Below, one piece after another: positions 1-64,000 of a DNA stretch of 64,000 nt. Location: contig NZ_CP031219.1 of the NCBI RefSeq assembly GCF_003346775.1, positions 1,550,001 through 1,614,000 on the forward strand. Reading direction: 5' to 3'. The translations under genes and the position numbers were made by a program. The notes below the pieces were generated by a model. The model searched no databases and was not told the DNA's origin. It worked only from the letters and a program-made list of their open reading frames with translations. The DNA comes from Malaciobacter mytili LMG 24559. Its GTDB lineage: Bacteria > Campylobacterota > Campylobacteria > Campylobacterales > Arcobacteraceae. Every line of letters begins with the position of its first letter. The first letter of the stretch is position 1.

Positions 1-1997
1 CTAGCGAAGATTTAGCAAAACAATTAGCTTCAAATCTTTCAAATGAAAAAGAAAAAGCCTTAGTAAAATCGCTTTTAGAAAATATTGAAGTATATAAAAT
101 AAACTTTTTTGAACTAGTTGATTATGAAGATGAAAAAAATAGAATTATTGAAAATAATCTAGTAATTAATGGTGCAAAAATAGAAAAACTTTTAGATGAA
201 ATTACAACTATTACAGAAAATGAAAATCAATTAAAACAATCATTACAAACTACAAAAGCTACAAAAAATCTTTTAATGGGTAGATTTTTTGCTTTAAAAT
301 ATGTCTCATCAAATAATAAAAATGACAATTTTAAAGTAATTAAAGAGTTTGAAAAACTAGAAAAAGAACTTAAGTTGTTAAATTTACAAAATGAAGATTT
401 AAAAACTAAACAAAAACAAACTCTTTATTTAATTAATGAGTATAAAAAAGGTTTAAATAAACTAATTTTTATAATTGATAATAAAAATAGTTTTGTAAAA
501 GAGTTACATAGAGTTGGACCTCAAATTGCCAATTTAGCAGTAGAAATAAAAAATGAATTATCAACTTCACACAATATATTAAAAGAACAAATAGAAAATA
601 CAAATAACTCTTTAACTTATACTATTGAAATTATTTCAGCAATTATTTTAAGTATTATTATTTTACTTGCTATATATATTCCTAAAAATATAAATCATCA
701 AATTTTAGAGTTTCAAGAAGGATTATTAAACTTTTTTAAATATCTAAATAGACAAACAAATACCGCTGAACTTTTAAAAAACAGTTCTAAAACAGAAATA
801 GGACTTATGTCAAAAGTTGTAAATGAGAATATCTTAAAAACTAAAGCTTCAATAGAAGAAGATAGAAAAATCATAAATGAGACAGTTCAAGTTTTAAGTG
901 AGTTCCAGCAAGGTGATTTATGCCAAAGAATAACTACAAAAGTTTCAAATCCTGCACTTAATCAGTTAAAAGAAGTATTAAATAATATGGGAGAGACTTT
1001 AGAAAATAATATTGAAAATATATTAGAAGTATTAGAACAGTTTTCAAAGTATAACTACTTAAATAAAGTAAATACAACTGGAATAAAAAAACATTTGGAA
1101 AAACTTGCAAATGGAGTAAATGAATTAGGTACTTCTATTACTTCAATGTTAATTGAAAATAAAGCAAATGGTTTAACTTTAGAAAATAGCTCTTCTATAT
1201 TACTTCAAAATGTAGATACTTTAAATACAAGTGCAAATGAAGCTGCCACTTCACTAGAACAAACAGCAGCAGCCTTAGAAGAGATTACAGGAAATATTAC
1301 ACTTACAACTAATAAAATTTTACAAATAGATAGTTTAACAAAAGAGCTTACAAACTCTACAAATATTGGAGAAAATTTAGCTATAAAAACTACTTCATCA
1401 ATGGAAGATATAAATGCTCAAGTAACGGCTATAAATGAAGCAATTACAGTTATTGATCAAATTGCCTTTCAAACAAATATTTTATCACTAAATGCAGCTG
1501 TTGAAGCTGCAACTGCAGGTGAAGCTGGGCGTGGATTTTCTGTTGTAGCACAAGAGGTTAGAAACCTTGCTTCAAGAAGTGCACAAGCTGCAAAAGAGAT
1601 TAAAGAGTTAGTGGAAAATGCAACAATTAAAGCAAATGAAGGTAAAAATATAGCTTCTGATATGATAAATGGATATAACTCTTTAAAACAAAATATCAAT
1701 CAAGCAACAGAACTTATTTATGATGTTTCAAATGCAAGTAAAGAACAAAAAATTGGAATCCTTCAAATAAATGATGCAATAAATAATCTTGATACTCAAA
1801 CACAAAAAAATGCAACTACTGCTACACAAACACAAGAAGTTGCTATAAATACCTTAACTATTGCAAAAAAGATAGTTGAAAATGCAAATTCTAAAGAGTT
1901 TAAAGATAAAGATATTGTAAAAGCAAAAGAGTTTAAAAATATACAAAAAAATATTGAAACTAAAATATTAGATGATAAAACTTGGGAAAGCTTTTAA
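1..1997 (+). CDS. Methyl-accepting chemotaxis protein, 5' end outside window
   Basis: The reading frame is open from base 3, so the gene starts before the window; the ATG at 276 is internal. The visible protein has a helical, probably periplasmic, N-terminal part, one membrane segment ([20 protein letters not shown], nt about 624-685), a long linker helix and a cytoplasmic signalling domain. The conserved hairpin is clear ([20 protein letters not shown], then [18 protein letters not shown], nt about 1456-1570). This domain would bind CheW/CheA and be methylated on Glu/Gln of the flanking helices. It ends KTWESF, with no CheR-tethering pentapeptide. The ligand is unknown. The family call is firm; the sensor type is inferred from helical content only. 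Confidence 0.93.
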
Positions 1998-2000
1998 AAT

Positions 2001-2024
2001 ATAACCTAGAATTTTCTAGGTTAT
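2001..2024. terminator. Bidirectional terminator hairpin
   Basis: A perfect 10-bp inverted repeat (ATAACCTAGA / TCTAGGTTAT) with a 4-nt loop lies between the convergent chemoreceptor and tonB genes. It overlaps the last codon of tonB. No long T-run follows, so the efficiency of termination is inferred. Confidence 0.65.
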
Positions 2025-2752
2025 ATAAGCTTATACTCCACAGGTAAAGTAATAATTAAGTCTTTTGGAACTTTAGGAAAAGATTTTGAAGCACTATTAA
2101 TTGCTTCAATAGTCGATTTTTGCAAGAGTTTATGTCCTTGTAAAATAACTACCTCAGCAACTCCTCCCTCTTTTAGGATTTTAAATTTTACTTTTACAAC
2201 TCCTTGAATATTAAATCTTTTAGCTCTTTTTGAATAAACTATATTTTCTTGAATTAATTTTCTAATTAGAAGTAAGTTTTTATCTATATAAACTTTTTCT
2301 TGATTTAAAGCTGGTTTTGAAACTATATTTTCTTTTTTAGTCTCCTTTAAAACCTCTTTTTTCTCTTCTGGTTGCTTTATTTGTTTTACAACTTCTTTTT
2401 TAATAGGCTCTTTTTTTAAAGGCTTTTTTTCTTCTTTTTTAACTTGTTTTTTAACTTGTTTTTTTATAGGTTCTTTTTTCTTTTGTATTTTAGGTTGTTC
2501 TTTTTTAACAACTTGTTCTTTTATAAGAGGTTGTTCTTTTTTAACAACTTGTTCTTTTATAAGAGGTTCTTCTTTTTTTACTTCTTCTTTAACAACTTTT
2601 TTTTCTTCTTTTATTTCTACATAATTTAAAGAGAGTTTTTTTGTATCTTCTTTTTCATTTACTATTATCTTTTTATCAAAAGAAAGAAAAGTAGCAATAG
2701 CAACTATATATAAAAATAAAGTTATAAAAAAAGAGTTAATATATCTTTTCAT
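2021..2752 (-). CDS. tonB: TonB energy-transducing protein
   Basis: 243 residues. An N-terminal membrane anchor (about residues 8-24) is followed by a long Lys/Glu/Pro-rich periplasmic spacer with repeated VVKKEQP-type units (about 50-140). The C-terminal TonB domain (about 155-243) carries the typical hydrophobic strand pattern ending LPVEYKLI. It should link ExbB/ExbD proton-motive work to the outer-membrane receptor encoded upstream. The start overlaps the exbD stop by 4 nt (ATGA), so translation is probably coupled. It is the last gene of the receptor-polyferredoxin-exbB-exbD-tonB unit. Confidence 0.9.
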   Translation of the reverse strand: MKRYINSFFITLFLYIVAIATFLSFDKKIIVNEKEDTKKLSLNYVEIKEEKKVVKEEVKKEEPLIKEQVVKKEQPLIKEQVVKKEQPKIQKKKEPIKKQVKKQVKKEEKKPLKKEPIKKEVVKQIKQPEEKKEVLKETKKENIVSKPALNQEKVYIDKNLLLIRKLIQENIVYSKRAKRFNIQGVVKVKFKILKEGGVAEVVILQGHKLLQKSTIEAINSASKSFPKVPKDLIITLPVEYKLI

Positions 2753-3126
2753 TTCTTAGTCACTATAGAGATATTTTCAAACTCATTGCGCTTTAACATA
2801 TCAAGAACTTGCACAAAGCTATCAAATTTTGCTTCTTTATCACTTCTTATATGTATTGGAGTATCTTTTTTAAATTGTAAAATATGTTCTTGTATATTTT
2901 GCATATTTGTTATATTGTTATTACAATATACCTCTCCTGTTTTTTTAATCACTATAATTACTTCTTTATTAACTTTTAGATTATCTGCACTCTTTGCATT
3001 TGGCAAAGATACTGGAATAATACCTTTAGTAATAAACGTTGAAGTCATAAGTACAATAGCTAAAAGTACAAGTAAAACATCAATAAAAGGTATTACATTT
3101 ATACTATCATACTTCTTTAGCTTCAT
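2749..3126 (-). CDS. exbD: ExbD/TolR family biopolymer transporter
   Basis: An inner-membrane protein with one N-terminal membrane helix containing the functional Asp motif (INVIPFIDVLLVLLAI) and a periplasmic domain. I choose the ATG at 3126, which gives MKLKKYDSI. It has GGAAAG six bases upstream and the usual ExbD length (125 aa). A longer frame begins at 3150 but lies inside exbB without a good ribosome site. It overlaps the end of exbB by 20 nt and tonB by 4 nt. Confidence 0.92.
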   Translation of the reverse strand: MKLKKYDSINVIPFIDVLLVLLAIVLMTSTFITKGIIPVSLPNAKSADNLKVNKEVIIVIKKTGEVYCNNNITNMQNIQEHILQFKKDTPIHIRSDKEAKFDSFVQVLDMLKRNEFENISIVTKK

Positions 3127-3532
3127 ATTCACTTTCCAATACTTCTGCATATCTACTTAGAATATTATAAAAAACCATAGAAATAATAGCTACCACAAGC
3201 CCAACTGCTGTCGCTTTTAAAGCAAGTGCTAGTGAAGCCATAATCTTCCCTGCTTCAATTTCTGCATTACTCATAGTCATAAAAGTAAGCATTATAGCAA
3301 TAACTGTTCCAAGTAATCCTATATAAGGAGCATTAGAAGCTATTGTTCCTATAATAGTTAGATGTCTTGTTAAAGCTATATCCAAAGCTTTTTTATTTTT
3401 AAAACTGCTAACATCAAGCTTTTTATAAAATAATACTCTTTCTATAAAAAACCATACAGAGATAAAACTCATAAAAACCAATAGTGCAATTACTCCATAA
3501 TCTACCAAATATTTTAAAACTTCAATATCCAT
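3107..3532 (-). CDS. exbB: ExbB/MotA-TolQ family proton channel
   Basis: 141 residues, the short form common in Campylobacterota. It has three membrane segments (about 12-30, 70-95 and 105-130) and the conserved small-residue stretches around GTIASNAPYIGLLGTVIAIM and LALKATAVGLVVAI. It forms the proton-driven motor with ExbD and TonB. Its ATG shares one base with the stop of the upstream polyferredoxin (TAATG). Confidence 0.92.
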   Translation of the reverse strand: MDIEVLKYLVDYGVIALLVFMSFISVWFFIERVLFYKKLDVSSFKNKKALDIALTRHLTIIGTIASNAPYIGLLGTVIAIMLTFMTMSNAEIEAGKIMASLALALKATAVGLVVAIISMVFYNILSRYAEVLESEYEAKEV

Positions 3533-4947
3533 TATTTAGCCTTTGTATGTTGTGTATGATTATGTTTATATACCCCATAAGTTTTAAATACATAACCCTT
3601 ATAAAAATTAAGTCCCATATAAAAGATAATTAAACTTGCAGCAAAAGGAAAAGCAACTACTTTTAATACTCTTTTTGTTTCAAGTAACTTTAATCTTCCT
3701 ATTAAGATAATAAATGCCCAAAGGTATCCTATATGATTAAAGATATTAAAAATATGTACCCATTTATCTTTTCTAGTAGCAAGAGGTTTTATATATTGCA
3801 TATCTAAAGAAAATGCTTGAATAAAACCATTTACAATATTTGAAGCATAAGAATAAAAGAAAAACTCTGCAATATGAGAAAGCCCTCCTATTATAAAAAG
3901 TGGTGCAAAAGCATACCCTAAAGTATAAAAACTCTTTTCAAAAGGTAGTTTCATTATCTTTGAAGCTATATATATCCCCCCTACACTAAAAAGTAAAGAG
4001 AAAAAAACTGCATATAAAAAGGCAAAAAGACCTATAGTATCCACTAAGCCAAAGTTTATAAAACTTTCAAAATATCTTGCTGTTTTAACCCAAATAAACT
4101 CTTCTACTATTGCACTTCTTCCTAAAGCATGATGAAAACTCATAGTAATTGAAATAGCTGCTGTAAGAAGGATTAAAGTCCATACTTCAGCCTTATTAAC
4201 TTTAAATTTACTAAATAAAGAAAAAGAAGGTTTTTTTACTTTAAAAGCAACTGCTTCACAAGCACTACTACAATCCATACATAAAGTACACTCTTCCATA
4301 GAGTTCTTTTTTGCAAAGCTAAAAGGTTTAAGATTATAACTACAAGCTTTTACACAATCAAAAGTTTTACAACTACTGCACTCTTGTGTATATGTTTCAA
4401 GTTTTGTAAAGCTTACTTTACTAAAAGCTCTTGTAACTGTTCCAATAGGACAAATAACTTTACAATAAGCCATTTCATCATATAAAAAATAAAAAACAAT
4501 AGCTATTAAACTTAAAACTAAAAATAGTAAAGCAGTTGCAAAAGGTGTTTTATAAAAAGAAGGAAACATATAGTATATAAACCACCAACCAATAAAAAGT
4601 ATAGTAATACCAATAGCTTTATTATTTAAAAAGTTTGGTATTTTCTTTTTTAATCCAAATTTAGTAATATACTTACCTATAAAACCATGGGGACAAATCC
4701 CACAAAAAATTCTTCCAAAAGTACTTAAAGTTACAACCATAAAAAAAGGCCAAAATAAAGACCAAAAAATTGCACTTGTAAAGATATTTTCACTGCTTTG
4801 ATTATAAAAACCATAATATGTTGCATAAAAAAATAGTGAAAAAACCACTATTCTTAAAAGCCATAAAAACTTTTGATTTTTAAATAAAAATCCTAAAATT
4901 GGCATACCAAAAATATCTGTTTTATCTCTTTTTATAAAATTAACCAT
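3532..4947 (-). CDS. Membrane-bound 4Fe-4S polyferredoxin (NapH/NosR-like)
   Basis: 471 residues with about nine hydrophobic segments. It has several cysteine motifs: CGICPHG (about 83), CKVICPIG (about 162), CSSCKTFDCVKAC and CTLCMDCSSAC (about 190-230). The pattern matches NapH/NosR-type quinol-linked electron-transfer proteins. Placed between a TonB-dependent receptor and exbB, it could supply electrons for periplasmic or cytoplasmic reduction of an imported metal complex. That role is inference. The gene lies 8 bp after the receptor gene with AAGGA upstream of the ATG. Confidence 0.82.
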   Translation of the reverse strand: MVNFIKRDKTDIFGMPILGFLFKNQKFLWLLRIVVFSLFFYATYYGFYNQSSENIFTSAIFWSLFWPFFMVVTLSTFGRIFCGICPHGFIGKYITKFGLKKKIPNFLNNKAIGITILFIGWWFIYYMFPSFYKTPFATALLFLVLSLIAIVFYFLYDEMAYCKVICPIGTVTRAFSKVSFTKLETYTQECSSCKTFDCVKACSYNLKPFSFAKKNSMEECTLCMDCSSACEAVAFKVKKPSFSLFSKFKVNKAEVWTLILLTAAISITMSFHHALGRSAIVEEFIWVKTARYFESFINFGLVDTIGLFAFLYAVFFSLLFSVGGIYIASKIMKLPFEKSFYTLGYAFAPLFIIGGLSHIAEFFFYSYASNIVNGFIQAFSLDMQYIKPLATRKDKWVHIFNIFNHIGYLWAFIILIGRLKLLETKRVLKVVAFPFAASLIIFYMGLNFYKGYVFKTYGVYKHNHTQHTKAK

Positions 4948-4955
4948 AAAAATCC

Positions 4956-7061
4956 TTAGAATTTATATGTATATGTAAGCATTGCTGTTCTTGGTGCTGC
5001 TACACTATATGTAATATCCGAATTTATATCTTTTGATACAGACATAGCATAGTGTTTATCAAAGATATTATTTATATTTAGTTGTATAGAGTGATTTTTT
5101 CTTTCATAGCCAAGCATTAAATCAGTTACAAACTTATATCCTTCATATTTTTGAGTATTTGCATTATCCATATAATAACTTCCCCAAGTTCTAGTTTGAA
5201 CTCTTGATTTAAAACCTAAATAATTAAAAGTAGCAAATAAAGCATATTGATTTTTAGGAATATATGGAAGATAGTTTCCACTTCTATTTTGTGTTCCATC
5301 TTCTAAAAACTCTTTAAATTTAAATTTACTATATGTATATGAAGCACCTAAAGAGAAATTTTTATTAAAATTATATTGCCCCGAAAACTCAAAACCTCTT
5401 TTTTGTGTTTTTCCTGCATTTTGATAATATGTTGTATAGCCCTCTTTTGTAGCTGTTACTTCATCTTTTACATCATTTTGAAAAATAGCCATATCAAATA
5501 AGTAATCTTTACTTCTATTTTTTAGCCCTATTTCATAATTTATACTTCTAGTTTTTTTTAAGACACCTTTATTTTCTACTCTATTTGTTTTTAATTCACT
5601 ATCTGTTGGAGCTTGGTTTGCACTTGCAATTGAAGCATAGATATTTGTATTAGCACTTAAAGCATAACTTACACCAAGTTTTGGAGAAAAAAGTGTATAA
5701 GTCTCATCTATTGAATACTCTCCATCCCCTTCATAATAAGTACCCTTTCCACCAAAAGGTAAGCCACTCCAATTATATTTTAAATACTCTGTTCCATCCA
5801 CATCAAATTTAACCTTATCAACTCTTAGGGAAATATCCACTAAACTTTTATTTGTTGGGGCAAAACTCTCTTGTAAATATGCTCCATAAAGTGTTGAGGT
5901 TGAGTCTTCTTTATTTGCTAACTCTCCTTTTGCATCAGATAGAGTTTTATCTATATCAACTTTTATACCAGCAGTTGTTGTATAATCTTTATATGTATAT
6001 TTTTTAGAGTTTTTAGAAACATCTTGTTTTGCAGTTACTCCTGCAACTAACATTGCACTATTTGAAAATAGTTTATGCTCATAATTTAACTCTAAATCAA
6101 TTCCATATACACTATTGTCATCACTATCATTTATCATCGCAGTAACTGGATGAAAATGTTCCCAAGTATTAAAGTAAAATCTTGGCTTATATGTTATATT
6201 TCCAACTTTTTTTTCATATTTTGTATTGAAAAATAAAATTTCAGAGTTTCTTGCATTATGTTGCCAAGGAGAACTTGTATCTTCTTGTTTTCCACTTTTT
6301 TCAAACTCTTCAAACTCATCTTTTGTCATAGAAGTAGGAAGTTGCATATCTGATTTTGTATATGATAATTCACTTTCAAAAGTAGCTTCATCATCAAATA
6401 AGTACCCATATTTTAAACTTACTTGTTTAGACTCTACTTCATTATTATCTCTCCAAGAGTTATCATTTTTTGTTTTACTTGCATTTATTGCAATATAGTT
6501 ATGTTCATCTAAAGCTTTTGAAACTCTAAGGTTTGCTAGAGAGCTACCATATGTTCCAAAGCCTAGTTTTATTCTATCTTTACCTTCATCAAATACAGAT
6601 TTTGTAATAAGTTGTATTACACCTCCTGTTGCATTTGAAGAGAGAATTGAACCAGGTCCTTTTTGTACTTCAATAGCTTCAACATCTTGCATATCAATAA
6701 AATCAAATCTAGTAAAAGAGTCTGGATCTGTCATAGGAACTCCATCTTTTATAACCATTATCTCTCTAACACCAAATCTAGCTTTTAAACCTGCTCCTCT
6801 AATTATAAGCTTCGCAGAAGAACTATTTGAAGAACTCTCTACATTTACCCCTGCTGTTGTATTTAAAGCTTCAGAAATATTAATAATATTTTTATCATCT
6901 ATTTCTTTGCTATCTACCACTGCTAAACTTTGAGAAACCTCTTTTGTAGCTCTTTGTACTTTAGTTGCTGTTACAGATAATTTATCTAATTCATACGAGT
7001 CATTTGCATAAGTTGTTGCACTAAAACATGCCAATAGATATAATGAATATCTAAATTTCAT
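4956..7061 (-). CDS. TonB-dependent outer-membrane receptor
   Basis: I choose the ATG at 7061 (MKFRYSLYLLACF); it has AAGGA six bases upstream, whereas an ATG at 7067 abuts that site. A signal peptide is cleaved near TYA-ND. Next come a TonB-box-like segment (ELDKLSVTATK), a plug domain (about 40-150, with IRGAG, VIKDGVPMTD, IEVQKGPGS and GGVIQLITKS) and a 22-strand-type barrel ending in the aromatic TYTYKF. It imports a metal complex or similar ligand; the substrate cannot be read from sequence. The polyferredoxin and exbB-exbD-tonB follow directly. The dedicated two-component system upstream suggests ligand-responsive control. Confidence 0.92.
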   Translation of the reverse strand: MKFRYSLYLLACFSATTYANDSYELDKLSVTATKVQRATKEVSQSLAVVDSKEIDDKNIINISEALNTTAGVNVESSSNSSSAKLIIRGAGLKARFGVREIMVIKDGVPMTDPDSFTRFDFIDMQDVEAIEVQKGPGSILSSNATGGVIQLITKSVFDEGKDRIKLGFGTYGSSLANLRVSKALDEHNYIAINASKTKNDNSWRDNNEVESKQVSLKYGYLFDDEATFESELSYTKSDMQLPTSMTKDEFEEFEKSGKQEDTSSPWQHNARNSEILFFNTKYEKKVGNITYKPRFYFNTWEHFHPVTAMINDSDDNSVYGIDLELNYEHKLFSNSAMLVAGVTAKQDVSKNSKKYTYKDYTTTAGIKVDIDKTLSDAKGELANKEDSTSTLYGAYLQESFAPTNKSLVDISLRVDKVKFDVDGTEYLKYNWSGLPFGGKGTYYEGDGEYSIDETYTLFSPKLGVSYALSANTNIYASIASANQAPTDSELKTNRVENKGVLKKTRSINYEIGLKNRSKDYLFDMAIFQNDVKDEVTATKEGYTTYYQNAGKTQKRGFEFSGQYNFNKNFSLGASYTYSKFKFKEFLEDGTQNRSGNYLPYIPKNQYALFATFNYLGFKSRVQTRTWGSYYMDNANTQKYEGYKFVTDLMLGYERKNHSIQLNINNIFDKHYAMSVSKDINSDITYSVAAPRTAMLTYTYKF

Positions 7062-7101
7062 TCCCATTCCTTGATTATTTTTGGGAATTCTATTTTAGAA
7101 G

Positions 7102-7118
7102 TGTTAAATAAATGTTAA
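7102..7118 (-). promoter_or_regulatory. Candidate response-regulator binding site: 11-bp spaced direct repeat
   Basis: Two copies of TGTTAA (minus strand TTAACA) occur at 7102-7107 and 7113-7118, exactly 11 bp apart. They lie 41 bp before the receptor start, in the 80-bp gap after the sensor kinase. OmpR/PhoB-type regulators bind direct repeats with 11-bp spacing, and an OmpR-type regulator is encoded just upstream. The link is inferred. Confidence 0.45.
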
Positions 7119-7147
7119 TTTTTATTTTTAAGCATTTTGAAAGTATA

Positions 7148-8011
7148 TTATTTAAGAACTTTTTTTAGATTTAGCTCTATTTTTGTTCCATCTTTTAAAG
7201 GTATGATATTTATAGTAATTTTATGTTTATCACAAAACTCTTTTACAATATTTAGTCCTAAACCAAAACCATTTGTAGAGCTATCTTCTTGAAAATATCT
7301 ATCAAAAACATCAAAAAGATATTTTGTATCAATTGTTTTTCCACTATTTTCAAAACTTAAAATACTATCTTTAAACTCTATTTTTACAAAACCTTTTTCT
7401 TTATTATATTTTATTGCATTTGATAAAAGATTATCTATAACTTTTATAAACCCATTTATATCACTATTTATTAAAACATCACTTTTAATAGCTTTTTGGA
7501 TTTCAATATCTTTTTTTATATCTTCAAATTTCTCCAAAGAATTTTGAACTATTTCATCTAAATAAAACTCTTTTTTATCAATATTATCTATCTCTTTTTT
7601 TATACTATATTCCATCTCTTCATATAGTTTTAGTAAATCTTTTGAAGCTTTTTGTATTCTTCCTAGTCTTTGCAAAGCCTTTTCATCTTCTATTTTTCTT
7701 TGAAGCATTTGAGTATTAAGTAAAATAGTTGAAACAGGGATATTTAACTCATGCAAAGTCTCTTTTACAGTTTTTTGTAAGTTTTCATCACTTTTAAATA
7801 GTGGTTGAAAAATAGGCTTACTTAAAAATAAATATAAAATTAAACCAAAGATAACTAAAGGTACTATAACAAAAATAAAGTTCTCTTGGTTTAAACCAAA
7901 ATAACTAATAAATACGTAATTTAAAAATAAAATTAAAACCAATGTAAAGATAAATATAATTGATTGTGAGATTAAAAAGTCTTTTATTTTAGAATTCAAT
8001 TTTATATCCAA
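7148..8011 (-). CDS. Sensor histidine kinase
   Basis: 287 residues. Two N-terminal membrane helices (about 12-34 and 44-64) have almost no periplasmic loop. A HisKA region with the phospho-acceptor His87 (KETLHELNIP) follows. The ATPase domain has an N box (DNLLSNAIKYN) and a G box (GFGLGLNIVKEF). The small extracytoplasmic part suggests sensing at or within the membrane. It overlaps the response regulator gene by 23 nt and is followed by the TonB receptor operon in the same direction. Confidence 0.9.
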   Translation of the reverse strand: MDIKLNSKIKDFLISQSIIFIFTLVLILFLNYVFISYFGLNQENFIFVIVPLVIFGLILYLFLSKPIFQPLFKSDENLQKTVKETLHELNIPVSTILLNTQMLQRKIEDEKALQRLGRIQKASKDLLKLYEEMEYSIKKEIDNIDKKEFYLDEIVQNSLEKFEDIKKDIEIQKAIKSDVLINSDINGFIKVIDNLLSNAIKYNKEKGFVKIEFKDSILSFENSGKTIDTKYLFDVFDRYFQEDSSTNGFGLGLNIVKEFCDKHKITINIIPLKDGTKIELNLKKVLK

Positions 8012-8648
8012 TCCCTTTTATATTTGTAATACTATCTTTTCCAAGAATTTTTTTAAGATTATTTATATAAACCCTAATAGAGCCTTCACTATACTCTTCG
8101 CTTACACTCCAAAGTTTTGAAATAATCATCTCTTTTGTAATAATAGACTCTTTATTTTCTAAAAACAACTCTAATAAAGACACAATTTTTATGGGAATAT
8201 TTAAATCTTTTCCATCTTGATATACTCTTTTAGTAATAGGATTAAAAATCAAGTCTTCTTTTAACTTTATGCTCTCTATAACTTTACCACATCTTTTTAA
8301 AATAGATTTTATTCTTAAAAGAAGTTCATCTAAATCCACAGGCTTTTTTATATAGTCATCACAGCCACTTAAAAAGCCCTGCTCTAAAGTATCTTTATCT
8401 TTATAAGAAGTTAGAAAAATAGTAGCTGTTTCATCTCCACTTCCTCTTAACTCTTTTAATAATTCTAAACCATTTAATTTTGGAACATTTATATCCAACA
8501 AATATAAGTCATAATTATTATTATAGTTTAACTCTAAAGCCTCTTCTCCATCATTTGCAATATCAACCTCAAAGTTTTCCTCTTCTAAGAAGTCTTCTAA
8601 AGTTTGGGCAAAAAGTTCATCATCTTCTAAAATCAATATTTTATACAT
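7989..8648 (-). CDS. OmpR-family response regulator
   Basis: 219 residues. The receiver domain has acidic pocket residues EDD (8-10), phospho-acceptor Asp52 in LLDINVPKLNG and Lys in YIKKPVD. The C-terminal winged helix (about 130-219) ends SITNIKGIGYKIEF, typical of OmpR/PhoB regulators. It is the first gene of the minus-strand unit, divergent from the Na/Pi transporter. It probably controls the TonB receptor operon two genes downstream. Confidence 0.92.
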   Translation of the reverse strand: MYKILILEDDELFAQTLEDFLEEENFEVDIANDGEEALELNYNNNYDLYLLDINVPKLNGLELLKELRGSGDETATIFLTSYKDKDTLEQGFLSGCDDYIKKPVDLDELLLRIKSILKRCGKVIESIKLKEDLIFNPITKRVYQDGKDLNIPIKIVSLLELFLENKESIITKEMIISKLWSVSEEYSEGSIRVYINNLKKILGKDSITNIKGIGYKIEF

Positions 8649-8752
8649 TTTCTCTTTCTTTATTAAAACTCTCTGAAATTTTATCCAAACAAGCCTTATT
8701 TAATAAAAATTAGTGTTATAATAAGGAAATAATCAATATTTCAGGACAATAT
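8649..8752. promoter_or_regulatory. Divergent promoter region
   Basis: This is the gap between the response regulator (minus) and the Na/Pi transporter (plus). On the plus strand a perfect TATAAT lies at 8717-8722 and AGGA at 8743-8746 before the ATG at 8753. On the minus strand TAAAAT (8678-8683) within GGATAAAAT is a plausible -10. No clear -35 is seen on either strand, which is usual for this group. Confidence 0.55.
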
Positions 8753-10522
8753 ATGGCGAAAAATTTACTCATAACTTTGAGTTTTATTCTTGTTGCATAC
8801 TTTGTAATTTCCCATGAAAATGTAAAAATAATTTTAAGTGGGATAGCAATTTTTTTACTTGGTATGTATTTTATGGAAGATGGGTTTAAACTTTTTTCTG
8901 GAGGTGTTCTAGAAAAAATACTTCAAAGATTTACAAGTAATCTGCTAAAATCAATAACAACTGGATTTATAGCTACTTCAATTGTGCAAAGTTCATCTTT
9001 AATCTCAATTGTAGTAATCTCATTTTTATCAGTTGAATTATTAACTTTAGTTCAAGGTATAGGAATTATTTTTGGTTCAAACTTAGGAAGTACAACAACT
9101 GCTTGGATAATCTCAAGTTTAGGACTTAAAATAAAAATCTCTTTATATGCAATGCCTATGATTATCTTTGGGGTAATGCTTAGGTTTTTTAAAAACAATA
9201 CTTATAAGGGATTAGGGAATGTACTTTTAGGTCTTGGTTTTATCTTTTTGGGTATTTCATATATGAAAGATGGATTTGATACTTTAAAAGACTCTATTGA
9301 CTTAGCTTCATTTGCTATGGAGGGTATTTCTGGTCTTATTGTATATATCTTAATAGGTGCAATTGCAACAGTAATTATCCAATCTAGTGCTGCAACTATG
9401 GCTATTGTTATTACTGCTTTAAGTGCAGGAAATATTATCTATATCAATGCTTTAGCTTTAGCAATTGGTGCAAATGTTGGTACAACAGTAACAGCAATTG
9501 TAGGCTCACTTGCTTCAAATGAAAATGGTAAAAGATTGGCTTTTGCACATTTGGTTTTTAACTTAGTTACAGCTTTTATAGCAGTTATTTTTATCTACTC
9601 AATAAGTGATTTAGTAAATTATTTAGCTCCATTTTTTGGTATAGAGCCAGATAATTTTAGTATGAAACTTGCACTTTTTCACACAATTTTTAACCTTTTA
9701 GGGATTATTATTGTAGCACCATTTACATACTATCTTGTGGATATTTGTAATAAAGTAATTAAGAAAAAAGTATCAAAGCAATCTAAACCTAAATATCTTT
9801 TAGATTCAAATATCAAAATCCCAGATACTGCAATAATTTCAATAAAAAAAGAAGTAATTAATCTATATGAAAACTGCCAAAAAGCTATGCTTCATGCTTT
9901 AAATCTTCATACAACAAATCTTAAAACAAAAGAGGATTTAAAAGTACAAATAGCAAAAGAAGTTACAAAAATAGATACAAATATTGATGAAATATATCAA
10001 TCTAACTTAAAAGAGTTATATAGTGAGATTATTAAGTATGCTTCATTTTCTCAAGAGCATATGTCTAGCTTTCAACATAAGCAAGTGGGAGATTTAAAAA
10101 GAAGTGCAACTTTAATTATTGAAGTTTTAAAAGATACAAGAGATATTCAAAAAAATCTAAATTTTTATTTAAAAAGTAAAAACGAATATATAAAAGAAGA
10201 GTATAATATATTAAGAGAAGAGTTAGCAACTATATTAATAGATATAAATGCTTTAGATAATGATAATCTTGATGATTTAGAGAAATTAACACAATTGGAA
10301 GTTATTAAATCAACTTTAATGGCAAATGATTTATCAAATACAGAAAAAACAGATAATCTAATTAGAGAAGGCAAAATAAAAGCAACTATGGCAACTTCAC
10401 TTATAAATGATAGTGCCACAGTATATTCAACACAGAAAAAACTTGTGGAAATGGCTTCTATTTTATTTTTAAATAATTCATTACTAAAAGAGATTGGAGA
10501 AGAACAAAATGCCCCTAAATAA
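8753..10522 (+). CDS. Na/Pi cotransporter family protein with PhoU-like tail
   Basis: 589 residues. The N-terminal half contains about eight membrane segments with the duplicated NaPi-II signature: QSSSLISIVVI and NLGSTTTAWI in repeat 1, QSSAATMAIVITALSAG and NVGTTVTAIVG in repeat 2. The cytoplasmic C-terminal part (about 370-570) is all-helical and PhoU-like. It is expected to move phosphate with sodium across the inner membrane. Bacterial members of this kind often export or balance phosphate, so the direction is uncertain. The next small gene overlaps its end. Confidence 0.9.
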   Translation: MAKNLLITLSFILVAYFVISHENVKIILSGIAIFLLGMYFMEDGFKLFSGGVLEKILQRFTSNLLKSITTGFIATSIVQSSSLISIVVISFLSVELLTLVQGIGIIFGSNLGSTTTAWIISSLGLKIKISLYAMPMIIFGVMLRFFKNNTYKGLGNVLLGLGFIFLGISYMKDGFDTLKDSIDLASFAMEGISGLIVYILIGAIATVIIQSSAATMAIVITALSAGNIIYINALALAIGANVGTTVTAIVGSLASNENGKRLAFAHLVFNLVTAFIAVIFIYSISDLVNYLAPFFGIEPDNFSMKLALFHTIFNLLGIIIVAPFTYYLVDICNKVIKKKVSKQSKPKYLLDSNIKIPDTAIISIKKEVINLYENCQKAMLHALNLHTTNLKTKEDLKVQIAKEVTKIDTNIDEIYQSNLKELYSEIIKYASFSQEHMSSFQHKQVGDLKRSATLIIEVLKDTRDIQKNLNFYLKSKNEYIKEEYNILREELATILIDINALDNDNLDDLEKLTQLEVIKSTLMANDLSNTEKTDNLIREGKIKATMATSLINDSATVYSTQKKLVEMASILFLNNSLLKEIGEEQNAPK

Positions 10523-10736
10523 GCTAATAAGTAAAATTAAAAAGTATCTAAAAGAAGATAATCTTAGTTCTTCGAAGCAAGAAAAAGTAAAAGAAATACT
10601 AGAAGAGCTTTATATAAAAAAAGAAAAGATTAAAAAAGAGATAAAAGCTTGTGATAAAAAGTGTGATAAAGAAAAGCTTCAAGAAAAACTTGAAGCTGTT
10701 ATAAAACTAATTAAAAAAAGTAAAAAGCTTATTTAA
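10509..10736 (+). CDS. Small Lys-rich coiled-coil protein
   Basis: 75 residues beginning MPLNKLISKIKKYL. The ATG at 10509 lies inside the end of the transporter gene (14-nt overlap) and has GGAGA eight bases upstream. A TTG at 10494 is less likely. The protein is highly charged and helical, with the paired motif ACDKKCDKEK, whose two cysteines sit four residues apart. No family is recognised. It is translationally coupled to the Na/Pi transporter and may be an accessory to it. Its end overlaps convergent trmL by 8 nt. Confidence 0.7.
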   Translation: MPLNKLISKIKKYLKEDNLSSSKQEKVKEILEELYIKKEKIKKEIKACDKKCDKEKLQEKLEAVIKLIKKSKKLI

Positions 10737-11193
10737 ACTCTGCAAAATTTTGTCTTAAAGCTTCGTAAGCTACTATTGAAACAGAATTTGCAATATTTAA
10801 ACTTCTAGCATTATTTGTCATAGGAATAGTAATACACCCTTTTTCATTTAATGCTAGTAAACTTTCAGGAAGCCCTGCATCTTCCCTACCAAAATAGAAA
10901 AAATCATCTTTTTTAAAGTTTGCCTCAAAATATACTTGTTTTGTTTTTGTTGTAGCAAAAAAATGCCTATTTGTTAAAGGATGTTTTTGCCAAAACTCTT
11001 CTATATTTTCATATTCATAAACTTCTAAATCAAACCAATAATCAAGCCCTGCTCGTCTTACTTGCTTTTCATTAATTTCACCAAAACCATAAGGTTTTAT
11101 AAGATGTAACTTACAATTTAAAGCAAAAGCTAGTCTTCCAATTGTCCCCACATTGCCAGGGATTCTTGGCTCATGTAATACTATATTAAACAT
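10729..11193 (-). CDS. trmL: tRNA (cytidine(34)-2'-O)-methyltransferase
   Basis: 154 residues, the full length of the minimal SPOUT enzyme TrmL/YibK. It shows HEPRIPGNVGTIGR near the N terminus, RRAGLDYW in the middle, FGREDAGLP, and the knot-forming IPMTNNARSLNIANSVSIVAYEAL region, split here by its Asn-Ala-Arg turn. It methylates the wobble ribose of tRNA-Leu species using SAM. It follows purU by one base and is probably cotranscribed with it. Confidence 0.93.
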   Translation of the reverse strand: MFNIVLHEPRIPGNVGTIGRLAFALNCKLHLIKPYGFGEINEKQVRRAGLDYWFDLEVYEYENIEEFWQKHPLTNRHFFATTKTKQVYFEANFKKDDFFYFGREDAGLPESLLALNEKGCITIPMTNNARSLNIANSVSIVAYEALRQNFAEFK

Positions 11194-11194
11194 C

Positions 11195-12028
11195 TTATAA
11201 AATTACCGTTTTATTTTCGTAAACAAATACTTTATCATCAAGTAATAGTTGGAAAGCATTGTATAAAACAACTTTTTCTACATTTCTTCCTGCATTTCTC
11301 ATCTCTTGCCAAGAGTAAGTATGATCAACTCTTACCACATCTTGAAATATAATTGGCCCTTCATCTAAATCATCAGTTACATAATGTGCTGTTGCCCCAA
11401 TAATCTTCACACCTCTATCATGTGCTTGTTTATAAGGATTTGCTCCAATAAAAGCAGGTAAGAATGAATGGTGGATATTTAAAACCTTTTTAGGATATGT
11501 TTTTACAAATTTTGAAGTTAAAATTCTCATATATTTTGCTAAAACAATAAGTTCAGGTTCAAATTCATTGATTTTTTCAATCATTAAATCTTCATGTTCT
11601 TCTCTACTTAAACCTTCTGCACTAATACAGTGAAAAGGAATCCCAAATTTTTCAACTAATGGTCTTAGGTGTTCGTGGTTGGCAATAACTGCTTTTATAT
11701 TTGCATTTAACTCACCATCATAATATCTAATAAGTAAATCACCTAAAACATGAGATTCTTTTGTTGCTAAAATAACAACGTCTTTATTCTCTTTTTCATT
11801 TAGTTTGATTGTCGAATTAGAAGGTAGAACTTCTTTTAGTTCTTTTAAAAGTATGTTTTTCTTCACATCACCCGAAATAACAGTTCTCATAAAAAATTTT
11901 TGTGTATCTTGATCAACGTATTCTGAGTTTTGTTCTATGTTTAGATTGTTTGCATAAAGAACTTTTGAGATATTGTAAACAAGTCCTTTTTCATCAATAG
12001 TATCAATTAAAAGTATGTACTCTTTCAT
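11195..12028 (-). CDS. purU: Formyltetrahydrofolate deformylase
   Basis: 277 residues. An N-terminal ACT domain (about 1-80, LLIDTIDEKGLVYNISKVLY) precedes a formyl-transferase fold with LAKYMRIL, the HHSFLPAF catalytic segment and GATAHYV. It hydrolyses 10-formyl-THF to THF and formate, balancing one-carbon units and feeding PurT-type formate use. I prefer the second of two tandem ATGs (12028), which is five bases from AGGA. Confidence 0.92.
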   Translation of the reverse strand: MKEYILLIDTIDEKGLVYNISKVLYANNLNIEQNSEYVDQDTQKFFMRTVISGDVKKNILLKELKEVLPSNSTIKLNEKENKDVVILATKESHVLGDLLIRYYDGELNANIKAVIANHEHLRPLVEKFGIPFHCISAEGLSREEHEDLMIEKINEFEPELIVLAKYMRILTSKFVKTYPKKVLNIHHSFLPAFIGANPYKQAHDRGVKIIGATAHYVTDDLDEGPIIFQDVVRVDHTYSWQEMRNAGRNVEKVVLYNAFQLLLDDKVFVYENKTVIL

Positions 12029-12038
12029 CATATTCCTA

Positions 12039-12074
12039 GTATTATTCTCATTTAAATTAAAACGAGAATAATAC
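12039..12074. repeat. Inverted repeat between malic enzyme and purU
   Basis: A perfect 11-bp inverted repeat, GTATTATTCTC / GAGAATAATAC, with a 14-nt spacer. It lies in the 74-bp gap downstream of the malic enzyme and ends seven bases before the upstream purU ATG. It may terminate the malic enzyme transcript or act as an operator. The TGAGAATAAT-type half-site loosely resembles iron-regulator boxes, which I treat as weak. Confidence 0.45.
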
Positions 12075-12102
12075 CATTTTATTGATTAATAGATAATTGG
12101 AT

Positions 12103-13359
12103 TTATACCATTAAAGCTAATTTTTCTCTATAAGCTTGTAAATCAAATTCTTTAACTCTAGCAACTTTTGTTTCTACTGCTGCATTTGCAACTGCAGAAG
12201 ATACTTCAACCATCAATCTTTTATCAAAAGGAATAGGAATAATGTACTCTCTTCCAAAAGATAAATCTCCAAACTCTTTTTTAAGTTCATCAGTTAATGG
12301 TTCTTTTGCTAAATTTGCGATAGCTTTTGCTGCTGCCATTTTCATAGTCATATTTATTTTTCTAGTTTGTACATCTAATGCACCTCTAAAAATAAATGGG
12401 AAACCTAAAACATTGTTTACTTGGTTAGGGAAGTCTGATCTTCCTGTACCTACAATAGCTTTTGGTTTTACTGCTTTAACGTCTTCTGGGAATAACTCAG
12501 GAGTTGGGTTAGCTAAAGTAAATACAATTGGCTCTTCACTCATAAGTGCAATATGCTCTTTTGTAAAAGTTCCAGGTCTTGATAATCCAAGAACCATATC
12601 TGCATTTGTAAATGCTTCTTCCATACTTAAAGCTTCATCAATCATAAAGTCTTTTTTGTATTTATTTAAATCTGTTCTTCCCTTATGAATAACCCCTTTA
12701 GAGTCACACATAATTAGATTTTTTACACCTAATTCTTTATACATAGTAGAACAAGCAATAGCTGAAGCTCCCGCACCAACAACTACAACTTTTAGTTCTT
12801 CTACTTTTTTACCCATCATTTCAGTAGCATTCATAAGTGCAGCAGTTGTGATAATAGCTGTACCGTGTTGGTCATCGTGCATAACTGGAATATTTAATTC
12901 TTCAATTAATCTTTTTTCAATCTCAAAACATTCTGGTGCTTTAATATCCTCTAAATTAATACCACCAAATGTTGGAGCAATAGCCTTTACAACTTGACAA
13001 AATTTATCAATATCTGTTTCATCAATCTCTATATCAAAAGAATCAACAGCTGCAAATTTTTTAAATAATACAGCTTTACCTTCCATTACAGGTTTTGATG
13101 CCAATGCTCCAATGTCACCTAAACCTAGTACAGCTGTACCATTTGAAATAACTGCTACAAGGTTTCTTTTTGCAGTATATTCATATGCCAATTCTGGCTC
13201 TTTTTTAATCTCTTCACAAGGATGTGCAACACCTGGTGAATATGCTAAAGATAAATCTCTTTGTGTCTCTAATTTTGTAGTAGTTGCAATCGCAACTTTT
13301 CCAGGATTTGGACTTCTATGATAGTCTAAAGCCTCTTCTCTTGTTACTTTAACGCTCAT
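12103..13359 (-). CDS. Malic enzyme (oxaloacetate-decarboxylating), short MaeB form
   Basis: 418 residues. It shows YSPGVAHPC, the [20 protein letters not shown] signature with the metal/malate site, [10 protein letters not shown], and a Rossmann GAGASAIAC motif for NAD(P). It lacks the phosphotransacetylase-like tail of long MaeB proteins. It converts malate to pyruvate and CO2 in the cytoplasm. The start has AAGGTTTGAG directly upstream. It is a single gene with about 160 bp of upstream sequence. Confidence 0.93.
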
Positions 13360-13520
13360 CTCAAACCTTTTTTAGTGTAATTTGGAGCGCAATTGTAACA
13401 AAGTGAAACTTAATTTAGTAAATTTTTTTTAAAAAAAGTTAAAAATAATATTCTTAAGCTCTATTTTATATTTTTATAACATAACTTTGACATATTATGT
13501 ACATTTATTATAAATATAAC

Positions 13521-14192
13521 TTACACTTTTAACATAATTACTCCTGCAAATCTTCCTGTGTTTGTTGATTTTCTATATGAATAATACTTATCTCCACTAC
13601 ACTTTGTACAATATGTAGAAATTTCTATATTTGTTATTCCTATATCATTTAATTGCTTTTTATTTATTGCTTGCAAATCTATATATCTATTGTTTTCAAA
13701 CTCATTTCCAAAAGATTTTTTTACAATATTTGCAAGTTCTTGACTAACTTCGTAACAACATTTTTGTATAGAAGGACCTAAAATAACTTTAATATGTTCT
13801 TCTTTGCATTTAAACTCTTTTATCATTTTTAAAGCTGTTTTTTGTGCTATATTTAAAAATGTAGAATTTCTTCCTGCATGAATTGCTGCTATTACTTCTT
13901 TTTTCTCATCATACATTAAAATAGGAATACAATCAGCTACCATTACCATCAATGGTAGATTTTTTTCTTTTGTAATAATTGCATCACAAGCATCTATTAA
14001 ATTTTTGCTATTTTTATCTACGATTACAATATTGTCTTTATGTACTTGATTCATAAAAATTAACTTTTTATTATCAAAACCATACTTGATTGATAACCTC
14101 TCTCTGTTAGTTTTTACATTTTTTTCATCATCTTGCACATGATAGGCTAAGTTCCCATCTTCCTTGCTTGTAAAGAGTGTAAAAATCTGCAT
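13521..14192 (-). CDS. pgeF: YfiH/PgeF-family peptidoglycan editing factor (laccase-domain)
   Basis: 223 residues of the DUF152 family. Zn-binding/catalytic signatures are present: MNQVHKDNI, VADCIPILM, AAIHAGRNST, and a C-terminal CTKCSGDKYYSYRKS. Family members act as purine nucleoside phosphorylase/deaminases. In E. coli the homologue removes wrongly incorporated serine from peptidoglycan precursors. It is divergent from aroE, with 88 bp between starts. Confidence 0.9.
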   Translation of the reverse strand: MQIFTLFTSKEDGNLAYHVQDDEKNVKTNRERLSIKYGFDNKKLIFMNQVHKDNIVIVDKNSKNLIDACDAIITKEKNLPLMVMVADCIPILMYDEKKEVIAAIHAGRNSTFLNIAQKTALKMIKEFKCKEEHIKVILGPSIQKCCYEVSQELANIVKKSFGNEFENNRYIDLQAINKKQLNDIGITNIEISTYCTKCSGDKYYSYRKSTNTGRFAGVIMLKV

Positions 14193-14238
14193 AATAACTC
14201 ACTTTCTTTTTTATAATTATTCTCATTTAATTTTATAT

Positions 14239-14258
14239 TATAATAATTTAGATAAAAT
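14239..14258 (+). promoter_or_regulatory. aroE promoter candidates
   Basis: TATAAT occurs at 14239-14244 and GATAAAAT at 14251-14258, 22-42 bases before the ATG at 14281. Either could be the -10. The ribosome site AAGGG lies near 14271-14275. Confidence 0.5.
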
Positions 14259-14280
14259 CTCGACTCCAAAAAGGGTTAAA

Positions 14281-15093
14281 ATGTCGGAAAAGAAAAATAA
14301 AAATATGAAAAACTACGCAATTTTCGGTGATCCAGTAGAACACTCTAAATCACCACAGATGCATAATAGTGCTTTTAATTATCTACAAATTGATGCAAAT
14401 TATAAAAAACATCACTTAAAAGATGCAAAAAAGTTAAAAAATGAGTTCCTAAAAAAATATGCTGGTGCAAATATTACAGTTCCACATAAAGAAGAGGCTT
14501 TTAAACAAGCAGATGAAGTAATTGGTATAGCAAATGAAATTCAAGCTGTAAATACTTATATCAATAAAGATGGGAAAATCATAGCTTATAATACTGATGC
14601 ACCTGGTTTTTTAAAAGCTATTGAGTGCTTTGGAAAACTAGAAAAAGTTTTAATTATCGGTGCTGGAGGAACAGCAAAAGCTATTGCACTTGCACTAAAA
14701 GAGCAAAATATTGAAATAACTATTGTAAATAGAAGTGATGATAAACTTAAATTTTTTAAAGAAAAAGGTTTTATTACATATAACTGGAATAACTTTAGAC
14801 TTGACCACTTTGATTTAGTAGTAAACTCTACAAGCGCTGGACTAAAAGATGATACTTATCCTATGAATAAAGGACAATTAGAAAATATCTTCTTAAACTC
14901 TAAATATGCATTTGATTGTGTCTATGGAAAAGAGACACCATTTTTACAACTTGCAAAACTTGAAGGTTTGAAAACAAAAGATGGGGAAGATATGCTTTTA
15001 TTTCAAGGCTTACTTGCATTTGAACTTTTTACTAATACAAAAGCCGATAATTCAGTAGTTGAAGCAATGAGAAAAGGATTAAGAGGAGAGTAA
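14281..15093 (+). CDS. aroE: Shikimate dehydrogenase (chimeric 3' end after island insertion)
   Basis: 270 residues from the ATG at 14281. An upstream extension to 14164 has no ribosome site, and a second ATG at 14305 gives MKNYAIFGDP. Signatures are FGDPVEHSKSPQMHN (shikimate site), ITVPHKE with the catalytic Lys, NTDAPGF, GAGGTAKAIA (NADPH) and the C-terminal GEDMLLFQGLLAFELF. It reduces 3-dehydroshikimate in aromatic amino-acid synthesis. The last about 30 codons (from 15001) lie inside the inserted island and replace the original end, which remains at 33180-33284. The gene therefore stayed intact after integration. Confidence 0.95.
   Translation: MSEKKNKNMKNYAIFGDPVEHSKSPQMHNSAFNYLQIDANYKKHHLKDAKKLKNEFLKKYAGANITVPHKEEAFKQADEVIGIANEIQAVNTYINKDGKIIAYNTDAPGFLKAIECFGKLEKVLIIGAGGTAKAIALALKEQNIEITIVNRSDDKLKFFKEKGFITYNWNNFRLDHFDLVVNSTSAGLKDDTYPMNKGQLENIFLNSKYAFDCVYGKETPFLQLAKLEGLKTKDGEDMLLFQGLLAFELFTNTKADNSVVEAMRKGLRGE
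14989..15001 (+). repeat. attL core (direct repeat with 33180-33192)
   Basis: GATATGCTTTTAT is identical to the copy at 33180-33192. Flanking bases differ immediately upstream on both sides, so strand exchange plausibly occurred within this 13-bp block. It lies in the codons for the conserved DMLL of AroE. Confidence 0.7.
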
Positions 15094-15104
15094 AAATCTC
15101 TTCT

Positions 15105-15123
15105 TAGCTACCCTATAGCTACC
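15105..15123 (+). repeat. Left-end integrase arm repeats
   Basis: TAGCTACC occurs twice with 11-bp spacing. The 19-bp block is matched at 18 of 19 positions, in the same orientation, at 33032-33050 near the right end. It is probably a recombinase arm-type binding site. Confidence 0.6.
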
Positions 15124-15132
15124 TATATATAG

Positions 15133-15162
15133 AAAATAGTAGGTTTATAAAACTATTTTTTT
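15133..15162. terminator. Terminator after aroE, shared with a convergent gene
   Basis: The stem AAAATAGT / ACTATTTT (15133-15140, 15152-15159) has an 11-nt loop and continues into a T-run on the plus strand. It overlaps the stop codon of the minus-strand gene at 15153. Confidence 0.65.
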
Positions 15163-15563
15163 ATATAAATATCTTTTTCTTTTTCAAAATATTCTTCAAA
15201 AAAGTATATGTAATCTTCTACTGATAGATTGAATTCACTATTACCACTTCTAAATTTTTTAAACTTAAAATTCTCAAATTGTTCTTCATATGTTTTAAAA
15301 GCTAAAATAACCCTTATCATCTCTTGCATATTATTTGCAATAAATATATTCTTTTTATATTTAATATAATCAGATTTAAGATAAGTCTTTAAATACTTTA
15401 AATATGTTTTTTCAGAAACACTACAATTCTTAGGCAAAGTCTTATTTATAATTCTAAGTTGTTCTGAGACTGGATACAAATGATTTAAAAGTAATATTAT
15501 AGAATCACTAATACTAGATAAAAGTTCTTCTTTAGGCTTTCTCTTATTTCTTTTTTGTTGCAT
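15153..15563 (-). CDS. Island hypothetical protein, 136 aa
   Basis: I start at the ATG at 15563 (MQQKRNKRKPKEE), which has AAGGAAG seven bases upstream. A frame from 15587 lacks such a site. The protein has a basic N terminus, a helical middle (IILLLNHLYPVSEQLRIIN) and an aromatic/acidic C-terminal end (YIYFFEEYFEKEKD). No family is recognised. It is the first island gene next to attL, pointing toward aroE. Confidence 0.65.
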   Translation of the reverse strand: MQQKRNKRKPKEELLSSISDSIILLLNHLYPVSEQLRIINKTLPKNCSVSEKTYLKYLKTYLKSDYIKYKKNIFIANNMQEMIRVILAFKTYEEQFENFKFKKFRSGNSEFNLSVEDYIYFFEEYFEKEKDIYIKK

Positions 15564-15704
15564 AATTATCTTCCTTAAAAATATCAAAATTAAGTAGCAA
15601 AATATTATAAATTTTTAGAAGATAAATAAAGGGTATTTTTTATGAAATAAAATTTAGCCTAAAAAAAGAATAAGCGAGTTTGCCAAGTGTGGTCACAAAT
15701 TTCT

Positions 15705-15776
15705 ACCGCAATTTATACCCAACTTGACACCTCTTTTTGCACCCAAATTATCACCGTAATTTGTACCGTAATATTT
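15705..15776 (+). repeat. 12-bp phased degenerate array (iteron-like)
   Basis: ACC recurs exactly every 12 bases at 15705, 15717, 15729, 15741, 15753 and 15765. The units follow a consensus near ACCGNAATTTNT (minus strand ANAAATTNCGGT). The first and fifth units agree at 10 of 12 positions. The array lies about 95 bp before the nuclease-like gene at 15870, in otherwise non-coding DNA. Phasing of this kind suggests cooperative binding of a regulator, replication or partition protein. A plus-strand frame through it (15687-15869) has no ribosome site and looks spurious. Confidence 0.6.
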
Positions 15777-15869
15777 TATGAAAATATTTACATAAATTTT
15801 AATAACTTTATCAATAAAAGTTTATTTATAATAATTATGATATCTTTGATAAAAAAAATAAGGATATAA

Positions 15870-16286
15870 ATGTTATTTGAATCAGATGTAATTAGTTCTG
15901 TATGTGATTTTCTTAAAAATTATGATTTTGAAATAGTTCAACAACTTAATGAAAATCAAAAAGGTGATGATATTATTGCAATAAATAAAAATTTTAAAAT
16001 ATACATTGAAGCAAAAGGTGAAACATCATCAAAAAAAACATCAAATCGTTTTGGCAAAGAATTCAATACTTCACAAAAGAAAGTCCATGTTTCACAGGCA
16101 CTTTATAGAGCGATAAAAATGAAAGAAGAAAATAATTCTTTGTCAGGAATTGCCCTTCCTGAGACAAATGCTCATAAATCATTAATTGAACCTATTAAAA
16201 AGACTCTAAATGAAATTGGAATTGAAGTTTTTTGGGTAGATAGTTATGGAACAGTTAGAGTTGAAAATTTTAGTAAAATATTTTAA
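15870..16286 (+). CDS. PD-(D/E)xK nuclease-like protein
   Basis: 138 residues. A compact alpha-beta fold carries the nuclease-type pattern Asp34 (KGDDIIAI), then Glu47-Ala-Lys49 (IYIEAKGET) and a following helix with Gln (VSQALYRAIKM). This is the layout of PD-(D/E)xK enzymes such as Mrr-like or VRR-type nucleases. The substrate is unknown. The start ATG has AAGGATATAA upstream. The 12-bp array directly precedes the gene and may control it. The nuclease call rests on motif reading alone. Confidence 0.6.
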   Translation: MLFESDVISSVCDFLKNYDFEIVQQLNENQKGDDIIAINKNFKIYIEAKGETSSKKTSNRFGKEFNTSQKKVHVSQALYRAIKMKEENNSLSGIALPETNAHKSLIEPIKKTLNEIGIEVFWVDSYGTVRVENFSKIF

Positions 16287-16320
16287 TATAAAGGAGATAT
16301 TAAAATATCTCTTTTATATT
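16285..16320. terminator. Bidirectional terminator hairpin
   Basis: Arms of 17 bp (16285-16301 and 16304-16320) pair with a single mismatch around a very short loop. It sits between the convergent nuclease-like gene and a small minus-strand gene, overlapping the end of each. Confidence 0.75.
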
Positions 16321-16473
16321 TCTAATAATGTCTTTTAGAACTTTAGTTTTTAGTTCTTTATCTTTTTGTAGTAAATCAGATTTTTGAACTTCAATAAGCA
16401 TTTTATTTGCATCATGAAGATCTTTCTCTTTATTGCAAGATACTTCTTTTAGTAAATCTAAATTTTTAATCAT
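16300..16473 (-). CDS. Small island protein, 57 aa
   Basis: Starts MIKNLDLLKEVSCNKEK and ends RNIKEIF. A strong AAAAGGAGC ribosome site lies six bases before the ATG, and the frame ends inside the terminator hairpin, so it looks like a real gene. The protein is amphipathic and helical with many Lys/Glu. No family is recognised. It lies just downstream of the 75-aa gene in the same orientation. Confidence 0.6.
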   Translation of the reverse strand: MIKNLDLLKEVSCNKEKDLHDANKMLIEVQKSDLLQKDKELKTKVLKDIIRNIKEIF

Positions 16474-16484
16474 AAAAGCTCCTT

Positions 16485-16712
16485 TTAAAGATTTGAATCA
16501 AGAGACATTTCATAAGCTCTATCGCTTTGAAATTCTCCACAATATTCTACTACAAAATCATAAGAATCAACTGGAAAAATATCTTTAAAATGTTCAATTC
16601 CTTCACTTAATGCAGTAGTTTCATTATCACTATGAGTATAATAACTATCTATACAATAGTGCTCACCTTTTTTGAATACTTGAATTTCATAGTTTGGTTC
16701 TAATTCGTCCAT
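16485..16712 (-). CDS. Island hypothetical protein, 75 aa
   Basis: An acidic protein (MDELEPNYEIQVF) of alternating strand and helix character ending MSLDSNL. It has AAGG seven bases before the ATG. The gap to the next small gene downstream is 11 bp, so the two are probably cotranscribed. No family is recognised; the small acidic character would fit an inhibitor or antitoxin, without direct evidence. Confidence 0.6.
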   Translation of the reverse strand: MDELEPNYEIQVFKKGEHYCIDSYYTHSDNETTALSEGIEHFKDIFPVDSYDFVVEYCGEFQSDRAYEMSLDSNL

Positions 16713-16803
16713 ATCATAGCCTTTATAAATTTTAAAAATTATAACATCAATCTTTCTTTTTTATCAAAAAAATTACATTTTGAAATAAAAAACAACAGCA
16801 ACA

Positions 16804-16826
16804 TACCAGGTAAAAATTACCTGGTA
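16804..16826 (-). terminator. Rho-independent terminator
   Basis: A perfect 10-bp stem TACCAGGTAA / TTACCTGGTA with a 3-nt loop. On the minus strand it is followed after about nine bases by a T-rich stretch. It closes the 19298-to-16827 operon, ending immediately before the stop of the 98-aa gene. Confidence 0.75.
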
Positions 16827-17123
16827 CTAGTTCTCTTTTTTTGTCACGAATGTATTTAGAAAATCTTTAGTTTGTGGGTTTCTTACTTTTTCAATATTTA
16901 CATCTGAAAAGATACTTGATATTTCTTGTGATGAAAATATGCTTTTTATAGAATCAATAGGAATATACTTTAGTACTTTGTATCTTAATGTATCAAATGA
17001 GATAGGAGAATTTTTATCATTTTTTGTGATTAAAATATGATAGACATCATTTGCATTTATATCATAATCCCAACATACAGCATTAAAAATATCTAATTTA
17101 TCTGTATCTTTTTGATTTAACAT
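16827..17123 (-). CDS. Island hypothetical protein, 98 aa
   Basis: Begins MLNQKDTDKLDIFNAVCWDY and ends TFVTKKEN. It has AGGA about seven bases before the ATG. It is predicted soluble with mixed helix and strand; no family is recognised. It is the last gene of the four-gene run starting with the P-loop protein, 19 bp after its neighbour. Confidence 0.65.
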   Translation of the reverse strand: MLNQKDTDKLDIFNAVCWDYDINANDVYHILITKNDKNSPISFDTLRYKVLKYIPIDSIKSIFSSQEISSIFSDVNIEKVRNPQTKDFLNTFVTKKEN

Positions 17124-17142
17124 TCTTATCCTTTTCTTCTCA

Positions 17143-17622
17143 CTAAAAACTTCCAGTACTTTTAAATTGATTGAATCTCATATTATTTAACCCATTTTTT
17201 AAACCAAACATACTTGCATAACCATCACCATCTTTAGATCTATTTCCATGATAAAAAGAAAATTGATCTTTATACTTTTCAATATCAAAATCTAATTTTA
17301 ATGGCTTTTTAGATAAATAAGTATATAAATATGCACTTCTAAGCCTTGCTTGTATTGAAAGAGTTTTATCGTTTGCAAGTTTTTTCCATATAGATGTATC
17401 TCTATCTAATAAAAGAGGATATAACTCTCTTTCAAAATCTCTTAAAGCATCAAAGTATTTTTCATTTTCTAAAAATCTTAAAAAAGTTTGTTTATTTGCC
17501 TTTTGCATTAAATATTTTGCTCTATTAGGACATAAGTTATCAAGTAAATTTTTTAGGTTTTCATTTGTTTTTAAAAACTCTAAATCTTCTCCAAAAAATT
17601 CTTTCATTTCTTTTTTATTCAT
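17143..17622 (-). CDS. Island hypothetical protein, 159 aa
   Basis: The start at 17622 (MNKKEMKEFFGEDLEF) has GAGG six bases upstream and begins one base after the upstream phosphoesterase stop. A longer frame from 17748 runs back into that gene. The protein is helical (LRDFERELYPLLLDRD, IQARLRSAYLYTYLSK) with a Gly/Asp/Asn-rich tail (YHGNRSKDGDGYASMFG). No family is recognised. The tight spacing suggests it works with the phosphoesterase. Confidence 0.65.
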   Translation of the reverse strand: MNKKEMKEFFGEDLEFLKTNENLKNLLDNLCPNRAKYLMQKANKQTFLRFLENEKYFDALRDFERELYPLLLDRDTSIWKKLANDKTLSIQARLRSAYLYTYLSKKPLKLDFDIEKYKDQFSFYHGNRSKDGDGYASMFGLKNGLNNMRFNQFKSTGSF

Positions 17623-17623
17623 C

Positions 17624-18463
17624 TTAAACCTCAATTTGTCTAATATTGACCCATACACCAAATCCACTTTCACTAGGGTATCCAAATGGGTTACAGATAC
17701 ATTTAACATTATGTTCTTCATACTCAAGTTCTTCATGAGTATGGCCAAATATCCAATATTTCATAGAACCATTTTTTAAATAATCTTCTCCCTCAAAAGT
17801 AAAGAATGTATTTGTTTGATTATTTTGATATCTTTCATTTATATTTTCATCTTTGCATGATGGATTTATATGAGTTATCATTACATCACAATTTGTATAA
17901 ACTGCTTCAATTTTAGGTTTCTCAATTTCAAATATATCATTGAAATTTTCTATACCAAATATAAAGTTAGAATCATTCATACAGTTATGCCACATTTGAT
18001 TAGTTGATTTAACTGGAAAATCTCCATTTGGAAATTTTCTCTTTAAATAACCATCGTTATACCAAGAATCACAACCACCAAATTTAATTCCCTCTATTTC
18101 TATTATATTCCCATCAAGACAATATAAGTTTTCTTCTCTATTAATTTTTAATCTCATTTCTTTAGCTCTTGCAAATGAATCTTTAAATTGAAGTTTTGAA
18201 TATTTACCAACTAAATAATAATCATGGTTTCCAAGAATACAGATTATATATTTATAGTAGTGTTCTTTTAAGTATTTTAATACTCTAATATTTTGATGAT
18301 TGTAGTGTCCTATATCTCCTGGAACAATAAGAACATCACCTATTTCTCTATTATCTTTTTTAATAATAGGATCATATAGTTTTTTTATTTGTTCATCTTC
18401 TATTTTTTCTTTAGGATTAAAATAAAAATCTATATGTAAATCACTTAATATATCTATTTTCAT
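17624..18463 (-). CDS. Calcineurin-like metallophosphoesterase
   Basis: 279 residues from the ATG at 18463 (MKIDILSDLHIDF); a GTG at 18493 would add ten residues and overlap the upstream gene by 8 nt. Metal-binding motifs occur in order: DLH (8-10), VPGDIGHY, LGNHDYYL, MITHINPS and FGHTHEE. The substrate could be a nucleic acid end, a nucleotide or a protein phosphate. Its neighbour upstream is a P-loop kinase-like protein, so a kinase/phosphatase pair is possible (inference). Confidence 0.85.
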   Translation of the reverse strand: MKIDILSDLHIDFYFNPKEKIEDEQIKKLYDPIIKKDNREIGDVLIVPGDIGHYNHQNIRVLKYLKEHYYKYIICILGNHDYYLVGKYSKLQFKDSFARAKEMRLKINREENLYCLDGNIIEIEGIKFGGCDSWYNDGYLKRKFPNGDFPVKSTNQMWHNCMNDSNFIFGIENFNDIFEIEKPKIEAVYTNCDVMITHINPSCKDENINERYQNNQTNTFFTFEGEDYLKNGSMKYWIFGHTHEELEYEEHNVKCICNPFGYPSESGFGVWVNIRQIEV

Positions 18464-18485
18464 TTTTTTTCTCTTTTCAATATTT

Positions 18486-19298
18486 TTACTCACTATACTT
18501 TATCCCTAAATTATCTAAGTTCTTTTTCATAGTATCAGATAACTTTATTTTCTTTATTGGATAATCTGTATTTATTACCTCTTGCAATTTATTAAAAACC
18601 AAATCACAATTTTTTAATAAAAAATCTCTTGCAAATTTAATATCATTTTGTATAACTTCACTTTTGTTAATAACTTCATCTAAATTATTAATATCTTTAA
18701 AAACTAAATCATTATGAAGATCATAAAAATTTACTCTTATATTTGAGTGTTTTTCTTTTATTTTATTTACAGCATTTATAGAGCTTATGAACTCATTATA
18801 AAAAGTATTCTCAAGTATTTCTACACTCTTTATTGCAATATCTAAAGGTCTATATACAAAATTTATTTCAATCTCATAATTCTTTTCTAAAACACTATCT
18901 ATAAACTCAAAAAACCTACCATCTAAAATAAAAGAGTACCTTTTATTTAAAACAGTATTCATAAGAATATTAAGACCCTCTAAACTTGCTTTTTCAAATA
19001 AATGTGAATTTGTACTATTATAGTATTTACAATGTTTTTTTATTTCATCTGCTTCAATAGTATCAATTTGATAAAGTTCATTTAATGCACTTGCAAACTC
19101 TTTTTTACCTGAACTATATCCACCAAATATGAAAAATGCTTTCTTGTCTTTATTTTTATTTCTAAGAAAGACATCTTCTAAAAATGCTTTTTTTGATTTT
19201 ATTTCTTCATATGCAAGTTCACTTATAGTTTTTTCATCAAGTGTTAGAGTATTGTTTAATAAGGTTTTTGCATAGTTGATTAAATCTTTTTCTTTCAT
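18486..19298 (-). CDS. P-loop kinase-like protein (zeta-toxin-like fold)
   Basis: 270 residues. A Walker-A-like IFGGYSSGKKEF (about 54-65) follows a helical N terminus. A catalytic-type acidic segment (TIEADEIKKHCKYYN), FILDGRFFEF and a basic segment VYRPLDIAIKSVE follow. The order of motifs resembles zeta-toxin and polynucleotide-kinase-type P-loop proteins. The usual Ser/Thr after Lys is replaced by Lys, so activity is uncertain. It is the first gene of a run with the phosphoesterase and two unknown genes. A possible partner is the coiled-coil protein upstream. Confidence 0.55.
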   Translation of the reverse strand: MKEKDLINYAKTLLNNTLTLDEKTISELAYEEIKSKKAFLEDVFLRNKNKDKKAFFIFGGYSSGKKEFASALNELYQIDTIEADEIKKHCKYYNSTNSHLFEKASLEGLNILMNTVLNKRYSFILDGRFFEFIDSVLEKNYEIEINFVYRPLDIAIKSVEILENTFYNEFISSINAVNKIKEKHSNIRVNFYDLHNDLVFKDINNLDEVINKSEVIQNDIKFARDFLLKNCDLVFNKLQEVINTDYPIKKIKLSDTMKKNLDNLGIKYSE

Positions 19299-19370
19299 TT
19301 GATTTTCTTCTTATTTTAATTTCTGATGAAAATTAGTGAAAAATGGCACTTGTTTAAGTTTTATTTAACA

Positions 19371-19634
19371 CTAACTATTAGTAGAAACTAACAAACTTAC
19401 TTTAAGTCGCTCATTCTCTACTTTTAAAATTCTATTTTCATCTCTTAGAGAATTTATTTTATCTTCTAGTGCAAATTTTTCATATAATAACTCTTCATAG
19501 TTTTTTACTAAGTCTTCTTTACTAAATTTATCTAGCATAGATTGATATTTGTCTTGTTTCTGTTCTTTTTTATAATCTGAAACCCAACTTGACATAAAAC
19601 TTGATGCTTCTTTTAGTGATATTTCTTCTTGCAT
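19371..19634 (-). CDS. Small coiled-coil protein, 87 aa
   Basis: Starts MQEEISLKEASSFMSSWVSD and has a heptad-rich C-terminal half (YEELLYEKFALEDKINSL and on through about residue 78). A strong AAGGGG precedes the ATG. It lies 72 bp upstream of the P-loop gene in the same direction. The size would fit an antitoxin or a small DNA-binding regulator, but no motif proves either. Confidence 0.6.
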   Translation of the reverse strand: MQEEISLKEASSFMSSWVSDYKKEQKQDKYQSMLDKFSKEDLVKNYEELLYEKFALEDKINSLRDENRILKVENERLKVSLLVSTNS

Positions 19635-19694
19635 TTTGACCCCTTTGATTTATTAAATCAATTTTACACTATTTTTCTAAGTCATTTTAAAATT

Positions 19695-19735
19695 ATTGCA
19701 TATTGCAACATAAATATCGCTATATGACGATTGCA
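19695..19735. promoter_or_regulatory. Operator-like repeats in a divergent gap
   Basis: In the gap between the minus-strand coiled-coil gene and the plus-strand gene at 19786, ATTGCA occurs at 19695, 19702 and 19730. ATCG/CGAT form an inverted repeat with an 8-bp centre (19716-19731). This looks like a repressor site for one or both divergent units. The binder is unknown. Confidence 0.4.
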
Positions 19736-19785
19736 ATAAAAAACAATATAAGTTATGATTTTTTACAAAAAGTTTGGAGAGTAAT

Positions 19786-20523
19786 ATGTTTGAAGATATA
19801 GAGCCAATTTTACAAGACTTTTTATTATGTGAATTAGATGAACATAGTGTATTTCAAAATGAAAAAGATTTAGTTGCTATTGATTTATATTGGGATAGCT
19901 TAGAACATCAGAAAAAAGTTGACTTTTTAACAAACTTTTTAAAATCTAACTTTTATTATAAGAGCGATTATATTTCATATTTTAATAAACCTATATCAAT
20001 CAAGTACACCGAACTAAAAAAAATTTTACTAACCTTTGAAGAATTTAGAATTATTATACAACTAATTTTAGATAATAATCTAACAGGTACAAATATAGAA
20101 GAAGTACTTCTTTCAACAAGAAAAGAAGGTTTTGATGATGAATTAAAAAATGAAATAGAACAGTACCCTATAATTCCTACATTTATGACTAAATTCTTTT
20201 GTACGCAACTTATTAATGGTAACAGTAAAAATATAGATGAGAAAATACAAAAAGAAGTAGTTTTTTATCCAAAACTTTTGAATACAGTTAAATCTTATGA
20301 TGAACTAATTGAAAAATTAGAATATTATATATACATAGCTTATTATCACTTTATTGAAAAATATTCAAACACTCAAATTACAAAAGCTATTAATAAGAAT
20401 ATTGTATCTACTGTATATAAATACAACTCTGATATAAAAAGGACCCTTCAAGAAAAAGACAAGAAAACCTTTTTTAGACAGCTTATAGAAAAGCCTCAAA
20501 TTAAACCAGACGAAAATTTATAA
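19786..20523 (+). CDS. Island hypothetical protein, 245 aa
   Basis: Starts at the ATG at 19786 (MFEDIEPILQDFLLCELDEH); a TTG 12 bases earlier lies over the GGAGA ribosome site. The protein is acidic and helical with many aromatic residues (YYKSDYISYFNKPISIKYTE, then LKKILLTFEEF). No family is recognised. A decayed copy of its central part exists at 33363-33455 outside the island, showing that this gene type travels with elements using the aroE site. Confidence 0.7.
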   Translation: MFEDIEPILQDFLLCELDEHSVFQNEKDLVAIDLYWDSLEHQKKVDFLTNFLKSNFYYKSDYISYFNKPISIKYTELKKILLTFEEFRIIIQLILDNNLTGTNIEEVLLSTRKEGFDDELKNEIEQYPIIPTFMTKFFCTQLINGNSKNIDEKIQKEVVFYPKLLNTVKSYDELIEKLEYYIYIAYYHFIEKYSNTQITKAINKNIVSTVYKYNSDIKRTLQEKDKKTFFRQLIEKPQIKPDENL

Positions 20524-20580
20524 AAAATCCCCTATTTTCTAATCTTAGAATTTATTAAACTTCCCTCATCTATAAATATT

Positions 20581-20673
20581 TAGAGCTCGGCAAGCGAATA
20601 AGGCTCTTATAACAATATCGCCTGATATTGTTGAGCTTTAAGTATTTATCAAATTGAATTATGAGTTTGCCGA
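20581..20673 (+). ncRNA. Compact structured element
   Basis: Two stacked helices are visible. TAGAGCTC (20581-20588) pairs with GAGCTTTA (20633-20640), including one G-U pair. Directly against it is a perfect 9-bp hairpin AACAATATC/GATATTGTT (20611-20619, 20624-20632). TCGGCAA (20587-20593) can also pair with TTGCCGA (20667-20673), giving an alternative fold or pseudoknot. It lies in the 201-bp gap before the HTH gene. It could be a small RNA, a 5' leader of the HTH gene or an origin-type DNA structure. Confidence 0.45.
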
Positions 20674-20724
20674 CTTACTTTCAATATCAAAACTTAATTT
20701 CATTTTTATGTATAAGGTAATGTT

Positions 20725-20976
20725 TTGAATATCTCATCTGAAATCATTTTTACATCAATGCTACAAGCTTTAATCTCCAAGTATGGAGTTATGCTTACAT
20801 CAAAAGATTGTGCTGAAGCTTTAGGAATAAGTACTAGAACTCTTGATGAGAGAAGAAAGTTAGCAACTGACTGTCCAGAATTTATAGAAGCAAAAAAAGG
20901 GATTATGTTTCCTGTTCAAAATGTAGTGAAATACCAGTTAGAAAAAACCAAACAATGTATAAAAGTGAATTATTAA
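20725..20976 (+). CDS. Small HTH DNA-binding protein, 83 aa
   Basis: The frame starts with TTG at 20725, with AAGG seven bases upstream; an internal ATG lies at 20758. A helix-turn-helix is readable at about 26-48 (SKDCAEALGISTRTLDERRK), followed by a basic C-terminal end. It resembles the short excisionase/MerR-like or repressor proteins of mobile elements. It sits between two structured non-coding regions and may regulate them or the integrase. The exact family is not certain. Confidence 0.6.
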   Translation: MNISSEIIFTSMLQALISKYGVMLTSKDCAEALGISTRTLDERRKLATDCPEFIEAKKGIMFPVQNVVKYQLEKTKQCIKVNY

Positions 20977-21119
20977 AATCTCAATACAAGGAGGTACTCT
21001 AGCAATTCTTAACATGTTAGTTTGGCGACTACAAAAATTGCTAAAAAAGTAATAGCATCTTAACAAATATCTAAATAAATTTCAAGCTTTTAATCCAAAT
21101 TTTTTTCAAAAAAAATCAA

Positions 21120-21756
21120 CTTAAGTGTTGAGGATAAAGCAATGTTCATAAAACTATATAAGCGGTAGAATGTAAGGACTGCACAGTAAGCGAAATCTTA
21201 CAATAAAAAATAAAACTTGCATAAGGTGAGAATGAACTCACCGAAAATAATCACAGCCAAATAAGAGACCAAATCAGCAAGGTGTGAGGAAGTGTATGTG
21301 GTACGATTCACCTTGGAGATGCCCGCTCATCTGCGAAAGCAGTAGCAAGAACATTCCTATATATTTACTAGTTAATATATAAAACAGAGGTTTTTAAAGA
21401 AGTAATGATACTTTTACTAGATTTCTAAATATATAGGTTATTAGATAAGGGGAGCCGTCTAGTGTAATTATGTTGTAGATTAAGAGCTGAACAATAATCT
21501 ACTGTCTTTAATCACTTTTTGTGATACTGCATAGCTTAGGCTACAACCATACGGAGAATATGTCGCATGGGGATATAGTATTAGATAACTTGTCCTATCG
21601 AAGTTGTTAAATCCAACTTTGACGATAGGGCAAGTGTCACCAGACTAACCTCCAAAGTCAGAACGCTAGGGATATTCAACCCTCACGGGAAACTTGAACT
21701 TTGAGGTAGTGGTGACACTGAGACAAAAAAGTGTGGAGAATACTTTATTATTTTTT
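21120..21756 (+). ncRNA. Large highly structured non-coding RNA of unknown class
   Basis: The 783-bp stretch 20977-21759 has no credible gene. It is clearly richer in G+C than its surroundings (about 43% over 21541-21720 by hand count). Perfect or near-perfect helices are: 21171-21176/21197-21202; 21225-21230/21237-21242; 21278-21284/21309-21315; 21331-21334/21339-21342 capped by a GAAA tetraloop; 21356-21366/21427-21437 (11 bp); 21475-21482/21495-21502; 21511-21515/21521-21525; 21588-21600/21623-21635 (13 bp with one U-G) containing 21601-21606/21614-21619; and 21634-21642/21710-21718 enclosing 21648-21658/21698-21707. The GNRA loop and the U-G pair favour the plus strand. A weak 5-bp hairpin plus T-run at about 21728-21756 may end it. 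A further hairpin lies at 21001-21042. The boundaries are approximate. Confidence 0.7.
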
Positions 21757-21759
21757 AAA

Positions 21760-23613
21760 TTATATATGTATATTATATAAAGACTCTAAAAATATATCAA
21801 TTTCTTTTTTTTCTGTTAAACTCAATAAATATTCTTTTTCTTTATCTGAAAAATCATAAATTCCAAAGTTTTTTATATAGTTCCGTCCTAATGAGTAATA
21901 ATTAGAAGAATAATATTTACTTGTTGATTTTACATAAAACCAAAAGAGACTAGATCTAAATATTTTACTTAAAATTTCAAGCTCTTCTTTATTGTTTGAT
22001 AAAGCAGCCATCCCATTATTAAAATATAAATCAGTATCATCACTTATTAAACAGTTAAATCCTTCATTAGCTAATTGAGGGAAAAGAAGTTTATAATTGG
22101 TAACTTCCATAGACTGATTTCTTCCATATTCATACCAAAAATATTTGCCTTTACCTTTATCTCTTTGATTTAAACTGTCAATATGAGATAATAAATAATC
22201 ATGTGCATGTGGATAGTTTTTCTCAAATTCATTTTCTTCTATTAATATTGGCTTATCATCTATATATGTGTAAGGGAAAATAAGATTTTCTACTAAATTA
22301 TTAATATCCTCTTTATTTGCTAAATAATTAGAGTTAACTATTCTTTTGCAAATGTCTTTTTCAATTTTTTTTCCATTTTCTAAGTAAAAATATTTTTTAT
22401 CTTCAGAAACATGCTTAAATATAAATATACTATTTCTTAATGTCGCAATACCACTTTTAGTATTGTAAATCTCACCTAATGGTGTACCTGTAGATTCAAT
22501 TCTTCTAATTATTTCAGTATTTTTTAGATGCCACCCTTTGGTATTATCTAAATGATCATAAGAAACTTTATTATAAAAAGGTATTTTAGAAGTTAATTTT
22601 TTACTTTTTTCTATTGTATAATGAATATTTTTAGAATACTTCTTCTCTAAAAAACATATGCAAGTATAAGTAGTTTTATCTTCAAAAATTTGTTCATCTT
22701 CAAAGTCAATAATTTTTAATAATATACTTTTCTCACTAAAAAAATTTCTAACGGCTCTACCATTTAAGCTTTTTATGAATGTACTAACTGTAATAAAACC
22801 TAAGACACCATTCTTTTTTAATAATTCATATCCTATCTGGAAAAAAGGAATATATAGATCAGGATGCCCACTTTTACAAACACTCCAGTTTTGCATTAAG
22901 TCTTTTGTTTCTTTATCCATGTTTCTGGAACAAACATAAGGAGGGTTACCCAAAATTATATCAAATCCTCCTGCATGTTTAAATTTGATATTACTTCTGT
23001 TCCAATCAAATGTTAAGGAATTTCCCACATATAAGTTAAAATCAAAGAACTCTTCATCTTCATTATTAAATATTGCATATAAAGATAGTAATATCTTAGC
23101 TCTATTTATACTATACTCTTGAATATCAATTCCAAATATATTATTAGTATAAATATATTTAAAAGAATTATTAGTTTTTGCTTTTAATTCATCTATAGCT
23201 TCTAATAGAAAACCACCAACACCACATGCAATATCTGATACTAATATTGTGTTATAATCTTTAATTTTTGTATCATTAAAAGCTTCTTTTGTTATATATT
23301 CTCTTATATTCTTAGGTGTATAAACTGCACCATTTATTAATTTATCATTGCCAGGAATCACATACTCAAAAAGCTCCATAAGTGATTCAAAACAAAACTC
23401 TTTATAATACTTCTTTATTAAATTAATAAATTCCTGAAAGAAGACAAAATCCTTATCCTTTTCATTAATGATCATACTTTGTATAAATTTATTTTTTACT
23501 TTTGTTATTTTATGTTTATCAATAAACGCAGATACTAATAATCTATCAATCTGTTCTTCTTCATTATATGCATTTAAAAATTCAAATATATCTTTATTCA
23601 ACGCTTTCCTCAT
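21760..23613 (-). CDS. Eco57I-type N6-adenine DNA methyltransferase (second methylase of the operon)
   Basis: 617 residues. A helical N terminus is followed by GAVYTPKNIREYI, SAM motif I as SDIACGVGGFLLEAI (about 125-140), IFGIDIQEYSINRAKIL and catalytic motif NPPYVCSR (about 224). A long TaqI-type target-recognition C-terminal region contains FWYEYGRNQ and YYSLGRNYIKNFG. It transfers a methyl group to adenine N6. It is the last gene of the defence operon and overlaps the ATPase by 20 nt. It is distinct from, and about half the size of, the upstream methylase. The standard three-gene system does not need it, so it may modify host DNA or add a specificity. Confidence 0.88.
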   Translation of the reverse strand: MRKALNKDIFEFLNAYNEEEQIDRLLVSAFIDKHKITKVKNKFIQSMIINEKDKDFVFFQEFINLIKKYYKEFCFESLMELFEYVIPGNDKLINGAVYTPKNIREYITKEAFNDTKIKDYNTILVSDIACGVGGFLLEAIDELKAKTNNSFKYIYTNNIFGIDIQEYSINRAKILLSLYAIFNNEDEEFFDFNLYVGNSLTFDWNRSNIKFKHAGGFDIILGNPPYVCSRNMDKETKDLMQNWSVCKSGHPDLYIPFFQIGYELLKKNGVLGFITVSTFIKSLNGRAVRNFFSEKSILLKIIDFEDEQIFEDKTTYTCICFLEKKYSKNIHYTIEKSKKLTSKIPFYNKVSYDHLDNTKGWHLKNTEIIRRIESTGTPLGEIYNTKSGIATLRNSIFIFKHVSEDKKYFYLENGKKIEKDICKRIVNSNYLANKEDINNLVENLIFPYTYIDDKPILIEENEFEKNYPHAHDYLLSHIDSLNQRDKGKGKYFWYEYGRNQSMEVTNYKLLFPQLANEGFNCLISDDTDLYFNNGMAALSNNKEELEILSKIFRSSLFWFYVKSTSKYYSSNYYSLGRNYIKNFGIYDFSDKEKEYLLSLTEKKEIDIFLESLYNIHI

Positions 23614-25243
23614 ATTGTGTAATTAATCTATCAAATTCTTCAATATATGATAGTGCTCTTTCTAACTCAACTTTATATAATGGCCTAGTTAAATCATTAT
23701 GTGACTGTGGATGTAGTACATTTTTTAAAATAAACCTAATATTCTCAAATTCAACTAAATAAAATTCATTATCTATTTTTTCAATAGCTTCATCAAGTGA
23801 AGCTGAAAGTAAAGTAGTAAAATGAGTACATTTATCTATTCTTTGATTTTCTGGTATGCTCTGAAGATTATCAAAACATTTTAAATTGTTAACTATATCT
23901 TTTAATAGTTTTCCAGTTTTCTTAATTAAATCATGGTTTGATTTAATTTTAGATAAATGAATTTTTTCATCTAAATTATCTAGTTGTAAATATTTGTCAA
24001 ATTGCCATTCAACTTCTTTTCTTAAATAATTAGCACATGCTGGATAATCTTTATTTTCAAAATGTTGTTTAGCAGTAGTTAAATTATTGTATTTTTCTCC
24101 ATATTCTTTTATAAAAGGTTGCTCAATATTTTCTTGATCATCAATATCTAGATACATTTCAAAATATTTCCATTTAGTTCTATCTCTAAATTTAAAAAGT
24201 TCTCTTGATTTTTCATAAAATGCTTTATCATGTGTTAGTATTATTATTTGAAATCTACTTATTAAATCATCTTCTAATAAAATTGATAGAAACTTTTCCC
24301 TATTTGACATATCTAATGAAACTAGCAAATCGTCTAGTACTAAAATGTTTATAGATGAATCAATATGTTTAATTTTTGTTATAGCAAACCTAATTGAAAG
24401 TGCAATTGCAGTTAGTTTTGCTTCATTGAAGAAACTTTGAGCTTTTTTAATAGGTATTATGTCTGTAGAACTTTTTTCCAGTTCAACATTAAGTTTTATT
24501 TTTGGTTTTTTAAAAACTCTTTGTGTTGTATAATTTCCATCTTCTATTTCAATTGAAATATTAAGGTTTTGATATGAAAACTTTTCTAAATATTCATTTG
24601 CTAGTTGTGTAATTCTAGGTGCTAGTGATTGAAGAAAACTATTAAATTGTGTTATTTTAGTTGTTAAACTAGTGAATTCAGATCTATTAGCTCTTGGTTT
24701 AGGCTTTAATTCTACTAACTTTAGAATTTCATCCCACCATTTAGCTAAACTTTTTGTTGAAACAATTATCGAATGAAATATTTCATATTCAAATAACTTA
24801 AAGAGATCTATATCTTCTTTATGTAAAAAGTCAAAAAACCTAAATAAATATTTATAGCTAATAAAATCACCAGTGTAACAACCTTTTTTTATAAGTGAAT
24901 CATCTTTGTTTGTATTTATTAATGATTTTGAAATTGTAAAAGTTTTGTCAGCATGTGTTCCTGATTCATCATTTAATAAAAGTTCAATTTTTGAATTGTT
25001 TTCATCTTCTTCATAAATATTGATTAGTGAATTTTTATCGTCATCTAGTGTAAAGTATTTTTTAATTTCTAAATCATCTTCTTTAATAGAACTTTGAAAA
25101 AAAGTATATAGTGCCCAATAAATTGTACTCTTACCACTACCATTCTCTCCATAAATTAGAATGTTCTTATTATTAAAAAGTAAAGGATCAGTATTTTTGA
25201 AAAATTTAAAACTCTTTATATTTAATTTTTTTATTTTATACAT
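23594..25243 (-). CDS. AAA/ABC-type ATPase of the defence operon
   Basis: 549 residues. The SMC/RecF-like N terminus has Walker A GENGSGKSTIYWAL (about 34-47). A short helical insert replaces the usual long coiled coil. Walker B is ILVLDDLLVSLD (about 300) with a following LTHD. The C-terminal 180 residues are helical, with YLRKEVEWQFDKYL and a late HPQSHNDLTRPLYK motif, which may be an effector or interaction domain. It overlaps the methylase upstream by 8 nt and the second methylase by 20 nt. Confidence 0.85.
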   Translation of the reverse strand: MYKIKKLNIKSFKFFKNTDPLLFNNKNILIYGENGSGKSTIYWALYTFFQSSIKEDDLEIKKYFTLDDDKNSLINIYEEDENNSKIELLLNDESGTHADKTFTISKSLINTNKDDSLIKKGCYTGDFISYKYLFRFFDFLHKEDIDLFKLFEYEIFHSIIVSTKSLAKWWDEILKLVELKPKPRANRSEFTSLTTKITQFNSFLQSLAPRITQLANEYLEKFSYQNLNISIEIEDGNYTTQRVFKKPKIKLNVELEKSSTDIIPIKKAQSFFNEAKLTAIALSIRFAITKIKHIDSSINILVLDDLLVSLDMSNREKFLSILLEDDLISRFQIIILTHDKAFYEKSRELFKFRDRTKWKYFEMYLDIDDQENIEQPFIKEYGEKYNNLTTAKQHFENKDYPACANYLRKEVEWQFDKYLQLDNLDEKIHLSKIKSNHDLIKKTGKLLKDIVNNLKCFDNLQSIPENQRIDKCTHFTTLLSASLDEAIEKIDNEFYLVEFENIRFILKNVLHPQSHNDLTRPLYKVELERALSYIEEFDRLITQYEESVE

Positions 25244-28200
25244 AAAAAGCTCTCTTTATCGGAACTATTAAATCTTTTAACTCAATATCTATTAAAGCTA
25301 AATTATTTCTTACCTTATTTTCATTTCTATTCAATTGATCATATAAAGAATTTATTTCTTTATTTATATCATTATTATCAATATTAAAATCTTTTAGTTT
25401 TAATTCATCAAGATTTAGGAATGAAATGTTTTTATTTTTAAATTCTTTTCTAAAATATATTTCATATACCATAGCATCAATAATTTCATAAAATTCTTTT
25501 ACTAAATATTCGTTAGAAATATAATTATTAATCCTTTCTTCTGATGAATTGATATAAATTGTATAATCTATGAAATTCTCTATTAATTTTGATTCTGAAT
25601 TACTAACATTAGGAATAGGAAAGTTTTCTATATATCTTGGCATATATCTATAGTATCCATTTGCAAGAGGAGTTCCAACTTTTTGTAAATACCACCACAT
25701 TAGTTTAGAATTCAATATTGCTAAGTAAAATTTGTAATCTTCTTTTATTTCAGGGTATTTTTTATATCCATAAACTGTAGTTGTATGATAAAACTCTCCA
25801 TTTTTATCATAGGAAAAGTCTCCACCTTTTGAAATATCCCTAGCAACTATCTTAGGTTCTTCAACTCCAGTCATTCCTTGTTTTCTACCATATTGATACC
25901 ATTCACCATCTATATTAAATTTTCCTCTTTCTCTTGCTCTTAAAATATCTTCACAATTTTTTAAATATTCATAAGCTAAAGGATAGAGCTTTAAAATTTC
26001 ATTTTCTGGAATTAAAACTGCTTTTTCTTTACTTTTTTCTATTTCAATAATATAAGGAAAGATCACATGGATTGATGTAGATAAATCTTTATATTTAATT
26101 ACATCATCACCTTTTAGTAAAGGTTTAAGAATACCTTTCTCTATTGTTATTTCTTTTTCTAGTATATTTGAATATCCTGAAATCAAAGTATCCGAAATAC
26201 TTTTAGAGTCATGTAAAAAGTAGATATTATCAGAGCTTGTTTGAAGTCCAGTGTAAATTCTTTCAAAAATATCTTTGATTTTTTTAGGATGACTTCTTAA
26301 TGTATCTAAAATTTGATTAGAGTTTTTATCAACAAGAATCCAACCTTCATCAGTCAAGTTCTCATAATCAATATTTGCGTAATCATCAAAAGTTATATTA
26401 TCTAAAAAACTTTTTAATTCGATATTAGTTTTTAAATCTTTATTTAACTGTAAATAGTTAATTGTAGAAGTATTGTGCTTTAAGAAAATTAATGATGTGT
26501 ATGTTGAAGCATTAAATACTTGATAATCTTTAAAAGAGATAAGCTTATAGATTTTTTTATGTGCTTTTTTTCTTAATCCTTTCCCAAATGCTGAGTTAAT
26601 CCACCTATCAGGCATAATGAAATTTACAATACCTTTTTCTGTTATTAAATCTAGGGCTCTTTCTGTAAAGACTACATATAAATCATAACTTCCAGTTGCA
26701 GATATATAATTTTTTTTGTAGGTTTCAGATATCTTTTTATCTATATTTTGAATTCTCATATATGGTGGATTTCCAATAACTAAATCAAATTTATTCTGAA
26801 AATCAAACATTAATTCAATATCAATTTTTTCAGCTACATAAGTCGGACTAAAAGGATTATAGTTACATAAATCTATTTTATCATTATTTAATTCAAGAAT
26901 ACTCTGATATTCTTTGACTATTGTATTTTTTTCTGTAGAAATAGCATCAAAATATTTGTTTTTTAAACTATATAGTTTGCTAATTATTGATCTATCTAAG
27001 CCTTTTTTTGATGAAAGTAATGTATTTGCACAAATAAATTTAAATTCTAAATTTGGAAGAGGTTCTATTCCTCTATTAGTTTTAGTATCTAGAACTTTTT
27101 CGTCTACTATTAAAGATAAAAATGCTCTTAGTTTAGTAATTTCAATAGCTATAGAATGATTATCTATCCCATAAATTGAATTTCGTATAACAGATAATTT
27201 TCTTATATAGTTTTTATTTCTAGATTTATGTTTTTCTTTAAAATCTTTACTTTGTAAATTAAACCAAATCTCTGCTTCTGGATCAATTAGTTCTAAAAGT
27301 TTTACAATCTTTTGTAATAGACCTATTGGGAAAGCTCCACTTCCACATGCTGGATCAATGCTTTTTAATTTAAATAGAGCTGTTAATAATTCTGTTTTTT
27401 CATAGTCTGTATTAACTAATTCATATTTATTTACAAGAGATTTAAGTGTATTGATATCAATTGAAGTATTAATGTCTAAATATTCGATTAGAGATTCATT
27501 TATCATGAAGTCAACAATTTCTCTTGGAGTATAATATGTTCCAGATGCCTTTCTTGCACTTTCATATGTACTTTCATTAATTTCTGCAAGTAGATTTTCA
27601 AATACTCTACCAAGCATTTCAGGATCAATTGATAAATCATTATCTTCTATAGAGTTTTCGTCAATAGAAAAGTTAAATTTATTTATATGTATAAAAAAAT
27701 CATTAAAAAAAGCATCATCTATATCTAATATATTTGAACTATTGTAAAAGTCTATAGCCAATGGTTCAAATAATCCCCCATTAAGAAAAGGAATTCTATT
27801 ATCCCTAAATTCTTCTTTTCGATAAATATGGTCTGTGTTTAACTGTTCAAAAAATAGTGGTTCTAATACCTTATGATAATAATTGTTTATTAAATCAAAA
27901 GTATTATTTGGGATAAGATTTTTTTTATTTAAAAACTTAATAAATATTAACCTACCAATTAGTCTAATAGAAAACTCTATTTTACTATCTTGATTTTCTA
28001 ATGGATAATTTAGATATCTATTTAGTAAATCATTATATAAAGAAATTATACCTTTATAAAATTCTTCTGTAACTTTTTCCACACTAAATATATTTATTAG
28101 ATCATTAAACTTTGGATATTGAAGTTGTTTAAGTTGATTATATGCCGTTTTAATAGGTATATCTTTCCCTAAAACATAAGTATATCTTTTTAAACTATTT

Positions 28201-28589
28201 ACAATTTGTTTATCATCTTCATCATATGAAAATGCAATAAAAGATAGTCTCCAAACTTCTGGTTGCATTGGATTACAAAAAACTGCTATTGCTCCATCCA
28301 AAAGAACTTGTTCCTTAGTTTTTTTAACGAGAATACTATTTAATGATACTCTATTATTTTCTATATCAGTATTTTCAGTTGTTAAAACTTCAAAAAAGCC
28401 CACTTCTTTACCATCGTCTAAATCACAAGAGCCAATAAATTTATATTTTTGAATATGCTTTTTTTCAGTGTGTGTTAATGGCTGTTCATAACCTAAATTA
28501 TTCTCTTCAAAACCATAAAATTTATCAAAGATAAATTCTTTGAATCTTTCATAGCTATATTCTGATTGTAAAAATTTTTTAATATCCAA
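25236..28589 (-). CDS. Large Eco57I-family methyltransferase (type IIG-like)
   Basis: 1117 residues. The N-terminal about 170 residues include a mixed strand/helix region that might hold nuclease or recognition functions (IGSCDLDDGKEVGFFEVLTT). Helical bundles precede SGTYYTPREIVDFM, motif I SIDPACGSGAFPIGLL (about 410-425), YGIDNHSIAIEITKLRAFL and NPPYMRIQ (about 609). The TaqI-like recognition region follows, with WYQYGRKQG and YRYMPRYIENFPIP. It is predicted to methylate adenine N6 in its target. It is the second gene of the helicase-methylase-ATPase operon, 11 bp after the helicase. Confidence 0.88.
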   Translation of the reverse strand: MDIKKFLQSEYSYERFKEFIFDKFYGFEENNLGYEQPLTHTEKKHIQKYKFIGSCDLDDGKEVGFFEVLTTENTDIENNRVSLNSILVKKTKEQVLLDGAIAVFCNPMQPEVWRLSFIAFSYDEDDKQIVNSLKRYTYVLGKDIPIKTAYNQLKQLQYPKFNDLINIFSVEKVTEEFYKGIISLYNDLLNRYLNYPLENQDSKIEFSIRLIGRLIFIKFLNKKNLIPNNTFDLINNYYHKVLEPLFFEQLNTDHIYRKEEFRDNRIPFLNGGLFEPLAIDFYNSSNILDIDDAFFNDFFIHINKFNFSIDENSIEDNDLSIDPEMLGRVFENLLAEINESTYESARKASGTYYTPREIVDFMINESLIEYLDINTSIDINTLKSLVNKYELVNTDYEKTELLTALFKLKSIDPACGSGAFPIGLLQKIVKLLELIDPEAEIWFNLQSKDFKEKHKSRNKNYIRKLSVIRNSIYGIDNHSIAIEITKLRAFLSLIVDEKVLDTKTNRGIEPLPNLEFKFICANTLLSSKKGLDRSIISKLYSLKNKYFDAISTEKNTIVKEYQSILELNNDKIDLCNYNPFSPTYVAEKIDIELMFDFQNKFDLVIGNPPYMRIQNIDKKISETYKKNYISATGSYDLYVVFTERALDLITEKGIVNFIMPDRWINSAFGKGLRKKAHKKIYKLISFKDYQVFNASTYTSLIFLKHNTSTINYLQLNKDLKTNIELKSFLDNITFDDYANIDYENLTDEGWILVDKNSNQILDTLRSHPKKIKDIFERIYTGLQTSSDNIYFLHDSKSISDTLISGYSNILEKEITIEKGILKPLLKGDDVIKYKDLSTSIHVIFPYIIEIEKSKEKAVLIPENEILKLYPLAYEYLKNCEDILRARERGKFNIDGEWYQYGRKQGMTGVEEPKIVARDISKGGDFSYDKNGEFYHTTTVYGYKKYPEIKEDYKFYLAILNSKLMWWYLQKVGTPLANGYYRYMPRYIENFPIPNVSNSESKLIENFIDYTIYINSSEERINNYISNEYLVKEFYEIIDAMVYEIYFRKEFKNKNISFLNLDELKLKDFNIDNNDINKEINSLYDQLNRNENKVRNNLALIDIELKDLIVPIKRAFYV

Positions 28590-28600
28590 AATATATTCCT

Positions 28601-31600
28601 TTAAACAAATGTCTCACTAAGTACAATGTCGATATTTATCTTTTTTGTTTGTTTTTTTTCTTTTTTATTAAATAAATTATATTTATTTTGTAGCTCTTCA
28701 AGTTTTAACATAATATCTTTTGATTGATATTTTTTTGAAATTGTTATTACCTCTTTACTAAGGTTTTGAAGCTTACCTTCTTTTATAGTTTTAATAAATA
28801 TTTCATAAAGTTCTCTCTCTATATATTCTTTATCAAACCATGATTTAAAAAGTTTAATTGCTTGCTTATCACTTTTATGTTCTACTTTTATATTAGTAGA
28901 TTGAACAGTCACATTTGAGAGTTCCTCTTTATAGAACTCTGTTGCTTTTTTTACATGCTCGTAATGAAACTCTTTAATAGGAATTATAGCTTTCTCACTT
29001 TTTATAGTTTTTAAATTCTTTGCCATTTTTACAAAACTTATAGGCTCACAAGTTTGAGTATTTACTTCATAGTAATTTTTTGCTTCATAGTTTTTAATAA
29101 ATACATATGATGTATCTTTTTTATCTTGAAGTTCTCTTTGTACTCTTACTTTTTTAGGTAGTTTTTGTAAAAACTTAAAAGTTTTAGGATTTGCTTCTTT
29201 AAACTTTCTAATCTCTTCTAAAAATTTCAATTCATCATCAGGCTTATCAAAATCTATATCTTTTTCAAATAAAGAAACTGTTCCTACTTGTTCATTTTTT
29301 GAGTAAATTTGACTATCTTCACCTACTGCATGGTGAAATGTTTGTAGTTTAATAAAAGCTTTTTTAGATAATTCAATTAAACTTTCACTTTGTGCTGTTG
29401 GTTTAAAGTTATATATAAAAATCTCATTGTGCTTTGTGCCGATACGATTAATTCTTCCAATCCTTTGCATAAGTCTTGTAGAGTTCCATGGAATATCATA
29501 GTTATATATGATATTACTTCTATGCATATTTACACCCTCACTTAAAGTGTCAGTTGAAATAATTACATTGTAATCGTCTTTTTTCTTAGGATAATTAGCA
29601 TCAAAGTTTTCTCTAATAGTATCTTTTAGTTTATCTCTGTTTTCTCCATGAATAGTAAGAACCTGTTTATATCCCTTTAAATTCTCATCAAGATATATTG
29701 CTGTTTGTTTTGATTCTGTAAATACAACAATTTTATCGTTTTTATGGTACTCAATTACTGACTTAAATGCATCTAATTTAGGGTCATAATCAATATCAGC
29801 CCACATCTCAACTAATTCATTAAAAATAATTAAGTCCTCTTTTAGTTGAGTTAAATAATCATCTTGAAAATCTGAAGTATCAAATATTTTAATTTTTTCA
29901 TTTTCTAAAAAGGAATCTACTTTATCTAAAAAGTCATCTTCACTCTTTTCAATCAATTCATAAATATCAAAAAACTTTGCAGGAATATAAACTTGTCCCT
30001 GTTCAAACATATTGATTAACATTTCAAGATTTCTTTTTTGTTTGAAAAGTGTAGATTTAAAAGCTACAAAAGAACTCTCTAATCTTTTTACTAACATTGT
30101 TTTCATAATATCAGCAAGACTTAATGCACTTTTTTCAAAAAATCCCTCTTGAACATCACCATATTTTTTTTGCCCCTCTTTTGTAAGGTTTGCTAAAATT
30201 TGATATCTATAATATTTTAAATCTTGTGTTAATATTGAAATAGTTTTATCAAAAGTTTTTAATAAATTATCATCAAGTTTATATTCTAACTCTTCAACAG
30301 GATTAATTTTTGGAATATTTAACCCTTGCTCTTCTAGGTCTTTTTTATATATTTCATTTGTTTGTATATCTGTTCTTGTTCTTCTTACCATTACTTCTCG
30401 TAAAATATTATCTCTTACCTTTTTTGATAGCTGTTCTAAGTCTTTTAATTCATTTTCAGATAGTTCACTTTGATTTTCTTTTTTACCTATAATCTCTTTA
30501 TATTTCTTATCAATACCCGCAAAAAAAGTCTCTAAATTTGGATGTGAATCAATAGTAGAATTTCTTTTATCTTGAAATAAATACAACTGATTTGCTATAT
30601 CTTGGGGTTTATTGTTTAATGGTGTTGCTGATATTAATATAATTTTTTTCTCATATTTAACATTTTCTTTACAAATTCTTTCTAACTCTTTATATCTTGA
30701 AGTTAGGAAATTCTTGAATTTATGAGATTCATCAATTATCACTATTTCATAATCTTCTGTATCTTTAATCTTTTCTAATGCACCATAAGATTTAAAATCA
30801 AAATGCCTAATACTTCCTATTTGAAATTTCTTAAATGTTTCCTTCCACTCTTTTTCAATAGAAGGTGGTGCAATAATTAATATCTGTCCTTTTGTTTCAA
30901 AACATAAGTTCTTTACAATCATTGCACTTGTAATAGTTTTTCCAAGTCCAACAACATCTGATAAAAAGAAACCGTTATGCTTTTTTATTTTAGATAGCCC
31001 TTCATTTACTGCATCTATTTGATAAGCTAATTTCATAAAGCCTTTAGGTAAATCTTGAGCAACTGATGGGTCATAATTAACTCTTTCTTCAAAATGTTCA
31101 ATTAAAAATTTTAAGTATAACTCATAAGGAGTAATCTCTTTTAGATAACTATTTTGTTTAATAGTTTCTATATCAGCTTGTGAAACTTCAACTGATTTTG
31201 CCCATAAATCATTGAATTCATTTAATGCAAATTCAATATCATCACTATATTTTAGTTCAACATTGAACTCATAATTTTTTGATAGTCCATTCTCTGTTAA
31301 ATTTGAACTACCAGTTATAACTGAACCCCTATACTCAGTTGAATTATCATGTCTTTTTATTTCATTTTCTCTAAGTATATATATTTTAGAGTGAATATTT
31401 TTATCTTGTGATATCCTAATTTCTAGTCTATCCTCTGCAATTAACTTAATAAATTGATTAACACTTTCATCTATTTGCTGAGAATAATCTTCTTTTGATA
31501 ATACATCTTTTTGGTTGTTTATAAACTCTTGACTAAATTTTTCATATTCTAATGAATTAAATTTCTTACCTCTTGCTTGGGCATCATATGTTAGCTTGTC

Positions 31601-31789
31601 AATATTTATACCAACTAATATTCTAATTTTGTCTATATCATTCAATAAACTGGCAATCTTTTTAAAACCACTAATTCTAAAATAACCAATTAAAAATTCT
31701 AAGTTTTTAATATCATAATGCGTGAGTATATCTTTTAATCTATTTTCTAATGTATTTGTATCTTGATTTGTAAAAAACTTTGAACTCAT
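28601..31789 (-). CDS. SNF2-family helicase with N-terminal phospholipase-D-type domain
   Basis: 1062 residues. The N-terminal PLD-like nuclease half-site has HSKIYIL (about 130) and GSSNLTENG (about 160). The SF2/SNF2 motor has FFLSDVVGLGKTITSAMI (Walker A, about 270), IIDESHKFKN (about 350), LISATPLNN (about 383) and the C-terminal motifs STDTLSEGVN and QRIGRINRIGT (about 744-783). It is likely the DNA-translocating component of an anti-phage system, with the methylase and ATPase encoded next. It is the first gene of the operon. A PLD domain fused to a helicase also occurs in DISARM-like and orphan restriction helicases. Confidence 0.9.
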   Translation of the reverse strand: MSSKFFTNQDTNTLENRLKDILTHYDIKNLEFLIGYFRISGFKKIASLLNDIDKIRILVGINIDKLTYDAQARGKKFNSLEYEKFSQEFINNQKDVLSKEDYSQQIDESVNQFIKLIAEDRLEIRISQDKNIHSKIYILRENEIKRHDNSTEYRGSVITGSSNLTENGLSKNYEFNVELKYSDDIEFALNEFNDLWAKSVEVSQADIETIKQNSYLKEITPYELYLKFLIEHFEERVNYDPSVAQDLPKGFMKLAYQIDAVNEGLSKIKKHNGFFLSDVVGLGKTITSAMIVKNLCFETKGQILIIAPPSIEKEWKETFKKFQIGSIRHFDFKSYGALEKIKDTEDYEIVIIDESHKFKNFLTSRYKELERICKENVKYEKKIILISATPLNNKPQDIANQLYLFQDKRNSTIDSHPNLETFFAGIDKKYKEIIGKKENQSELSENELKDLEQLSKKVRDNILREVMVRRTRTDIQTNEIYKKDLEEQGLNIPKINPVEELEYKLDDNLLKTFDKTISILTQDLKYYRYQILANLTKEGQKKYGDVQEGFFEKSALSLADIMKTMLVKRLESSFVAFKSTLFKQKRNLEMLINMFEQGQVYIPAKFFDIYELIEKSEDDFLDKVDSFLENEKIKIFDTSDFQDDYLTQLKEDLIIFNELVEMWADIDYDPKLDAFKSVIEYHKNDKIVVFTESKQTAIYLDENLKGYKQVLTIHGENRDKLKDTIRENFDANYPKKKDDYNVIISTDTLSEGVNMHRSNIIYNYDIPWNSTRLMQRIGRINRIGTKHNEIFIYNFKPTAQSESLIELSKKAFIKLQTFHHAVGEDSQIYSKNEQVGTVSLFEKDIDFDKPDDELKFLEEIRKFKEANPKTFKFLQKLPKKVRVQRELQDKKDTSYVFIKNYEAKNYYEVNTQTCEPISFVKMAKNLKTIKSEKAIIPIKEFHYEHVKKATEFYKEELSNVTVQSTNIKVEHKSDKQAIKLFKSWFDKEYIERELYEIFIKTIKEGKLQNLSKEVITISKKYQSKDIMLKLEELQNKYNLFNKKEKKQTKKINIDIVLSETFV

Positions 31790-31882
31790 TGCTTCTTTAA
31801 CTTTCTTGTAATCTATATAAAATATATATTTTATCTAATAACTCTAAAAATTTAAATGAAGAGACATACTTATTTTTAATAT

Positions 31883-32992
31883 TTATATATCCATTAAACT
31901 TTTTATCAAACTATCCACATGCTTTTCACCACTACTTTTACTTAATTTTGCATATCTCATAGTTGCATTTATATCATTATGATTCATAAGTTTTTTGATT
32001 GTAAGGATTGGTGTTTCATTTATAGCTAGTTGACTTGCAAATGTATGTCTTAGTGTATGAATAGTTACTTTGTTTAATGGTTCAATTCCCTCTGGATTAA
32101 AAAGAATATCAAATATAGGTTGCAATTTTCTATAGTAGTATTGATTTGTATAATTTTGATTTTTTGTAGTTTTAAATAAATAGTCATCTTTTTTAATATT
32201 TGAATCAGCTATGAACTTTTCTATTTCATTCTTAAGTTCATCATTTACAAATCCATAGTACTCACTGCTATTTTTAAAATCATACAATTTTATAGTACCA
32301 TTTAATTTAATATCTGATACTTTGATATTACAAATAGTTTGTAATCTTCCACCTGTTGCTAAACTCAACATTACAAAATAATAAGCTGTTTTATCATTTT
32401 TTATCGTATCTATCAATTTCTTAATTTCATCAATTTCTAAATATCTTAACCTTGAGTTATCTACTTTTTGTTTTTTTATTCCTTTGCAAGGATTTTTTTC
32501 AAGAATTTCATTTTCTATCGCCCAAATAAATATTGCTCCAACTTGTTGCATTATAAAATTCACAGTCGCAGGCATAAGATCTTTTTGAATTTCGACTTGA
32601 AAGTTTTCCATATCAGCTTTTGTTATTATTTTTACAGCCTTAGTACCAATAAAGTGTTCATTTAATCTATTTTCTACTCTTGATCTTGTTTTTTTATTTT
32701 GTTTGTTATAAAGCTCTTTATAATCATAAAACTCTTTTGCAAGTTCTAATAGTGTCTTAGAATTTTTTTTAGATGCTATATGAGGTAGTTCTTCTCCCAA
32801 TCTTTGCTTTGTAACTATTTCATTTCTCTTTTGATGGCAGAATGCTTCTCTTATACCCTCACTATGTAAGCCTATTTTTAGCCAAACTTTTTTATCATCA
32901 ACTTTATAAGTTATATCATACGACTTATCACCATTACTTAGCTCTCTATAATAAACACCAGGGTACTTTTTAGATTTTATTCTTTGTGCCAT
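31883..32992 (-). CDS. Tyrosine-type site-specific recombinase (island integrase)
   Basis: 369 residues. An N-terminal arm-binding domain (DUF4102-like, KYPGVYYRELSNGDKSYDI) precedes a core-binding SAM-like domain (about 85-170). The catalytic domain has Arg in TGGRLQTI (about 212), HTLRH (about 312), the His in MNHND (about 336) and the nucleophile Tyr in MRYAKLS (about 347). It would integrate and excise the element at the aroE 3' end. It reads inward from attR, which lies about 190 bp upstream of its start. A tail fragment of a related integrase survives at 45221-45297. Confidence 0.95.
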   Translation of the reverse strand: MAQRIKSKKYPGVYYRELSNGDKSYDITYKVDDKKVWLKIGLHSEGIREAFCHQKRNEIVTKQRLGEELPHIASKKNSKTLLELAKEFYDYKELYNKQNKKTRSRVENRLNEHFIGTKAVKIITKADMENFQVEIQKDLMPATVNFIMQQVGAIFIWAIENEILEKNPCKGIKKQKVDNSRLRYLEIDEIKKLIDTIKNDKTAYYFVMLSLATGGRLQTICNIKVSDIKLNGTIKLYDFKNSSEYYGFVNDELKNEIEKFIADSNIKKDDYLFKTTKNQNYTNQYYYRKLQPIFDILFNPEGIEPLNKVTIHTLRHTFASQLAINETPILTIKKLMNHNDINATMRYAKLSKSSGEKHVDSLIKSLMDI

Positions 32993-33031
32993 AATTTTAC
33001 CTACTTTTTATGCTACCCCAATAGGTTATTT

Positions 33032-33050
33032 TAGCTACCTTATAGCTACC
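33032..33050 (+). repeat. Right-end integrase arm repeats
   Basis: TAGCTACC occurs twice with 11-bp spacing, matching the left-end block at 15105-15123 at 18 of 19 positions in the same orientation. A degenerate third copy (TGCTACCCC) lies at about 33011. Confidence 0.6.
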
Positions 33051-33085
33051 CTAGAAGTGTATAAATATGTTTTTAAATGTATTCA

Positions 33086-33152
33086 TTTGTAAAATCATAA
33101 CTAAAAAATGCTTAGACAAATCCCTATTTGTAGGCTTTTGTATTTATTTGTA
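33086..33152 (+). repeat. Phased TTTGTA repeats next to attR
   Basis: TTTGTA occurs at 33086, 33127, 33137 and 33147; the last three are exactly 10 bp apart, on one face of the helix. An inverted repeat ACAAAT/ATTTGT (33116-33121, 33126-33131) overlaps the second copy. It is likely bound by integrase, an excisionase or the island HTH protein. Confidence 0.5.
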
Positions 33153-33179
33153 CTTTTATGTAAAATTAATAGTATAGAT

Positions 33180-33192
33180 GATATGCTTTTAT
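33180..33192 (+). repeat. attR core (direct repeat with 14989-15001)
   Basis: This is the second copy of GATATGCTTTTAT. The sequence to its right is the displaced end of aroE. Confidence 0.7.
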
Positions 33193-33284
33193 ACCAAGGT
33201 GTTTTAGCATTTGAATACTTTACTGATACAAAACTTGATGAAAATACTATCGAAACTATGAGACAAGCACTAAGAGGAGAATAA
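33180..33284 (+). pseudogene. aroE: Displaced original 3' end of aroE
   Basis: Translates DMLLYQGVLAFEYF, then TDTKLDENTIETMRQALRGE and stop. It aligns along its length with the end of the intact AroE (DMLLFQGLLAFELF to MRKGLRGE). It has no start and is cut off by island insertion. The two tails differ in many codons, so the island brought its tail from another strain or species. Confidence 0.9.
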
Positions 33285-33296
33285 ACTTTTCCTTTT

Positions 33297-33325
33297 AGCT
33301 ACGATAAAAAATAGTAGCTTTTAAA
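33297..33325 (+). terminator. Original aroE terminator
   Basis: AGCTAC (33297-33302) pairs with GTAGCT (33314-33319), with two more A-T pairs inside, followed by TTTT. It sits 12 bases after the displaced aroE stop. Confidence 0.6.
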
Positions 33326-33362
33326 AGTTGATTTTTGATAAATTCTTTAAAAACAAACTACT

Positions 33363-33455
33363 GACTATATCTCATATTTTAACAAACATATATCAATCAA
33401 GTACACTAAATTAAAAAATTTTTAATAGCCTATGAAGAATTTAAAGATTTATTTA
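33363..33455 (+). pseudogene. Decayed fragment of the 19786-type island gene
   Basis: In one frame it reads DYISYFNK-ISIKYT-LK. After a stop and frameshift it continues as AYEEFKDLFI. These match the intact protein at 19786 (DYISYFNKPISIKYTELK, FEEFR). Nucleotide similarity runs about 90 bp. It lies outside attR and so predates or is separate from the present island. The rest of the 267-bp gap 33285-33551 shows nothing else I can support. Confidence 0.75.
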
Positions 33456-33551
33456 TAACATTTCCATGTGAATCTACAATAAATATTTTTTATCCTTCTT
33501 TTTACTGTCTATATCAAGTTATAATTTATACATTGTAAGCTATTTAATAAT

Positions 33552-35045
33552 TCATATAACAATATTACGAAGTTTTTCTAATACTTTTACCATAGCCAAA
33601 GTATCAAGTTTACAATACTCCAAAAGTGAAGTTCTTATCTTTTGTTTTTCTTCATCATCTAGCTTTGAAAGATTTTCAAAGGCATTCATAGCTTGGCTTC
33701 CATTTTGAACTCCATCAAGTTCTTTGTATGCTTTTTTAAACTCTGGAACAAGTGCTGGTAAAACGTACTTGATAGAGTAACTTCCTTGCATAGAGGGTGT
33801 AACATACCACTTCTTTTGAAAAGGAATCATCAAATCTTGTATATTTTCATTTATAGCTAGTAAATGAGTACTTAGGTCTGGAAAAAGGTTTGCTAATCTT
33901 TTTATAACACCTTTTTCAAAACTCATATTATAAGCTAATACGGTAACATTACTTGGTATATCTTCACAAAGTCTAAGAGCAAGTTCATATCTACTATCTA
34001 CACTATCCTCACTCAAATACTCTTTATGCTCCAGTAATTTATTTTTTTGGCCATCTTCATACTCTATATGAAGTGAGTATTGAAATGGTATTTGTTCAAA
34101 TGGTTTTAAACCTTTATATTGAGGAATTGCTTGTTGATAGGTTTCAAAGTCTAAGTGATAGATTGGGTAAGTTAGACTTTGTAAAAATGATTTAATATTT
34201 TCTATATCTATATAGGTAATTTTTGATTTATAGTTTTCAACAGCTTGTGATTGAATAGAAGTCATATCAAAGTCATGTGGTACATCATCTATATTTATAA
34301 TACCTCTATTGTAAAGTTCAATTTGTTTTTTACTTCCAAGATTGAAAATATTAAATATAGAATACTCAGGTATATCCCTTTGAACTTTCCAACAATAGTT
34401 TTTAGCATCACACTCATATGGTTTATTACAATGACTTCCTATATCTATATCTGGCTCATTTTCTTTATCTTCAAGATAGGTTTCAAATTCTTTTAATATG
34501 CTTGGGATATTTGACTGTAATTTTTGTACTTCACTTGTGACATCAACTATTTTAAATAATTTGTCTAGTTCTAAACTCTCACCTCTTACATACTCATTAT
34601 TTATATGAACTACGCTTGCACTTTTTATACTAAAACCTAAGTTTTGAAGTATATAATACTGAATAGATACATCATAAAGATAGATATCTTTTACTTCAGT
34701 GGAACTTTTAACCTCATAGATAGATACACCATCATCTTTTACTTTTAATATATCTACCATAATAAGTATGCCCTCATAGGTAAAAGTAGCTTCGTAGATA
34801 TTTGATATACCCTCTTCCATCCACTCTTTTGTAGTAGATATCATCTCATCATAGTTTGTAGTATATGGCACTTCCTTGCCATCAGAGAAAAGCTGGCAAG
34901 CTAAGTCCCCTACTATATTACCTGTTTCAAATATAGCCTGTGCTTGCTCATCTGGTGGTGTTAAAACACTTGGCTTGTATTTTTTAAGCCAAAGTGCTTT
35001 GGGGCATTGGATACCTTTTGTGTAGAGGGATTTAGATAGGTTCAT
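33552..35045 (-). CDS. DUF2779 protein: Cas4-like nuclease fused to DEDD exonuclease
   Basis: 497 residues. The N-terminal half has a Cas4/RecB-type pattern: Cys14 (GIQCPKALWLKKY), GNIVGDLACQLF, IYEVKSST (about 103) and a later Cys cluster (HCNKPYECDAKNYC) that could hold an Fe-S centre. The C-terminal half is a DnaQ/RNase-H-like 3'-5' exonuclease with LDFETY (about 293), AYNMSFEKGVI and YCKLDTLAMVK. It probably degrades DNA ends. It begins one base after the HNH gene, so it may belong to the same operon. Confidence 0.85.
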   Translation of the reverse strand: MNLSKSLYTKGIQCPKALWLKKYKPSVLTPPDEQAQAIFETGNIVGDLACQLFSDGKEVPYTTNYDEMISTTKEWMEEGISNIYEATFTYEGILIMVDILKVKDDGVSIYEVKSSTEVKDIYLYDVSIQYYILQNLGFSIKSASVVHINNEYVRGESLELDKLFKIVDVTSEVQKLQSNIPSILKEFETYLEDKENEPDIDIGSHCNKPYECDAKNYCWKVQRDIPEYSIFNIFNLGSKKQIELYNRGIINIDDVPHDFDMTSIQSQAVENYKSKITYIDIENIKSFLQSLTYPIYHLDFETYQQAIPQYKGLKPFEQIPFQYSLHIEYEDGQKNKLLEHKEYLSEDSVDSRYELALRLCEDIPSNVTVLAYNMSFEKGVIKRLANLFPDLSTHLLAINENIQDLMIPFQKKWYVTPSMQGSYSIKYVLPALVPEFKKAYKELDGVQNGSQAMNAFENLSKLDDEEKQKIRTSLLEYCKLDTLAMVKVLEKLRNIVI

Positions 35046-35046
35046 A

Positions 35047-36141
35047 TTATATTAACCCAATATCTTTACTAATATCTCTAATTAGCTTACTTAATGGTCT
35101 TTTATGTAAATCTTCATCTTTTAAATAATTACAAAATAAAAACCTATAAATTTCATCATCTTTCAATTTGAAGTTTTCTTTTAACTCTTTAATATATGAC
35201 TTTGTATAAATTGTTTTTTTCAATAATAAATCTAACACAATATCTTTATGTTGCTCATACAATAAATTTAATTTAAAATACTCATCATTTGTTTCAACAC
35301 TATTTGTTTTATTAAGTATAATATCAAATCTTTCTTCCACGTATTTATTCTTATTTATTTGATAAAAGCTGATATTTTTAGGTTTATATTTAAATTTAAA
35401 ATCAAAAAAATTCATTTCATATGGACTTTTTAAATTATCTTTAAAAGCATCCTTGTCTTTTTTTGTATGATTACATATTTGACAACATGGAATCAGATTG
35501 TAGAAACTCATAGCTAGAAATGGATAAATTGATTTTGGGTAAAAATGATCAATTTCAGGTCTTAATCTATTTTTCTTTTTATTGACAGTAAAAATGTAAT
35601 TTCTATTACAATATGGGCAAGTCTGTAAATTATGGTTCATAACAAAAAAATATCTATCATATCCCTTTATTTTATCCCATTTATCATTATAAAATTTTAT
35701 AAAAAATTCTTCTAATATTTCATAGAATTTATCTCTATATTGTATAGTTAAGATATGATTTAAACAAGTAACTCTAGTTCTATTTTGCAATAAATATCTT
35801 TGGTAGTCTCTTTTTTTATTCCCTCTAAAATTTAAGTTATTTTCTTCTAAAATAGTTTCTAAATCCTTTACTGTAAGTTTTTTATAATTGAAAGTAGAGA
35901 CAATAGGAAAACTAGTTAATAAATTATTGTAATTTGATATTAATGCTCGTAGTGTACTAACATCTCCTATTAATATATCTTTTATATTTAAAATTATCCA
36001 ATTTAGTAGTTGATATTCAATTCTAACAATTGGTATAGAATTACGTTTTCTTATTAATGGACGTAAAATCCTAAAATAAATTTTTTGTATATGTGTATCA
36101 CGAAGTTTTATATTTTTACTATCAATAGGAATATTAATCAT
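35047..36141 (-). CDS. HNH endonuclease (Septu PtuB-like)
   Basis: 364 residues from the ATG at 36141 (MINIPIDSKN), which overlaps the ATPase stop by 8 nt and has AAGAGAT upstream. A longer frame to 36168 is less likely. The HNH/zinc core lies in the middle: TCPYCNRNYIF, RPEIDHFYPKS, NLIPCCQICNHTKKD. Helical regions flank it. Pairing with an overlapping AAA ATPase gene is the layout of the Septu anti-phage system (PtuA-PtuB). The protein is longer than typical PtuB, so I regard it as Septu-like. Confidence 0.8.
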   Translation of the reverse strand: MINIPIDSKNIKLRDTHIQKIYFRILRPLIRKRNSIPIVRIEYQLLNWIILNIKDILIGDVSTLRALISNYNNLLTSFPIVSTFNYKKLTVKDLETILEENNLNFRGNKKRDYQRYLLQNRTRVTCLNHILTIQYRDKFYEILEEFFIKFYNDKWDKIKGYDRYFFVMNHNLQTCPYCNRNYIFTVNKKKNRLRPEIDHFYPKSIYPFLAMSFYNLIPCCQICNHTKKDKDAFKDNLKSPYEMNFFDFKFKYKPKNISFYQINKNKYVEERFDIILNKTNSVETNDEYFKLNLLYEQHKDIVLDLLLKKTIYTKSYIKELKENFKLKDDEIYRFLFCNYLKDEDLHKRPLSKLIRDISKDIGLI

Positions 36142-37999
36142 TATCTCTTTCTTCCAATTGAGCTTCAAGCTCTTTAATTCTTTTTAAATATTCATCTTCT
36201 TTATTTATTACAATTCCATAAAATTCATTATATAAATTTTCAAGTTTTCTTTTTAAAAGTTCTTCACCAACTAAATCAATTGTATATTTTATTTCTTGTT
36301 GAGATAAATCAATATTATCTATCCCTTTTGTAAGATAGTTTAATATTTGTTCTAGTCTTTGCTTAGCAAATTCACCCATAAGTCCTTCTCTCATAAAAAA
36401 ACCATGAGATAATAAAGTATGAATATTGGCTCCAAAAGTATCTATTTCAGGGTAAACTTGCTTACCTTTTTCTAAAAAGACTATATTGTCTTTTGGCATA
36501 TCCGATAATATAAAGGGAGAATGTGTCGTCAAAATAAGATGTATATTTTGGGTAAAGTTTCTTTCTAAAAACTCAATCAAATATTTTATATAACTTTTTT
36601 GCCATTCAGGGTGTAAAGTTACTTCACCTTCATCAATCAATAGTATAATATTTTCTACCTCTTTATTTTCAACTTTTAAATTCATAAATGGATTATCTTT
36701 ATAATTACCTTCCAAAAAGAAAAGTCTACTAAATTGGTATAAAAATGTTTCTTCACCACTACTTAAACCTCTCCAGCTAATATCCCAAAAATATTCAGAT
36801 TGTTGAATCATTTTTTCATATATTTCTAGAAAGTCAAAATTATTACTTTTAATATCTAACTCAATTTCATACCGATTACGAACTAGAGTATGTCGAATAT
36901 TTAATTCTTCTATTTTTCTTAATAATTTATCAGCATTTTTAAAAAAATTTTCCGTATATTCTGTTGTAGCCTTAGTATTCTCATCTATAAAAAACTCATA
37001 CCCTTTTAATGTCATACTTACATTATCATAAAATTCTTCTAATGTACTTCCCATCTTTAAACCTAATACTATATCAACAAGTTCTTCTGAAATTGGATTA
37101 TTTAAATCTTTATTTTCTAATAATAAAGCAATTACTAAATTCATTTTTACATAATTTTTAAAAATGGTTTCTTCATTATTATGGTTTTTAATAACTTCTA
37201 AAATTTTATTAAACTTTATATTATTTGAATCTTTTATTATTTTTTCAAATAGTCCTTCAAAATTTATATTTTTTATAACTAATTTCTCTGGAAGTTTAAA
37301 AGGAACAATTAGTCCATTTTGTATAGCAATAATTGCGCTTTGTATCTGCTGTATTCTATAAGAGCGATAAACTTTATCAAAACCTGTCATGGATTCAGAA
37401 TTAGCTCCTTGAGTTTTTGTCTCTATTAATTTTCTTTGATTTAATAAATGACTAGTTGATATATTTACCATATTACTATAACTATTATTTTCAGAAAAAA
37501 TTGGTAACATTAAATCATTTTCATTTAATAAATTACTGAGATAAACACTCTTGGTATTCTCCACTTTTTGCATGTCACTTACAACTTTTATATAAAACTC
37601 ATTATTATCTTCTAACTCATCAATAAAAATATAATCAAAGACACCTCCTCTTAATGCACCATGTAAAGATAATCTTCTGTTGACTTTATCAAAAAAAATA
37701 AAAAACACATGTCTATAATATATAGGATCATACTTGTTTGACAATACTTCAAGTAAACTACTTTTTCCTGAACCATTTTCTCCAGCTATAGTAGTTAAAT
37801 TTATTTTTTCTGGAAATATATTGATATTATTTTTAGCTGTTATTTTTAATTTACACCCATCTATCATTTTATCACAAGTTATATCTTCACAATTTTTTTC
37901 ATATCTTGGGAAAAAATTACAATCAAACTTTGAAGAGAAATTAAAACCTTGTTTTTTAATGTTTTTATACTCTTCAATCCAAAGATAAACTAATTCCAT
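36134..37999 (-). CDS. AAA ATPase (Septu PtuA-like)
   Basis: 621 residues. Walker A TTIAGENGSGKSSLLEVL (about 68-85), a large helical insert, WRGLSSGEETFLYQF signature, Walker B ILLIDEGEVTLHPEW (about 450) and the switch LILTTHSPFILSD. The tail is helical and charged (LKRIKELEAQLEERDND). No TOPRIM domain follows, so it is not an OLD/GajA-type nuclease by itself. It likely senses phage DNA or nucleotide changes and licenses the HNH partner. A good AGAGGAAAAT precedes the start. Confidence 0.83.
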   Translation of the reverse strand: MELVYLWIEEYKNIKKQGFNFSSKFDCNFFPRYEKNCEDITCDKMIDGCKLKITAKNNINIFPEKINLTTIAGENGSGKSSLLEVLSNKYDPIYYRHVFFIFFDKVNRRLSLHGALRGGVFDYIFIDELEDNNEFYIKVVSDMQKVENTKSVYLSNLLNENDLMLPIFSENNSYSNMVNISTSHLLNQRKLIETKTQGANSESMTGFDKVYRSYRIQQIQSAIIAIQNGLIVPFKLPEKLVIKNINFEGLFEKIIKDSNNIKFNKILEVIKNHNNEETIFKNYVKMNLVIALLLENKDLNNPISEELVDIVLGLKMGSTLEEFYDNVSMTLKGYEFFIDENTKATTEYTENFFKNADKLLRKIEELNIRHTLVRNRYEIELDIKSNNFDFLEIYEKMIQQSEYFWDISWRGLSSGEETFLYQFSRLFFLEGNYKDNPFMNLKVENKEVENIILLIDEGEVTLHPEWQKSYIKYLIEFLERNFTQNIHLILTTHSPFILSDMPKDNIVFLEKGKQVYPEIDTFGANIHTLLSHGFFMREGLMGEFAKQRLEQILNYLTKGIDNIDLSQQEIKYTIDLVGEELLKRKLENLYNEFYGIVINKEDEYLKRIKELEAQLEERDND

Positions 38000-38070
38000 A
38001 TTTTCCTCTTTTATATCGTTATTTTTTGTGTATAATTCTTCTTCTATATATTAATTTAAAAACTCTCTAT

Positions 38071-38361
38071 TTATTTTGCAACATATTTATTATATTGTTC
38101 CTGATAAAGGCGTTCAGTATTATCTTTAAATTCTTCTTTTCTATCTTTTAATGATTTCAAATTATTATATATACTTTTATAAACAACTTGATGTGCTTGA
38201 TTTTTTATTTTTTCTTCATTATATTCCTCCATCTCAATATCACTATCTAAAATTTTTTCCATTATTCTAAGTAAATCTTCTTTTGTAATTTTATCAATTT
38301 CTTCATATCCACCATCAAGTTTCTGAAACCATCCTTGGCTTTTATCAATTTTTAACATCAT
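38071..38361 (-). CDS. Small partner of the PHP-ATPase, 96 aa
   Basis: Starts at tandem ATGs at 38361/38358, eight or more bases after AGGAGG (MMLKIDKSQGWFQKLDGGYE), inside the end of the PHP-ATPase gene (17-nt overlap). The protein is charged and helical, ending EQYNKYVAK. No family is recognised. Overlap and a strong ribosome site suggest obligatory co-expression with the PHP-ATPase. Confidence 0.65.
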   Translation of the reverse strand: MMLKIDKSQGWFQKLDGGYEEIDKITKEDLLRIMEKILDSDIEMEEYNEEKIKNQAHQVVYKSIYNNLKSLKDRKEEFKDNTERLYQEQYNKYVAK

Positions 38362-40372
38362 TATATATTCCTCCTCTATATTCATATGCTTCATACCCTG
38401 CTTCTAAAGAGTTAAGCAGAATGTCATAGTTCTTTACTGTTGTTCCATCGTTACAACAAACTAATTCATGATCAGTTGGATAACCTGAAAATAGTTTATA
38501 AATCGTTTTATTATCTACATATGTTTTTTCTGTATATAAAATATAATCAGGTTTTATAGAAAGACCAACAGTATTATTATGTGTAACAATTACCACTGGC
38601 ATTTCTTTTGAGATACTTTTTATTAATGAATTTACATCACTATTTAAAAACTTATTATCAAATGAAGACTCAGGTTCATCTAATAGTAATAAGTCATAGT
38701 TTTGTGCATCTTTTATCTCTTGTAATAATCTAAATTCAGAACGTTCTCCTCCAGAAACTTCATTACCATCTTTATTTAAAATCATATATTGTATTCTTAC
38801 AAATGCTTTATAATAATACGAACTATCTAATTTATCATTATCTTTCAGTAACTGTAAATATTCAAAAGGATTATTATATTTTGTAAATGCATCTTTGAAT
38901 GATAATTGTCCAGGTATCGATTCTTTAATTTCTCCTACGTATTTAAATGGTAACTTTTTAGCAACAACTCTAAATCCCTGAATAGGTTCATCAAATATAA
39001 TTCCATCTTTTTGCATAGCTTTTGTAATAGTATTAAATTTTTTCACTCTTTGTTTATTTAATAATGTATCAAAAATATCAACACTTTCAATAGCTGTTGA
39101 TGAAGTTCTAAATTTTAAATTATCTTTTATGTCATTGACTAATGAATTTATATAATATTTATTTCTATCTTTTTCTTTTTTTACCCATAGTTTTTTTATT
39201 AAATCAGTTGCTAACGACTTAAGTTTATCTATCTCAATATGTGTTTCAATAGTCGACTTATATTCTTCATTATCAATTATATAAATCACTGAATCTATTA
39301 GTTTTTCAAGTCCTGTGCTAGAGCTAATTGTAAACTCTTCTTCTTCAAAAAGTTTTACTTTAGAAAAAGCATCTTTTCTATCAACTTCATCTGCAGATTT
39401 TAGTAGTGATTCAAGATAAGAAGAAAGTTTCTTTTCATCATTAATTAAATCAATTTGAGAAATATCATCAATCATTGTTCTAAAACTTTCAAGGTATTTA
39501 TCTACAAACAATCCTCTTTTTCGCTGCACTTCACTTTTAAAACTTTTAACATCAGTCTCATCATCTTTTTGTACTAAATCAAATTGTCTTACATATTTAA
39601 CTCTACTAAAAGAGTCTTCTAATTGATTTAATGTATATGTTTTACCTGATGATCTTTTTCCTAATATTACATTAAGACCAGTTGAAAGATGTTGTCCATT
39701 ATTAAAAACTTGAAATAGTTCATTACCATCATTTTCTGATAAAAAAACTTTTGTTCTATCTTTGAAAGTTGATTTAATAGCATTTAATGTTATTTCACCA
39801 CAATCTATATATGTTTGTCTCAAAGGAAACTTTTCTAATCCTTCTTTCATTCTTTCATCACTGAATAAAACAGGACAAAGTTTTTCTTCATCTTTCATAG
39901 TTCTTACGAATTTTTTTATATTATCAACTTCTCCTGCTGAAAAAAAGTCTTTTAACTTGATAAAATCATCATTTCTAACCTTAGGAGATTTTTCATAGTG
40001 TGGAATTAATAAATAATCAGATAAATTTCCGAAAATACTTTTTAGTTCTTCTACACTTATAGAGGCCGTATTAGATTGAATTCTATCTGATACATTTTTA
40101 CATTTGTCATTAAATGCATCTAAATCTTTTCCATCTGAAATTAGTAATAAATGTCCAGTTGGAAGGTCAATTTCAATACCAGGAAAAGTAACTACAGGTA
40201 TTTCAGATTGAATAATTTTAAACTGACTTAAATCAAAAATATTATGATTTGTAATTGCAATAACATCTAATTTTGATTTTTCAATATATTCTTTTAGAAT
40301 ATCAATTGAAAATATAAAATCACTATCACTTATAGTACTAACAGTATGTATATGTAAATCAATTTTTTTCAT
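38345..40372 (-). CDS. PHP phosphoesterase fused to AAA ATPase (TrlF-like)
   Basis: 675 residues. The N-terminal PHP domain has DLHIHTVST (5-13) and ITNHNIFDL with later His/Asp ligands (PGIEIDLPTGHLLLI, YLLIPHYEKS). The ABC-like ATPase follows: VILGKRSSGKTYTLNQL (about 237-252), SGGERSEFRLLQEI, LLLLDEPESSFDN and VIVTHNN. The architecture matches proteins annotated as TrlF-family AAA-like ATPases, found in defence-rich loci. It probably cleaves phosphodiesters under ATPase control. It is 10 bp downstream of sbcC. Confidence 0.82.
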   Translation of the reverse strand: MKKIDLHIHTVSTISDSDFIFSIDILKEYIEKSKLDVIAITNHNIFDLSQFKIIQSEIPVVTFPGIEIDLPTGHLLLISDGKDLDAFNDKCKNVSDRIQSNTASISVEELKSIFGNLSDYLLIPHYEKSPKVRNDDFIKLKDFFSAGEVDNIKKFVRTMKDEEKLCPVLFSDERMKEGLEKFPLRQTYIDCGEITLNAIKSTFKDRTKVFLSENDGNELFQVFNNGQHLSTGLNVILGKRSSGKTYTLNQLEDSFSRVKYVRQFDLVQKDDETDVKSFKSEVQRKRGLFVDKYLESFRTMIDDISQIDLINDEKKLSSYLESLLKSADEVDRKDAFSKVKLFEEEEFTISSSTGLEKLIDSVIYIIDNEEYKSTIETHIEIDKLKSLATDLIKKLWVKKEKDRNKYYINSLVNDIKDNLKFRTSSTAIESVDIFDTLLNKQRVKKFNTITKAMQKDGIIFDEPIQGFRVVAKKLPFKYVGEIKESIPGQLSFKDAFTKYNNPFEYLQLLKDNDKLDSSYYYKAFVRIQYMILNKDGNEVSGGERSEFRLLQEIKDAQNYDLLLLDEPESSFDNKFLNSDVNSLIKSISKEMPVVIVTHNNTVGLSIKPDYILYTEKTYVDNKTIYKLFSGYPTDHELVCCNDGTTVKNYDILLNSLEAGYEAYEYRGGIYNDVKN

Positions 40373-40382
40373 TTATATCCTT

Positions 40383-43300
40383 CTAACTTAATTCCAACAC
40401 ACTCGTCCCATCACCCTTAGGCTCAACCTTTACCTGCAATGGAATTCTCTCTTTTAGTGCTTCCACATGGGAAATCACACCTACCATTTTTCCTGAACTT
40501 TGAAGTTGATTTAGTGCATTTAGTGCTAACTCCAAACTATCACTGTCTAGTGTTCCAAACCCCTCATCTAAAAAAAGTGAATCTATACTTATCTTTTGAC
40601 TTGCTAGACTTGAAAGACCTAAAGCTAAAGATAGACTTACTATAAAGCTTTCTCCTCCTGAGAGTGTATTTACACCTCTTACCACATCTCCTTGGAAACC
40701 ATCTATTATCTCAATTTCAAGTAGCTTACTTGAATCACTACTTCTTTGAAGTTCATATCTTGGACTTAATATTTGTAAATGTTTATTTGCTAGATAGATT
40801 AGTTGCTCTAAAGTGATACCTTGGGCAAATTTGGCAAATTTATCTCCACTTGCTGAACCTATCATTTCATTTAATTTTATCCATACTTTAAAGGCTTCTT
40901 TTTTCTTTTCTAACTCTTTAATTTTATCTTCATGTTTTTTCATATTTGAAGCATTGATTTCAAGCTCTTTTTCTAAGCTTCCTATTGATTTTTGAAGTTC
41001 ATCCGTAGCTGTTTGTAACTCTTTTAATTTATCATTTAAAGTTTGAAGTTCTTTGTCTGTTAGGTTTAACTCTTTTTGTTCAGATAGTTTTTTTGATGTA
41101 TCTGTTTTAAGAGTTTGGATTTGAGTATATTTTTCTTCTAGTGCTTTACACATCAAAGATAACACATCTTTTTGCTCTTTACTTAAAAGTGCTTTTTCAA
41201 ACTCTTCTTTTGAAGTAAAACTATTTTCTACAAGAGCTTTATTGAAATTTTGTTTTGTCTCTTCTAATTTTGTACTATTATCTATAAGTCTTTGATTTAA
41301 CTCTATTATTTGAGAATTTAGTGACTCATTTCTTGAATTTAGAGTTACTAACTCTTTTGATAAAGAGTTATATTTTTCATAGATAATGTTAAATTTACTT
41401 GTTATCTCTTTTTCAAAGATATTTAAATCAGATACATCTAAAATAGCTTTACTTTGAATTTGTAACTCTTTTGTTTCATTAGAGATTTTAGAGAGTTGTT
41501 CAGCTTCTGTTTTCAAACTTAACTCTATTGATATGATTTTGGTATCAAGCTCTTTTCGTTGTACACTTAAGCCTTGAAGTTTAGTATCAAGCTCTTTTTT
41601 CGATGTTTCATTTTTAATAAAACTATCTTTTTTTACGACTATTGCTCTAAAGTTTTCTTCAAATTTTTCATCAAATATTAGTTCATATTTAGTATAAACT
41701 TTTGAAAGTTCCTCTTCTAAACTTTGTTTTTTAGATGTGTTTTGAATTTGTTCATTTTGTAATTGTTCTATTAAACTTTTTAGTTTATAAAGTTCTTGTT
41801 CATTTTGTAAAACTAAAGTTTGTTTAGTATTTAACTCTTTTTGAAGATTATCTCTTTGAGCTAAAACTTTTTCTTTTTCATCTCTAATTTTTACTATATT
41901 TCTTAACTCTTTTTCTAAAAGTTGTTTTTCTTCTTCTAGGTTTGTTTTAGAATCATCCATTAAAATAAAATTCAATGAACTAAATACTTGTTCTATCTCT
42001 TCTTTATTTTTTGATAATTTGTTTAGTTCTAAAGTAGAACTCTCTACTTTAGTTTCAAGTTTTGATAAATTTAATTCAAAAGTTCGTAAAGCTTTATTTT
42101 CTTCATCAAATATCTGTTTCTTTTGAGCGATTATTGAACTTGTTTCATCAGCATTTACACTTTTTCTATGATTTACAAACGGATGCTCTTTTGAACCACA
42201 TAAAAAACACTCTTCACCCTCTTTTAGATTTACTCTATCACTCTCATATTTTGCTATTAAAAGTTCTGCTTCTCTTTTATCATTTAGAGTTTGTATATGT
42301 GTTTGAATTTCATTTATTAGTTTTGTTTTTTCTTCTATATTTGTTTTTATAATTTTTGATTCATCTTTTGAAGAAGATATGATGTTTTCTTCTTTTAAAA
42401 TAAATTCCAACAATCTTTTATATTCATCTATAGAAGTAATTAGTTTTTCAATACTTTTTAATCTATCTCTATTATTTGCTTCTTTTTGATTAAAACTTGA
42501 AGTTTGAATTTCTAACTCTTTATACTCTTTATCTTTTAAATCAAACAGTATCTTTATTTCATCAAACTCTTTTTTTGCCTTGCTAAAACTATCTTGTAAA
42601 ATCTTTTCATTTAAACTATTATTTTGAAGTTTTTCTTCTATTTGTTTTAAAAGTTTTAGTACATCTTTATAATCATTTACATTTTTAGAGATTAAAGATA
42701 TCTCTTCTTTTAATGATTCATCATTTTTATTTTTTATTAGATAATCATTTATAGTTTTTAAATCATTTTCAATTCTTTCTTGATTTGTTTTTAATACTTT
42801 CAAATCTTCATTTAGTTTTGTTTTTTGTTCATTTTGAGAGCTTATTTTATTTTCTAACTCTTTGATGTTTTGAAGTTTTGATTCAATTTTAGTTTGTAGT
42901 GTTCTTACTTCTTGAAGTTTTTTAGAGTTCGTATCAAATGAAATTTTCTCTTTATCTAATTCATCTTTTACTTTTAATGATTCATTAGTTTTTGACTCTA
43001 GTTGCTGTTTTAATTCAATTAGTTCTTTTTGAAGTTTTTCTAGTTTTTCTTTATCTTGATTTATTATTTGAGTTAAAGAGTTTTTTTCTTGATATATTGG
43101 CTGAATATTTAAAGCTTTATTTGCTAAATCCAATCTAACAAAGTCTTCTTTTTTATTCTCTTTTTCAAGAGTAATTTGCTCAAATTCTTGAATATATCTA
43201 TTATTATCAGTTTCTAACTTTTGTAAATTTTCAAGCCAATTAATTACTTTTTTTAGATCATTTACTTTAGTATCAAGTTCAAGTTTTTGGGCTTTTGAAT

Positions 43301-43964
43301 TATTTAAAACTAGTGTTTTTTCAACAACAACTTCATTTGATAATAATTCAATATTTCCTAATAAATTTTCATCTAATTTAATTTCATCATTTTTACTAGT
43401 ATAAGTTTGATATATTTCTTGAGATATTTGTTTATAGATTTGTGTTCCAGTAATCTTTTCAAGTAAACTTGAACGCTCATTTTCTTTTGCTTTTAAAAAG
43501 GCATCAAAACTTCCTTGAGCCAACATCATAGATTGAATAAATCTATCAAAATCAAGTCCAGATAAATCTTCTATATATTTTGGAACTTTAGAAAGATACG
43601 ATTCTAAGACTTTTCCTGATTCAACTTCACTAATTTCCATTTTAGCACTTTGAAAAGCTCCATCAGCATTTTTTCTAGCTCTTTTTTGGCTCCAAGAACT
43701 TCTATAAACTTTACCTTTTACTTCAAATTCAACTTCACATAAACACTCACCAGTATGTCTACTCATAAGTTCATTTGGGTTAGATAATCTTGCAGTTCTT
43801 CCATATAAAGCACATGTAATTACATCTAAAATAGTACTTTTTCCAGCACCAGTTGGTCCAGTAATAGCAAATAAAGATTCATCTTTTAAAAACTTTTCCA
43901 AGTCTACTTCAAACTCACCTTTTAGAGAGTTAATATTTAGTGATTTTATTTTTAGTATTTTCAT
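40383..43964 (-). CDS. sbcC: SbcC, Rad50-like exonuclease subunit
   Basis: 1193 residues. N-terminal Walker A AITGPTGAGKSTILDVITCA (about 33-52), two long coiled-coil arms and a zinc hook EECFLCGSKEHPF (about 583). The C-terminal NTLSGGESFIVSLSLALGLS is followed by LFLDEGFGTLDSDSL. With SbcD it opens hairpins and cleaves DNA ends. It overlaps sbcD by 4 nt. Its position directly upstream of the PHP-ATPase, and inside a defence-rich block, suggests a possible defence role besides DNA repair. Confidence 0.95.
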   Translation of the reverse strand: MKILKIKSLNINSLKGEFEVDLEKFLKDESLFAITGPTGAGKSTILDVITCALYGRTARLSNPNELMSRHTGECLCEVEFEVKGKVYRSSWSQKRARKNADGAFQSAKMEISEVESGKVLESYLSKVPKYIEDLSGLDFDRFIQSMMLAQGSFDAFLKAKENERSSLLEKITGTQIYKQISQEIYQTYTSKNDEIKLDENLLGNIELLSNEVVVEKTLVLNNSKAQKLELDTKVNDLKKVINWLENLQKLETDNNRYIQEFEQITLEKENKKEDFVRLDLANKALNIQPIYQEKNSLTQIINQDKEKLEKLQKELIELKQQLESKTNESLKVKDELDKEKISFDTNSKKLQEVRTLQTKIESKLQNIKELENKISSQNEQKTKLNEDLKVLKTNQERIENDLKTINDYLIKNKNDESLKEEISLISKNVNDYKDVLKLLKQIEEKLQNNSLNEKILQDSFSKAKKEFDEIKILFDLKDKEYKELEIQTSSFNQKEANNRDRLKSIEKLITSIDEYKRLLEFILKEENIISSSKDESKIIKTNIEEKTKLINEIQTHIQTLNDKREAELLIAKYESDRVNLKEGEECFLCGSKEHPFVNHRKSVNADETSSIIAQKKQIFDEENKALRTFELNLSKLETKVESSTLELNKLSKNKEEIEQVFSSLNFILMDDSKTNLEEEKQLLEKELRNIVKIRDEKEKVLAQRDNLQKELNTKQTLVLQNEQELYKLKSLIEQLQNEQIQNTSKKQSLEEELSKVYTKYELIFDEKFEENFRAIVVKKDSFIKNETSKKELDTKLQGLSVQRKELDTKIISIELSLKTEAEQLSKISNETKELQIQSKAILDVSDLNIFEKEITSKFNIIYEKYNSLSKELVTLNSRNESLNSQIIELNQRLIDNSTKLEETKQNFNKALVENSFTSKEEFEKALLSKEQKDVLSLMCKALEEKYTQIQTLKTDTSKKLSEQKELNLTDKELQTLNDKLKELQTATDELQKSIGSLEKELEINASNMKKHEDKIKELEKKKEAFKVWIKLNEMIGSASGDKFAKFAQGITLEQLIYLANKHLQILSPRYELQRSSDSSKLLEIEIIDGFQGDVVRGVNTLSGGESFIVSLSLALGLSSLASQKISIDSLFLDEGFGTLDSDSLELALNALNQLQSSGKMVGVISHVEALKERIPLQVKVEPKGDGTSVLELS

Positions 43965-45154
43965 AGGCTTTGCACCTTAGAAACTACTTCTTTAAAATTC
44001 AAAAATAGTTCTTTTTCAAACTCTTTATCTTCTAAGTTTTCAAGTTCTAATCTTTTTTCAAATACTTGTTCAACTGACAATTCATCTAAACTTATAACTT
44101 TTAATTCATTAGCTTTTAATTGCTTTTCACTTTTATCTATTTTTACTGCAAGTAATATAAGTTCAAGTTTTGAAGCAAGTTGTCTAATTTCATTATTTGC
44201 ATACATTGCATTATCATCAGATATATGAACTTCTATCCAAGAGTTTTTATCTTCTATTTTAGTAAGTTCATTTTTTATATGCTCGTAATTTCCTTTGATA
44301 ATAACAAGTTTCCTAGAAAGTGGAACTTCTATTTCTTCTATACTTATTTCATTTTGAGTAAAAGATACAAGATTTACTTTTTGAGTATTTTTAGATTCAG
44401 AAAAACTAAGAGGTATAGGAGAACCTGAATATCTAACATGTTCATTATTTCCAACAACTTGATTTATATGAAGATGCCCTAAAGCAACATAATCAAACAT
44501 TGAAGCTAAATAATCCCCACCAATATCAATAGTCCCACCTATATAAATATCTCTTTCACTTTGACTACTTCTACTTCCAACTGTTGTTAAGTGTCCCATA
44601 GCAATTATTGGTATATTTTTATCTTTTTTTAGTTCAAGTGCTTTTGAGTAGCAATTTTCATAATAAGCTTTAATACCACTATTTGCTAATTTTTCTTTTT
44701 CACTAATTGTTATTCCACTTAAAGATTCTCTAATAACACTATCTCTTAAAAATGGAACAGCACAAACAATAGATATTAAATCATCATTTTTATTTATAGG
44801 AATAATTACATTTTCATCTTCATCACCAGTTGTAATTACATGAACATTTAAAACTTCCAAAAGTTGTTTGGGTGCTTTTAAAGTTGATATTGAGTCATGA
44901 TTTCCAGCAGTTATAATAGTAGTAATTAATGTTTTTATACTTGATAGTTCTTTTAAAAAATTATAATAAAGCTCTAAAGCATAATTTGGAGGCGTTCCAG
45001 TATCAAAAATATCTCCTGATATAACTAAAACTTCAACGTGTTTTTCTTTTATAATTTCTAAAAGCCAAGAAAGAAAATCTTCATGTTCTTCAGCTCTACT
45101 TTTCCCCATAAAATTTTGACCAAGATGCCAATCTGATGTATGTAATAAACGCAT
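43961..45154 (-). CDS. sbcD: SbcD, Mre11-like nuclease subunit
   Basis: 397 residues. The metallophosphoesterase motifs occur in order: HTSDWHLGQ (5-13), ISGDIFDTG, TAGNHDSIS, AMGHLTTVG and ALGHLHINQ. A C-terminal helical region would contact SbcC. It is the first gene of the sbcD-sbcC-PHP ATPase-small gene run, with AGG nine bases upstream of the ATG. Confidence 0.95.
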   Translation of the reverse strand: MRLLHTSDWHLGQNFMGKSRAEEHEDFLSWLLEIIKEKHVEVLVISGDIFDTGTPPNYALELYYNFLKELSSIKTLITTIITAGNHDSISTLKAPKQLLEVLNVHVITTGDEDENVIIPINKNDDLISIVCAVPFLRDSVIRESLSGITISEKEKLANSGIKAYYENCYSKALELKKDKNIPIIAMGHLTTVGSRSSQSERDIYIGGTIDIGGDYLASMFDYVALGHLHINQVVGNNEHVRYSGSPIPLSFSESKNTQKVNLVSFTQNEISIEEIEVPLSRKLVIIKGNYEHIKNELTKIEDKNSWIEVHISDDNAMYANNEIRQLASKLELILLAVKIDKSEKQLKANELKVISLDELSVEQVFEKRLELENLEDKEFEKELFLNFKEVVSKVQSL

Positions 45155-45220
45155 AAATAACCTATAAAAATTTATACAATCATTATAACAAAAAACAACT
45201 TTTTTGTGACTCTTTTTTAT

Positions 45221-45297
45221 TTATTTCAATATATTAATATGACTTTCTCCAGTATTTTTACTCAACTTTGCATATCTTATAGTTTTATTTATGACCT
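45221..45297 (-). pseudogene. Remnant of a tyrosine recombinase C terminus
   Basis: The minus strand reads IRYAKLSKNTGESHINILK and stop, aligning with the end of the island integrase (MRYAKLSKSSGEKHVDSL). It includes the catalytic Tyr. Upstream of it the frame breaks near an LGH-like motif. Everything before is lost. It is the only recognisable thing in the 283-bp gap 45155-45437, and it marks the probable right edge of an older island. Confidence 0.75.
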
Positions 45298-45437
45298 AAT
45301 TAACTTGAGAATATATATATTGATGTATTAAAAATATCAAATATACAAACCCTAAAAGAAAAGTAAGCTCTACTTTTAAAATTATTACCTTTTGGATTTA
45401 ATTATATTTCAAAAGTTTTATTTTCCATTTTTATCCT

Positions 45438-48400
45438 TTAAAAAATTTCATTTTCATAAATAGTCTCATCCTTATTATTAAAATCCTCTACTATTTCATT
45501 TTGTATATTTATATTTGATTGACTTGCTAATTCTTCTGTTAGTTTTATTGCTTGTTTTAATATAAGTATATCTTCTTCACTCATCTTATCTTTTGTCATT
45601 GTTGTATCTATATATGTTGCTGCTATTTCGTTTATTTCATTATTTTTTGTTTCATAAGTTGCATAGGCTTCGATTAGTTCTTCTTTCTCTTTTGTTTGAT
45701 CAATAGTTAAATTTATTTTTAAGATATTACTCTCTTCTATTTTTACAAACTCATTATTAGATACTAATCCATCTTCATTTTTATCTTGCCACAAGGCAAA
45801 GTTCTCCCATTCATTATCATTTTTATCAAATACTCCATCTTTATTTGTATCAAACCCTTTACTTAAGGCTTCTATATCATTTGTAGTATCTTCAAAAAGA
45901 ACTCTCCAATCTGTTTCTAATTTACTATCTATAGTTCCACTTTTATTATAATCCCAAACAAGTACAGCATCATCTTTTCCAACACCATCTAATACTTCAT
46001 TATGTTTTTCATAATATTTTTGAACAAATTCTATTCCATCTCCATCCAAATCTAAAACTATTGGGTCTCTTTTTATATATTTATAGTTTATTCCTGTATG
46101 TACAAAAAGATTTTTTACATTTTCTCCTGTTAAAAAATCTCCTTCATCACTGATTTTTGCAACAAAGCTTTTCATCTCAAAAACTCTATCTCCTTTTTTC
46201 TTCCAATAACTTCCACTATAATCAAAATAAAACTCTCCATCTTCTTCTACTGTTCTTCCATTAATATTTGTAGCACCTGAAACATTTAAAGCATAATATT
46301 TCTCTCCTCTATAAAAAGATGTTACAAAAGCTAAATTTGAAACAACACTTACACTTAAAGCATCAAGATTTGAATCCACATCATCAACAACAATTTTTCC
46401 TTTTCCAGTATTTAAACTATTTCTATTAAAATAAGAAGAGATTAAAATAGGTGCATCATTTACAGGGGTTACATTAACTTCAACAAAGGCTGTGCTTTGA
46501 TTACCATCTTTATCTTCAACTATATATTCAAAGCCTGCTTTTCCTTTATAAAGTGCAGAGTTTCTATCAAAGGTATTATCAATAGAGCTATTATAATGTT
46601 CATCAGGATTAAAATTTATTGTGCCATTTTTATTTAAAGTAGCTGTTCCATTTAAAGAGTTTTTAATACCTACTATTTTTAAAGTATCATTTGCTTTTAT
46701 AGAAAAATCATTTGAAAGTAAATTTTGTATTGTTATGGTTAAAGCAGTATCTTCTGTAGCAAAAACTTTATCATCAAATACAAAAGCAGAGTTCTTTTTT
46801 ACATCATCAATATATACATTAAAATCATCAAATTGTAAAGTTGAGATATTTTTAAGTTCATTTATTCCTGTTTGAGTAATAACTGATGCAGAACTATTAA
46901 AGTTTGTAATTATATTTTTTACTTCTTTTCCATTAAAGTATTCAATTAATTTTCCATTATAAACAACAGTATCATTTCCAGCTTGTCCATCAATAGTATC
47001 ATTACCTTCTGTTGCATAAAAGATATTAGTTTCATTATTTCCAACTATATTATCATCATAAGAAGAACCTACTACATTTTCAAAATTAGAGATAGTATCA
47101 TTTGTAGCATATGCTTTTGATACAGTATTTGTACTTAGGTTTATATTTATTCCTTGATTACTATTTGAGTAATCAATAGTATCTATTCCTTCACCTCCAT
47201 CTAAAATATCTTTTCCACTTGAAGCAAAGATAGTATCATTTCCACTACCACCTATAATAGTAATATCACTATTTGCACTATTTTTAATGATACTATTTCC
47301 ACTTCCTAAGATTATCTCTTCTGCATTTGTTGAAGTTACATCAAAAACTATATCTTGTGTATCATCTATATAAATCTTATCATATCCACTACCCATATCT
47401 ATAAAATCTCCACTTTGAGATTTTAAATCAGAAGCATCTATATAAGCTATATCATCTCCACCTTTAGCAAAATAAGTATCAGTTCCTTTATTACCTCTTA
47501 TAATATCATTACCATCACTACCTATAATATTATCATTGCCTTGTGAGCCTATAAACTTTTCAATATTTGTTAAGCCCATATCAAAATTAATACCTCTTAC
47601 ATCATCAACTATAACAGTATCATATCCTTCACCACCATTAACTACTTCAACCAATAAGTTTTCACTTTGAAAATCTTCATAATCTACAACTATAGTATCA
47701 TTTCCACTACCTGCATCTATTCTATCTGCACCTTTTCCACCTTCAATATAATCATTTCCACTTCCTGCAAAAATTGTATCATTTCCCTGTTTTGCAAGGA
47801 TAATATCATTATTATCTTCACTATAAATTGTATCATCACCCTTTGAAGAATCTATATAATCATTTCCTGTAGTTTCAATATTTTCTAAAGTTATATTTAA
47901 AGAGCTACTTTTTAAAATAGTTTCTATATTCTCTTCTTTTACTATATTTGCAACTACATTTAAAGTTAAGTTTTCATTATTTACAGAGGGGTAAGTAAGA
48001 AGAATTTTTCCATCAAAATCTTGGGTATTTATATATAAACTTCCATTTTTAAAAATCCCTTTATTTGAAGTAGTATTTGAAGGTAAATTATCAATTTTTA
48101 AAACTATTAATTCATCATTATTTAAAATACTTTTATCAATATTTAATTCTATTAAAGCTTTTGTATCTGTGCTTATAGTATCTGAATAAATAGTATCATT
48201 TCCACCTTTTGAATAAATCTTATCATTTCCTCCACCACTATTTATATTATCACTAGCATCTGTATAATTTAAAGTTTGAGAAGCTAAAGTATTAGAAGTG
48301 ATTTCTACTTTATTTATATGAAAGTATGGAAGGTCATTATCTAAAGCACTAAGAGTTATATTTTTTTCTACTACTTCTTTATTTGTATTTGTACTACTAA

Positions 48401-51400
48401 TAGCTTTTATATTTAAAGATAGTTCATCACTACTTAAATTTTCTATTTTCAAATCTTCTAAATCTTGTTTTGTTAAAGTATAGCTTCCATCTTTATTTAA
48501 ACTTCCTTTATTTAAAGAAGAACCGTTAGGAAGATTTGTTATTAATAAACTTAAAGTTTCACTATTATCATTATCTAGTAAAGAAGCATCTATACTAAGA
48601 AAAGCTTGATTATCTTTTATAAAACTATTTTGTACATTTAATATAGGTTTATCAATAATTTCATTTATTGTTATACTAAGGTTTTTAGACACTTCTGCTC
48701 TACTTGTCCCTCCATCTTCACTTATTGATTTTATTTGTAAATTTAATTTTCCAGAAAAGTTTTCAGGAGCAATAAAAGCTAATTTTTTTATATCTTTTTC
48801 ATCTATTATCCAAGTATTTTCTTTTTTCTCTCCTGCATTTAACTCTATATTATTGGGGATCCCTCTTATTTCTAATTTTAGATTTTCACTTCCATCTAAA
48901 TCTTGCAGTTTTGAAGATAGATTTAAAAATATTAAGTCATCTTCATTTGCAGTTATATCATTTAATTCTAAAATACTCTTATCTGCAACAGGTGTAATTT
49001 CTACAGGAAGATTTACTTCTATCTCACTTTTTCTTAGTGTATTATCTGGTTCAACTATTACTGAAGTAATTCCAATATTAAAATTACCTGAATAATTTAA
49101 AGGTGAATATAATTGTAAATTATCTAATTGACTTGTAGATATTTTCCAAGTTGTATCATTTAGCTTTTCACCGCTATTTAAGCTAAATTCTGAAGGTATT
49201 TTTAACTCTAAATAAAAATTTTGAGAAGCTCTTAGATTTCTTGTATTTACATCTATATCAAGTAAAGCTACTTCATCTTCATTTACTTTTACTGGATTTA
49301 CAGTTATATTTACACTTGTAGGAATTGATTCTATATCAACTTTTATATAACCAATACTTTCTTCTTTATGTGCATTTTTCTTTTCTGTTGTTATAGCTTT
49401 TACTTTTAATTCAAAATCTTCTAAGCTATTAAATTCAGGTCTTATTTTCAAACCTTCTAATTCTTCTACTGTTAAATGCCAATTACCTTCACTATCTTTT
49501 AATCCTTTATTTAAAACTGCATTTAAAGGAACTTGTTCTATTACTATTTCTAAAGTTTCACTTCCATCTGTATCTGTTAATGAACTTTTTATATCAAGTG
49601 GTATAAAACTATTTTGATACCCTTTTGTATCTGATACTTCCAAATTTGCAAAATCTGCTTCTGATTGAATTCTTACTTCTACATCTTTTGAGGTAAATGT
49701 TTGATGAGTATTTTCTGCTTCTGTTGTAACTGCTGTTACTTTTAAAGTAAAGTTTTCATCACTATTTTCGACTAAATTTATACTTAACTCTTCTAATTGC
49801 GTAGGTAAAAGTTTCCAAGAACCATCACTTTGTTCTTCTCCTGCTGTTAAGCTTGTCCCTTGGGGCAATCCTTCTATTAGGTAATATAAGCTTTCACTTC
49901 CATCTTTATCTATAAACTCTGAAGCAATATCTATATAAGCAAACCCTGGATCTTCTGTTACACTTACTACACAATCCATCCCACTAGTAGTTTTTTGAAA
50001 AAGATTTAATTCTACATTATCTGCAACTGCATTAACTTTTACTTCTAATTCTTTTGAGATTTGAGCAATACTATTATTTTCATTTTCTTTTGTAAGTGCT
50101 GTTACTTTTATAGTAAAGTCTGTTGCATCATGTGTTTTTGGTGTAATTGTAAGAAAATTTAAATCTTTCGCTTCTAGATGCCATATTCCATTTTCATCTT
50201 TTTCTCCTTTATTTAAAGTAGCATCACTTGGAATATTTTCTATTTTTATACTTAAAACTTCACTTCCATCTATATCAACTAAAGCTGATTTTATATCTAA
50301 ATTTATAGCAGTATCTTCATCTCCTTGTGTATTTGTTACTTCTAAAATAGCAGTATCTGCTACAGCATTTACTATTACTTTTAACTCTTCACTTATAGTT
50401 GCTATACTATTATTTTCACTCTCAATTGCATAAGCAGTTACTTTTATAGTAAAGTCTTCATCACTATGAAGTTGTGTAGTTAATTCTAAACCTTTTAATT
50501 CATCTTTTGTTAGATACCATATTCCATCACTATCTTTTTTCCCTTTATTTAAAGTAGCATCTTTAGGAATATTTTCCAAAGAAATAAGAAGTCTTTCTTT
50601 TCCATCTACTCCATCTAATGTATCTACTAAAGAACTATTTATATTTATAGGCAAAATAGTATCTTCTAAAATCTCTTTTTCACTATCTTCTAAAGACAAG
50701 TTTGGTGTATCTGCAACTGCAATAATTGTGATTTTTTCACTTATTTGTGTAGTTATTATTCTTCCATTTGTATCTCTAACTATTGCTTTTATACTTATTG
50801 TAAAATCATCAGAATTATCTTTTTGAGGAATCAAAGATAAATTAACTAAATCATTTTGAGTTAAATACCAATTACCATCTACTCTTTTTTCTCCTGAACT
50901 TAGGTTAAACCCTTCAGGTAAGCCTTCAAATATAACTTCTAAAGAACTATCAGCATTTGGGTTTGATATATCAAAATCAAAAAATATTTCATCTTCATTT
51001 ATTATTGTTTTATTTAGTTTTACTAAAGCTGAAGTTAAAGGTTCTAAGTCTTTTATTGTTTGTACTTCTATTTTTCTTTGTACTTCTTCTTGTATATCTT
51101 TCTTTTGAAAAATAACTTCATCTTGAAAAGAAATATTATTTAAAAAACTTTGAGTAGAGCTATTATTTGTTTCTCTTAAGATAGTTGTTTTATCATCTAA
51201 AGAGTTTTCATTAGTATTTAATATCGTAGTATTATCATCACTTATTTCCTCTTTTTGTTTTAAAGTCTTTTTTTTATACTCTTTTATTAATAAAATATCT
51301 TTATATAAAGGGCTTTGTGTTTCTACAATAGGGATAACCAAACTATTATTTTCACTATTTATACTCTCCAAACCTTTTAATGAAGCTGGGTCATCACTTA

Positions 51401-54400
51401 AATAGCTTATTTCATCACTTGAAGACTCTTTTGTTTGGGCCACTGCCACTGTTCCTATCATAACAGCTGTTGCTATTGATGAGGCTTGAGAAGTTGGATT
51501 ATTTTCATTTAAAACATTCTCTTCTTCAACTATCTCTTCTTCTTTTTTAAATTCAGCTTTTTTTATTAGTTGTTTATTTAAATAATCCACTTCAAAAACT
51601 ACATTTTTAAAAGCTATCTCTTCTATATCAACTAAAGTATCTAAAATCTTTTTATCATTTGATTTTACTAAAATAGTATTATTATTTAAAAACATAACTT
51701 GATAGTTTTCAAAATTATCTTTATATTCAACAGTATCTTTACCACTTCCTGCATATATTATATTTTTACCAGCAGTAGTATTTATATAATCATTACCATC
51801 ACCTAAGATTACTACATCATCACCCTCACCTGCATAAACTTTATTATTTCCCTTTATTGAAACAATATAATCATCTCCTTTTCCTGCATAAACAATATCA
51901 TTACCAGCACCCAAAGAGATATTATCAGCTCCATCATTAGCAAAAACTATATTATTTTCATCATTTGTTACTATTACATCATTATTTTGTGAGCCTTTTA
52001 CTCCCTCTATATTTATATATTTATCATTTTCATTTGAGTAGTTATTTTTTAAATTTACAACAGAAGAGTTTTCACTATTAGTATAATCTACTAAATCAAC
52101 TCCTTCTCCTCCATCTAAGGTATCACTTCCACCTTTTCCTTCTAAAATATCATTACCACTATTTCCTATTAAAGTATTATCTTTATCATCTCCTACTAAA
52201 ATATCATCAAAATTTGAACCCTTAAGATTTTCTACATTTTTTAAAGTATCACCATCATCATTATTATTAGAATTTAAACTTGCATATACACCACTTTTTG
52301 AGTTTTCATAAGAAACACTATCAATACCTAATCCTGTATCAATATTTTTTTTACCATCTTGTACAAGAATATAGTCATCTCCACTACCTGTAACAATTGT
52401 ATCATTACCTTTTGATGAAACAATTAGATTATCTCCATAATATGCGGTAATCTTATCATCTAAAGAAGTATCCAAATAGATATTTTTATCTTCAAATTCA
52501 TTTACATATTTAGCTAAAGCTTCATCTTCTAAAAGTAGAGTTTTAAAAGCTTCATTTACATCTATTTTTCCACCATTTTCTTCTACTTTTATCAATTCAA
52601 GTAAGGCTTGAAGGTTCACTTTTGTTCCATTTGGCAGGTCTATATGTGTATTTGTTTTATCCCATTTTTCCCAGTTTGAAATTACAAACTCTTTTGAGTT
52701 TTCTTGTGCTTTTTGTGCTTCTAAATCCTTATCAAAAGTAGTAATTATTAATTTACCTTCTTTTAATTCAAACTGCAAATCATTTAAACTTTTTCCAGCA
52801 AAAGAAAAAGCATCTTCACTTATAGTAAAGTTTTCATAAGGATTAGGAATATTTGCAAGTTCTAATAACTCTTCAAATCTTTTTGCAAAAATTTCTACTT
52901 TTTCTAAAAAGCTATATTTTAAAGCTTTAGGATTTTTTAGAAACTCTTCATAAGATTGGGCTTTTACATTTACATCTAAACTATTTGTATAGTTTAAATA
53001 TCCTAAATTTAAGTCATATCCTAACTCTTTTAAAATCTCTAATGCCTCTTCTTTTGATGGTTCATTAATATTTATTTCATCTTCTTTATTTAAAGCAAGT
53101 ACACTTTCACTTTCTTCTTTTAGATAAATATTTATCATTTTTTTAGCTATTTGATTTAGATAGTCATTTACATCCACATCTAATAATTCATCATTTTCTT
53201 TATGTATCTCATAATTATATTTTGCTATTTCACTATTTAGTTTATTAAAATCTTCACTATAATGTTGCTCTTCTAATCTCAACTCTTCAGCAATAGAAAA
53301 TACCTCTTGCCAATGTATTGCTTCTATTTCTTTATAGTGCTTATTATTAAATTCTAAAATTGCAGTTGCTTTTTCTTCTTTTATTTGTTCAATTTGCTCT
53401 TTTTGTAAAGCAATCTCTTCTTCATAGATATTTTTTTGAGTTTGAAGGTTTAGCATTTTTTGTTGTTTTTTTAAAGATAAATTACCCTCTTTTTGTCTTT
53501 CTTGATACTCTTCTAGTTGTTTATTTACTTTTTCTAAAGCTATTTGATTTTCTTGTAGTTTTTTATTTACTTCTTCTATCTTTTCATCAAAACTTTTTTC
53601 TAATTGCTCTTTTTGTGTATAGTAGTTTTGTATATCTTCATTTGTTACTTCTTTTAGTATCTCATCCACATATGTTTTATAGTTTTTAAAACTATATTTT
53701 TTTAAAAATTCATCAAGAACTCTATTTTTTTCAGTTTCATCTTCTAGTTTTGATATTTGATGGTACTCTTCATTTATCTCTTGAAGTATTTTTTTATCTG
53801 TGATTATTTTTCCATTACTATCTATGATAATATTTACTTCATTTTTATAATCACTATATTCTTGAGCAATTTTTATATTTTTATACAATAAATCCAAATC
53901 TACTCTTCCACTTTCATCATCTGGATTTCCTTCTAAAAACTTCTCATTTGTTCTATGCATTGCTCTTAGGATATAAGGGTTCCCATTTTCTACATTTATA
54001 AATGGTATTTCAACACTTAAAGCATGTGCCATTGTCTCTTTTGCAGTACTAAAACTTCCTTTATAACCATTTATAAATATTTTTTTCTTAAATTGACTGA
54101 TATTTATATCTGGCATTAAACTAGCATCTACTAGTTGTCCTCCTGGTAAATTAAAGATATTTGTTAATTGTTGTGCAAATGAATTACCTATATTTATCAT
54201 AGCTTCTTCATTTCCACCATCATCACTATCACTAAAGACTAGATTATAAGTTTGTGTCTCTTCATCAAACTCCAGTTTTGCTTCTGCTGTTGGAGGTGGT
54301 GGTGTCCCTCCAAATAATCCTCCTAGTAAACTACCTACTATTACTCCTATTATGGCTCCAATTAACGCACCTATTGGACCAGCAGCAGAACCAAAAGTTG

Positions 54401-56879
54401 CAAATTGTGAAGCAAGTGCACCACCTGTCGTTGCCATTGTAGTACCAGCCATTGCACCTATTGCACTACCAATAGAAGCCCCCATTGATTCTTCTTTTGT
54501 ATCTATCCAACTCTCTGCAATTGCATATCCTATTTTTGAACCAATAAATCCACCTATTGCACTAGCAAAATCAAAATTTATACTCTGTCCAGTTGCAAAA
54601 TTTGTTATAGCAGTAGAGGCTGCATATGAAAGTGTAAAATCAGCAAGGTCACCTATAAGTGTCCCATCCATACCTAAAATATCTGAAATATTATCATTTT
54701 TTGCAAAGTATGAAGATAAGGCAAAAGAGACAACTGAACCTGCCAAATTTTTCCAAGAAGAGGCTCCCACATCTTTAACTGCTATATCGTTATTATAAGT
54801 AGCTAAATCAGCTATTACTCCTACACTTGTACCTACAACTATTTTATCTATATTTGAAAAATCACTATTATTTGCGATTATTAAACTTCCTATTTGATTT
54901 ATCGCTGTTTTTCCAACATCATTCCAAGTTGCAACTGGTCTTACTTCTGTATCTTTTTGTATAGAAATTGTTTGTTCATTTGTATCTAGATTATGTTCAT
55001 ATACTAAATCTTTTGTTGTAAAGTATTTAGAAGTAGTTCCATCTTCATTGGGAACTTCTGCCACATAGTTCCCATCTTGTGTTTGCATTAGCTTTACAGT
55101 ACCATAAGCACTTGAAATATATTTTGCATCACCTTTTGGCATGATTAGTGATTGTCCTGCTAAGATTTTTCCACTACCATCTAAACTATTTACAAAAGCA
55201 ATATTTTCTTTTTTTAAATTTGTATTATTAAAGCTATCTAAATTTATATCTTGTTTTGCCACAAGTGAGCTTACTTCTAAATTACCATTTTTCAATCTTT
55301 TATAAGAAATATCTACTTTATCTTCAAACCCATATGAGTCAAAATAGTATCCATCTTTATTTGCAATAATTACTCTATCTTCAAAGTTTACATTTATAGA
55401 ACCATCACTATTTATTTCATAAGCTCCCTTTTCATTAAAACCATCAGTAAAAGTAGCATAGGTTACTTTAGACCCATCAGAGTTTGGTACAATAAAGATA
55501 TGATTCCCATCTTGCGTTGTATATTGTGCTATTTCTCCATATCCACCCTCTATTTCTTGTTTTGATATTGGTACTTGGAAGTTAATATTTTTTGAAACGG
55601 TATCACCATTTAGATGATTGAACTCTTTTAGTTCTTCTTTTGAAAAGTCTGTATATTTTGCTAGTTTTTCTATTTCTACATTATCTTTTTTTATCTCTAT
55701 ATTTTCTAATACTTTTTTCCCATCTTGCATTTTATATGAAATCTCAAATTCATCTGTTGATACCTCTTTTTGATACATTATTCCTTTACTATCTTTTTCC
55801 CATACTTCATATATTCCATCTTGTGTGAAAGTTATCTTATTTGGGTTTGTTTTATCTCCATAGATTAATAAATCACTATTTTCATCATATGTTATATTTG
55901 TTTTATTATTATTTTCATCTGGCACTCTAAGTGTAAAGGTATCATCAGGGTTTTTAAATAGTTTTATTACTCCATTTTCACCTTGTATTTCTAAAGGTGG
56001 CTCTTTTGGAACTAGGACTTTATATCCTACTGGTAAATTTTTTGCGTCTTCTAATGTTAAATTATTATACTCCAAAAGTTCTATTGAAGAAAATTTTGTA
56101 TTTTGAGCGATATGGGAAATTGTTTGTCCAGCTTTTAGCGAGATTACTCCCACTTCACTAGGTTCTTGTAAATTTGATTTATCTATATTTTTTATACTAT
56201 TTTCTAATTTTACTTTATCAAAAGTTGTATCATTTAAAGTATTTGATAAGTTTTCTATCTCTTTTTTATCTATTTTTTCAAGGGAATTATTTTCATATTT
56301 TTTATATTCTCCTTTTTCATTTTTTATTTCATAGCTTTCTAAATTTCCTTCATTATCTAATATATATCGTTCTTCTTTATTATCTTGTGTTTTATGTATT
56401 AAAATTCTTTTATTATCATTAGTTTTAACTAATATTGAATTTTCATCTCGAAACTCTACTATTGTATTTTTTTCAGTATCATTAATACTTTCTTTAAAAA
56501 CTACTTCTTTTTTTTCAGTATTTACTTCTACAACTTGTTTCTTATTTAAAAAATCTGCTATTTTATCTAAAGCTATTCCAACATTATCTGCTACAAGAGA
56601 GGCTCCATTTGAAATAGCTTCATCAGAAATCATTTCACCTAACTCTTTTTCTATATTACTTTTTTTATCAAATTTTATAAATTGAAGAGTTTGAGCATAT
56701 TTTTTTACTACAATATATGTTAAGCTATCTCCTGTTCCTGTAACAAATGCTTGAAGTTTACTCTCACCTGCTTCTAATCCTTCATTATACTTTCTATCTA
56801 ATCTTTCTGCAAACTCTTTTGCATCTTCTGCAATATCTAAATATTTATCAATTACTTCATTTTTACTTTTTTTAGCCAT
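45438..56879 (-). CDS. Giant secreted RTX/Ig-like adhesin
   Basis: 3813 residues, no Sec signal; a type I secretion substrate is expected. In order: a charged helical N terminus (1-130); strand-rich repeats with a LysM-like unit (about 245-295, KAGQTISHIAQNTKFSS); further GxYxYF-type repeats to about 720; a glycine-zipper hydrophobic region (about 745-860); a coiled coil (about 1060-1190); RTX Ca-binding nonapeptides (about 1480-1710); a hydrophobic hinge (about 1795); about nine Ig/cadherin-like repeats of about 110 residues (1955-2960); a second and third RTX block (about 2870 and 3005-3320); a cadherin-like domain (about 3367-3480); and EF-hand-like DxDGDG/DTNKDGVFD loops (3607-3703). The C-terminal end is acidic, as in T1SS substrates. 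AAGGAG precedes the ATG. No transporter gene is in the window. Confidence 0.88.
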   Translation of the reverse strand: MAKKSKNEVIDKYLDIAEDAKEFAERLDRKYNEGLEAGESKLQAFVTGTGDSLTYIVVKKYAQTLQFIKFDKKSNIEKELGEMISDEAISNGASLVADNVGIALDKIADFLNKKQVVEVNTEKKEVVFKESINDTEKNTIVEFRDENSILVKTNDNKRILIHKTQDNKEERYILDNEGNLESYEIKNEKGEYKKYENNSLEKIDKKEIENLSNTLNDTTFDKVKLENSIKNIDKSNLQEPSEVGVISLKAGQTISHIAQNTKFSSIELLEYNNLTLEDAKNLPVGYKVLVPKEPPLEIQGENGVIKLFKNPDDTFTLRVPDENNNKTNITYDENSDLLIYGDKTNPNKITFTQDGIYEVWEKDSKGIMYQKEVSTDEFEISYKMQDGKKVLENIEIKKDNVEIEKLAKYTDFSKEELKEFNHLNGDTVSKNINFQVPISKQEIEGGYGEIAQYTTQDGNHIFIVPNSDGSKVTYATFTDGFNEKGAYEINSDGSINVNFEDRVIIANKDGYYFDSYGFEDKVDISYKRLKNGNLEVSSLVAKQDINLDSFNNTNLKKENIAFVNSLDGSGKILAGQSLIMPKGDAKYISSAYGTVKLMQTQDGNYVAEVPNEDGTTSKYFTTKDLVYEHNLDTNEQTISIQKDTEVRPVATWNDVGKTAINQIGSLIIANNSDFSNIDKIVVGTSVGVIADLATYNNDIAVKDVGASSWKNLAGSVVSFALSSYFAKNDNISDILGMDGTLIGDLADFTLSYAASTAITNFATGQSINFDFASAIGGFIGSKIGYAIAESWIDTKEESMGASIGSAIGAMAGTTMATTGGALASQFATFGSAAGPIGALIGAIIGVIVGSLLGGLFGGTPPPPTAEAKLEFDEETQTYNLVFSDSDDGGNEEAMINIGNSFAQQLTNIFNLPGGQLVDASLMPDINISQFKKKIFINGYKGSFSTAKETMAHALSVEIPFINVENGNPYILRAMHRTNEKFLEGNPDDESGRVDLDLLYKNIKIAQEYSDYKNEVNIIIDSNGKIITDKKILQEINEEYHQISKLEDETEKNRVLDEFLKKYSFKNYKTYVDEILKEVTNEDIQNYYTQKEQLEKSFDEKIEEVNKKLQENQIALEKVNKQLEEYQERQKEGNLSLKKQQKMLNLQTQKNIYEEEIALQKEQIEQIKEEKATAILEFNNKHYKEIEAIHWQEVFSIAEELRLEEQHYSEDFNKLNSEIAKYNYEIHKENDELLDVDVNDYLNQIAKKMINIYLKEESESVLALNKEDEININEPSKEEALEILKELGYDLNLGYLNYTNSLDVNVKAQSYEEFLKNPKALKYSFLEKVEIFAKRFEELLELANIPNPYENFTISEDAFSFAGKSLNDLQFELKEGKLIITTFDKDLEAQKAQENSKEFVISNWEKWDKTNTHIDLPNGTKVNLQALLELIKVEENGGKIDVNEAFKTLLLEDEALAKYVNEFEDKNIYLDTSLDDKITAYYGDNLIVSSKGNDTIVTGSGDDYILVQDGKKNIDTGLGIDSVSYENSKSGVYASLNSNNNDDGDTLKNVENLKGSNFDDILVGDDKDNTLIGNSGNDILEGKGGSDTLDGGEGVDLVDYTNSENSSVVNLKNNYSNENDKYINIEGVKGSQNNDVIVTNDENNIVFANDGADNISLGAGNDIVYAGKGDDYIVSIKGNNKVYAGEGDDVVILGDGNDYINTTAGKNIIYAGSGKDTVEYKDNFENYQVMFLNNNTILVKSNDKKILDTLVDIEEIAFKNVVFEVDYLNKQLIKKAEFKKEEEIVEEENVLNENNPTSQASSIATAVMIGTVAVAQTKESSSDEISYLSDDPASLKGLESINSENNSLVIPIVETQSPLYKDILLIKEYKKKTLKQKEEISDDNTTILNTNENSLDDKTTILRETNNSSTQSFLNNISFQDEVIFQKKDIQEEVQRKIEVQTIKDLEPLTSALVKLNKTIINEDEIFFDFDISNPNADSSLEVIFEGLPEGFNLSSGEKRVDGNWYLTQNDLVNLSLIPQKDNSDDFTISIKAIVRDTNGRIITTQISEKITIIAVADTPNLSLEDSEKEILEDTILPININSSLVDTLDGVDGKERLLISLENIPKDATLNKGKKDSDGIWYLTKDELKGLELTTQLHSDEDFTIKVTAYAIESENNSIATISEELKVIVNAVADTAILEVTNTQGDEDTAINLDIKSALVDIDGSEVLSIKIENIPSDATLNKGEKDENGIWHLEAKDLNFLTITPKTHDATDFTIKVTALTKENENNSIAQISKELEVKVNAVADNVELNLFQKTTSGMDCVVSVTEDPGFAYIDIASEFIDKDGSESLYYLIEGLPQGTSLTAGEEQSDGSWKLLPTQLEELSINLVENSDENFTLKVTAVTTEAENTHQTFTSKDVEVRIQSEADFANLEVSDTKGYQNSFIPLDIKSSLTDTDGSETLEIVIEQVPLNAVLNKGLKDSEGNWHLTVEELEGLKIRPEFNSLEDFELKVKAITTEKKNAHKEESIGYIKVDIESIPTSVNITVNPVKVNEDEVALLDIDVNTRNLRASQNFYLELKIPSEFSLNSGEKLNDTTWKISTSQLDNLQLYSPLNYSGNFNIGITSVIVEPDNTLRKSEIEVNLPVEITPVADKSILELNDITANEDDLIFLNLSSKLQDLDGSENLKLEIRGIPNNIELNAGEKKENTWIIDEKDIKKLAFIAPENFSGKLNLQIKSISEDGGTSRAEVSKNLSITINEIIDKPILNVQNSFIKDNQAFLSIDASLLDNDNSETLSLLITNLPNGSSLNKGSLNKDGSYTLTKQDLEDLKIENLSSDELSLNIKAISSTNTNKEVVEKNITLSALDNDLPYFHINKVEITSNTLASQTLNYTDASDNINSGGGNDKIYSKGGNDTIYSDTISTDTKALIELNIDKSILNNDELIVLKIDNLPSNTTSNKGIFKNGSLYINTQDFDGKILLTYPSVNNENLTLNVVANIVKEENIETILKSSSLNITLENIETTGNDYIDSSKGDDTIYSEDNNDIILAKQGNDTIFAGSGNDYIEGGKGADRIDAGSGNDTIVVDYEDFQSENLLVEVVNGGEGYDTVIVDDVRGINFDMGLTNIEKFIGSQGNDNIIGSDGNDIIRGNKGTDTYFAKGGDDIAYIDASDLKSQSGDFIDMGSGYDKIYIDDTQDIVFDVTSTNAEEIILGSGNSIIKNSANSDITIIGGSGNDTIFASSGKDILDGGEGIDTIDYSNSNQGININLSTNTVSKAYATNDTISNFENVVGSSYDDNIVGNNETNIFYATEGNDTIDGQAGNDTVVYNGKLIEYFNGKEVKNIITNFNSSASVITQTGINELKNISTLQFDDFNVYIDDVKKNSAFVFDDKVFATEDTALTITIQNLLSNDFSIKANDTLKIVGIKNSLNGTATLNKNGTINFNPDEHYNSSIDNTFDRNSALYKGKAGFEYIVEDKDGNQSTAFVEVNVTPVNDAPILISSYFNRNSLNTGKGKIVVDDVDSNLDALSVSVVSNLAFVTSFYRGEKYYALNVSGATNINGRTVEEDGEFYFDYSGSYWKKKGDRVFEMKSFVAKISDEGDFLTGENVKNLFVHTGINYKYIKRDPIVLDLDGDGIEFVQKYYEKHNEVLDGVGKDDAVLVWDYNKSGTIDSKLETDWRVLFEDTTNDIEALSKGFDTNKDGVFDKNDNEWENFALWQDKNEDGLVSNNEFVKIEESNILKINLTIDQTKEKEELIEAYATYETKNNEINEIAATYIDTTMTKDKMSEEDILILKQAIKLTEELASQSNINIQNEIVEDFNNKDETIYENEIF

Positions 56880-56882
56880 AGA

Positions 56883-57845
56883 TTACTCCTTTAAACTAAA
56901 CTTTAAACATTGTGTAACTATATTTTCAACAACTTTTATAAAGTGAATTTCATTAATTATAAAATTTATATTATCTTTTTCTTTTACTGTTAAATCTTTA
57001 TCTTTTAATATTTGCTCTTTTATTTTTGATTTATAAAATTTAAAATCTTCTATTAATTCTTTATTGCAATCTATTCTTAAATGACTAATGGAATTAAATA
57101 AAATTAAACTATTTGCAACAAAAAGTGTTGTGTAGTGAATTGTTCTATATGCTTCATATTTAGAAGAACTTAGATTTATCTCTTTTTGATAAACTTCTTT
57201 TTGAAAAATATTTTTATAAAATTTATAAGCTAAAATAACTTTTTTGATTTTTTCATCATCTTTTGCTTCATTGTAAACTTTATTTTCATAGAAAAAAACA
57301 TCATTTAATAAATGAAAATTATAAATATAAATATCAAAAATATAAGAAGTAAGCCAAATAGTTTTATTTCTTATAAACTTATTGTTTTTATAGTCTTTTA
57401 TTTCATATTTTGATAGTATTTCTAAATTCTCTAAAATTTCGTCCAATAACTTTGAAGTAAAATCTAAACCATACTTAGTTACTAATTCACCTGGAAATTT
57501 ACGATTTTGATTTATAGAATATAATTTAGGATAAAAATTTATAAGTAAATTCCAATAAACTATCTCGGCATCATCTTTTGGAAAAATTCCTTTACCCTTA
57601 TAATAAAAGTATTCTTTTGATTTTTGAATAGGCTTTAAAATTGGATTTTGAAAACTTATTCCTAATTTTACGGCAAGTGTTTCATATACACTAAATAAAT
57701 AAGCTATTACAAAATACTCTCTTGTTTCTTTTAACTCTTTTGGTGCTGTTTTTAAATAGTTTGAATAAGCTCCTATATAAGCCAAAGTATTTATAACTAT
57801 AAAAATAATTAGAATTGATAGTAATATTTTTTTTAATCTATTCAT
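56883..57845 (-). CDS. Membrane-anchored hypothetical protein, 320 aa
   Basis: One N-terminal membrane helix (LKKILLSILIIFIVINTLAY, about 4-23), then a helical Tyr/Phe/Lys-rich soluble region, probably periplasmic. No family is recognised. It ends 3 bp before the adhesin start and so is probably cotranscribed; a role in adhesin export or surface retention is only a guess from position. Confidence 0.7.
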   Translation of the reverse strand: MNRLKKILLSILIIFIVINTLAYIGAYSNYLKTAPKELKETREYFVIAYLFSVYETLAVKLGISFQNPILKPIQKSKEYFYYKGKGIFPKDDAEIVYWNLLINFYPKLYSINQNRKFPGELVTKYGLDFTSKLLDEILENLEILSKYEIKDYKNNKFIRNKTIWLTSYIFDIYIYNFHLLNDVFFYENKVYNEAKDDEKIKKVILAYKFYKNIFQKEVYQKEINLSSSKYEAYRTIHYTTLFVANSLILFNSISHLRIDCNKELIEDFKFYKSKIKEQILKDKDLTVKEKDNINFIINEIHFIKVVENIVTQCLKFSLKE

Positions 57846-57902
57846 TATTTTAAGATACCTTTTCTTTATTGTAAAATCTATTATTAAATTTTATATTTTT
57901 TT

Positions 57903-58187
57903 CTAGTTCAAGGCTTGAAGATAAAATTTTATAGTTTTTCTTTTTTGGACTAATACGAAAAATAGAAGTTTTAATATACAATAAACATAATATGGTATAC
58001 TAAATACTATTACTAATCTTCCTAATCTTCCACTATCAAATATCTTTTCTAAACTATAGTCATACAAATAAAATACAAGTAATAATAAACTACTACCTAA
58101 AACAACTAAAAACATTTGTGTTATTAAATATATTTTATCTTCTATCTCAAATAAAAAATCATTAGATACTATTTCTTCTTTATTCAT
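57903..58187 (-). CDS. Small membrane protein, 94 aa
   Basis: Two membrane segments (about 21-44 and 57-80) separated by a short charged loop with DSGRLGRL; both ends appear cytoplasmic. AGAGAG precedes the ATG. It lies 57 bp upstream of the 320-aa gene and is the probable first gene of the adhesin unit. No family is recognised. Confidence 0.65.
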   Translation of the reverse strand: MNKEEIVSNDFLFEIEDKIYLITQMFLVVLGSSLLLLVFYLYDYSLEKIFDSGRLGRLVIVFSIPYYVYCILKLLFFVLVQKRKTIKFYLQALN

Positions 58188-58228
58188 ATATTCTCTCTTT
58201 TTACTAATAATAACTCAATACATTATTA

Positions 58229-58329
58229 TTACACTTCTGTAATTTAACTCCCATTATTCTTAAAGTTTACTTAAAAATAACCTTATATATTATTTGAATT
58301 GTGTGTATTTATTTTAATAATCGTTATTA
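58229..58329. promoter_or_regulatory. Two operator-like palindromes upstream of the adhesin unit
   Basis: TTACA/TGTAA with a 4-bp centre lies at 58229-58242, and TAATAA/TTATTA with a 3-bp centre at 58315-58329. They sit in the 253-bp gap between thiI and the 94-aa gene, in the likely promoter region of the adhesin unit. The second loosely resembles an iron-regulator box. The regulators are unknown. Confidence 0.4.
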
Positions 58330-58414
58330 TTTAATAAAGCTAAAGAGGAAATAGTAATTGGTTTGATTGTTTTTTATAAAAGTAATTTTTAAAAAATTTG
58401 AAAGTTTTTAAATT

Positions 58415-58436
58415 TTCAAAGGCAAAAGCCTTTGAA
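58415..58436 (-). terminator. Terminator hairpin after thiI
   Basis: A perfect 9-bp stem TTCAAAGGC / GCCTTTGAA with a 4-nt loop lies five bases beyond the thiI stop. No immediate T-run follows on the minus strand. Confidence 0.6.
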
Positions 58437-58440
58437 GTGA

Positions 58441-59907
58441 TTAGTTTGCAGGTCTATAAACTTTGATATTTGTAAAGTTTTCTGCATCTTTTAAGTATTG
58501 TGCGTGTAGTTGGCTTAGGATACCCTTATCACAGTAAAAAAGGTATTGTTTATCTTGAGGAAGCTTTTTAAACTCAGTTTTTAGCTTATAAAAAGGTATT
58601 TTTATAGTTTCACATGAAGCTTTTATACACTCTTCATTTTGTCTAATATCAATAATAGTATAATCCCCAGTTGATAAGTCACTTACAACTTCCATTTGTC
58701 CTATATCTGAAATATCTGCAATTATCTCATCTACATTTGTAACTTGAGCATTTTCAACAGCTTTATCTAAAACTGAATAGTCAAAATTATTTGCTTCTTT
58801 TTGCATCCTTTCATAGTTTCCATGAGTTACTGGATTTTTTGAAATTACTCCGCAATATTCAGGCATAGATTCAGCAAATCTTCTAGTTCCTATTTCATTT
58901 GCTATATTTATAATATCAGGCTTATTCATAGTTGAAAGTGGTCTTAATACAAGTTTTGTTGTGGCTTGGTCGATTAAAGCTAGGTTTCTTAAAGTTTGGC
59001 TTGATACTTGAGCTACACTTTCACCTGTTAAAAGTGCATCTATTTTCATATTATCAGCTATTTTTTCAGCAGCTTTTAGCATAAGTCTTTTTAGCATTAC
59101 ACCCATATATGATTCACTAGTTGATTTAAAAATCTCAGTTACAACATCGTCAAAAGGTACACTTGTAAAAGTAACTCTATGAGAAGAACCAAATTTATTC
59201 CATAGATAAAAAGCTACTTGTTTTACTCCAATTTCATGAGCTACTCCACCAAGATTAAAGAAAATAAAGTGAGTTTTTATCCCTCTTTTCATAGTTAAGT
59301 AACTAGCAACTGTTGAGTCAAATCCCCCAGACATTAAAGAAAGAATAGCACCTTGTGTTCCAATAGGAAAACCAGATAAACCTTTAAATTTATGAGTGAT
59401 AATATTTAGTTGTTTATCTATTAACTCTAAGTTAATAGTAACTTGTGCACCTTTTAATTTAACCCCTAATGTTTCATTATAAGCAAGCATATATCCACCA
59501 ACAGTTTGTTCAATATCTATTGATTTAAACTCATGACTACCTGCTCTTTTTGCTCTTACCACAAAAGTTTTACCTACAATTTCTTTTCCCATTACTTCAT
59601 TTACTTTTACTTTTATTTCATCTAATGTAGTAATATTATCAAATTGTATTGCTTCTTGGATAAACTCAACTCCTGGAGTATCCATAAGTTTGATTCTAGC
59701 TTCAGTAACAACTTCAATTGGTACTAAAACTTCAATTTTATCAAAAGATTTTTTTAAAACAATCTCTTCTGAGATTCTTTTTAAAAGTGCTCTAAGATTA
59801 TTGTAAAGTTGATTAACCATTTCTCTTTTAGCTTTTGAGCCTTTTATCATAATTTCTGGGAAAAACTTTACAATAAACTTTTGTGTCTTTGCTTCTGTAA
59901 TATTCAT
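58441..59907 (-). CDS. thiI: tRNA 4-thiouridine synthase with rhodanese domain
   Basis: 488 residues. An NFLD/THUMP N-terminal region (about 1-170), the PP-loop pyrophosphatase motif SGGFDSTVA (about 190) and TGESVAQVSSQT follow. A C-terminal rhodanese-like domain (about 390-488) carries an active-site Cys in LFYCDKG (about 460). It makes s4U8 in tRNA and passes sulfur to thiamine synthesis. AAGG lies ten bases before the ATG. It is a single gene divergent from the UPF0323 lipoprotein. Confidence 0.95.
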   Translation of the reverse strand: MNITEAKTQKFIVKFFPEIMIKGSKAKREMVNQLYNNLRALLKRISEEIVLKKSFDKIEVLVPIEVVTEARIKLMDTPGVEFIQEAIQFDNITTLDEIKVKVNEVMGKEIVGKTFVVRAKRAGSHEFKSIDIEQTVGGYMLAYNETLGVKLKGAQVTINLELIDKQLNIITHKFKGLSGFPIGTQGAILSLMSGGFDSTVASYLTMKRGIKTHFIFFNLGGVAHEIGVKQVAFYLWNKFGSSHRVTFTSVPFDDVVTEIFKSTSESYMGVMLKRLMLKAAEKIADNMKIDALLTGESVAQVSSQTLRNLALIDQATTKLVLRPLSTMNKPDIINIANEIGTRRFAESMPEYCGVISKNPVTHGNYERMQKEANNFDYSVLDKAVENAQVTNVDEIIADISDIGQMEVVSDLSTGDYTIIDIRQNEECIKASCETIKIPFYKLKTEFKKLPQDKQYLFYCDKGILSQLHAQYLKDAENFTNIKVYRPAN

Positions 59908-60044
59908 TATTTGAAAACCTTATATTTTTTATGCGCGAAATTATACCATAAGAGTGTTAATTTTAGCTCTTCATCTATCTTATAGTAATAATTTAGTAAT
60001 ATATCCCAAAGTTTTTACAATATAAAGTTTAGAAGGATTTATAA

Positions 60045-60683
60045 TTGAAAAGAAAAACTCACATTAAAAAAATATCAAATTATGCAATGGTTGGTGGACT
60101 AGGTGCTTTACTTATTACTGGGTTAGTAGGTTGTAGCGATAGTGGAAATAGCAATGAACAAAAAGGTCAAAGTGATGCTTTTAGTCAAGCTAGTCAAAAA
60201 CAAGGTGCCTTTGTTGTAATTGAAGAAAGTGCAGATAAACAATATAAAATTGTAGATGAATTTCCAGCAAATAAAACAACAATTGTTTTAAGAAAACCTG
60301 ATGGAAGCGAAAAAATCTTATCTCAAGAAGAGATTGATAAACTTGTAAAAGAAGAAGCAGCAAAAATTGATGCAGGAACTTCTGCTTTAACAAATCCAGA
60401 GATGTCAAGTGGTGGTATGGGACTTGGTGGAGTTTTATTATCTTCTATTGCTGGGGCTATGATTGGTTCTTGGATAGGGAATAAACTATTTAATAATCAA
60501 AATTATCAAAATCAAAGACAAACTCAATACAAATCACCTCAAACATATAGTAGGTCTCAAAGTTCATTTAGTAAAACAGCAGGTTCAACTACAACTTCAA
60601 GTTCTACTAAAAAAAGTGGTTTTTTTGGAAGTAATAATACTTCATCTACTTCAAAAACAAATACTAGTACATATGGTGGATAA
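60045..60683 (+). CDS. UPF0323-family lipoprotein
   Basis: 212 residues from a TTG start with AGAAGGA seven bases upstream. A basic N terminus and hydrophobic segment (GGLGALLITGLVG) end in a lipobox Cys (LVGC). A short globular domain (about 60-110) follows, then a Gly-rich glycine-zipper segment (GGMGLGGVLLSSIAGAMIG) and a Ser/Thr/Asn-rich tail. This family is typical of Campylobacterota. It ends exactly where the next gene begins, so the pair is coupled. Confidence 0.85.
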   Translation: MKRKTHIKKISNYAMVGGLGALLITGLVGCSDSGNSNEQKGQSDAFSQASQKQGAFVVIEESADKQYKIVDEFPANKTTIVLRKPDGSEKILSQEEIDKLVKEEAAKIDAGTSALTNPEMSSGGMGLGGVLLSSIAGAMIGSWIGNKLFNNQNYQNQRQTQYKSPQTYSRSQSSFSKTAGSTTTSSSTKKSGFFGSNNTSSTSKTNTSTYGG

Positions 60684-61862
60684 ATGAAATTAAATAAATT
60701 ACAACCTCTAACAAATGAATATTTAGAGTCAATTGGCTTTGTATGGCATACAGACCAAGATGAAACTTCATATATTGCTGATGAAGTAATCGAGATTAGT
60801 GAAGAAGAAGCAAATGCCTATTATGAAGCTTGTAATGAGCTATATGATATGTTTTGCGAAGCTGGAGAATATGTAATTGAAAACAATCTTTTCCATGAAT
60901 TAAATATTCCTTTTAATTTAGTGGATATTATAAAAGAGTCTTGGTCAAATGATGTGCATTGGCATTTATATTCAAGATTTGATTTAGCTGGAGGGATTGA
61001 TGGGAAACCTATTAAACTAATAGAGTTTAATGCAGATACTCCAACTTCACTATTTGAAACAGCTATTATTCAATGGGCTTTATTAAAAGCAAATAATTTA
61101 GATGAAGCAAGTCAGTTTAATAATTTATATGAAGCTTTAAAAGATAATTTTAAAAGAATTATAACATTAGATTCTGATGTGGAAAAATTTGAAGAGTATT
61201 ATCAAAATCTTGGATGGAAAATACTATTTTCTTCAATTTCAACTTCAAATGAAGATATAAATACTACAAAACTTTTAGAGCATATTGCAAATGAAGCTGG
61301 ATTTAACACTGATTTTGAATATATTGAAAATGTTCAATTTAGTGATGAAGGTATTTTTAAAGATGACCTAAACTTCGAGTTTTGGTTTAAGCTTATCCCA
61401 TGGGAAGATATAGCTATCAATGAAAGTGAATTAGCTTTAATTTTAACAGAAATTGTAGAAAATAAAAAAGCAATTATTTTCAATCCAGCTTATACTTTAA
61501 TCTTCCAATCAAAAGGATTTATGAAGATTTTATGGGATTTATACCCAAATCATCCACTTTTATTAGAAACTTCTTTTGAGCCATTAGTAGGTAAAAAACA
61601 AGTGGAAAAAAGATGCTTTGGAAGAGAAGGTGCAAATACTAAAATCATCAATGAAGATGGCTCTATTGATGTGGAAACACAAGGAGAATATGCTGGACAT
61701 AAGGCTATTTATCAAGAGTATGTAGAACTTCCAAAAGATTCAAATGGAAACTCATATCAAGCTGGAGTATTTTTTGCTTATGAAGCTTGTGGGTTAGGTT
61801 TTAGAAGAGGTGAAAAAATTTTAAATAATATGTCAAAATTTGTAGGACATATTATCAAATAA
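60684..61862 (+). CDS. Glutathionylspermidine-synthase-like ATP-grasp enzyme
   Basis: 392 residues, the length of YgiC/YjfC-type proteins. Signatures include DVHWHLYSRFDLAGG, KLIEFNADTPTS, the ATP-grasp FEFWFKLIPWEDI region, ETSFEPLVGKKQVEKRCFGR and AGVFFAYEACGLGFRRGE. It probably ligates a peptide or amine using ATP; the true substrate of this bacterial group is unknown. It starts at the base after the lipoprotein stop, a pairing also seen in E. coli relatives (lipoprotein plus ygiC). Confidence 0.88.
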   Translation: MKLNKLQPLTNEYLESIGFVWHTDQDETSYIADEVIEISEEEANAYYEACNELYDMFCEAGEYVIENNLFHELNIPFNLVDIIKESWSNDVHWHLYSRFDLAGGIDGKPIKLIEFNADTPTSLFETAIIQWALLKANNLDEASQFNNLYEALKDNFKRIITLDSDVEKFEEYYQNLGWKILFSSISTSNEDINTTKLLEHIANEAGFNTDFEYIENVQFSDEGIFKDDLNFEFWFKLIPWEDIAINESELALILTEIVENKKAIIFNPAYTLIFQSKGFMKILWDLYPNHPLLLETSFEPLVGKKQVEKRCFGREGANTKIINEDGSIDVETQGEYAGHKAIYQEYVELPKDSNGNSYQAGVFFAYEACGLGFRRGEKILNNMSKFVGHIIK

Positions 61863-61890
61863 TCAAGGGATAAGCCCTTGATTATCTTTT
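61861..61890. terminator. Bidirectional terminator
   Basis: A perfect 9-bp stem AATCAAGGG / CCCTTGATT with a 5-nt loop is followed by a T-rich stretch on the plus strand. It separates the convergent ATP-grasp gene and the 161-aa gene. Confidence 0.75.
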
Positions 61891-62367
61891 TAAAGCTTTT
61901 TCATCTTCTTTTTGTATATGTTCTAGAAGAACTTTAAAACTCTCTTCAAGCCATTGAAAATTTCTAAGAAATAAAATAGGTGTATGGTACAACCTTTTAT
62001 CCAAAGGCTTTTTGCTTATTGTTTTATTTCTAAGGTCTATTTCCCCATCAATTAATACAATATCATAACAAACTTCTGCCCTACTAAAGCCAATACTTAG
62101 AGGAATATAATACTCTCTTTCATTAGAAATAAAGTACCAAATAGGCTCTCTTCTAAACATCACATAAGGAAAAGGTGCATCTATACTACAACCAATAGAA
62201 TTATGTTTATTAAAGATGATTTTTCTTATATTTTCAACTGTAATAATAGAGTTTTTAAGCCTTCTTTGTACTCTTTTATATAAAAACTTCCAAAGTAAAG
62301 AGTTTATTCTTTTTGTTGCATCTTTATGAGCTAAAATCTCATCAGTTTCATAATATATATTATTCAT
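61882..62367 (-). CDS. Hypothetical protein, 161 aa, downstream of lpxK
   Basis: A basic, aromatic-rich soluble protein (MNNIYYETDEILAHKDATKR; later APFPYVMFRREPIWYF). It overlaps the lpxK stop by 8 nt, so it belongs to that operon. No family is recognised; an envelope or lipid role is inferred only from position. Confidence 0.7.
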   Translation of the reverse strand: MNNIYYETDEILAHKDATKRINSLLWKFLYKRVQRRLKNSIITVENIRKIIFNKHNSIGCSIDAPFPYVMFRREPIWYFISNEREYYIPLSIGFSRAEVCYDIVLIDGEIDLRNKTISKKPLDKRLYHTPILFLRNFQWLEESFKVLLEHIQKEDEKALKR

Positions 62368-63331
62368 AGCTTTTTATGTACTCTTGCATTGCTGCGAAAT
62401 TAATATTGTTATAATCTATTTGCAATTCTAAATTCATCAAATAAAGATTTTTAATATTAAACTTTTCAAGTTTTACAAAATCTTTTTGAGTAGTGATAAT
62501 AGAATATTCATTATATTCTTTTTCAATATTTTTTATTTCATCTTTTGTAAAGCTATGGTGGTCTTCAAAAGCAACCATTTTTACACCACTTGGAAGATAT
62601 TCTAATAATCTTTTAGGTTTTGAAATAGCAGTTAATAAAAGAAGTTTATGAGGAAGAACATTTACATTCTTTTGGTTTAAACTATATGAAACAAACCTCT
62701 TAAATCCTTCCCCTTCTTTTAGTTGTAAATCAGCTAAAGAATAAAACATTTTTGGTTCTCTATATCCTCCACTTGGAAGACAAAAGATATTTGTAGGTTC
62801 ATCTTTTGGTCTAATTAAAATATCAAACTTTTTTATATGATATTTTGAAAAACCATCATCTAAAAAGACTATTTTACATCCTAATTCTTTTGCTTTTTTA
62901 ATTCCCTCTACCCTATCTTCACTTACAATAATTGTGGCATTTGGTAAAGAAGTAGCTAAAAGCATAGCTTCATCACCACTTATTTTTACATCAACTAAAA
63001 TCTTACCTTTTTGTGAAACAAGATATAAGCCTTTTGAATCTCTTCCATAGCCTCTTAAAATAACTGCACAATTTTCTTTATTTTTAACTAAAGCAATTGT
63101 AAGAGGTGTTTTACCACTTCCACCAGCAATTAGATTACCAATACTAATAACAGGTATTCCAAAATCTTTAGGTTTTGAAATAGCTCTTTTTACTAAGATA
63201 ATAATCATATAAATCAAAGTTAAAGGAAGTAGTAAAAAAGAGATGATTTTTTGAAAAGTGTTTGGATAGAAGAGATAATCTTCTACCCATAAAAAAAGCT
63301 TTTGTCTCAATCTATATCCACTCTGCTGCAA
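62360..63331 (-). CDS. lpxK: Tetraacyldisaccharide 4'-kinase
   Basis: 323 residues. An N-terminal membrane-associated helix (about 28-48) precedes the P-loop ISIGNLIAGGSGKTPL, LRGYGRDSKG, SGDEAMLLA, VFLDDGFSKYHI and a late TTQKDFVKLE, all typical of LpxK. It phosphorylates the lipid A precursor at the inner membrane. The frame begins with TTG at 63331 inside the aminotransferase gene (20-nt overlap); a second TTG at 63310 is possible, so the start is uncertain. Confidence 0.93.
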   Translation of the reverse strand: MQQSGYRLRQKLFLWVEDYLFYPNTFQKIISFLLLPLTLIYMIIILVKRAISKPKDFGIPVISIGNLIAGGSGKTPLTIALVKNKENCAVILRGYGRDSKGLYLVSQKGKILVDVKISGDEAMLLATSLPNATIIVSEDRVEGIKKAKELGCKIVFLDDGFSKYHIKKFDILIRPKDEPTNIFCLPSGGYREPKMFYSLADLQLKEGEGFKRFVSYSLNQKNVNVLPHKLLLLTAISKPKRLLEYLPSGVKMVAFEDHHSFTKDEIKNIEKEYNEYSIITTQKDFVKLEKFNIKNLYLMNLELQIDYNNINFAAMQEYIKSYE

Positions 63332-64000
63332 TTTCTATTATATTATCACAAATATAATGTACTTCATCATCACTTAAAGCTGGATACATAGGTATTGATA
63401 AAATTTGTTGATAAGAAGTTAAAGCATTTGGAAATTCTGTAATCTTAATAGAATACTTACTTTTATAATAACTTAATAAATGTAAAGGAATATAGTGTAA
63501 TCCCGTAGAAATTCCTCTTTCTTTTAAAGCTCTTGCAAAAGCATCTCTATTTCTAGAAATTTTAATAATAAAATGGTTAAAAATATGCTCTTCTTTTGCT
63601 TTTGGAATAGCCACATGTTTTACATCACTTAATCTTTCAGTATAGATTTTTGCAATTTCTTTTCTTCTTTTTATAAATTTATTTGTTTTTTGAAGTTGAG
63701 CTAAAGAAAATGCTGCATCTAATTCACTCATATCATACTTGTGTCCAATATCAACAACATCATAAATATAATCTAAGTTTCCATAATCATCATATGTAGT
63801 TGTAATAGCATGAGTTCTAAGTAATCTAGCTCTATTTGCTATTTCTTCATCATTTGTTACTATAATACCTGATCTACTTAAAGCATGTTTACCATTTGAA
63901 GGGTTTGTAGAAAAAATCGTCATATCAGCTCTTAAAGAACCAACTGTTTCATCTTTATATGTAACACCAAGTGCAGCTGTTGCATCTTCAATTAAAATAA
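63312..64000 (-). CDS. DegT/DnrJ/EryC1-family aminotransferase, N terminus outside window
   Basis: The frame is open to the window end; residues before the internal ATG at 63923 read IEDATAALG and GSLRAD, a classic DegT motif. The PLP-lysine segment is FSTNPSNGKH, followed by GIIVTNDEEIANRARLLRTH, YDMSELDAAFSLAQL and the C-terminal sugar-binding half (HYIPLHLLSYY). It makes an amino sugar for surface glycans or flagellin. It overlaps lpxK, so it is part of an envelope operon. Confidence 0.9.
   Translation of the reverse strand, partial: ILIEDATAALGVTYKDETVGSLRADMTIFSTNPSNGKHALSRSGIIVTNDEEIANRARLLRTHAITTTYDDYGNLDYIYDVVDIGHKYDMSELDAAFSLAQLQKTNKFIKRRKEIAKIYTERLSDVKHVAIPKAKEEHIFNHFIIKISRNRDAFARALKERGISTGLHYIPLHLLSYYKSKYSIKITEFPNALTSYQQILSIPMYPALSDDEVHYICDNIIEIAAEWI

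Follow-up and report, generated by a model that had tools for sequence, protein, structure and literature searches.

Two islands probably stacked behind aroE, the older one bearing a framed defence cassette

Several described systems resemble the locus studied here. Accretion of ICE, IME and CIME elements at one attachment site is a known process (PMC5704250), in which, as we propose for our locus, a resident element decays and a second one integrates at its att site, yielding a tandem; a CIME is defined as an element that has lost its integration and transfer genes but kept attL and attR (PMC5704250). The tandem ssrA islands of Dehalococcoides (PMC3146451) are likewise arranged in a row behind one gene, with repeats of the gene end as borders, and some of them are devoid of mobility genes. 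Papers on defence hotspots and islands (PMC10250203, PMC10121019, PMC9122126) describe, in their available parts, different defence systems at a fixed place, a feature also met here. As for the individual genes, one paper predicts a 3'-5' exonuclease for DUF2779, and DUF2779 is listed together with sbcCD on an A. cryaerophilus plasmid in one paper, which draws no link to defence.

The window, by which we mean the whole stretch of 64,000 nucleotides that was analysed (G000:C1:1550001-1614000), belongs to a genome of 3.04 Mb in the family containing Arcobacter and Aliarcobacter; the comparison set consists of 104 genomes of this family, one per species. In our reading, which we hold with good confidence, two islands whose tyrosine integrases belong to one family accumulated at the 3' end of aroE, and the older of them, bearing a cassette of defence genes, decayed.

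The present island and its neighbourhood

The aroE gene is intact (14290..15093, + strand); from about 14984 it has a 3' tail of the type that accompanies aroE-site elements in relatives. On the other side, the conserved right flank starts with thiI (58441-59907, named by inspection) and goes on with the 60045 and 60684 genes, in the same order in congeners; the stretch from aroE to this flank differs from genome to genome. The present island occupies 15094..33179: left backbone genes (15153-20976), a methylase/helicase cargo, and a tyrosine integrase (31883..32992, - strand). The core GATATGCTTTTAT is found at exactly two places of the window, both without mismatch and on the + strand: the left att core at 14989..15001, and the right att core at 33180..33192. 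The direct repeat of the left arm, TAGCTACCCTATAGCTACC, lies at 15105..15123 (+), and related repeats of type CTAnCC come after the aroE stop in other element-bearing genomes.

A family-wide search found integrases at least 60% identical to this one in 11 of the 104 genomes, window included, and an aroE 3' tail lies beside the start of the integrase gene in all 11: by this association, the window integrase is assigned to an aroE-specific family. The complete islands of the family measure about 7-19 kb, and there is one element of 86 kb (G031). Their left backbone, composed of the 19786, 20725, 19371 and 15153 types of genes, is conserved in the islands of G121 and G116, with 91-94% identity for the 19786- and 20725-type genes. 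The window copy of the former (19786..20523, +) is intact, and 91-93% identical in these two islands; the viral contigs searched yielded no relative of it. Both islands carry their cargo on the - strand between the left backbone genes and the integrase, which is the slot occupied by the defence block of the window.

Some features of the neighbourhood are worth recording on their own. The non-coding stretch 21096-21760 of the present island recurs with 92-93% identity in those of G116 (to about 21503) and G132, the G116 version diverging in its final third; it folds more stably than shuffled sequences (z of -4.7 on the + strand and -7.4 on the - strand, 20 shuffles each), no Rfam family reaches threshold on it, and it may represent a large structured RNA encoded by the element. 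Beside aroE, the congeners G002 (L090 17402-17542) and G004 (L095, just after 3040) bear scars of this element family, with fragments of the region of the 15153-type gene. In another genus, on the short contig G042:C92 (L190), a DUF2779 gene is close behind aroE, and in G088 a divergent one (45%) is about 3 kb behind it. Finally, a gene for an RTX/cadherin-like protein of 3813 amino acids, an adhesin, spans 45438-56879 in the window; it has no match in the aroE regions of five congeners.

Relics of a probable older element

Beyond the right att core, the window holds, from left to right, a displaced aroE tail, a decayed left arm, the relic of a backbone gene, the cargo block and the relic of an integrase. 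The gene relic and the integrase relic had been proposed by a sequence-only reading of the window, together with the remark that their order and orientations mirror those of the intact island, and both relics and arrangement were borne out. The stretch 33363-33455 matches the intact 19786-20523 gene with 85% identity over 61 nt and 83% over 35 nt, and a search of the whole genome with it returns two places only, the relic and the intact gene. Extended to 33323-33453, the match has 76% identity over 144 aligned columns, with an E value of 1e-21. The relic as a whole (33323..33455, +) covers about codons 43-90 and is frameshifted, with stops. At the other end, 45221..45297 reads, on the - strand and thus in the orientation of the intact integrase, VINKTIRYAKLSKNTGES..., which matches the C-terminal RYAKLSK helix of that integrase, DINATMRYAKLSKSSGEK...; nucleotide identity is 77% over 73 nt with the window gene, and 81% over 62 nt with the integrase of G031.

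The displaced aroE tail (33180..33284, +) is 74-79% identical in nucleotides to the present one. It is followed by a TAGCTAC, at 33296, and then by a stretch of about 50 nt that is collinear with the present left arm, which gives a decayed left arm at 33285..33348 (+), overlapping the extended gene relic from 33323 on. This match is short, with a score of 45: tried against simple shuffles, and then repeated against genomic windows, it is equalled by one of 500 shuffles, and by none of the 2551 other 75-nt windows of the 64 kb. TAGCTAC occurs seven times on the + strand of the window, five times at ends of elements, and in relatives with a single element the displaced tail leads into sequence without the arm repeat. 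Because a decayed left arm comes after it, the tail at 33180-33284 most likely belongs to the attL of the older element, of which it would be a third relic.

One could ask whether the present island itself gave rise to the relics, for example by a partial tandem duplication and a subsequent deletion, since they are of the same gene types in the same order. Their nucleotide identity with the present island is, however, about 76-85%, when the same genes keep 89-93% identity (in amino acids) in the islands of other genera, and the displaced tail departs from the present aroE tail, as given above. We regard such an origin as extremely improbable, and keep to an older, separate element.

Of that element, nearly all the left backbone is gone, and the C-terminus is the sole part left of its integrase. 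The interval 45298..45437, where the rest of the integrase, attR and the native aroE tail are missing, is a deletion junction, which the adhesin gene directly adjoins. The relic att core expected by the sequence-only reading near 45300-45430 is absent: pattern search, tblastn and a profile of the tail detected neither such a core nor a native aroE tail in 45290-58441. Since this old right end has disappeared, the block looks immobile, to judge from what remains of it.

A defence cassette in a recurrent frame

The genes of the block are all on the - strand. From left to right, they are the gene of a DUF2779 protein with a predicted RNase H-like exonuclease domain (33552..35045), which is the far end gene of the cassette; PDC-M62B, an HNH-type nuclease (35047..36168), and PDC-M62A, an AAA ATPase (36134..37999); the small PDC-M49B (38071..38394) and PDC-M49A (38345..40372), which combines an ATPase with an N-terminus that is PHP-like by inspection; the Rad50-like sbcC (40383..43964); and the Mre11-like sbcD, the near end gene (43961..45154). 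PADLOC identifies PDC-M62AB and PDC-M49AB in it; with SbcCD and the DUF2779 protein in addition, the block is as rich in defence genes as had been claimed. Its anti-phage role is a prediction drawn from the families of its genes.

Comparison with the other genomes shows the block to belong to a cassette type that recurs across the family: sbcD and sbcC, then exchangeable defence systems, then DUF2779. An sbcD of the cassette kind is present in 27 of the 104 genomes, and PF11074 in 49. At 21 loci, window included, sbcD, sbcC, cargo and DUF2779 stand in this order on one strand, with the exceptions that sbcC is lost in G097, that two cargo genes of G022 are on the opposite strand, and that G034 has an inserted gene. 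The spacing is mostly tight: over 20 loci, the median gap is 11 bp between sbcC and cargo, and 5.5 bp between cargo and DUF2779. The cassettes occupy several different chromosomal sites, as well as plasmids. Six plasmids of Aliarcobacter/Arcobacter carry both sbcD and DUF2779 genes; the five that were read differ in their cargo, and four of them have ParB-ParA-RelA/SpoT neighbours in common. On a Hydrogenimonas plasmid (L222), sbcD-sbcC and DUF2779 lie within 8 kb, on opposite strands and with a recombinase between them, possibly an outlying form of the cassette.

The PADLOC matches of the cargo genes include QatA/QatC, OLD, GajA, GajB, SIR2, HerA, MkoA and LmuA/LmuB, and further Ppl, PDC-S53, HEC-06, HamB, CBASS E1-E2 and effector, and PDC-S06. 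In two cross-genus pairs, the cargo is more alike than its frame: 80-95% identity for the cargo of G003 and G031, versus 75% for SbcD and 82% for DUF2779; and 88-93% for the cargo of G090 and G126, versus 76% and 80%. By these identities, the cargo is exchanged independently of the frame.

The copy in the window is itself composite. Its SbcD falls in the Aliarcobacter clade (support 100/99), in conflict with the order of relatedness shown by aroE, and its SbcC likewise (94/93); its DUF2779 groups with the genus of the window and with genus g19 (84/97), not with the Aliarcobacter type. Because its ends are of different types, the window cassette is, by these groupings, a mosaic, which rules against its arrival as one undisturbed piece.

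It is tempting to go one step further. In a speculative scheme, to which we give modest credence, SbcDC and the DUF2779 exonuclease might form a mobile nuclease chassis, co-transcribed with the interchangeable anti-phage systems placed between them and assisting these systems, which would be Qat, Gabija/OLD-like, SIR2-HerA, Mokosh, Lamassu-like, Ppl-like, Hachiman-like, CBASS-like and candidate systems; exchange of cargo between genera would leave the frame unchanged, and the window would hold such a cassette, fixed by way of a decayed aroE element. The slot indicated here for Arcobacteraceae, with nuclease genes as its borders and an exchange of known and unknown defence systems inside it, has a practical side: genes confined to the slot are candidates for new anti-phage systems.

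Proposed history and known systems

By analogy with known tyrosine-recombinase elements, we infer the following history. Each element would bring its own copy of the last 35 or so codons of aroE, and integrate at the core GATATGCTTTTAT; since the gene receives a new 3' end, aroE would stay whole, and the previous tail would be moved to the far side of the element. In the older element (33180-45297), the cassette, sbcD-sbcC, PDC-M49AB, PDC-M62AB and DUF2779, would have been the cargo, with the left backbone on one side and the integrase on the other. The present island would then have entered at the old attL core, so that the tail, arm and left end of the first element came to lie at 33180-33455. 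Deletion of the older backbone, of most of the integrase, of attR and of the native aroE tail would have left an immobile defence block. The scenario of the sequence-only reading, in which elements integrated serially at aroE and the mobility genes of the older one decayed, is thus the one that best fits the data: the aroE specificity of the 11 integrases, the displaced tail and arm, the position of the block in the cargo slot, and a junction found in G031. It is also backed by stacking elsewhere, in the aroE arrays of G087 (L166-L167), where a second tail lies about 19 kb from aroE, and of G088 (L200-L202), where there are two extra tails.

The G031 element (G031:C1:1092068-1179132; L085-L086, L105-L107) spans 86 kb at aroE, has an integrase 78% identical to that of the window and, by inspection, type IV secretion-like genes. 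Its aroE-proximal end contains a 5' remnant of DUF2779, too short for assignment to the Aliarcobacter or the window-genus type, then M62BA, and a 5' remnant of sbcD with 90% identity to the window. This block is decayed, and its DUF2779/M62B junction is common to the window (34911-38016, about 73% nucleotide identity). On sequence grounds, the decayed cassette of G031 ties the cassette to aroE-site elements, in a way still compatible with a later entry into a decaying element.

Such a later entry, by homologous recombination or another route, into a real older element that was already decaying, is the first rival to consider. The homology of the window cassette to others stops sharply at the edges of the frame (33573-35053 and 40370-45145), as expected of a unit that moves independently of its surroundings, and both the mosaic nature of this copy and the dispersal of cassettes over chromosomal sites and plasmids point the same way. 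Against it, the block occupies the normal cargo slot of the element family and shares the strand of cargo and integrase, and the cassette near the aroE end of the G031 element has the same M62 cargo and the same junction. We therefore deem a later entry unlikely.

According to a second rival, the cassette has long resided in the chromosome, between aroE and the 60045 gene, and the relics were left by unrelated aroE elements that arrived next to it and were lost again. In G125 and G126, of genus g19, a cassette does lie in this interval, in the same orientation, and the interval has no trace of an aroE element, neither aroE tail nor integrase; the DUF2779 of the window is moreover of the type shared by its own genus and g19. 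The position of the block alone consequently proves nothing about an origin in an element. Conservation of the block in genomes without an aroE-site element, which had been named as an argument against stacking, is found here for a cassette but not for this block, as the cargo and immediate flanks of G125 and G126 are unlike those of the window. Furthermore, the integrase relic is found across the block from aroE, whereas an aroE-site element would insert next to that gene; the sbcDC of the window is of Aliarcobacter type; and none of the five congeners read has a cassette at aroE, G001-G003 carrying theirs elsewhere. The carB-proximal site, which holds the cassette of G002 and G003, has none in G000. 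A long-resident locus is, in our estimation, very unlikely. A universal synteny of sbcDC with the adhesin, also raised beforehand, was rejected: the cassette occurs at many places, and the adhesin is at aroE in no congener read.

With two stacked islands as the preferred reading, the locus suggests a route to the fixation of defence genes, which arrive with a mobile island, after which a second one integrates in front and the mobility genes of the carrier decay. Stacking is an already known process; what is new is the framed mobile cargo slot, of which we found no description in the open-access literature searched.

The differences with the known systems are the following. In contrast with the accreted elements of PMC5704250, the window has lost its old right att site, and entry would have been on the attL side, as recorded by the displaced aroE tail and the relic arm; because attR is lost, the remnant falls outside the definition of a CIME. 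Unlike the ssrA islands of Dehalococcoides, those of the window target a protein gene, aroE, with a predicted anti-phage cargo, and one member of their family looks like a complete conjugative element. The window pair M62A and M62B has its best matches in PDC-M62A/B, and weaker ones in PtuA and PtuB, respectively, of Septu; the other pair matches PDC-M49A/B, and both PDC-M62 and PDC-M49 are candidate systems only in PADLOC. Finally, compared with defence hotspots and islands as the available parts of the sources present them, the fixed neighbours of the cargo, sbcDC and DUF2779, do not belong to the core genes and move together with that cargo, among plasmids, an integrated element and several chromosomal sites.
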